Virus record (IMG/VR): IMGVR_UViG_3300025785_000731 | Span: 1 to 24,775 of that record | Reading direction: 5' to 3' (one strand) | DNA: 24,775 bases | Source: a virus | Shown: piece by piece, positions 1-24,775 of the stretch | Layout of the letters: the number at the start of each line of letters is the position of its first letter | How positions within the stretch are numbered: position 1 is the first letter of the stretch | Made by a program: the position numbers and the translations under genes | The notes under the pieces: generated by a model | What the model was told of the DNA's origin: nothing | The model's database searches: none | Seen by the model: the letters and a program-made list of their open reading frames with translations, nothing else

Positions 1-99
1 AACGGTGTTGAAGTTGATAGAGTATATCAAGACAATAAAGTTAAGATTGATTGGTTCAAACTTAATGTAGGTATAGCACAGGACCCATACTATGAATGA
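1..99 (+). CDS. C-terminal end of an unidentified protein (cut by window edge)
   Basis: The first frame is open from base 1 to a TGA at 97-99 and encodes 32 residues ending ...WFKLNVGIAQDPYYE. The next gene starts at 92, so the two overlap by 8 bases, which is the same tight coupling seen across the window. The fragment is too short to assign a family. It is polar, with no membrane segment. Confidence 0.55.
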   Translation, partial: NGVEVDRVYQDNKVKIDWFKLNVGIAQDPYYE

Positions 100-292
100 G
101 CGGATTAGAGAACTTGCCCTCGAGGCTGGTATAGGATTTACACTTTGGGACGATAGTGGCAGAGAAATGATAGACAACTATACTCCAGAAGAATACTTGG
201 AAAAGTTCGCCGAGTTGATTGTGAAGGAATGTGCCGGATTGTGTTCTGATCCTAAGAATATATTAGAGCATTTTGGATACATCAAGGATTGA
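92..292 (+). CDS. Small conserved phage protein (KFAELIVKEC family)
   Basis: This 66-residue protein has an N-terminal MNERIRELALEAG helix followed by LEKFAELIVKECAGLC and a C-terminal EHFGYIKD. The same layout (RFAELIVRECALLC ... LQHFG) appears in the gene at 2050-2241, so the two are paralogs. Short proteins of this type recur in many copies in marine myophages as far as I remember, and their function is not known. The two Cys at the end of the conserved helix could bind a metal or form a dimer, but that is inference. Its TGA stop lies inside the -35 box of the promoter at 289-317. Confidence 0.75.
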   Translation: MNERIRELALEAGIGFTLWDDSGREMIDNYTPEEYLEKFAELIVKECAGLCSDPKNILEHFGYIKD

Positions 293-317
293 CAAGAATA
301 AATAGATGTGCTATTAT
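289..317 (+). promoter_or_regulatory. Strong sigma70-type promoter for the AAA+ ATPase operon
   Basis: The -35 box TTGACA is at 289-294 and the -10 box TATTAT at 312-317, with exactly 17 bases between them. The -10 is preceded by TGC, giving an extended -10 (TGnTATTAT). The predicted transcript start is near 324, about 78 bases before the ATG at 402. The -35 contains the TGA stop of the upstream gene. The same architecture recurs at 15073-15101 on the other strand. Confidence 0.8.
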
Positions 318-323
318 ATGCGT

Positions 324-360
324 GTGGGTTAGATGTCTAGGCATCTAAAAGAAAACCTAC
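324..360 (+). promoter_or_regulatory. 5'-UTR hairpin / dyad upstream of the AAA+ ATPase gene
   Basis: The predicted leader RNA begins with a foldable element. GUGGGUU (324-330) pairs with AACCUAC (354-360, one G-U). Inside it AGAUGU (331-336) pairs with GCAUCU (341-346, one U-G) around a CUAG loop, leaving a short A-rich bulge at 347-353. As DNA, 330-347 is an almost perfect 18-bp palindrome and could instead be an operator. GGTTAGAT occurs at 327-334 and again at 366-373. There is no U-run after the stem, so it does not look like a terminator. Confidence 0.5.
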
Positions 361-401
361 TAAATGGTTAGATTTGTCAAGACAATTCAGAAAGGAACTA
401 T

Positions 402-1238
402 ATGACAACTGAAACTCTCATTACAAATCCCGTTGTTCAACGGGTGGTTGATAAATTTGATACTGTATACAAAATGACAGGATCATTTATTGACAACAAA
501 GATAGTGCTATCAAAGGACTATTAATTTCTGGTGATGCCGGTACCGGCAAGACCCACTGGGTGCGTAAAGCATTTGCAGACAGGAACGCACAACCGGACG
601 CAGAATATATCAAAGGTGGCTCAATTTCAGCCGCGGCCTTATATGTTAAACTGTATCAAAATCGTGCCAAACATCGTGTTCTCATCTTAGACGACTGTGA
701 CCTGATTCATCGTAGCGGTAGCGAAAAGCGTGATATTCTTGATATGATTAAAGGTGCCACTGAGCCATCAAGTCGTCCTCGCCAGATTAGTTGGGAACGA
801 GCACAACGAAATCCATTGATGATTGCATTAGATGTGCCTATGTCGTTTGAATATGACGGCACGGTAATTTGGATTACTAACGACACAATGGCAGATATTA
901 AGAAGGCCGCCAAACAGCACTACGATGCCTTGGTAAGTCGTTTTAATATTATTAAATGCTATTTCAACGATGACGAAAAGTTGTTATACACACTTCACCT
1001 TATCAAAGAAGTAGATATGCTCGGGGCCAATTGCGAAGCATTTGAGCAAGATGGTATTTGTGGGTACCCAGATGAAGTTCAAGCAGATGCACTGAAATAC
1101 ATCAACAAAAACTATAAAACTCTCACAGAGATTACTCCTCGTGTGGCTGTAAAACTTGCTGACTTGCGTCACCATTTCCCTAAAGATTGGGAGACATTAG
1201 CAGACAACCAAATTGGTAACTGGGGAGAAGGACAATGA
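402..1238 (+). CDS. AAA+ ATPase, function unknown
   Basis: This 278-residue protein has a clear AAA+ core: Walker A GDAGTGKT at 44-51, Walker B VLILDD at 93-98, a sensor-1 Asn160 in VIWITND, a likely arginine finger at Arg180 (ALVSRF) and a sensor-2-like TPR at 246-248. The region between Walker B and sensor 1 carries an insert (about 105-150) rich in Arg. The start is supported by an AAGGA ribosome site 7 bases upstream and by its own promoter. The ATGA overlap with the next gene implies coupled translation. The fold fits DnaA/DnaC/IstB-like loaders or clamp-loader-like ATPases, but no specific role can be read from the sequence. Confidence 0.85.
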   Translation: MTTETLITNPVVQRVVDKFDTVYKMTGSFIDNKDSAIKGLLISGDAGTGKTHWVRKAFADRNAQPDAEYIKGGSISAAALYVKLYQNRAKHRVLILDDCDLIHRSGSEKRDILDMIKGATEPSSRPRQISWERAQRNPLMIALDVPMSFEYDGTVIWITNDTMADIKKAAKQHYDALVSRFNIIKCYFNDDEKLLYTLHLIKEVDMLGANCEAFEQDGICGYPDEVQADALKYINKNYKTLTEITPRVAVKLADLRHHFPKDWETLADNQIGNWGEGQ

Positions 1239-1855
1239 GCTTGAAAAAAGACAATTGGGGCAACCAAGAACTTCCTGGCATCAGCAATGAAGAACTGTTA
1301 AGTGATGACTTTGCTAAACGAGTTCGCTATGCTGGTAATGGGGAGATCATAAAACTTCTTTTTCAAGATCCAACATTCAAAGAGCGTCATCAAAAGGCCA
1401 TTGAAAAGGCAATGGCAGAACGAGCCGATTCTCCCGAGTTCGAGGCTATTGTTGAAAAGATTCGTTTATCCAATATTGAGTATAGAAAACTCAATCCGTA
1501 CACCGAGGAAGAAAAGAAACGCATTGGTGATGCTATGCGTGGTAAAACTCTTGAGGAAATGCTTGGTACTGAAAGGGCCGCAGTTGGTCGTAAAAAAAGA
1601 AGGCAATCTCTAAGAGATCAACACGCCTCCGGGCAACGAAAAAATGTGGTTAAAAAGATTGTAGCAACTCGCAAGGCAAACGGATCATATGGTACAAGTA
1701 TGCTCGGTAAAACTCACAAAGAATCAACCAAAGAGATTCAAGGTCAGAAGGCAAGGATTAGACAAGAGTTAAAGCGTAAGTTAGGACTTGGAAAAAGTGA
1801 TAGTGTTCCAAAGGACCTGCTTGAAAAAGAATATAAGAAACAAGGATTACTATAA
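1235..1855 (+). CDS. Basic DNA-binding protein with NUMOD3-like repeats, no nuclease domain seen
   Basis: This 206-residue protein is Lys/Arg-rich. It has two segments resembling the NUMOD3-type modules found C-terminal in homing endonucleases: EEEKKRIGDAMRGKTLEEML... (about 91-126) and GTSMLGKTHKESTKEI... (about 153-178). The remaining C-terminus (180-206) ends in a helical KDLLEKEYKKQGLL. I see no GIY-YIG, HNH or LAGLIDADG signature in the N-terminal 90 residues. It overlaps the AAA+ gene by ATGA, so the two proteins are probably made together and may act together. It could be the remnant of a homing endonuclease or a domesticated DNA-binding partner of the ATPase; I cannot decide between these. 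Confidence 0.75.
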   Translation: MSLKKDNWGNQELPGISNEELLSDDFAKRVRYAGNGEIIKLLFQDPTFKERHQKAIEKAMAERADSPEFEAIVEKIRLSNIEYRKLNPYTEEEKKRIGDAMRGKTLEEMLGTERAAVGRKKRRQSLRDQHASGQRKNVVKKIVATRKANGSYGTSMLGKTHKESTKEIQGQKARIRQELKRKLGLGKSDSVPKDLLEKEYKKQGLL

Positions 1856-1858
1856 GTT

Positions 1859-2053
1859 ATGGGTAATAGAACCAAAAAACTTCAATCTCAAAATTGGTGT
1901 AGAAGTATGAAGAAACAACCATTATGGGAAGATGTCAAAAATGATAAATCAAATGAGACATTGGAAAGGTTAAGTGAAACTAACAAGTTGAATGACCTTC
2001 AATATAATATTAATAATACTCCTGATGGAATAATTAGGATTCTAAGAAAATGA
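1859..2053 (+). CDS. Small hypothetical protein
   Basis: This 64-residue Asn/Lys-rich protein sits between the NUMOD-like gene and the next small gene, which it overlaps by ATGA at 2050-2053. The first ATG has only a distant AAGGA (12 bases upstream). A second ATG at 1907 (MKKQPLWEDV) is an alternative start. The middle (NETLERLSETNKLNDLQYNI) looks helical. I do not recognise the family. Confidence 0.55.
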   Translation: MGNRTKKLQSQNWCRSMKKQPLWEDVKNDKSNETLERLSETNKLNDLQYNINNTPDGIIRILRK

Positions 2054-2241
2054 ACCTCACCCTTGCTCAGTTGGCCCATCGGGCTGGTATCACAGTAAAC
2101 GCAGAGATAGAAAGGTTCGCCGAGTTGATTGTGAGAGAATGTGCGTTATTGTGTGTCAGTCGTCCTGGGCCCGGGGATGATGCTAGAAGTAGAGAACATT
2201 GTAGTGAGCAGATTTTACAACATTTCGGAGTTGAAGAATGA
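2050..2241 (+). CDS. Small conserved phage protein, paralog of 92-292
   Basis: This 63-residue protein carries EIERFAELIVRECALLC followed by a short Gly/Pro insert and ends in LQHFGVEE. It shares the core helix and the final HFG with the 92-292 product, and a 20-base stretch at 2115-2134 is identical to 205-224. Both ends overlap neighbours by ATGA. Function unknown. Confidence 0.75.
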   Translation: MNLTLAQLAHRAGITVNAEIERFAELIVRECALLCVSRPGPGDDARSREHCSEQILQHFGVEE

Positions 2242-2471
2242 TATTCTCTGTAAGCGAAACGCCTTGGGTCACTTTGCGTAAAGGTGATCCAAGTTTTCAA
2301 CTACAAGGATCTTTCACTTTAGCCAACCGTGCTGGTATTGAAATTACCAGCCAGTGTCCTAGAGAGTATGCTAGTATCATTGCACAGGCTTATGAACGTG
2401 GCTGGATCAAAATGGTGGCTGTTGTACCCAAAGACGATCCAACCTATATGTGGGAGACATTACGGCAATGA
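2238..2471 (+). CDS. Small hypothetical protein
   Basis: This 77-residue soluble protein begins MIFSVSETPWVTLRKG and contains REYASIIAQAYERGWIKMVAVVP, which looks like a helix followed by a strand. It is coupled by ATGA overlaps to both neighbours (2238-2241 and 2468-2471). It has no membrane segment and no recognisable motif. Confidence 0.7.
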   Translation: MIFSVSETPWVTLRKGDPSFQLQGSFTLANRAGIEITSQCPREYASIIAQAYERGWIKMVAVVPKDDPTYMWETLRQ

Positions 2472-2683
2472 AAATATCAGCTGACGGAGTTGAAGGTGTA
2501 TTAATTTGGTGTGCCGATGGGCAGTACCGATTTAGAGTATATACTGATACCTTTGAATTTACCGATTACGACTTGCTTCATTCAGATTTATCTGTTACAA
2601 TAACAGACAAGACCGCAACCTTTTACTCAGATGAGCATGGCGATAGATTGGATCACAGCCCCACAACCTTAGGAATTAAATAA
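2468..2683 (+). CDS. Small hypothetical protein, beta-rich
   Basis: I place the start at the ATG at 2468 (MKISADGVEG), which overlaps the upstream stop as ATGA. An in-frame ATG at 2450 would give six more residues but a larger overlap. The 71-residue product has alternating strands (VLIWCADGQYRFRVYTDTFEFTDYD ... TDKTATFYSD). It is soluble and of unknown family. Its TAA stop overlaps the next ATG (TAATG). Confidence 0.65.
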   Translation: MKISADGVEGVLIWCADGQYRFRVYTDTFEFTDYDLLHSDLSVTITDKTATFYSDEHGDRLDHSPTTLGIK

Positions 2684-2979
2684 TGGAATTTCAAGACCCA
2701 ACCAAACTAAAACCCAAAGCTGCACGTGAATTGGCACTGAAGTTACAGGTGCGTATGCTTCGGCTAGAAAATACCTTGGACGATCTTATGCGAAGTGTAG
2801 AAATTGCACAGTACACCAAACAATATCAGGCCACTGAAGTGTTTGTGCGTGATGCCGAAGAACTGTTACGGGACCGCATCACGTTGCCCGAGCTCAATCA
2901 AGCAGATACCAAATTCAAGATCATTGAAGGTGAGCTCAGTCAATCAACTATAGACGCTATCAAAGAAAAGAATGCTTAA
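2683..2979 (+). CDS. Small hypothetical helical protein
   Basis: This 98-residue charged protein is mostly helical: an N-terminal KAARELALKLQVRMLRLENTLDDLMRSVEIA stretch with heptad-like Leu spacing, then EVFVRDAEELLRDRI. It could be a short coiled-coil scaffold or regulator. The start overlaps the upstream stop as TAATG, and the end overlaps the next gene by 8 bases. Not recognised. Confidence 0.7.
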   Translation: MEFQDPTKLKPKAARELALKLQVRMLRLENTLDDLMRSVEIAQYTKQYQATEVFVRDAEELLRDRITLPELNQADTKFKIIEGELSQSTIDAIKEKNA

Positions 2980-3259
2980 ACACGGAGAAGCCAATCCATT
3001 GGCCGTTTTTGGACTAAGAGAACTGTCCTACTGCCCACCACATTTTACCGCAGTGGATTTTGATCTAGTGGCCAGTCCCAAGATCATCAGTGATTGGATT
3101 TGGACCAATTTGACTGGTCGGTTTTGGTACGGCGATTGGTATTATAAAGATGCCGACGGCCACGTGCAAATGCAAAAAAGAGCCGCTTTTGAAATAGCCG
3201 GCGAAGCCAGTATGTTTGCTTTAATTTTGGATCAAATTAACCAACACGATTTTGGTTAA
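2972..3259 (+). CDS. Small conserved hypothetical protein, Trp-rich
   Basis: This 95-residue protein has an aromatic middle section (ISDWIWTNLTGRFWYGDWYYKDADG) and a C-terminal helix EIAGEASMFALILDQINQ. It has no membrane segment long enough to be confident and no catalytic motif. The short N-terminal overlap with the previous gene supports it being the last member of this chain of small genes before a 62-base gap. Confidence 0.7.
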   Translation: MLKHGEANPLAVFGLRELSYCPPHFTAVDFDLVASPKIISDWIWTNLTGRFWYGDWYYKDADGHVQMQKRAAFEIAGEASMFALILDQINQHDFG

Positions 3260-3321
3260 GAAAAATTTTTTATGGTCTGTTACAGATCGTAAATATATGC
3301 ATAGTTTATTACGGAGACACT

Positions 3322-3624
3322 ATGCAAGAAAATACAACAGTAGAACAGACTACAGAAGACACAGTAGCAACAACCCCAGCTGGTCCACAGCTCACACTTC
3401 AGGATTTATTGTTGTGTGCTCAAGTTATTCAACTTACCACACAGCGTGGTGCTTTTAAAGCCGAAGAACTCAGCCAAGTTGGCGGACTATTTGATCGCTT
3501 GACCACATTCTTATCAGCCAGTGGAGCATTAACTGCTGCATCTTCGGCTCCATCAAGTGATGAAACTATTAGCAGTACTGCCACAGAATCAGCTGAATCA
3601 GCTGAAGATGCTGCTGCAGAATAA
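3322..3624 (+). CDS. Small conserved phage protein with acidic/Ser tail
   Basis: This 100-residue protein has a conserved centre, LQDLLLCAQVIQLTTQRGAF followed by KAEELSQVGGLFDRLTTFL (about 26-64). It is flanked by low-complexity Thr/Glu and Ser/Ala/Glu-rich tails. A core of this kind (RGAF...EEL..VG..YD) occurs in T4-like marine phages as I remember it, with no assigned role. A GGAG ribosome site 5 bases before the ATG decides the start. The upstream gap holds an 11-bp palindrome, TCTGT-T-ACAGA, at 3276-3286, which may be an operator. Confidence 0.75.
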   Translation: MQENTTVEQTTEDTVATTPAGPQLTLQDLLLCAQVIQLTTQRGAFKAEELSQVGGLFDRLTTFLSASGALTAASSAPSSDETISSTATESAESAEDAAAE

Positions 3625-3639
3625 TAAAGGAAAATCAAA

Positions 3640-4338
3640 ATGATTAAGCACGTTGGTAAACACAACAACAGAAAAATAGTATTACTATGGCGCAAGGTCC
3701 CAAATGAAGACCATATGGGCCTAGTAGCATACAGCGACACATTGCCACGTATGATCCACGACGAAGTTATGAAAGCATTGGAAAGCCCAATTGGTCAAAA
3801 TGCCACTGACTTCAGCGATGTGCTGTTCCGTACAGTAATGGCCGATGGTCGTAATGCACTTGACGTACTACACAAAGAAGGTTTTATCAAGAAAGTGCCT
3901 ACCAGCCAAATCTTAATCACTCCTACTGCCAAATCAAGTGTGCGCCTAGATGAATTAAACAGCATCTTGGACGAAATGAGCAAAGGTGAGCAAGCTGTCA
4001 AACGCCTAGCTGATCTAGACAAAGAAGCAGGTATGCAGACCAAGAAAGTTCGTCAAGGTCGCGAAGTTGGTATGCCTCCAAACAACACCAGTGTTAGTCG
4101 TACTAACCTAGACGTTGAAGCAACCAACAATGCCGCTGCATACATCAAAGGTGTGTTAAGTGACGATGATCTAGCTGCACAAAGACTAAGTCAAGCTGAA
4201 CAAATGAAAGCACAGGCTGCTCAGTTAATTGCTGAAGCAAAAAGATTAGAAGCCGAAGCATCCACACTGAAACCTGCTAAAAATGCCAAAACAACAAGAG
4301 CCAAAAAAGCCACGCCAGCCAAAAAGCAAGCGGCTTAA
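3640..4338 (+). CDS. Conserved T4-like marine phage protein with coiled coil and Lys/Ala tail
   Basis: This 232-residue protein begins MIKHVGKHNNRKIVLLWRKV, a conserved opening I associate with marine T4-like phages, and contains SDTLPRMIHDEVMKALESPIGQ. Residues about 175-210 form an Ala/Glu/Lys coiled coil. The last 22 residues are a Lys/Ala/Thr/Pro tail reminiscent of histone H1-like tails and could contact nucleic acid. AAGGA lies 9 bases upstream. The tail-coding DNA is also the start of the next gene in another frame (56-base overlap). Function not known to me. Confidence 0.8.
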   Translation: MIKHVGKHNNRKIVLLWRKVPNEDHMGLVAYSDTLPRMIHDEVMKALESPIGQNATDFSDVLFRTVMADGRNALDVLHKEGFIKKVPTSQILITPTAKSSVRLDELNSILDEMSKGEQAVKRLADLDKEAGMQTKKVRQGREVGMPPNNTSVSRTNLDVEATNNAAAYIKGVLSDDDLAAQRLSQAEQMKAQAAQLIAEAKRLEAEASTLKPAKNAKTTRAKKATPAKKQAA

Positions 4339-4630
4339 TTTAAATAGAAAAGACCAGTGGGAAAAGCTCATTAAAGAAATTAACAAAGAGCAAGTACCCA
4401 TTGGTGTGTTACGCTACATCACAGTTAACCTCAAAGACGGTACCAGTGTCGATGTCAACATTGCAGAAATGATTGACGAAGGTGCCGAACCTGAATTTGT
4501 AGAACAACTGATCAATAAAAAATTACACGACCTTGATGACATTATTCAAGACGTTGATTTTCATATCAGTGTAGATAGCGTAGCCAAGTTTATACAACCC
4601 ATCACCGATCAACTCTTAAAAGATTTATGA
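4283..4630 (+). CDS. Conserved phage hypothetical protein, start buried in the upstream gene
   Basis: This 115-residue protein has a basic N-terminus (about 1-25, Lys/Pro-rich), then KRLNLNRKDQWEKLIKEI, a predicted strand pair VLRYITVNLKDGTSVDVNI, and an acidic helical C-terminus (KLHDLDDIIQDVDFHISVDSVAKFI). I recall a similar family in marine T4-like phages. The only ATG is 56 bases inside the previous gene, in the +1 frame, with no good ribosome site, so it probably depends on coupling to the upstream translation. It ends by overlapping the DHFR start (4627-4630). Confidence 0.75.
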   Translation: MPKQQEPKKPRQPKSKRLNLNRKDQWEKLIKEINKEQVPIGVLRYITVNLKDGTSVDVNIAEMIDEGAEPEFVEQLINKKLHDLDDIIQDVDFHISVDSVAKFIQPITDQLLKDL

Positions 4631-5127
4631 TTAATGCCATATTTGCCGTTGACTTCAACGGCGGTATGGGGTTCAACGGTACATTGCCGTGGCCTCATAA
4701 CGCTGAAGATTTAGCCAACTTTCAACGAATAACTGACGGACACGTAGTAGTATGCGGCCGCAATACTTGGGATGATGCCAAGATGCCCAAGCCCCTGCCA
4801 GGTCGTACAGTTTACGTGTTTACACACAAGCCAGTACTACACGCAAGTCCTGTCAGTGGTGACATCAAAGAACGACTGTTAGAACTTGAAAGTCGTCACC
4901 CGGATAAAACTGTGTTTGTGATCGGTGGCGCGGCATTGCTGGAACAAGCACACGATTTGTTTGACAGAATTTATGCCACACATATCAAAGGATCTTATCG
5001 TGCTGATACCAGAATAAATTTAAAAGAAATGCTGACTGGGTTTGTTCCAGTACGTGCTCAAGTCAGTAAGGATTTTCAATCGGTATTCACAATCTATGAT
5101 CCCATCTTTAAACGAGCAAAAACCTAA
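4627..5127 (+). CDS. Dihydrofolate reductase
   Basis: This 166-residue enzyme reduces dihydrofolate to tetrahydrofolate with NADPH, regenerating the cofactor oxidised by thymidylate synthase. Visible landmarks are the Met20-type loop NGGMGFNGTLPW (11-22), the catalytic Asp28 in NAEDLANF, VVVCGRNTW (40-48, NADPH site), PGRTVYVFT (58-66) and VFVIGGAALL (second nucleotide-binding Gly pair). The length matches bacterial and T4 enzymes. It is translationally coupled to the gene before (ATGA) and lies two genes upstream of ThyA. T4 frd is the functional counterpart; orthology is not tested. Confidence 0.93.
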   Translation: MINAIFAVDFNGGMGFNGTLPWPHNAEDLANFQRITDGHVVVCGRNTWDDAKMPKPLPGRTVYVFTHKPVLHASPVSGDIKERLLELESRHPDKTVFVIGGAALLEQAHDLFDRIYATHIKGSYRADTRINLKEMLTGFVPVRAQVSKDFQSVFTIYDPIFKRAKT

Positions 5128-5878
5128 AATATTTGTAGCCGGCCTTAGTTGGGCCATGGGCGAATGGCACGGAGCAGAAGTCATACACGGTGGTATACAA
5201 CAATACTTTACCGAAGCTGGCTATCAAGTTGTTAACTCGGCCAAGCCACGCACATATCATCAAAAAATAAACCAAATCTTAGATCAAAAATTAGCTGAAT
5301 CCTATCAGCCCGGTGACGTAATACTGTGGATACAAGCCGATCCCTTGACAGATCTTATTACACTTGAAAAAATAGAAACAGGTACATTAAAGTCTCACGA
5401 GAATGTGGTATTGCCAAAATTCTCACAATGCATACAACAAGCCGGCGGATTAAAAAATCTAGTTGTTGAGCAACAACAAAAAATTTATTCTCAGCTGAAT
5501 CAAACTGCACAACAGTACAATACTCAAATATACTGTATAGGCGGTACTTTCAACATCAACCAAGACGTAATGGCAGAATTTAAAAATTTAGTCAGCATAG
5601 TACCTTCTTGGATATACTTACTGGTAGGGCACTTTAGCGAGCACAGTCGTTGCCAAAATCAAACCTTTGGTGTGGTACACACGTGGGATCAAGACATTAT
5701 TGATTTTTCAATTTTTGATCGTGAGCTGGGCAAGCGTATATTGGCCGAAGCTGAAGAATTGATCGATAATCTCAAGCTGTTTCGTGAGGATCCGTTTCGG
5801 CCTGACGGCATACATCCGAACCAAGCAGCACATCGAGTGTTGTTTGATTATCTAACGGAAAAATTAAATTTACTTTAA
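5096..5878 (+). CDS. SGNH-hydrolase-like protein, sub-family A, copy 1
   Basis: This protein has 260 residues if started at the ATG at 5096, 32 bases inside the DHFR gene. The reading frame is open further upstream (ATG at 5042), but the homologous copy at 5881 begins just before PKIFVGGGSW, which supports 5096. Landmarks are KIFVAGLSWAMGEW (11-24, block-I-like Ser), ILWIQADPLTDLI (block-III position) and DGIHPNQAAHRVLFDYL near the C-terminus (block V Asp/His). There is no signal peptide, so it should act in the cytoplasm. The paralog follows 2 bases later. It may be an esterase or acetyltransferase of a sugar; the substrate cannot be read. Confidence 0.75.
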   Translation: MIPSLNEQKPKIFVAGLSWAMGEWHGAEVIHGGIQQYFTEAGYQVVNSAKPRTYHQKINQILDQKLAESYQPGDVILWIQADPLTDLITLEKIETGTLKSHENVVLPKFSQCIQQAGGLKNLVVEQQQKIYSQLNQTAQQYNTQIYCIGGTFNINQDVMAEFKNLVSIVPSWIYLLVGHFSEHSRCQNQTFGVVHTWDQDIIDFSIFDRELGKRILAEAEELIDNLKLFREDPFRPDGIHPNQAAHRVLFDYLTEKLNLL

Positions 5879-5880
5879 CA

Positions 5881-6651
5881 ATGCAAAATAAACCTAAAAT
5901 TTTTGTAGGCGGCGGCAGTTGGGCTCGAGGCGAATGGGAAAACGGTAAACCCCGTGTGTTGCATCGTGGATTGGCACAATACTTCGAAGAATACGGATAT
6001 CAAGTGATAGAAGCCAGCCTGGCTCGCAGTTGGCATCAACGATCTATTGTTTCTTTAGAAAGACATATGGAACAACACCACACCGCCGGCGACGTTGTTT
6101 TTTATTTTTTAGCTGATCCGTTGTTGGATATTGTTATGCCGGCCTTGCTTGCAGCACGTCTCCATCGCAATGCAACTGTCAAAAATCTCAAAGGGTTTGC
6201 CGACAAAATCAAAGAAGCTGGCGGAGTCATTGCACTATTACGACGCACACAAGATCAAATTTATCAACAGCTAAACGAAGTAGGCAAACGTTTTGACACC
6301 ACTATACATTGCATAGGTGGCAATTCCAATTTGAACACAAATCTATTTGGCCCATATCAACAGTTGAATCCGTTGGTACCAAGTTTGATGTATATGTTGG
6401 TAGGCCACCTGGACGAACACAAACACATCAATGATCCCGAATTTGTTATCAGTTATACCTGGGGTATTGACTACATTGATTTATCCGATTTTGACGCAGA
6501 CACAGCCAACCGTATTCGACAAGAGGTTGATTCACTACAAGACCATAGTCGTATTATGCAAGAACTTATATTTCATCCAGATGGCTTGCATCCTAACCGC
6601 AAAGGTCATAAAATACTATTTGACTACATAGTGAAACAATTAAATTTATGA
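5881..6651 (+). CDS. SGNH-hydrolase-like protein, sub-family A, copy 2
   Basis: This 256-residue protein is a diverged tandem paralog of the preceding gene. It has KIFVGGGSWARGEW (6-19), VFYFLADPLLDIV, IHCIGGNSNLN, LVGHLDEHKH and the block-V-like HPDGLHPNRKGHKILFDYI. Each of these has a counterpart in copy 1 (TFNIN, LVGHFSEHSR, DGIHPN). The canonical GDSL Ser motif is replaced by GGSW, so catalysis is likely but unproven. It ends in an ATGA overlap with thymidylate synthase, so the pair is wedged inside a dTMP synthesis operon. Confidence 0.75.
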   Translation: MQNKPKIFVGGGSWARGEWENGKPRVLHRGLAQYFEEYGYQVIEASLARSWHQRSIVSLERHMEQHHTAGDVVFYFLADPLLDIVMPALLAARLHRNATVKNLKGFADKIKEAGGVIALLRRTQDQIYQQLNEVGKRFDTTIHCIGGNSNLNTNLFGPYQQLNPLVPSLMYMLVGHLDEHKHINDPEFVISYTWGIDYIDLSDFDADTANRIRQEVDSLQDHSRIMQELIFHPDGLHPNRKGHKILFDYIVKQLNL

Positions 6652-7559
6652 AACAATATTTAGACGCATTACAACAAGTACTTGAATTGGGCGAACAACG
6701 TGACGACCGTACCGGTGTGGGCACTATTGGCCTGTTTGGTATGCAACAACGCTATGACTTGTCTGCCAGTTTTCCTGCTGTAACAACCAAAAAGTTGGCC
6801 TGGCGTGCCTGTGTGGGCGAACTGTTATGGATGATCGAAGGATCGGGCAATGAGCGTAGACTGGCAGAAATTACCCACGGCACAGCCGCCGGTACTACCA
6901 CTATTTGGACACCAAATGCTCTAGCACCTTACTGGAAACCTCGAGCACAATACGAAGGCGACCTGGGTCGTGTGTATGGGGTCCAATGGCGCCACTGGCG
7001 CAGCTCACAGCACGTTAAGTCTGGCAGTATCAAAAACGATCTAGGCAGTTATTTCAGTATTCAAGGTGGCATACAAGAAGTAGAAACCGATCAACTTCAA
7101 ACATTGATTACCGGTATCAAGCGAGACCCTTACGGTCGCAGACACATATTGAGTGCGTGGAACCCAGGCGAACTGGATCAAATGGCTTTGCCACCTTGCC
7201 ACGTGCTGGCTCAGTTTTATGTTTCACGGGATAACAAGTTGTCCTGTCAAATGTATCAAAGAAGTTGTGATATGTTTTTAGGTGTACCCTTTAATATCGC
7301 TAGCTACAGCCTTTTAACGGCCCTGATAGCTCAAGTGTGCGGTCTTGGACTAGGTGAGTTTGTTCACACGCTCGGCGATGCACACATATATCTAAATCAC
7401 ATAGAACAGGTAAAAGAACAATTGAAGCGTGAACCATTACCTGCACCAACTCTTTGGCTCAATCCTGATGTCACTGACATCACAAAGTTTACTATGGCAG
7501 ATATTCGCTTGGACGGGTATCAAAGTCACGGAGCAATTCAAGCAGAAATGGCAGTATAA
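6648..7559 (+). CDS. thyA: Thymidylate synthase (ThyA type)
   Basis: This 303-residue enzyme makes dTMP from dUMP and methylene-tetrahydrofolate. It shows DRTGVGT (20-26, phosphate Arg21), DPYGRRHILSAWNPGEL (160-176, with the Arg pair), the catalytic Cys184 in LPPCHVLAQF, QRSCDMFLGVPFNIASY (204-220) and DAHIYLNH (244-251). Asn216 in FNIASY marks dUMP specificity, since dCMP hydroxymethylases carry Asp there. It is about 40 residues longer than the E. coli enzyme, mostly through an insert at about 118-147. The adjacent DHFR (two genes upstream) recycles its folate product. The start overlaps the upstream stop as ATGA. Confidence 0.95.
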   Translation: MKQYLDALQQVLELGEQRDDRTGVGTIGLFGMQQRYDLSASFPAVTTKKLAWRACVGELLWMIEGSGNERRLAEITHGTAAGTTTIWTPNALAPYWKPRAQYEGDLGRVYGVQWRHWRSSQHVKSGSIKNDLGSYFSIQGGIQEVETDQLQTLITGIKRDPYGRRHILSAWNPGELDQMALPPCHVLAQFYVSRDNKLSCQMYQRSCDMFLGVPFNIASYSLLTALIAQVCGLGLGEFVHTLGDAHIYLNHIEQVKEQLKREPLPAPTLWLNPDVTDITKFTMADIRLDGYQSHGAIQAEMAV

Positions 7560-8531
7560 ATGAAATTCCTAATAACAGGCGGGGCCGGCTTTATTGGCCA
7601 CAACGTAGTACGTCAGTTAGAAGAACTAGGACACGATTGTTTTGTGTTGGACAACGTGACCGATTACGGATTTGTTCCACAGGATGAGTTGACCTACTTG
7701 ACTCGTGCTAGACTGGCTCGTATACGAGCGGCCGTACATCACATTGATCTCAGAGAACACGATCTAGTTAAAAATTTCTTTATGTCTTTTTCGTTCAATG
7801 CAGATGCAGTTATACATTTGGCCAGTTTTCCTAGACAAAAAGTGGTCAGCTCCAATCCTGTTTGGGGTAGCGAAGTAATGTGTACTGGCCTGGTCAACTT
7901 GTTGGAATTGACCAAGACATTTAATATACCCAAATTTGTTTATATCAGCAGCAGTATGGTATACGGCAATTTTGAAAACGATGTTGTAGAAACAGCCGTA
8001 TGTCAACCGCAAGGACAATACGGCATTATGAAGCTCATGGGAGAACATCTTGTCAAAGACTACACCCGTCGCGGTTGCTTTGATCACGTGGTTATTCGTC
8101 CCAGTGCTGTTTACGGAGAATTGGATGTTGAAGATCGCGTGGTCAGCAAATTTATGCTCAGCGCATTGCGAGGCGAAACTCTTAAAGTCAACGGTGCCAA
8201 TGAAACCTTAGACTTTACCTATGTGGAAGACGCTGCACGTGGTATTGTACAAGCCACCTTGAGCGATAGTGCTGTAAATGGTACCTATAATATTACCAAA
8301 AGCCACAGCACCACGCTGCTAGAAGCTGCAGAGTTGGCTGTGCGTATTGCTGGCAGTGGTTCCATTGAGTGTGGAGACAAGGATGCAGATTTCCCCAGTC
8401 GCGGAGCATTGGATATCACAGCGGCACGTAGAGACTTTGGGTTCGATCCCCAAGTTGATGTAGAAGAAGGATTTGAACGCTACCATCGGTGGTTTACTGA
8501 AAGTGCCTTTTGGCAAACAAAATTAAAATGA
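7560..8531 (+). CDS. NAD-dependent sugar epimerase/dehydratase (extended SDR), copy 1
   Basis: This 323-residue protein has the Rossmann motif TGGAGFIG (6-13), a DNVTDYG cofactor-ribose region, VIHLASFPRQK, the catalytic SSSMVYG and a YGIMK YxxxK motif, and VIRPSAVYG. These place it among the GDP/UDP-sugar epimerase-dehydratase family; the substrate cannot be told. The ATG follows the ThyA stop directly. It ends by overlapping the PIG-L gene (ATGA). A second epimerase of the same general type lies at 10184-11152, so the pair brackets a deacetylase and an aminotransferase. Confidence 0.9.
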   Translation: MKFLITGGAGFIGHNVVRQLEELGHDCFVLDNVTDYGFVPQDELTYLTRARLARIRAAVHHIDLREHDLVKNFFMSFSFNADAVIHLASFPRQKVVSSNPVWGSEVMCTGLVNLLELTKTFNIPKFVYISSSMVYGNFENDVVETAVCQPQGQYGIMKLMGEHLVKDYTRRGCFDHVVIRPSAVYGELDVEDRVVSKFMLSALRGETLKVNGANETLDFTYVEDAARGIVQATLSDSAVNGTYNITKSHSTTLLEAAELAVRIAGSGSIECGDKDADFPSRGALDITAARRDFGFDPQVDVEEGFERYHRWFTESAFWQTKLK

Positions 8532-9148
8532 AAATTCTAGCTGTAACACCACACCCGGATGATTTAGAAATTGCCTGCAGCGGTACACTGAAACGTTTCC
8601 AAGACGCCGGTGCAGAAATTGTTTCAGTTGTTACAGTCAAGCCCAGTGCCGAAATCAACAGTGACAGAAGCAAATGGATTGTGGAACACGAACTAGAACA
8701 GAGTTACAAGCTGTCGGGATTTGAATTACGTGTGTTAGACACTGACCTACACGAAAATGGCAGACCCAATTTGGTTTGCGACAATAACACAATGACCGAA
8801 TTGGGCAAGTTGATAGATACCTGTGACATTGCCATTATACCCAATCCCGAGGATTTTCACCAGGACCATAGAACCACATACGAACTGGCTTGGCCCTTGT
8901 TACAGAAACGTGCTGTTGAAGTTTGGACAATGACATCGTGGCCCTATTCGTATCAATACCGTACCAATACGGCCAATATGTACATAGGAATCGATTGGAA
9001 TTTCAAGCAAAGTCTGTTACAATGTTACGGTAGTTATATTACCGAAGATAAACTAGAACAGATTAGAAATTTGAGTCGAGTCTACGGTGATAAATCTGGC
9101 AACCCAGATGCCGAAGCATTTACACTATTATACAAATATGTCAGATAA
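8528..9148 (+). CDS. PIG-L family de-N-acetylase
   Basis: This 206-residue protein starts at the ATG at 8528 (ATGA overlap with the epimerase); an earlier in-frame ATG at 8510 would need a longer overlap. Zinc-site motifs are HPDD at 9-12 (in VTPHPDDLEIACSGTL) and HQDH at 111-114. Enzymes of this family remove the N-acetyl group from GlcNAc-containing substrates. There is no signal peptide, so the substrate is probably a soluble nucleotide sugar or glycoside. It is placed between an epimerase and a PLP aminotransferase, consistent with amino-sugar work. Confidence 0.9.
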   Translation: MKILAVTPHPDDLEIACSGTLKRFQDAGAEIVSVVTVKPSAEINSDRSKWIVEHELEQSYKLSGFELRVLDTDLHENGRPNLVCDNNTMTELGKLIDTCDIAIIPNPEDFHQDHRTTYELAWPLLQKRAVEVWTMTSWPYSYQYRTNTANMYIGIDWNFKQSLLQCYGSYITEDKLEQIRNLSRVYGDKSGNPDAEAFTLLYKYVR

Positions 9149-10187
9149 GATTGCACTATTCCAAACCGACCGAGCCTGGGCTCAGATTCGTGATGAAGTA
9201 TTTGAGTTAACTGATCGATATCATCAGCAAGGTATTGCCCAAAATGGTGAGCCTGCACAGTTACTGGAAGCCGAACTGTGCCGTCGGTACGATAGAAAAT
9301 ATTGCGTAGTGACGGGTAGCTGTACTGACGCATTAGACCTGGCTCTGCAGGCACTGAAACTGCCGCGAAATGCACGAGTAGCTGTGGGTAATTACACATT
9401 TACCGCCACTGCACACGCCGTTGCTAGAGCAGGCTACCAAGTAGTTCCAATTGATGTGACAGAAAACTACACCATTGATGTATCCAAAATTGGCAAGGTA
9501 GATGCAGTAGTGCCAGTTGACCTTTTTGGTAATATGAGTGATTGGCACAGCTTAACTCGGTTAAGTATGCCCATTGTCAATGATGCTGCTCAAAGTTTAG
9601 AAAGCCACGATTGGGAAAGCTGGAGTGCTAAAAAAGGTCTGATAAGTTGTGTCAGCTTCAGTCCCAGCAAAACTATTTCTAGTTGGGGATCGGGCGGTGC
9701 ATTATTGACTGACAATGAGGACATGGCCAATTTGGCTAGACGTTTACGTATTCACGGTAAATTACGAAACGATGATGTGGCTGTGGGTGCCGGGTTAAAC
9801 AGCATAATGAGCACCATGGAAGTGGCCGCAGTACTGGTAGGACTTAAATATTCCCAAAACTGGCAGGAACGCCGTACCCGAATCAGCGAGTATATAAGAA
9901 CCAATTGCAATTTAAAATCAGCCAACGATTCTACCGGATTAATGAAAAATACCTACCACAAGTTGGTATTTCAAGCAGAAGATCGTGACGAACGAGTAAA
10001 TAACTTAAACAGTCAAGGTATTGGCGCTGCTGTGCATTATCGCCATACAGTCAATGACGAATCTCTCTACACTACAAAACGATCTTTTCCTGTAAGCGAT
10101 AGACTAAAATCTATCAGTTTTACAGTACCAAATCAACACACACTAACTGACGCCGAAGTTGAGCGTATTGTAAAGGCATTAAAATGA
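9138..10187 (+). CDS. DegT/DnrJ/EryC1/StrS-type PLP sugar aminotransferase
   Basis: This 349-residue protein starts at the ATG at 9138, overlapping the PIG-L gene by 11 bases. It shows GSCTDALDLAL (60-70), the PLP ring-binding Asp149 and Gln152 in VNDAAQSLES, the PLP Lys178 in SFSPSKTISSWGSGG, and LNSIMSTMEVAAVLVGL. Homologs transfer an amino group to a keto-sugar nucleotide. With the flanking epimerases it could make an amino sugar for a glycoconjugate or a DNA/virion decoration; which one is inference. It ends in an ATGA overlap with the second epimerase. Confidence 0.9.
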   Translation: MSDKIALFQTDRAWAQIRDEVFELTDRYHQQGIAQNGEPAQLLEAELCRRYDRKYCVVTGSCTDALDLALQALKLPRNARVAVGNYTFTATAHAVARAGYQVVPIDVTENYTIDVSKIGKVDAVVPVDLFGNMSDWHSLTRLSMPIVNDAAQSLESHDWESWSAKKGLISCVSFSPSKTISSWGSGGALLTDNEDMANLARRLRIHGKLRNDDVAVGAGLNSIMSTMEVAAVLVGLKYSQNWQERRTRISEYIRTNCNLKSANDSTGLMKNTYHKLVFQAEDRDERVNNLNSQGIGAAVHYRHTVNDESLYTTKRSFPVSDRLKSISFTVPNQHTLTDAEVERIVKALK

Positions 10188-11152
10188 AAATATTAATATT
10201 GGGCGGGCACGGATTTATTGGGCATCATACAGCTCGTCAACTGTTGGAATCGGGACACGAAATACACACAGTTGACCTACATCATAACTACGGCGAATAC
10301 CAACCGTGGGAATACGAACCGGTTATGGATCAGCGTATCAGTTATATGGGTGCTCATTGTCACTACCAAGGTGATGTATGTGATGCTACATTTATGAACG
10401 CTGTATTCGATGCTGCCAGACCTGATGTGGTTATTGATCTTGCTACATATCCCAATGCCAAGATGGTCAAGAAGAATGTAGTGGATGCCACAACCAATAT
10501 GGTAGCGGCCACTGCTATTGCCTTGGATCTATGTGTCAAGTATGAGGTCAAGCGTTTTGTATTGGCATCGAGCTCAATGGTCTACGGAGACTTCGATGCA
10601 TTTGACGGTGCGCCCAATGAAGATGCGGTATGTAATCCACTGACCTTGTATGGTAGCTATAAACTACAATGCGAACGTATGTGTAAGATTTGGAATAAAG
10701 AACACGGTATAGAATATTCTATTCTGCGTCCAAGCGCATTGTATGGCACAAGAGATATGGTAGTGCGTGTTATTAGTAAAATGACTGTGGCTGCACTCAA
10801 GACTGGTCAGATGATTGTTAATGGCCCAGACAATAAATTGGACTTTAGTTATGTCACTGATGTAGCCAGTGCGTTTGCCGAAGCTGCTGTCAATCCCAAT
10901 GCAGCCAATCAAATCTTTAACTGCACTCGTAACAATGGACGCAAGATTATTGAAGCCGCTGAACTGGTACGTGCTCGTATTCCCGCAGAGATTGTTGTAG
11001 AACCACACGATGCTTTTTATCCCAACCGCGATACCTTAGACAGTAGTCGTATGGTTGAGATGACCAATTGGCGTCCTACAGTTGATATCGAACAAGGTAT
11101 TCCTGCTTACTTGGACTGGTTCCTTGCACAAGACTTCTTAGATCAGTTTTGA
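10184..11152 (+). CDS. NAD-dependent sugar epimerase/dehydratase (extended SDR), copy 2
   Basis: This 322-residue protein has GGHGFIG (7-13) as the dinucleotide motif, VIDLATYPNAK, the catalytic SSSMVYGDF, YGSYK for YxxxK, and ILRPSALYG. It resembles copy 1 in order of motifs and in the HLASFPRQK/DLATYPNAK segment, so the two are related but clearly diverged. It is the last gene of the rightward block. Its stop (11150-11152) lies inside the end of the opposing gene at 11143-11544. Confidence 0.9.
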   Translation: MKILILGGHGFIGHHTARQLLESGHEIHTVDLHHNYGEYQPWEYEPVMDQRISYMGAHCHYQGDVCDATFMNAVFDAARPDVVIDLATYPNAKMVKKNVVDATTNMVAATAIALDLCVKYEVKRFVLASSSMVYGDFDAFDGAPNEDAVCNPLTLYGSYKLQCERMCKIWNKEHGIEYSILRPSALYGTRDMVVRVISKMTVAALKTGQMIVNGPDNKLDFSYVTDVASAFAEAAVNPNAANQIFNCTRNNGRKIIEAAELVRARIPAEIVVEPHDAFYPNRDTLDSSRMVEMTNWRPTVDIEQGIPAYLDWFLAQDFLDQF

Positions 11153-11544
11153 TCAGGCTCCTGATTTTGTTCAAGGTTTTCTAAATAGCCTCGAAGGTCG
11201 TTGCCGTACAAAGTCAACATTGTGGCCTCCTCTTCCTCAAATACAATTAACTTTTGTCTCTTCAGCAGATAGTACATACCTTTGAACACACGTTCCAATT
11301 GAAGAAGATTGTGATTGGTAAGTTCGTCTCGAAGTGGAAACTCGTAACTGGTCAATTTGAGAACAGCCTTGACAAACTGTAAGCCTTGCAAAGTCAGTCT
11401 AAGACTGTTGGCATCTGTGGGATTTTTCCACCAGCGTTGCTGCATCTCGGTAGTCTGAGCAATAGGCACATTGGCCTGCTGGCAAAATATTTTTGTGAGT
11501 TGGCGTTGAGTATAACGCTTAGGGGTAGATTTGGTCACCGGCAC
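11143..11544 (-). CDS. Conserved marine phage hypothetical protein
   Basis: This 133-residue protein begins with a GTG at 11544, overlapping the upstream gene by 26 bases; a second GTG two codons later is equally possible and no clear ribosome site decides. The core reads WWKNPTDANSLRLTLQGLQFVKAVLKL ... LLQLERVFKGMYYLLKRQKLIVFEEEEATMLTLYGNDLRGYLENL, mostly helical. I recall this type from T4-like marine phages without a known function. It is the last gene of the leftward block and converges on the epimerase. Confidence 0.75.
   Translation of the reverse strand: MPVTKSTPKRYTQRQLTKIFCQQANVPIAQTTEMQQRWWKNPTDANSLRLTLQGLQFVKAVLKLTSYEFPLRDELTNHNLLQLERVFKGMYYLLKRQKLIVFEEEEATMLTLYGNDLRGYLENLEQNQEPDQN
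11151..11171 (+). terminator. Possible weak rho-independent terminator for the rightward block
   Basis: ATCAG (11152-11156) can pair with CTGAT (11161-11165) around a GCTC loop, with one additional G-U pair, followed by TTTTGTT. The stem is only 5-6 bp, so it is marginal. It sits exactly at the end of the rightward gene block where a terminator would be expected, and inside the coding end of the opposing gene. Confidence 0.35.
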
Positions 11545-11806
11545 GTAACAGCACCACAGTGAACTTGTCGGTCTTGAAAAGAACGTTTAATTTTTTGGCC
11601 AAGTTGATGGCGTGTCCTGGATTACTGAAAGAAACTTTTTTGTATTTTGGTCCTGGGTATGCAACTAAAATATTATGAGTCTTTAGATTGATAGGTTGGT
11701 TATCATAAAAGACTGCCCAGATGCCTTCAGAACTCAGCACCTGTTCGCTTTTATAAGTAGTTTTATTTACGTGGTCCAACAACACCGTTGGCTTTGGTCG
11801 ACTCAT
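11519..11806 (-). CDS. Small conserved phage hypothetical protein
   Basis: This 95-residue protein begins MSRPKPTVLLDHVNKTTYKSEQVL and contains AYPGPKYKKVSFSNPGHAINLAKKLNVLFKT. It looks like a small alpha/beta domain, is Lys-rich and is soluble. An AAGGA ribosome site lies about 7 bases before the ATG. The 49-base gap upstream contains GATAAATAAAG, loosely like a T4 late promoter. Function unknown. Confidence 0.75.
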   Translation of the reverse strand: MSRPKPTVLLDHVNKTTYKSEQVLSSEGIWAVFYDNQPINLKTHNILVAYPGPKYKKVSFSNPGHAINLAKKLNVLFKTDKFTVVLLRAGDQIYP

Positions 11807-11855
11807 TTCATATATCCTTGATCTACACTTTATTTATCTTCTTAATATACGCACT

Positions 11856-12071
11856 TTAAAAACCACCGCCGTCCATATTGATGCTGACACCGACAATTGA
11901 GCTGTCCTGAGTCTTGCTTAAACTGGAAATTGTGGCCATCAAATCGTAAATTTCAGCGTGTAAACTTCTAGCTTCCTGTGCATTTAAGGTCAATAATTTG
12001 CCATTGCTTTGATTCATTGTTCTTACTCGGTCGTTGAACAATTTGATATGAAAAGATAAGTTATTGTCCAT
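11856..12071 (-). CDS. Small hypothetical protein
   Basis: This 71-residue protein is mostly one or two helices (LSFHIKLFNDRVRTMNQSNGKLLTLNAQEARSLHAEIYDLMATISSL) with a C-terminal INMDGGGF. It overlaps the upstream gene by 11 bases. The helical layout suggests a small dimerising protein. Not recognised further. Confidence 0.65.
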   Translation of the reverse strand: MDNNLSFHIKLFNDRVRTMNQSNGKLLTLNAQEARSLHAEIYDLMATISSLSKTQDSSIVGVSINMDGGGF

Positions 12072-12537
12072 TTGCCTCTTTCATTGATTCTATCATACGG
12101 TCTTGAGTCTTGAAAGGACCTTGATATTCGTAACGATTCAACGTAATAAGTTTTGGACAATATGCACGAACCCAAGTACTAGAGAATTTGATAATGTAGT
12201 AGCCAGCACAGAAAAAGCTCTTTGACTTTGCACCTTTTGTGTAAATTGGAAGATAGCGTTGTACATCCAAGACCTGATTGTGTGGTCGACTATTAGTAGG
12301 GAATCCGTAAACATCATATACATCTTGTTTTTCTTTCTTGACTTTTTCTGCCTTGGCAAATTCGATATTGTATTTTTTACTCAACAGTTTGATTGTGGAA
12401 AACATTTCACGTTGATTGTCGTGAACATAAACAAAGCCGCCTTCTTCAATGGCCATTATGTTTCCAACTTTGCGGCCGGAATCTTCTACGATCCACATTT
12501 TATTTTTTACTATGGGTTTTGCTATCAGTTCGGTCAT
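12061..12537 (-). CDS. Conserved phage hypothetical protein
   Basis: This 158-residue protein starts with an ATGA overlap on the preceding SGNH gene. It has a beta-rich N-terminal half (KMWIVEDSGRKVGNIMAIEEGGFVYVH) and a basic middle (KKYNIEFAKAEKVKKEKQ). The C-terminal part contains SKSFFCAGYYIIKFSSTWVRAYCPKLITLNRYEY. It is soluble and lacks catalytic motifs I can name. I associate similar sequences with T4-like marine phages, without a known role. Confidence 0.75.
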   Translation of the reverse strand: MTELIAKPIVKNKMWIVEDSGRKVGNIMAIEEGGFVYVHDNQREMFSTIKLLSKKYNIEFAKAEKVKKEKQDVYDVYGFPTNSRPHNQVLDVQRYLPIYTKGAKSKSFFCAGYYIIKFSSTWVRAYCPKLITLNRYEYQGPFKTQDRMIESMKEANGQ

Positions 12538-12932
12538 TTTGTTTCCTCTGCAATTTTTTTATATCCAGCGTAAGTTGGATGTACGCCGTCGGCGCTCCTT
12601 GGTGCTCCAGTTAATACGGTGTCTCCGTTTTCTTTTGCCACCACAGCAACAGCCTGCATAACTCCCGGCTTGATGCTTGGCATAATCCAATACACTCGAT
12701 TGGCCTGTGTCAACCGTCTAATGGTACGCAACTCTTCTAAAGTATTGGTATCTGACAGATCATTGGAGCCAAGGCTGATAATGACATTTTTTGCCAGGTA
12801 TGGACTTTTGCCAACATTGGCATTGAGCCAGTTACGACTGTTGATTCCGGACTTCACATACGCTACACATTCGGTTCGTATGTCACTTACACCTTTGGCG
12901 ATACTGTCGCCCATGATCAAACAATCTAACAT
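12534..12932 (-). CDS. SGNH/GDSL hydrolase, sub-family C (minimal)
   Basis: This 132-residue protein is a compact SGNH hydrolase with all four signature residues visible: Ser10 in MGDSIAKG, Gly29 in YVKSGINSR, Asn57 in SLGSND, and Asp115/His118 in DGVHPTYAGY. It is much shorter than typical 180-250-residue members, so loops are trimmed. It has no signal peptide. The family includes acetyl-esterases and lipases, and the substrate cannot be read. It is coupled to the small membrane protein upstream (TAATG) and the unknown downstream (ATGA). It differs in sequence from the other SGNH genes of this window. Confidence 0.85.
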   Translation of the reverse strand: MLDCLIMGDSIAKGVSDIRTECVAYVKSGINSRNWLNANVGKSPYLAKNVIISLGSNDLSDTNTLEELRTIRRLTQANRVYWIMPSIKPGVMQAVAVVAKENGDTVLTGAPRSADGVHPTYAGYKKIAEETK

Positions 12933-13132
12933 TATTTTACCATCCTTTGTTTTCTACATTCTTCTTTGACCTTGACTGGTATGTCAGGGCTAATTTCTGC
13001 CAAGCGACAATCATATCCAACTTCGTGTGGCAAAGTGGCGTTGATGCCGTAGATCAAGCCACCCAAGGATCCACCTAGGATCAGCAAGGCAGTCCAAATC
13101 AACACAGTTTCTTTAAGTTTACTTTTACTCAT
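12932..13132 (-). CDS. Small single-pass membrane protein
   Basis: This 66-residue protein has a Lys-rich start, one hydrophobic segment (about 9-29, VLIWTALLILGGSLGGLIYGI) and a soluble tail with CRLAEISPDIPVKVKEECRKQR containing two Cys. The tail is probably outside the cytoplasm if the positive-inside rule is applied to the N-terminal Lys residues. I recall similar small proteins in marine myophages. ATGA and TAATG overlaps link it to both neighbours. Function unknown; a holin or spanin part is possible but not shown. Confidence 0.75.
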   Translation of the reverse strand: MSKSKLKETVLIWTALLILGGSLGGLIYGINATLPHEVGYDCRLAEISPDIPVKVKEECRKQRMVK

Positions 13133-13296
13133 TTACGACTTAAAAAATAATTGAGTGCAATAAATGCCAGGTCAAAAGAAACACCGCCCCAGTTGCCCAC
13201 TGCAAATTCGCGCAAGGCATCTAGACTCAACCAGCCAATGATAAACCAGGTGATTTCTACATAATTATTTCTATACCAACGTTGAATACTGTTCAT
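13129..13296 (-). CDS. Short membrane-associated protein (55 residues)
   Basis: A 55-residue frame starts at the ATG at 13294-13296 and ends with TGA at 13129-13131. It reads MNSIQRWYRNNYVEITWFII and then two hydrophobic stretches (ITWFIIGWLSL and FDLAFIALNYFL) around a charged centre. It fills the only gap between the secreted hydrolase (1 base away) and the next membrane protein (ATGA overlap), which argues that it is real. RWYRNNY at the start resembles small marine-phage proteins I recall. Function unknown. Confidence 0.7.
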   Translation of the reverse strand: MNSIQRWYRNNYVEITWFIIGWLSLDALREFAVGNWGGVSFDLAFIALNYFLSRK

Positions 13297-13297
13297 A

Positions 13298-14074
13298 CTA
13301 TGATCCTTTTTTCATCCATTCTTTGATTGATGCCACTGTTTCTTTTTCGATACCCAGGAACCCGTGATTGGACCAAGGTCCACATTCGTCTCCACTGTTG
13401 TAGCCACCTTCCATCATGACAGCATCTGTGCCGTAACGCTGTGCTTCACGCACAGAATTTGGGCCACTGGTCCAACGGCAACTGTCGTAGATGTGTCCAA
13501 CAACAAGATTTCTGCTTTTTAAGCCACGCCCGTCAATGGCCCCGACCGATGAAGTGTGTATAAATCCGGCAACTTCTCCATCCATTTTATTGGCATAGTA
13601 TAGTGTGTCTTTTGTGCTGTAGCTGGTCCCGGCAATGTACACCTTGATACCGGGATAACGATTTTGTAAATCTGCCACAATGCCCCGCATACGGTTGGCG
13701 CTGCCGCCTCGATCTGTTACCACTGCCACAGTTTCCTGATCAGCAAACAACAATCTGGCACGAACTAAAAAATTACCTTTGGCACTGAAAAAAATACGAC
13801 CATCTTCTTCTTTTTGCAATCCAATTGTGCCGTTGCCGCCAGGCATTACAATGATAGCATACTTGGGTTTTGCACCCGGATACTCAGTCAACACATAATC
13901 AATTTTGTCACCATCAGGGTAACGGGCAGTATCAATATAATGATCTGGAGCATAATCCCTGGCCGTTACTTCGCTTGGTACACTGGGATTGTGGCTTTTA
14001 TAAAAATCAACATCGTGCTGTGCATAAACACCGGCACTGGTTAACAATAAAATTGACACTAGCAGTTTTTTCAT
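13298..14074 (-). CDS. Secreted alpha/beta hydrolase with signal peptide
   Basis: This 258-residue protein starts with a typical Sec signal peptide (MKKLLVSILLLTSAGVYA, cleavage after about residue 18, no lipobox). The mature part has an oxyanion-type MPGG (77-80), a nucleophile elbow GTSYS (Ser151), a candidate acid Asp197 in VGHIYDSC and a candidate catalytic His237 in SNHGF. Cys199 and Cys231 could form a disulfide, fitting a periplasmic location. The substrate is unknown; esterase or peptidase are both possible. It is coupled by ATGA to the 5' nuclease gene upstream. Carrying an exported hydrolase is unusual in a phage replication-gene neighbourhood. Confidence 0.8.
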   Translation of the reverse strand: MKKLLVSILLLTSAGVYAQHDVDFYKSHNPSVPSEVTARDYAPDHYIDTARYPDGDKIDYVLTEYPGAKPKYAIIVMPGGNGTIGLQKEEDGRIFFSAKGNFLVRARLLFADQETVAVVTDRGGSANRMRGIVADLQNRYPGIKVYIAGTSYSTKDTLYYANKMDGEVAGFIHTSSVGAIDGRGLKSRNLVVGHIYDSCRWTSGPNSVREAQRYGTDAVMMEGGYNSGDECGPWSNHGFLGIEKETVASIKEWMKKGS

Positions 14075-15066
14075 ACGTTCTCCGGATACGGTGCTTCTAA
14101 AAATTTAACAAAACCATCAGCTTGCTCTGACATTTTGATCAGATCATACTTGCCACAAAACTTCAAAAACTGAGCTCCTACCATTGGACGATTGAGTGGA
14201 ACACTACCAGACGCAATGGTTTCAGCAATTTTAACTTTGACGTCATCGGGCTGTGCTGTAAGATCTACCAGCACACGATTGCGATTGTAGTCATCCAAGA
14301 CACGATGTTCCACGCCGTTGTGGTCGGTCCAACGCTGTAGCATTAGGTTGTTCCAAGCAAAGCCTTTCGAATCTTTGTCGGCAAATGCCTCTGCAAGTCC
14401 CACTTTATTTTTACTTCCCACTTTGCGGACCCCGGGGTACGCCGAAAAGATATTGTCGGTTGGATCTCCTCGCATACACTTTTCGAAAAGTATCCACTTA
14501 GGATCCGGAATTGTTTTTGCTTCCTTAGTTTTTTTATCGATGACTGCCTTACCTTTTTTGTCGAAAATACCTTGAATAGTGTGGAGCTCATCTGCAATTC
14601 CGTTATATTGATTTACGTTGTCGGCCAGTAACTGGTGAAAGTCGGTGTCGCTACTGACAATGGTGTGATGATCCTCGGGATGACTTTGAATCCATCCAGC
14701 CACTAGATCATCTGCTTCTAAATTGGGGTGTTGCAATACAGTACAATTGGTTTTGGTACTTAAAAAGTCTTTGAGATTGTCGAAGGTTTCCCAAAACAAT
14801 CGATCTTCTTCGGCTTCTTTTTCTGTGAGTGCGGCACGGGCAACTGCACGGTTTTTCTTGTAGGGCTCGTAATGATCTTTGCGCCAGCTACGTCCTTCCA
14901 AACAAAAAATAACGTGATCAGCTTTTTGATCTCTCCAGCATTTATTAACACTGGCAAGAGTCACGTGAATAGCAAAACCTAGTTTGTCCCACGTGTCACT
15001 CTGACGATGGGCACTATGTCTAGCACGAAAAAATGTATTGGCTGTGTCAACAATTAGATATCTCAT
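14071..15066 (-). CDS. 5'-3' exonuclease / flap endonuclease, T4 RNase H-like
   Basis: This 331-residue protein of the FEN/PIN-like nuclease family would remove RNA primers and 5' flaps at phage replication forks. Metal-binding acids are visible at Asp7 (IVDTANTFFRAR), Glu117/Asp119/Asp120 (LEADDL), Asp140/Asp142 (SSDTDFHQLL) and Asp201/Asp204 (RGDPTDNIF). The helix-hairpin region AYPGVRKVG follows. WRKDHYEPYKKNR (61-73) matches the arch/bridge region of phage enzymes. T4 rnh is the nearest named relative by layout. A strong promoter ends just before the ATG and no ribosome site is visible, suggesting a leaderless message. Confidence 0.92.
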   Translation of the reverse strand: MRYLIVDTANTFFRARHSAHRQSDTWDKLGFAIHVTLASVNKCWRDQKADHVIFCLEGRSWRKDHYEPYKKNRAVARAALTEKEAEEDRLFWETFDNLKDFLSTKTNCTVLQHPNLEADDLVAGWIQSHPEDHHTIVSSDTDFHQLLADNVNQYNGIADELHTIQGIFDKKGKAVIDKKTKEAKTIPDPKWILFEKCMRGDPTDNIFSAYPGVRKVGSKNKVGLAEAFADKDSKGFAWNNLMLQRWTDHNGVEHRVLDDYNRNRVLVDLTAQPDDVKVKIAETIASGSVPLNRPMVGAQFLKFCGKYDLIKMSEQADGFVKFLEAPYPENV

Positions 15067-15072
15067 AACATA

Positions 15073-15101
15073 ATAATAGCATATTATTCATTTAAGGTCA
15101 A
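15073..15101 (-). promoter_or_regulatory. Strong sigma70-type promoter for the 5' nuclease operon
   Basis: On the minus strand TTGACC (15101-15096) and TATTAT (15078-15073) are separated by exactly 17 bases, with TGC just before the -10 (extended -10). The -35 contains the TGA stop of the upstream SGNH gene (15098-15100). The expected start is about 6-7 bases after the -10, which falls on or next to the ATG at 15066. Confidence 0.75.
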
Positions 15102-15838
15102 TCGTTTTTAAAGTAATTTTGGTACAAAAAATCAGCCCAGGCCTTGTGTGCAGATGGCCCAAAATGCATACTGCCGGGCGAAACAGTTTGGTAACTGTGG
15201 GTTTTTAGCCACACACAATAGGTCATTGATTCACTGTAAGGATCAACAAAATGTCTACCCCAATCCAGCTGAGTTCCACCAATATTAGGCACAAATTCAA
15301 AACTGTTAAATGTATTAAAAAACAAATGTGGTATTTTTGCGTCGGCTAATTCTTGATGAAACTGAAAAATTTCTTGGTGCAATGCTAGAGTTTTGGCATT
15401 GATAATTTCGGGCCTGGGCTGATCGATTACCCATTGTCGATACCGATCAGCTAGATCGGCTGGTACGGTTTTGGTACCTCCGCCAGACACCTGATAATAA
15501 ACGCCATCGTGCAACCACTCTTCTCGCTCAAACGGACTCCAACCAATTATGATAAGATCAGGCTGTGTATGTTTGAGATATTCTCTGGTGGTGCGTATGA
15601 TCCTGGCGTTGCTACCACCTGATTGGGCTTCGCACACCAAATTGGCACCCAGTTGATTGGCCAGATGTTGACCGTAACTGCGTTTGATGCATTCAGTGTG
15701 AACATTCTTTCCTAAGATGCTGCCTTGCAGTCTCTGATACTGGCCAGTAACGTCGTCTAGTTCTTTTAATACACCTTTGTGGTTGTGTACCAATTCTGCA
15801 CCAACACTATGGCTGTCGCCGTTTATGTACAGGATCAT
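15098..15838 (-). CDS. SGNH/GDSL-like protein, sub-family B, copy 3
   Basis: This 246-residue protein opens with MILYINGDSHSVGAELV, with Ser9 in the GDS motif. It continues with QRSYG-like KRSYGQHLA, SGGSNARIIRTTREYL, LIIIGWSPFEREEWL, IPHLFFNTF and MHFGPSAHKAWADFLYQNYF. The C-terminal His (PSAH) is at the block-V position, although the usual Asp is Ser here. It overlaps copy 2 by ATGA. No signal peptide. All three copies share the start and the end motif and differ most in the middle, pointing to old tandem duplication. Enzyme activity and substrate are unknown. Confidence 0.8.
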   Translation of the reverse strand: MILYINGDSHSVGAELVHNHKGVLKELDDVTGQYQRLQGSILGKNVHTECIKRSYGQHLANQLGANLVCEAQSGGSNARIIRTTREYLKHTQPDLIIIGWSPFEREEWLHDGVYYQVSGGGTKTVPADLADRYRQWVIDQPRPEIINAKTLALHQEIFQFHQELADAKIPHLFFNTFNSFEFVPNIGGTQLDWGRHFVDPYSESMTYCVWLKTHSYQTVSPGSMHFGPSAHKAWADFLYQNYFKND

Positions 15839-16551
15839 TTGTTGAAGTAGTTTTGATATAAAAAATCAGCCCAGGCGCGGTGAGCGTCCGGCCCATAGTG
15901 GTAAGAATCTGGGGTCACTCGCTGAAATCCACGAAGTCGCAACCATTCAAAATAGGTAAATTGCTTGGAATACGGCTCAAAGTAATGACCCTCCCAATCT
16001 AGGTGATCTTCTTTATCAAACCAACTGTAAGTGTTAAAAAACAAATGCGGAATATCCAATTGATCGAGCTCCTGGTGCAACTGCCAAATTTGAGTGTGGG
16101 CAATCTCCATTGATTTTTTGTGGTCAATTTTTAACACGTATTGTTTATAACGTTCTTTGAATTCGGTAGGCCAATCAAACCCAACGCCGCCACCATTGAT
16201 TTGCCACCATTGCTGTGTGCCTTCGTGAAACCATTCTTCTCTTTCCCAAGTGCTCCATCCAATGATGATCGAATCGGGACGATTGTGTTTGAGGTATTCT
16301 CGAGTGGTTCTAAGTATGCGATCGTTACTGCTGGCTGAAACAGCATCACACACAAATTTGGCGCCAATACGATCGGCCAACAGCTTGCCGTAACTGCGTT
16401 GTACACATTCTGGGTGCGGATCTCGACCCCGAGATTCGCCAATCACTTGCCAATCGTCATCGTCGGTTTCACGTGCTATCAAATAACGTCCTTTGATGTG
16501 AACCAATTCTGAACCAGCACTATGGCTGTCACCGTTTACATATAATATCAT
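15835..16551 (-). CDS. SGNH/GDSL-like protein, sub-family B, copy 2
   Basis: The start is set at the ATG at 16551 (MILYVNGDSHSAGSELV) because the two paralogs begin at the equivalent codon; the frame is open to 16590 but would add residues with no counterpart. The 238-residue product has GDSHSAG, SASSNDRILRTTREYL, IIIGWSTWEREEWFHEG, IPHLFFNTYSWF and YHYGPDAHRAWADFLYQNYF, with Asp and His both present in PDAH. It overlaps the upstream copy by 23 bases. Cytoplasmic by lack of a signal peptide. Confidence 0.8.
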   Translation of the reverse strand: MILYVNGDSHSAGSELVHIKGRYLIARETDDDDWQVIGESRGRDPHPECVQRSYGKLLADRIGAKFVCDAVSASSNDRILRTTREYLKHNRPDSIIIGWSTWEREEWFHEGTQQWWQINGGGVGFDWPTEFKERYKQYVLKIDHKKSMEIAHTQIWQLHQELDQLDIPHLFFNTYSWFDKEDHLDWEGHYFEPYSKQFTYFEWLRLRGFQRVTPDSYHYGPDAHRAWADFLYQNYFNK

Positions 16552-17215
16552 AATTTGTATATAAAAATTCTGCCCAGGCCCTGTGTGCATCTGCTCCGTA
16601 ATGATGCGATCCTGGATTGACTGTTTGAAATCCTCGATTGTTTAGCCAAGCACGATAGGTCAACTCATGGTCATATGGACCAACATAGCTGTCGCCCCAA
16701 TCACGTTTGGGCACTTGAGTAAATGTATCGTAACAATTAAAAAATAAATGGGGTATGTGTTCAAGCTCTTGATGAAATTCCCATATGGCATTGTGGGATT
16801 CGATTACTCGTTGATTATAATTATTATTTATCACCCAATCCCGATGCCATTCAACCACAGCTGCTGGCCAATCAAGACCTACTCCGACGCCGGCAATTTG
16901 CCAGTAAATTCCGTCATACAGATATTCTTCTCTGGTCCAATTGGACCACCCAATGATAATTAAATCTGGACTATTGTTTTTTAAATAGTCTCTGGTGGTG
17001 CGTATAATTCTAGCATTACTGCTGGCCGATTCGGCATCGCAGTCTAACATTGCGTTTAATTTGTTGGCTATTTCGCACCCGTAGCTGACACGTAAATTAT
17101 CTGGGTGTGCTTGACGCCCAAGACCCACATACAACGCATCGTCGTTGGCAAAACAATAAGGATTTACCGCTTGGGCTCCAGCACTATGACTGTCGCCATT
17201 GACATACACAATCAC
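16529..17215 (-). CDS. SGNH/GDSL-like protein, sub-family B, copy 1
   Basis: This 228-residue protein begins MIVYVNGDSHSAGAQAV. It has RVSYGCEIANKL, ESASSNARIIRTTRDYL, LIIIGWSNWTREEYL, IPHLFFNCY and HHYGADAHRAWAEFLYTNY, the same order of blocks as the two following genes. The start overlaps the upstream gene by ATGA. The last residues (DIICKR) lie within the coding start of copy 2, so the triplet is tightly joined. Function unknown; esterase is likely from the GDS and DAH residues. Confidence 0.8.
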   Translation of the reverse strand: MIVYVNGDSHSAGAQAVNPYCFANDDALYVGLGRQAHPDNLRVSYGCEIANKLNAMLDCDAESASSNARIIRTTRDYLKNNSPDLIIIGWSNWTREEYLYDGIYWQIAGVGVGLDWPAAVVEWHRDWVINNNYNQRVIESHNAIWEFHQELEHIPHLFFNCYDTFTQVPKRDWGDSYVGPYDHELTYRAWLNNRGFQTVNPGSHHYGADAHRAWAEFLYTNYDIICKR

Positions 17216-17613
17216 GATACTTCGGTACGTCCGTCACCTAGATCTCTACGATCTATATTGCGTGGTCTGGCCTCCATTGGCTGGTTAGCTTCCCATTGTT
17301 CAAAGTTTTCTGCCAACACATTCTTACATACCTCAGCAAACCAACGATCCACAATGACATTTTCTGCTTCGCCAGCCTTGAGCTGATACCCGGCACGTAC
17401 CAGATTGGTAATAAACTTGTCATTCCAGTCCAGTTCAAATGCACCGTTGCCAATATTCTCAGGATCTAGTTCTACACTGAGAATGGCCACATAAGGTTCG
17501 CCTTTTTCTGTAGCCAATTCCTTGGCAGACTTTTTCTTAGGTTTAGGTTCAGCTTCGGCTTTGGGTTTTTCCTCCACTACCGGTTTCTTTGTAAAACGAT
17601 CTAACAATCCCAT
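17212..17613 (-). CDS. Conserved T4-like marine phage protein with charged N-terminal linker
   Basis: This 133-residue protein begins MGLLDRFTKKPVVEEKPKAE. A Lys/Glu/Pro linker runs to about residue 30, followed by a conserved domain KSAKELATEKGEPYVAILSVELDPENIGNGAFELDWNDKF and a C-terminus RPRNIDRRDLGDGRTEVS. I recall a very similar protein in T4-like cyanophages, annotated only as hypothetical. AGGAG lies about 6 bases before the ATG. It sits between the antiporter and the SGNH triplet. Confidence 0.85.
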   Translation of the reverse strand: MGLLDRFTKKPVVEEKPKAEAEPKPKKKSAKELATEKGEPYVAILSVELDPENIGNGAFELDWNDKFITNLVRAGYQLKAGEAENVIVDRWFAEVCKNVLAENFEQWEANQPMEARPRNIDRRDLGDGRTEVS

Positions 17614-17622
17614 ATTTACTCC

Positions 17623-18792
17623 TTATTTGTTATCCACTGTTGGATCATAAAACATTCTAGCCAATGGCACAGCACTAACAGTACTGATTACACTCATAAT
17701 AACCACGGCTGCAAACATATTAACACTAATGACACCGGCAGTCAACAACATAGTTACCAAGAAGATTTCCATTAGGCCTTTGTTTTGTAGTAGTGCAGTT
17801 TTAAAGAACACAATTCGCATACCTTGATCCTTGTAGGCCAACCAAACACCAACAAACTTTGTCCCAACAGCAATTATGTACATACCAATAGCACCTACTA
17901 GGATAACACCAAAGTCCAATGTCCAATTTGTTTTTAATCCAGACCAGATAAAGAACACAGGCATTAACCAGACCATTTGTTGTGTGGCCATACCTTCATT
18001 CCATTTAACTGTATTTCGTGGTGTAATCATACCTGCCAAGAAAGCACCTAATACGTAATGTAGTCCAGCCCAATGACTAAATGCTGCCATAGATAATACT
18101 AACGCAACAGTTAAATTAGCATATGATTTTTCGCCAACAAGTTCTAAAATCTTTGGCCAGATAAAATATAGCACAGCAACCACAGCAAAGAAAATGCTAG
18201 AATAGACGGCATATTTGCCCATACTAACAATAACAGCAACAGTGACCCATAGCACTAAATCATCAAATGTAACAAGGGCTAATAATTTATGCCCCATCTT
18301 ACTTGGCCACATACCAAGTTCTTTACAAGCAATAACCAACATTGGCATAGCAGTAATACAAGTGGCTACACCCATACCCCAGGCATATTGCCAAAATGGC
18401 CGTTCGGTGGTATGCCAGACTGGATTGTCGAAGAACAACATAAAAGCAGTACCGGCTAACAAGATAGGAACAATAATAACCTGGAACGACTGTGTCCAAA
18501 TACTGTTACCTTCTTGTGCTAAAACTTCCTTGGGTTTAAGATCAATGCCGGCAATGAATGCAAACACGGTAATTGCTAAAATTTGAATAGCATCTAGGCC
18601 TGTGTTGATTGGTTGTGTAAAGACTGTGCTGAACAACTCGGGATAGAACTGTCCTAGCGCACTTGGGCCCATACAAATACCAAATGCAATTTGTGCCATT
18701 GGCAACGGTACCCACTTTTCTAATCTTGTTACCTTTAATATTAGCCACGGCACAAACACCATTGCGGCTATGATGAATAATAAATTTCCCAT
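17623..18792 (-). CDS. CPA2-type cation/proton antiporter, full length
   Basis: This 389-residue polytopic inner-membrane protein has about 12 hydrophobic segments. It carries the hallmarks of the CPA2 (Kef/NapA/GerN-like) family: AGIDLKPKEV (81-90), TAMPML (147-152, unwound helix), the ion-binding Asp pair in TFDDLVLW (Asp177-Asp178), LGAFLAG (248-254), FFIWSGLKTN (280-289) and NKGLMEIFLV (337-346). No regulatory RCK/TrkA domain follows. Members exchange Na+ or K+ for H+. All key residues are present, so it looks functional and would be inserted in the host membrane during infection. The tight spacing to genes of phage type on both sides argues against a misassembly. The ion specificity is not readable. 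Confidence 0.92.
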   Translation of the reverse strand: MGNLLFIIAAMVFVPWLILKVTRLEKWVPLPMAQIAFGICMGPSALGQFYPELFSTVFTQPINTGLDAIQILAITVFAFIAGIDLKPKEVLAQEGNSIWTQSFQVIIVPILLAGTAFMLFFDNPVWHTTERPFWQYAWGMGVATCITAMPMLVIACKELGMWPSKMGHKLLALVTFDDLVLWVTVAVIVSMGKYAVYSSIFFAVVAVLYFIWPKILELVGEKSYANLTVALVLSMAAFSHWAGLHYVLGAFLAGMITPRNTVKWNEGMATQQMVWLMPVFFIWSGLKTNWTLDFGVILVGAIGMYIIAVGTKFVGVWLAYKDQGMRIVFFKTALLQNKGLMEIFLVTMLLTAGVISVNMFAAVVIMSVISTVSAVPLARMFYDPTVDNK

Positions 18793-18793
18793 A

Positions 18794-19279
18794 TTATTTT
18801 ACGTCCTCTTCGGGTACTTCTATCCAGGTGTAATCACCCAACCACTTAACCTGACAAATATATTCATAGTCGGCAGGTGCGCCAGTAGACCAATCGTGTG
18901 GCCCTAAGTGGGTTAATCTGGTTCCTTGCTTGTTGTGTTCGTAAACCAGCCAATACGTTTGGCCGTGGTAGACTTGGAACTCGTATTTAGCGGCGTGTAC
19001 CATGTCGGTAATATCTAATCGCCGTTTCAGTTCTGCAGCCTGACGTTGCAGCACTTCGACCAATTCTGTGATGCGATTGTATTCTTGTTGAGCATACATA
19101 CGGGCCACATTGACCATGATGTCTTTTTGTTTCTCAACTGGAATAAGATCAAATTTAACACCACCGGCTTCGGTTGGGTAAGTGCTTACGTTGCGATTGA
19201 AAAATGCAACCAAGGTATTGCCGACTGTGATGTCAAAACTTTCACGACCATCGGACACGTTTGATTTCTTGTTATCCAC
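18794..19279 (-). CDS. Conserved phage protein, DUF2452-like
   Basis: This 161-residue protein has an N-terminal IPVEKQKDIMVNVARMYAQQEYNRITELVEVLQRQAAELKRRLD helix (probable coiled coil, 45-90). A C-terminal domain AAKYEFQVYHGQTYWLVYEHNKQGTRLTHLGPHDWS... resembles DUF2452 as I remember it. No catalytic residues are evident. It overlaps the upstream small gene by 8 bases and directly precedes the antiporter gene. Confidence 0.7.
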   Translation of the reverse strand: MDNKKSNVSDGRESFDITVGNTLVAFFNRNVSTYPTEAGGVKFDLIPVEKQKDIMVNVARMYAQQEYNRITELVEVLQRQAAELKRRLDITDMVHAAKYEFQVYHGQTYWLVYEHNKQGTRLTHLGPHDWSTGAPADYEYICQVKWLGDYTWIEVPEEDVK

Positions 19280-19523
19280 GTTTCAATTGCCAAATAAGAT
19301 GTTCTACCGTTTCGTGATAACGATGTTCAATCACCGGATCACCGGGTCCGGTCCATACGGCTGTGCCCCGATAGGCCCAACATAACCATATCCACTGACC
19401 GGTCAGGTCACTGCGGCGTGGCCACCATACAAATTTTAATGCCCACACAGCTCTATTATAAAACGGGTCGTAAGTTTGATCCATACCGGGTATTGGCATA
19501 CTAGAAATAAATCCAGGCCACAT
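19272..19523 (-). CDS. Small conserved phage protein, Trp-rich
   Basis: This 83-residue protein contains WALKFVWWPRRSDLTGQWIWLCWAYRGTAVWTGPGDPVIEHRYH. The WxGPGDPVxEHR part is one I recall in marine phage small proteins. It could be a small membrane-peripheral or nucleic-acid protein, but nothing decides. The ATG overlaps the QueE stop by one base. Confidence 0.7.
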   Translation of the reverse strand: MWPGFISSMPIPGMDQTYDPFYNRAVWALKFVWWPRRSDLTGQWIWLCWAYRGTAVWTGPGDPVIEHRYHETVEHLIWQLKRG

Positions 19524-20383
19524 TACTTGCCCCAGCCGTTACCCCAAAGATCCACGTGCAATCTAGGGCTGTAATTGAACCCGCGTTCACAGCAGATATT
19601 GGCAATGTTTAATTTGTTGGCATCATATGGCGTAACAACACCGCCCTGTGGCATTAGGTATACTGTACCTTTGAATCCACCTGCACGAAAAGCATCTACA
19701 GCTCGAACAGCTTCGTTGACATGATCTTCAGTTTCAACAACAAATTTGAGATACACGTGCCCATATGTTTGATAAATGTTGACAACCAATGGTTTGATGG
19801 CATCTTCCCACAGTTCGCCGCTTGCACTCAGTTTGGCACTGACGCTAAACGTGACTTCACGTCCAGGTACAGCTTCAGCCCAGTCAATCAAATAATCACG
19901 AAAATCTTCGTGCAGTTCTTGAGTGCCGTTGGTCTCAAATGTGATATTTTTTAAATCTTTCATACCAGGATGACTCAACAATTCTGCATAAGCACGTTGC
20001 CAACCCAACAAAGGTTCGCCACCGGTAATTACCAAATGCACATCATTGCCATTGGCTTGCATCCAATGACCGTTGGGAGTTAGTGCCAACATTCGATCTA
20101 CCAGCTCATCTGTAGTGTAAGTGGGCGACAAATGTTTGAATGCCGGATGCCAACTTGCATAACTGTCGCAACCGGTTTCTACCAAAGGCAAATCCAAGAA
20201 GTCTTTGTACAGTTCTACTTTTTTGGCAACTTCATCAGCACCTGTACTTTTTTCTCCCGGCTTGCATCCAAACCCGCTACAAGTAAAGTTACATCCGTAT
20301 GTTCTCAAGAATACAGATGGTACTCCCACAAAGCGACCTTCGCCTTGTAGACTGTAAAATATTTCGCTGACTTTAATTTTCAT
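19523..20383 (-). CDS. queE: 7-carboxy-7-deazaguanine synthase (QueE), radical SAM
   Basis: This 286-residue protein converts carboxy-tetrahydropterin to CDG, the third step toward 7-deazaguanines. It has SLQGEGRFVGVPSVFLRTYGCNFTC (11-35), the SAM-binding GGEPLL (121-126), ETNGTQEL and a C-terminal RLHVDLWG. The cluster motif is unusual: Cys31-x3-Cys35 is followed by Cys40 and an insert, and CDSYASW (Cys72) matches the usual third Cys that precedes Asp-Thr/Ser. Either Cys40 or Cys72 may be the third ligand. It overlaps the MazG-like gene by 11 bases and shares an operon with QueD. Confidence 0.9.
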   Translation of the reverse strand: MKIKVSEIFYSLQGEGRFVGVPSVFLRTYGCNFTCSGFGCKPGEKSTGADEVAKKVELYKDFLDLPLVETGCDSYASWHPAFKHLSPTYTTDELVDRMLALTPNGHWMQANGNDVHLVITGGEPLLGWQRAYAELLSHPGMKDLKNITFETNGTQELHEDFRDYLIDWAEAVPGREVTFSVSAKLSASGELWEDAIKPLVVNIYQTYGHVYLKFVVETEDHVNEAVRAVDAFRAGGFKGTVYLMPQGGVVTPYDANKLNIANICCERGFNYSPRLHVDLWGNGWGK

Positions 20384-20645
20384 ATATCTTTGACCATTTG
20401 ACTAATTTTTGACTTTTCCTCACTTGTGCTTCTCTCAATTCTGAATCGGTATAGACACCGTGCGACTTGAGCAATTCAATTAATAGTGTAACATCTCCTA
20501 GCTCTTGAATCAAGTGTTCACGTTGAGTGCCGCCTTCTTTGTATGAATTGTCAATACCAAAACGACGAATTTTACTGATGGCCTGTATGACTTCGGCACA
20601 CTCTTCTTGAAGTATGTCTAGTATTTCGTTTACTTTAGCGTTCAC
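20373..20645 (-). CDS. MazG-like nucleotide pyrophosphohydrolase
   Basis: I choose the GTG at 20645, which makes a GTGA overlap with QueD and has GAGGA 9 bases upstream. An ATG at 20666 in the same frame gives seven more residues and is the alternative. The product (90 residues) is one all-helical MazG-fold domain with EECAEV and ELGDV as the magnesium-binding pairs. Such enzymes hydrolyse nucleoside triphosphates or alarmones. It is placed between QueD and QueE, so it may trim nucleotides for the deazaguanine route, but that is inference. Confidence 0.85.
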   Translation of the reverse strand: MNAKVNEILDILQEECAEVIQAISKIRRFGIDNSYKEGGTQREHLIQELGDVTLLIELLKSHGVYTDSELREAQVRKSQKLVKWSKIYEN

Positions 20646-21145
20646 GCAAACAAGTCCTCGTTCCATTCACGATGGCCTTCACGGTATGCCATATTGCTTT
20701 GCGTTTCTCTAACTTCCACGCGATAGCACCAAAGTCTATCTGCTTCTGCTTGACCCCACATATCCGGGATATAAACACCGTTAACATATTTGTATAGTTG
20801 ATCTGCCAGACCTTCGCAACCTAGTTTAGGTAGAATAGTTAGTTTGGCAAGATTCTTTTCTTGTAGTAATTTGTAAGTTTCAAGTTCGGGATCGTCTTCT
20901 GCTACTAACAGCGTATGATCAAATTGACTTTCTAAAATGCCTTTTAGTTCTTTTAAGCCGCCGTAGTCAGCAGCCCAGTTGCGTACATCCAAATTGTCTG
21001 TGCCAAAGTAAAACTTCATACTAAATGAATAGCCGTGAATTAAATTACAATGACTGTCGGCACGCCATTGGCGGTAAGCGCAAGGAAATGCGTCGTGGTA
21101 CTCTTTGGTACTTGTGTATTTGTATTGTCTAGATTGGTTTGCCAT
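20642..21145 (-). CDS. queD: 6-carboxy-tetrahydropterin synthase (QueD)
   Basis: This 167-residue protein is of the PTPS/QueD fold and makes carboxy-tetrahydropterin from dihydroneopterin triphosphate, the FolE product. It shows RADSHCNLIHGYSF with the catalytic Cys33 and zinc His37, and DHTLL (Asp76-His77). The usual HGH is HGY, so Tyr replaces one zinc His; His17 and His32 are possible substitutes. AGGAG lies 7 bases before the ATG and a clear promoter precedes it. First gene of the operon with MazG-like and QueE. Confidence 0.9.
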   Translation of the reverse strand: MANQSRQYKYTSTKEYHDAFPCAYRQWRADSHCNLIHGYSFSMKFYFGTDNLDVRNWAADYGGLKELKGILESQFDHTLLVAEDDPELETYKLLQEKNLAKLTILPKLGCEGLADQLYKYVNGVYIPDMWGQAEADRLWCYRVEVRETQSNMAYREGHREWNEDLFA

Positions 21146-21154
21146 TGTGATTCT

Positions 21155-21177
21155 CCTATGTTAGATTATAGCATAGG
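21155..21177. promoter_or_regulatory. Inverted repeat around the queD -10 box (possible operator)
   Basis: CCTATG at 21155-21160 and CATAGG at 21172-21177 form a perfect 6-bp dyad with 11 bases between, centred on the -10 box (21165-21170). One arm overlaps the predicted transcript start. This is the geometry of a repressor site but no regulator is identified. Confidence 0.45.
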
Positions 21178-21194
21178 CTTGCAGAATTTGTAAA
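21165..21194 (-). promoter_or_regulatory. Sigma70-type promoter for the queD operon
   Basis: On the minus strand TTTACA (21194-21189), an 18-base spacer and TATAAT (21170-21165) preceded by TGC form a good extended -10 promoter. The predicted start is about 13 bases before the queD ATG, leaving room for the AGGAG ribosome site. A second dyad, AAGCGG/CCGCTT, lies upstream at 21193-21222 and overlaps the -35. Confidence 0.75.
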
Positions 21195-21229
21195 GCGGGA
21201 TGAATGCCAGAAAAGGCCGCTTGATAGCA

Positions 21230-21835
21230 TTATTTATATACGGCTGCAATGTCGTTAACAAACTGTTGCTCGGCTTGTCGATGACAGCGGTACCAAATTT
21301 GATGTATTTGGTTGGCCCGATCGTATAAATTTTGCAATCCTAAAAAACTTGTTAAATCTTGATAAAACATTTGATGCAGATCCGGTTGAAACAATATGTC
21401 AGATCTCAGGACCCTTGCTGTGTTACCCGATTCAGCCCAGACAATATTTTTATGATTGGTATCATCGATATCGTTGAGAAATTGAGTTTTTACTTTGTTA
21501 TTTAGATTACTGTTGAATTTCAAATAACTTCTATAGGCCAAATTGGGATCAATAATCAGCACCACAGTTGGCAAGGAGCCGGATATTTCCACGTGCGAAT
21601 GAGCAAATTTTATTACAGAATTTATTGCATCTCTGTAGCGCCATTCTACCTCCAACCAATTGTGCCAAGACCTACCGGCAAAGTAAATGTTCTGTTTGAT
21701 AAACTCTACTTTTTCTTCGGGCGTGGTCAACACAACATTGTCAAAACGCAAAGTAAATGTAGGATCCAGTGCAACCAGCCATCTCACGTGATTGCCGTAT
21801 CCACCCACTGGTGCAACTATGTTAATCTTTGGCAT
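21230..21835 (-). CDS. Unknown protein, possibly sulfotransferase-like
   Basis: I start at the ATG at 21835 (MPKINIVAPVGGYGNHVRWL); a TTG further upstream gives nine extra residues. The 201-residue protein has an N-terminal strand and Gly-rich loop (VAPVGGYGNHVRW) followed later by VVLIIDPNLAYRSYL and LQNLYDRANQIHQIWYRCH. The loop plus the C-terminal IHQIWY pattern recalls P-loop sulfotransferase-like phage proteins, but the Walker Lys/Ser are not evident, so the family is uncertain. It overlaps the upstream gene by 14 bases. Confidence 0.65.
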   Translation of the reverse strand: MPKINIVAPVGGYGNHVRWLVALDPTFTLRFDNVVLTTPEEKVEFIKQNIYFAGRSWHNWLEVEWRYRDAINSVIKFAHSHVEISGSLPTVVLIIDPNLAYRSYLKFNSNLNNKVKTQFLNDIDDTNHKNIVWAESGNTARVLRSDILFQPDLHQMFYQDLTSFLGLQNLYDRANQIHQIWYRCHRQAEQQFVNDIAAVYK

Positions 21836-22196
21836 CTTGTTGTTCTTTGTATCGTCTTTCAAATTGCAAATGATATTTCATGGCAGCACCACTGCAAAAC
21901 TGTGTGTCTTTTTTGAACACGACACCATTTAATCGAAATGGTTTGAGCACAACATCACCGTTCCACCAAGATCTCTGGCACCGAATATAGCCCAATTCTT
22001 CTAGACGATTTCGTAACTGTTTGAACTCGGGTCCGTCGTCATCGCCGGTCATGCTGCATTGACCTTTGCCTTTGAGCACTTGTACAAGATCCTCGTCGGT
22101 TATGGTGTCTTTGACAAGATACGAGTTCCAGGTGCGATGATAAAACACATTCCAATCCAGTGACTCGTCAAGGTAAAACTCTTTTAATGCCACCAC
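21822..22196 (-). CDS. Conserved phage hypothetical protein
   Basis: This soluble protein of about 124 residues includes DEDLVQVLKGKGQCSMTGDDDGPEFKQLRNRLEELGYI and SWWNGDVVLKPFRLNGVVFKKDTQFCSGAAMKYHL. No ATG exists near the expected start. Tandem GTG codons at 22196-22191 follow a GGGAGGA and come just before the stop of the PRTase gene, so one of these is likely; a TTG at 22220 extends the frame. The Cys residues and the conserved tail give no clear function. Confidence 0.65.
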   Translation of the reverse strand: MVALKEFYLDESLDWNVFYHRTWNSYLVKDTITDEDLVQVLKGKGQCSMTGDDDGPEFKQLRNRLEELGYIRCQRSWWNGDVVLKPFRLNGVVFKKDTQFCSGAAMKYHLQFERRYKEQQDAKD

Positions 22197-22720
22197 TCCT
22201 CCCAAGGAAACACACACCAAATTGGTTCCTCGAGTTTGTTGATACTCATACCCACATAGTCTACAGTTTTGAAATCACTGGCTTCGTTGTTGATAAGAAC
22301 CGCTGTGCGAACATTGTGTCCCCAAATTTCATCTTTCCAACGTGGGTCATTGGGAAAGCAGCCACTGGGCCAATCTTCTTGAATCCAGTTCAGCGTGGCG
22401 CCAGTGTCGTTGATGTCGTCTACTATTAAAATTTTCTTACGGCCATCGTCGCCCGACATTGGATCATAATCACGATGCCCAAATGCTTCTTCGGCCATCC
22501 ACAAGTTGCTTTCGCATCCGTTTTCGCCGCCATCTCGCAGACTCACTTTGAGTGTTTCCATTGGCACATCTAGGTAGTGACTTAACATTGTGGCCGGCAC
22601 AAGACCGCCGCGGGTAAGACCCACTATATAGTCTGGAACCCAGCGGTCTTGATGCATAGCACGAACAATTTCGTGTATCCACGTGTTCACTGTTGATTGT
22701 TTGTAATATACTTTACTCAT
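22184..22720 (-). CDS. Phosphoribosyltransferase (type I PRTase)
   Basis: This 178-residue protein contains the PRPP loop ILIVDDINDTGATL (97-110) and the YIVGLTRGGLVPATML (31-46) segment typical of purine/xanthine-type PRTases. The reaction joins a base (often hypoxanthine, guanine or xanthine) to PRPP. It may salvage host bases, or handle a deazaguanine base, since QueD/QueE lie downstream; the latter is a guess. The ATG overlaps the stop of the 29-residue peptide (ATGA). Confidence 0.88.
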   Translation of the reverse strand: MSKVYYKQSTVNTWIHEIVRAMHQDRWVPDYIVGLTRGGLVPATMLSHYLDVPMETLKVSLRDGGENGCESNLWMAEEAFGHRDYDPMSGDDGRKKILIVDDINDTGATLNWIQEDWPSGCFPNDPRWKDEIWGHNVRTAVLINNEASDFKTVDYVGMSINKLEEPIWCVFPWEEWWH

Positions 22721-22806
22721 TTAACAAAATGCCCGATCTGATAGTAGATAAAACCGATTAATACCAACAATGAAATACTCAAACCAACAATGTCCCAAAA
22801 TTTCAT
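22717..22806 (-). CDS. 29-residue single-pass membrane peptide
   Basis: A short frame from the ATG at 22806 to the TGA at 22717 encodes 29 residues with one hydrophobic stretch (IVGLSISLLVLIGFIYY) between MKFWD and QIGHFVK. It is supported by an AAGGA ribosome site 7 bases upstream and by the ATGA overlap with the PRTase. Otherwise the 99 bases between the flanking genes would be empty. Function unknown. Confidence 0.65.
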   Translation of the reverse strand: MKFWDIVGLSISLLVLIGFIYYQIGHFVK

Positions 22807-22819
22807 TTAGTAGTCCTTT

Positions 22820-23347
22820 TTAGTTCAACAAGTTGACCAGTGGAACTCGAATATAAAACATCACGCTATCTGCACCACCAGAACTGTTGCCATTGTTGGT
22901 CCAGTACAAGGGCATAGTAGCACACAATGATGGATTGTGTTTTTTGCTTTCCTCGCCGTCAAACACTGACATCTTGTAGCATCCGGCCAACTGTACGCTT
23001 TGTTGATCTTGATTGGTCCAGGAACCATTCTTATTGGCATATCCATAGCCGGTGGCATTTTGTACACCAATGGTGGCAGAAAAACTATCCGACTGAAAAA
23101 ATCTATATCCCGCACCGTACTTGACTGAATCTTGCCATTTACTGTTGCGTTGCTCGCCTGCGTAAACAATTACTCGATTCAGCGGTTCATAACTTAAACC
23201 GCCGCCCCAGTTGTAGGCATTTTTGTTTGAATTGCCGCCTTCGCTGAAGTGAGCACTGATACCGGTCACTGCCAAAGCCAAATCACCCTGTTCGGCATAT
23301 GAAACAGATGACAATGTTAAAAGTAATACTGTTAGAAATTTTTTCAT
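22820..23347 (-). CDS. Exported, outer-membrane-like protein
   Basis: This 175-residue protein begins with a Sec signal peptide (MKKFLTVLLLTLSSVSYA, cleavage near residue 18). The mature part alternates short amphipathic strands with turns (NWGGGLSYEPLNRVIVYAG ... KYGAGYRFFQSDSFSATIGVQ ... SVMFYIRVPLVNLLN), the look of a small beta-barrel. Two Cys (QLAGCYKM and PSLCATM) may bond. The last residue is Asn, not the usual Phe. It could alter the host surface, for example to exclude other phages, but this is inference. It has its own promoter (23381-23409) and no clear ribosome site. Confidence 0.75.
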   Translation of the reverse strand: MKKFLTVLLLTLSSVSYAEQGDLALAVTGISAHFSEGGNSNKNAYNWGGGLSYEPLNRVIVYAGEQRNSKWQDSVKYGAGYRFFQSDSFSATIGVQNATGYGYANKNGSWTNQDQQSVQLAGCYKMSVFDGEESKKHNPSLCATMPLYWTNNGNSSGGADSVMFYIRVPLVNLLN

Positions 23348-23380
23348 TTTGATTAAGAATTAAGAGTTAAACGAGTTTGT

Positions 23381-23409
23381 ATTTTACTTTATTGATCTTT
23401 TTGCGTCAA
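23381..23409 (-). promoter_or_regulatory. Sigma70-type promoter for the exported protein gene
   Basis: TTGACG (23409-23404) and TAAAAT (23386-23381) on the minus strand are 17 bases apart. The predicted start is about 27 bases before the ATG at 23347. The -35 contains the TGA stop of the upstream gene (23406-23408). The -10 lacks the TG extension seen in the others. Confidence 0.65.
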
Positions 23410-23636
23410 TGTTTTTCTAAAGTACGCAATCTAATACTAAGGTCTCGAGTTTCGGTTACCAATTGGTTGTTTACCTGCTCGACACGACGTTTGAGTCGAT
23501 TGATTCGAATGTGTGCGTAGACCAAAACTCCAACCACAATGGTAAGGGTTAGCCCCCAACCGGCAACAATGCCAATAACCCAGCTCCATAATCCTGAAAT
23601 TTCGCCTGTTAAAGTGTTTAATGTTTGTGCTATCAT
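23406..23636 (-). CDS. Membrane protein with C-terminal coiled coil
   Basis: This 76-residue protein has a long hydrophobic segment (about 15-43, SGLWSWVIGIVAGWGLTLTI onward) followed by a basic/acidic coiled coil (RINRLKRRVEQVNNQLVTETRDLSIRLRTLEKH). The arrangement suits an inner-membrane anchor such as a spanin, holin or scaffold, but none is shown. It overlaps the upstream gene by 4 bases and its TGA stop lies inside the -35 box that follows. Confidence 0.7.
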   Translation of the reverse strand: MIAQTLNTLTGEISGLWSWVIGIVAGWGLTLTIVVGVLVYAHIRINRLKRRVEQVNNQLVTETRDLSIRLRTLEKH

Positions 23637-23995
23637 TTTTTGTCCGCCAAGGTCATTACTACATTAAGTTGTTCACGTGCTTTTTCGTAAGTTGCAAGTG
23701 CATCTGCTACTGCTACACTTTTATCTGCAAGACTGCGAATTTTTTCTTCTTCGATCATCTTACGGTTGGCCCAATCCAGCGCCGCAATAGCCGCACCATT
23801 TAGACTGACTTCGGCAGCAGAGCCCGAAAACGATATCCAGCTGTTGCCGTCAAACACTTCCAAACGACCGCCGTTGGTTCGAATCATTCCGGTCATGGGA
23901 TTGTTTGAATTGGGAGACACATAGGGCAGACTGGTGTAGCCACCGTTTACTGTCAAGTAGCCACCGTTGGGACCTGAACCAATGCTGCCGATCAT
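23633..23995 (-). CDS. Virion-type protein with Gly-rich N-terminus
   Basis: This 120-residue protein begins MIGSIGSGPNGGYLTVNGGY and contains NNPMTGMIRTNGGRLEVFDGNSWISF, a pattern common in phage fibre and head-decoration proteins. A C-terminal helix (about 70-115, AIAALDWANRKMIEEEKIRSLADKS...) follows. It is probably a small structural protein, although only pattern resemblance supports this. Coupled by ATGA-type overlaps to both neighbours. Confidence 0.7.
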   Translation of the reverse strand: MIGSIGSGPNGGYLTVNGGYTSLPYVSPNSNNPMTGMIRTNGGRLEVFDGNSWISFSGSAAEVSLNGAAIAALDWANRKMIEEEKIRSLADKSVAVADALATYEKAREQLNVVMTLADKK

Positions 23996-24327
23996 GATTT
24001 CAATTTGCTCATAGTAATAATCTTGCCCAGCTCACGATCAAAGTCAGCATCGTCTGCAATTATATACAAATTTTCTGGTTGGTTCATGTTTGAAACTGAT
24101 ACTATGTGTCCACCTGTAGCTGGTGTGATTTTAAGTGTCAGTGTTTGTCCTGTGATAGGACCTTGTGTTTGTGGTCCTAGTGTGATGGAGCCAGGATTGT
24201 AATTCAATCCGCCCCCGATTGTGTATGCACTCACGTTTTTATATTCCTGTGGTTGATCTTGTGTTAATGTTAATTTGCCTGCACCCAGCCAGTTGAAAAA
24301 TCGAATACGCCATTGTTTGGGGATCAT
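23992..24327 (-). CDS. Small hypothetical protein, paralog of 24324-24593
   Basis: This 111-residue protein opens MIPKQWRIRFFNWLGAGKL and ends GGHIVSVSNMNQPENLYIIADDADFDRELGKIITMSKLKS. The ending matches the next upstream gene (GGTVVQIRHYDRK ... IPDGEDIAERIGQIVSMEILRS). A Gly/Pro/Thr-rich middle looks beta-structured. It overlaps both neighbours by ATGA. Function unknown; a virion part is possible from context. Confidence 0.7.
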   Translation of the reverse strand: MIPKQWRIRFFNWLGAGKLTLTQDQPQEYKNVSAYTIGGGLNYNPGSITLGPQTQGPITGQTLTLKITPATGGHIVSVSNMNQPENLYIIADDADFDRELGKIITMSKLKS

Positions 24328-24593
24328 GATCTTAGTATCTCCATACTGACAATTTGTCCAATACGTTCGGCAATGTCTTCGCCGTCGGGAATCACGTGTG
24401 TGACATTGTTATTACGATCTGTTTTGCGATCGTAATGACGAATCTGTACCACAGTTCCGCCCTGTGCTGGCATAACATTGAATGAAAGACCTTCCACGTC
24501 AACTGCCCTGGCACCTGTGTTTATTGCAACTTCTACCGGATAGCAGTCTTCTTCCTGTAGCCAGCGTCTTAGTTTACGTTTTAACCATTTCAT
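24324..24593 (-). CDS. Small hypothetical protein, paralog of 23992-24327
   Basis: This 89-residue protein has a basic Trp-rich start (MKWLKRKLRRWLQEEDCYPV) and the shared C-terminal block GGTVVQIRHY ... GEDIAERIGQIVSMEILRS. It overlaps FolE by ATGA (24590-24593). The basic start could contact nucleic acid or membrane. Function unknown. Confidence 0.7.
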   Translation of the reverse strand: MKWLKRKLRRWLQEEDCYPVEVAINTGARAVDVEGLSFNVMPAQGGTVVQIRHYDRKTDRNNNVTHVIPDGEDIAERIGQIVSMEILRS

Positions 24594-24775
24594 CGCGGAG
24601 CAAACTCCTGTTGTAGTTTAATATTGTCCATAAACTCTTTCTTAGTTGCTGGATCAGTTTGAAACGCACCTTTTAATACTGTAGTCTGTGTTAGACTACT
24701 GTGTGCCATTATTCCTCTGTTTTCGCAACATCCGTGGACAGCTTGTATGTATACACCAATGTTATCGGAATCGGT
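24590..24775 (-). CDS. folE: GTP cyclohydrolase I (FolE), C-terminal part, cut by window edge
   Basis: The last 61 residues are visible and read IQAVHGCCENRGIMAHSSLT ... VLKGAFQTDPATKKEFMDNI, the FolE C-terminal signature. The zinc-ligand Cys of the HxC motif and the following Asn-Arg-Gly are present, then the GAFQTDPATKKEF end typical of the family. FolE makes dihydroneopterin triphosphate, the shared precursor of folate and of QueD's substrate. The N-terminal two thirds lie beyond base 24775. Confidence 0.88.
   Translation of the reverse strand, partial: TDSDNIGVYIQAVHGCCENRGIMAHSSLTQTTVLKGAFQTDPATKKEFMDNIKLQQEFAPR

Follow-up and report, generated by a model that had tools for sequence, protein, structure and literature searches.

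The antiporter gene and its array

The window investigated here is the whole stretch of 24,775 nt that makes up positions 1 to 24,775 of the viral record IMGVR_UViG_3300025785_000731. On its minus strand, from position 17,623 to 18,792, we found an open reading frame that starts with ATG, contains no internal stop codon and encodes a protein of 389 aa, assigned by its PF00999 match, predicted fold and motifs as a CPA2-type cation/proton antiporter and considered here as the occupant of a swappable slot in this phage. The gene belongs to an array with the order queD, mazG, queE, 83-aa gene, DUF2452 gene, antiporter and 133-aa gene, all on the minus strand, in which the members ahead of the antiporter overlap or abut. 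Encoded upstream of the antiporter are a QueD-like 6-pyruvoyl-tetrahydropterin synthase (20,642–21,145; PF01242, phrog_2389), a MazG-like pyrophosphohydrolase (20,373–20,666; PF03819, E = 2.2e-5; phrog_4856), a QueE-like radical SAM protein (19,523–20,383; phrog_2076, E = 3.2e-53), an 83-aa protein of cluster k23/c44 (19,272–19,523), which by neighbourhood comparison is a common upstream neighbour in the context termed B below, and a DUF2452 protein of 161 aa (18,794–19,279; PF10504, E = 3.5e-7). The latter lies directly upstream and forms the upstream border of the slot in the phage lineage of the window, while the downstream border is formed by a 133-aa protein of cluster k16/c17 (17,212–17,613; phrog_13349, a virion structural family, E = 1.5e-11). 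The spacing of 1–9 bp within a phage-type array that had been described was found as such, with 1 base between the antiporter and its upstream gene and 9 bases to its downstream gene. A candidate sigma-70-like promoter of the array is located upstream of queD (21,165–21,194, minus strand) and matches the consensus at 11 of 12 positions with a TG before the −10 element. The original prediction had placed the antiporter and queD in a shared transcription unit. The overlapping and abutting genes speak for this, and the promoter match is a strong one, but such sites are not rare here (31 in the window compared to 21.4, sd 4.4, in shuffled sequences). Judged from the arrangement of the genes, the array from queD to the antiporter is likely one transcription unit.

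Next, we analyzed the family membership of the protein. PF00999 (Na_H_Exchanger) was the sole Pfam domain found and was matched with 79.3 bits (cut-off 26.2, E = 3.2e-22). The NCBIfam CPA2 model TIGR00932 was matched with 73.6 bits, below its cut-off of 238.3, which was also missed by three proteobacterial relatives tested (72.5–82 bits). The motifs quoted for an intact 389-residue CPA2-type antiporter (ITAMPML from residue 146, D177/D178, LGAFLAG, FFIWSGL and NKGLMEI) were all observed, so that open reading frame, PF00999 match and motif positions confirm this part of the original prediction. The motif positions of the CPA superfamily are defined in PMC6181914, which describes Asp6, Asp7 and Lys8 as the mark of electrogenic CPA2s and a non-polar residue at position 4 as accompanying Na+-selective CPA2 clades. 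Positions 1–4 correspond to residues 146–149 (Ile-Thr-Ala-Met; 18,346–18,357, minus strand) at the first discontinuous helix break. I146, T147 and A148 were observed in all of the 21 phage rows and position 149 is M, L or I. Position 5 is L173 in 20 of the 21 rows and I in one, and position 8 is Lys in all of them. The DD ion/proton-binding pair Asp177-Asp178 (18,259–18,264, minus strand) and Lys312 (17,857–17,859, minus strand), which aligns to NapA, are present in 21 of 21 phage rows and in 76 of 76 alignment rows, and with them the electrogenic CPA2 motif. At the second discontinuous helix break (residues 336–342, QNKGLME; 17,767–17,787, minus strand) Q336, K338, G339, L340 and E342 occur in 21 of 21 rows, and N337 occurs in 15 with T in the other 6. 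The antiporter is under strong purifying selection: in 12 antiporter pairs we calculated dN/dS values of 0.035–0.123 (simple counting, with several pairs near saturation).

Two neighbouring subfamilies were considered and rejected. In CPA1 proteins (NhaP/NHE) position 5 would be Glu and position 8 Arg, where the antiporter has Leu/Ile and Lys. Kef-type K+ efflux is contradicted by DD instead of QD in 21 of 21 rows and by the absence of a C-terminal RCK/KTN domain; in the predicted model the protein stops at 389 aa, after the last membrane helix. The QD motif is tied to K+ selectivity in KefC (PMC11150392). Membership in a known defence system was likewise rejected, as PADLOC gave no match for ten window proteins including the antiporter. 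We observed no PHROG match of the antiporter at E ≤ 0.01, and a fold search with its model returned no BFVD structure at E ≤ 0.001.

A first structure model, built from 16 phage rows alone, reached a pLDDT of 47, was unusable and was replaced by an AlphaFold2 model with 76 rows, 22 from the window and viral contigs and 54 from bacteria, which has a pLDDT of 88.2 and a pTM of 0.85 and leans on the bacterial rows. In this model both discontinuous helices are visible, with breaks at residues 146–148 and 336–340. The comparison with NapA and KefC that had been proposed as a check showed that the predicted model aligns to the CPA core. The top solved structure in Foldseek was the inward-facing NapA structure 5bz2 (E = 1.6e-10, TM 0.74), which also ranked first in VIA-align (Z 35.8, 365 residues aligned, rmsd 3.7). 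The chains of SOS1, NhaP and KefC reached Z 28–33 and thereby outscored the other NapA entry 4bwz (Z 26.2), so that the predicted fold fixes the superfamily and not the subfamily. Profile matches to NapA were obtained with E = 7e-11 from the phage rows alone and with E = 1.4e-21 when bacterial kin were added. By Pfam, published motif rules and predicted fold, the antiporter is of CPA2 type.

Compared to NapA of Thermus thermophilus (4bwz, 5bz2), the phage protein shares the fold, the DD pair, the lack of a C-terminal domain, the transmembrane lysine (phage K312 aligned to NapA K305) and, where the second helix is broken, a basic residue (phage K338 aligned to NapA R331). It differs in being phage-borne, in an overall identity of 21%, in having I-T-A-M where NapA has A-T-S-V, and in L340/E342 in place of NapA E333/G335. 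With the K+/H+ exchanger KefC (8bxg, 8by2, 9emb) it shares the fold (Z about 28.5), but it has DD and not QD and carries no RCK regulatory domain.

Occurrence in viruses and phylogeny

For investigating how widely the gene is distributed we searched the viral contigs of IMG/VR, in which a first scan found 25 distinct antiporter contigs and a second scan found 33 (in the count of 33 loci the window stands for its 133-kb twin). Among the 33 contigs, 25 cover the query wholly or nearly wholly at 58–100% identity, five are cut by the contig end and three retain only residues 247–388, of an 83%-identical antiporter. The antiporter contigs include some of 345,369, 345,154, 262,308, 198,723, 158,310 and 133,207 bases. 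The last of these encodes all 26 minus-strand proteins of the window that were compared, with 100% identity, and has the same array. Of 12 records (the window and 11 contigs), 6 encode the T4-type major capsid family PF07068, which had no match in 14 cellular controls; a large-terminase match, also present in 6 of the 12 records, is a weaker mark since it occurred in 11 of the 14 controls as well. In our reading, the carriers of the antiporter make up a lineage of very large phages of the T4 type. The assumption that antiporters are uncommon in phages holds for annotated genomes, where among 50,697 records only five unannotated gut contigs encode a relative (24–26% identity), but not for environmental sequences in view of the 33 viral contigs. 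Using a gut-type antiporter as query we obtained one close match in viral contigs (L221), and a Novosphingobium-type query gave no close match there.

We calculated a maximum-likelihood tree from 70 rows, in which all 22 phage rows group together with a support of 100/100 on a long stem, far from the bacterial sequences, which answers the proposed phylogenetic check; the bootstrap of this tree is not fully settled and two of its rows are very long. The trees were calculated with 22 of the 25 full-length antiporters, leaving out L029, L040 and L046, which gave the same matches as L028, L031 and L045. The nearest group is a proteobacterial DD-type family, annotated as 'cation:proton antiporter' (Variovorax, Polaromonas, Dechloromonas and others; L055, L086–L165), which comprises the best-scoring cellular kin found. 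Phage and proteobacterial proteins share G-L-H-[YF], D-D, Lys and L-L-Q-x-K, but they are only about 26–31% identical and form separate, fully supported groups on long stems. A close bacterial donor was not observed among 80 genome-contig stretches that were pattern-matched with the phage alignment, as none of them encoded a relative, and the best relative on plasmids has about 31% identity. Profile searches around one Polaromonas genome found matches in 2 of 274, 24 of 398 and 38 of 250 genomes (thresholds 1e-20, 1e-25 and 1e-25) with a best score of 212.6 bits, and all matches that were placed in the tree lie outside the phage group.

A slot shared by unrelated membrane proteins

At 30 of the 33 antiporter loci, related contigs hold one of two other proteins at the same place. 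One of them, M117, is a phage membrane protein of ~117 aa with three to four helices as judged from its hydropathy. In IMG/VR, M117 is matched by at least 525 stretches, of which the best 80 were kept, whereas no match was found in INPHARED or among plasmids. For three members, neither Pfam (E ≤ 1) nor PHROG (E ≤ 0.01) gave a match (weaker PHROG matches with E = 0.016 and 0.09 were taken as chance), and a PDB profile search gave nothing at E = 10. E49 and K56 are invariant in 69 M117 sequences, and this Glu/Lys pair is predicted to lie in or beside a membrane helix. The other protein is a TauE/SafE (TSUP) permease, observed at the slot in four phage contigs (L251, L262, L266 and L277) and assigned through PF01925, which two scanned members match (3e-14 and 1.8e-13); it has no PHROG match at E ≤ 0.01. 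Comparisons with hhalign showed no kinship of M117 or TauE/SafE with the antiporter (probabilities of 0.9 and 0.8%). TauE/SafE shares the slot with the antiporter but belongs to another family, and M117 shares it in all of the contexts A–F but has a third of the antiporter's size.

We distinguished six genomic contexts, in which 20 of the 30 shared loci were judged by both flanks (contexts A, B, C and F) and 10 by one; all counts refer to contigs and not to independent events. In context A, between a clamp-like and a DpdA-like gene, we counted 10 antiporters (and 3 judged by one flank) and 39 M117 genes, which at 95% protein identity correspond to 6 antiporter and 22 M117 lineages. Context B, that of the window, reaches from queE and the 83-aa gene to the 133-aa gene and holds 6 antiporters including the three truncated copies (and 1 by one flank), 2 TauE/SafE and 6 M117 genes; the 133-aa gene trails all three types of occupant there, and the DUF2452 gene adjoins the slot also in L009 (antiporter) and L323 (M117). 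Context C, ahead of a sugar-nucleotide gene, holds two of each type. Context D, judged by the following genes (GNAT-like and Bax-inhibitor-like), contains 3 antiporters (+2) and 4 M117 genes (+2), context E, judged by the preceding gene, 1 antiporter and 2 M117 genes, and context F, from a helicase gene to its usual follower, 2 antiporters and 6 M117 genes. The remaining three antiporter loci lie near AhpC-like and AhpD-like genes, where no alternative occupant was seen, and M117 occurs in 34 further contigs outside contexts A–F. Several gene names were given by eye and are to be taken as our assumptions: cluster c5/k4, without Pfam or PHROG match, is presumed to be DpdA-like; c3/k2 is presumably a clamp, its phrog_12062 having no function and a relative being annotated as PCNA or sliding clamp in two records; c37 is taken to be GNAT, c11/k15 a sugar-nucleotide gene, and tandem hydrolase-like genes are taken to be SGNH.

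To describe the exclusiveness of the occupants we counted the types per contig. Out of 165 loci examined, 158 were occupied and 7 were empty (five loci found with the small protein C4 described below, and L321 and L362, where no M117 open reading frame was called). After merging 26 repeat fetches the occupied loci correspond to 132 contigs (33 with antiporter, 95 with M117 and 4 with TauE/SafE), and in the stretches examined not one of them shows two types of occupant. The same was observed for 23 whole records, some of which look like near copies of one another and whose completeness is not established: 12 antiporter-side records (the window and 11 contigs, one of them with a truncated gene) contain no M117 and no phage-type TauE/SafE, nine M117 records contain neither PF00999 nor TauE/SafE, and two TauE/SafE records contain neither antiporter nor M117, where TauE/SafE was sought by a profile from three phage copies only. 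In several contexts, homologous flanks thus enclose the three types at one and the same place, with one type per record. As the loci were sampled via antiporter, C4 and M117 queries, other occupants would be missed in these counts.

For a closer look at the replacement we compared seventeen pairs of loci for direct swaps. In the closest pair, L031 (antiporter) and L266 (TauE/SafE), the flanks have 92–93% DNA identity on both sides and the break spans positions 9985–11152 and 4190–5128, respectively. Between L009 (antiporter) and L323 (M117), with flanks of 84% and 95%, the replacement reaches approximately from start codon to stop codon. In these two pairs the junctions are located within about 30 bases of the start and stop codons. 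L323 is furthermore syntenic with the window, and the two immediate flanks have 77–78% identity. On a tree of the 22 antiporters the seven contexts require 9 changes, where 6 would be the minimum possible, and the branches starred in this tree force 4 changes in the case of context A, 3 in that of B and 2 in that of F. The nearest kin of the window antiporter (context B) sit in context A, and the hypothesis that context A forms one clade, which was posed after an earlier tree had been seen, was rejected with a p-AU of 2e-50. Read from these comparisons, like slots in different phages seem to have received the antiporter gene by transfer, but rearranged flanks could also account for some of the context changes. 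We regard it as highly likely that antiporter, M117 and TauE/SafE are equivalent with respect to the slot.

The slot can do without these occupants. Truncated antiporter copies exist (one record with such a copy was searched over its whole 65 kb and contains no other occupant), 5 of 52 C4 loci hold none of the three types, some of them near a contig end, and unrelated small proteins are found in cultured relatives with context A. In phage PA5oct the place is taken by a protein of 86 aa and low hydropathy that resembles none of the occupants, Paride has a gene at the same coordinates, Vibrio phage 2.275.O encodes proteins of 60 and 159 aa, and Sinorhizobium phage Phosso has other genes. These three observations count against the necessity of an occupant.

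C4 is a recurrent small soluble protein of ~83 aa with the C-terminal pattern ..DPLxPPxGWxxDPYYExWI. Our search of viral contigs found 54 C4 loci, 52 of them new, and the new ones hold the antiporter in 9, M117 in 34, TauE/SafE in 4 and none of the three in 5 cases. The idea of C4 as obligate partner of the antiporter was rejected, since it occurs in 11 of 31 antiporter loci and, within the flanks examined, in none of the window-type loci. Where C4 would stand, the window has the DUF2452 gene, whose product shows no similarity to C4. Where present, C4 is a candidate for a small soluble partner of the occupant.

Possible function of the slot and alternative explanations

Considering the whole of these data, the best explanation, to which we assign a probability of roughly 60%, is that a CPA2 antiporter occupies a slot whose interchangeable membrane proteins meet one need. 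Since the slot takes unrelated membrane proteins, but only one type in each case, these would most likely serve a single need by non-homologous replacement. The case for a shared need, rather than a chance insertion site, is based mainly on the apparent movement of the antiporter into like slots together with the clean swaps. After infection, the phage-made antiporter would enter the host inner membrane, where its core domain would move as an elevator and exchange a cytoplasmic cation for protons. The two buried aspartates and Lys312 would render this exchange electrogenic, so that it would spend membrane potential, bring protons in and export the cation, which by the published motif rule would most likely be Na+ or Li+, with K+ as a possibility. 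The probable activity of the protein is electrogenic exchange of Na+ (or K+) for H+, and we consider such transport in the host membrane likely. The phage would thereby gain control of the cytoplasmic pH or cation balance or of the membrane potential of the infected cell. That control over pH, Na+/K+ or membrane potential is indeed the benefit to the phage, as the original prediction suggested in part, is plausible yet somewhat short of an even chance.

An extended and still more tentative version holds that large T4-type phages possess a dedicated 'membrane-energetics' slot, taken in each genome by one out of at least three unrelated inner-membrane proteins, with M117 as a minimal stand-in for the antiporter and C4 as a frequent partner. 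By means of this slot, the phage would set the proton and cation flux of the host for its replication or for shutting out rivals. Accessory genes of phages are usually catalogued singly, and the antiporter alone would be a curiosity, whereas here its position is informative. If the occupants are interchangeable, a known transporter gives a hint at the job of the common phage protein M117, and the demands of jumbo phages on the host membrane would become testable with interchangeable parts.

The best of the rival explanations, although unlikely in our estimation, is a slot for superinfection exclusion, in which the occupant would block DNA injection by a second phage through a change in the host membrane or in the membrane potential, and in which diverse proteins would be of use against differing rivals. 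One modular membrane protein per genome, apparently mobile between loci, is the pattern expected of genes for phage–phage conflict, and some slots lie near a DNA polymerase (context A) or adjoin a helicase gene (context F). The T4 imm gene adjoins the T4 DNA polymerase gene, a parallel of position only. Membrane components (TerC) are proposed among the superinfection barriers of jumbo phages in PMC7824862. On the other hand, invariant transport residues and purifying selection suggest that catalysis and not mere presence is kept, and as the antiporter has no PADLOC match and M117 and TauE/SafE have no PHROG match at the threshold given above, the searches did not connect them with annotated exclusion proteins.

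Slightly less probable again is an ordinary auxiliary metabolic gene, derived from a host and easing salt or alkaline stress of the habitat, with the slot as a tolerant insertion site. Antiporters are ordinary cellular genes, PF00999 being present in 13 of the 14 cellular control genomes, and the QueD, QueE and MazG neighbours in the window are also metabolic. However, one would expect a tolerant site to contain a variety of genes or more than one, while the same families recur singly in six contexts (in a sample drawn with these families), and no near bacterial source is apparent in view of the plasmid identity of about 31% and the long tree stem.

A device for lysis timing, in which the antiporter would help to trigger holins through a late drop in the proton motive force, appears very improbable. 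Electrogenic H+ influx could in principle lower the membrane potential, but no lysis gene was recognised beside the antiporter, most neighbours being without annotation, and the annotated neighbours of antiporter loci are replication, radical-SAM/pterin and other metabolic genes. Replication genes like those next to some of the slots are as a rule expressed earlier than lysis, which also counts against this role, so that the suggested help in lysis timing is not borne out. Finally, the antiporter family is widespread in cells, but a chimeric assembly, named beforehand as the refuting case, or bacterial contamination has a negligible probability given 33 independent contigs, the T4-type capsid in half of the 12 records, the phage-only group in the tree and the array of the 133-kb twin.

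Returning to the reading of a shared need met by interchangeable membrane proteins, we compared it with published infection data. We found no description of a phage-encoded CPA-type antiporter in the open-access literature. The passages on antiporters in PMC9414953, PMC13059738, PMC10300362, PMC8754663, PMC7567579, PMC12406683, PMC11291895, PMC10470597 and PMC7452160 all deal with cellular genes, and the words antiporter, transporter and permease are not mentioned in the main text of PMC7824862, nor as whole words in the singular in PMC13282480. According to three of these studies, host antiporters respond to infection: nhaA is induced in Serratia by phage JS26 as the only gene that is up throughout infection (PMC8754663), host nhaA is induced during infection by phage ICP1 (PMC7567579), and a host Na+/H+ antiporter family protein is induced while jumbo phage SA1 is in its accumulation phase (PMC9414953). 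Such induction would fit a disturbed cation or pH balance of the infected cell, a problem that infection may create and that some phages may solve by themselves.

Occupants of the slot

The slot, a phage locus that holds a CPA2-type antiporter, M117 or a TauE/SafE permease, was compared across 132 contigs, 95 of which carry M117, a phage membrane protein of about 117 aa (for example L232:3618-3968). Sequence comparison showed that E49 and K56 are invariant across 69 M117 sequences. The protein is widespread in IMG/VR (at least 525 matching stretches), and searches of Pfam, PHROGs (E<=0.01), PDB, INPHARED and PLSDB returned no match to it. In L022 (2217-2696), L051 (9950-10429) and L052 (3201-3680) we observed that only the last third of the antiporter is left (residues 247-388, 83% identity), preceded by a new short start. 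These copies represent a slot occupant in decay or lost.

Genes near the slot

In L047 the two genes that border the antiporter (8927-9487 and 11878-12390) encode a peroxiredoxin (AhpC-TSA) and a protein of the CMD/AhpD-like type. The antiporter has these neighbours in L036 and L039 as well; the Pfam scan behind both assignments covered L047. This arrangement hints at a cassette for peroxide or thiol stress. A phage-borne Bax-inhibitor-1 family membrane protein was found close to the slot in L044 (11959-12630; PF01027, 3e-54 for this copy), and the same cluster includes L050, L053, L257 and L275. Bax-inhibitor-1 members elsewhere are pH-sensitive ion leaks. A further family of about 520-570 aa adjoins the slot in L028 (11415-13118) and relatives, including the cultured phage PA5oct (L369:5075-6697); it has no match in Pfam or PHROG, and by eye, from its GDSGGFQ motif, we take it to be tRNA-guanine/DNA deazaguanine transglycosylase-like.

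Other genes of the window and irregular matches

A GDSHS-like motif is shared by a set of related genes arranged in tandem at 15098-17215 (minus strand, three genes) and 5042-6651 (plus strand) of the window. By eye they are presumably SGNH-hydrolase-like; the sole one scanned (16529-17215) had no Pfam or PHROG match. A nucleotide and surface-sugar block lies on the plus strand (4627-11152); it comprises genes for DHFR and thymidylate synthase together with nucleotide-sugar dehydratase/epimerase-like, deacetylase-like and PseC-like aminotransferase genes.

Among the records scanned for capsid and terminase families, G906 gave a terminase match in two pieces (C1:44676-47403), the first interrupted by two stops, possibly reflecting an intron, an inserted gene or an assembly error. 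The capsid-family match of G903 (C1:193317-194306) contains one in-frame TAA, possibly a frameshift or an alignment edge.
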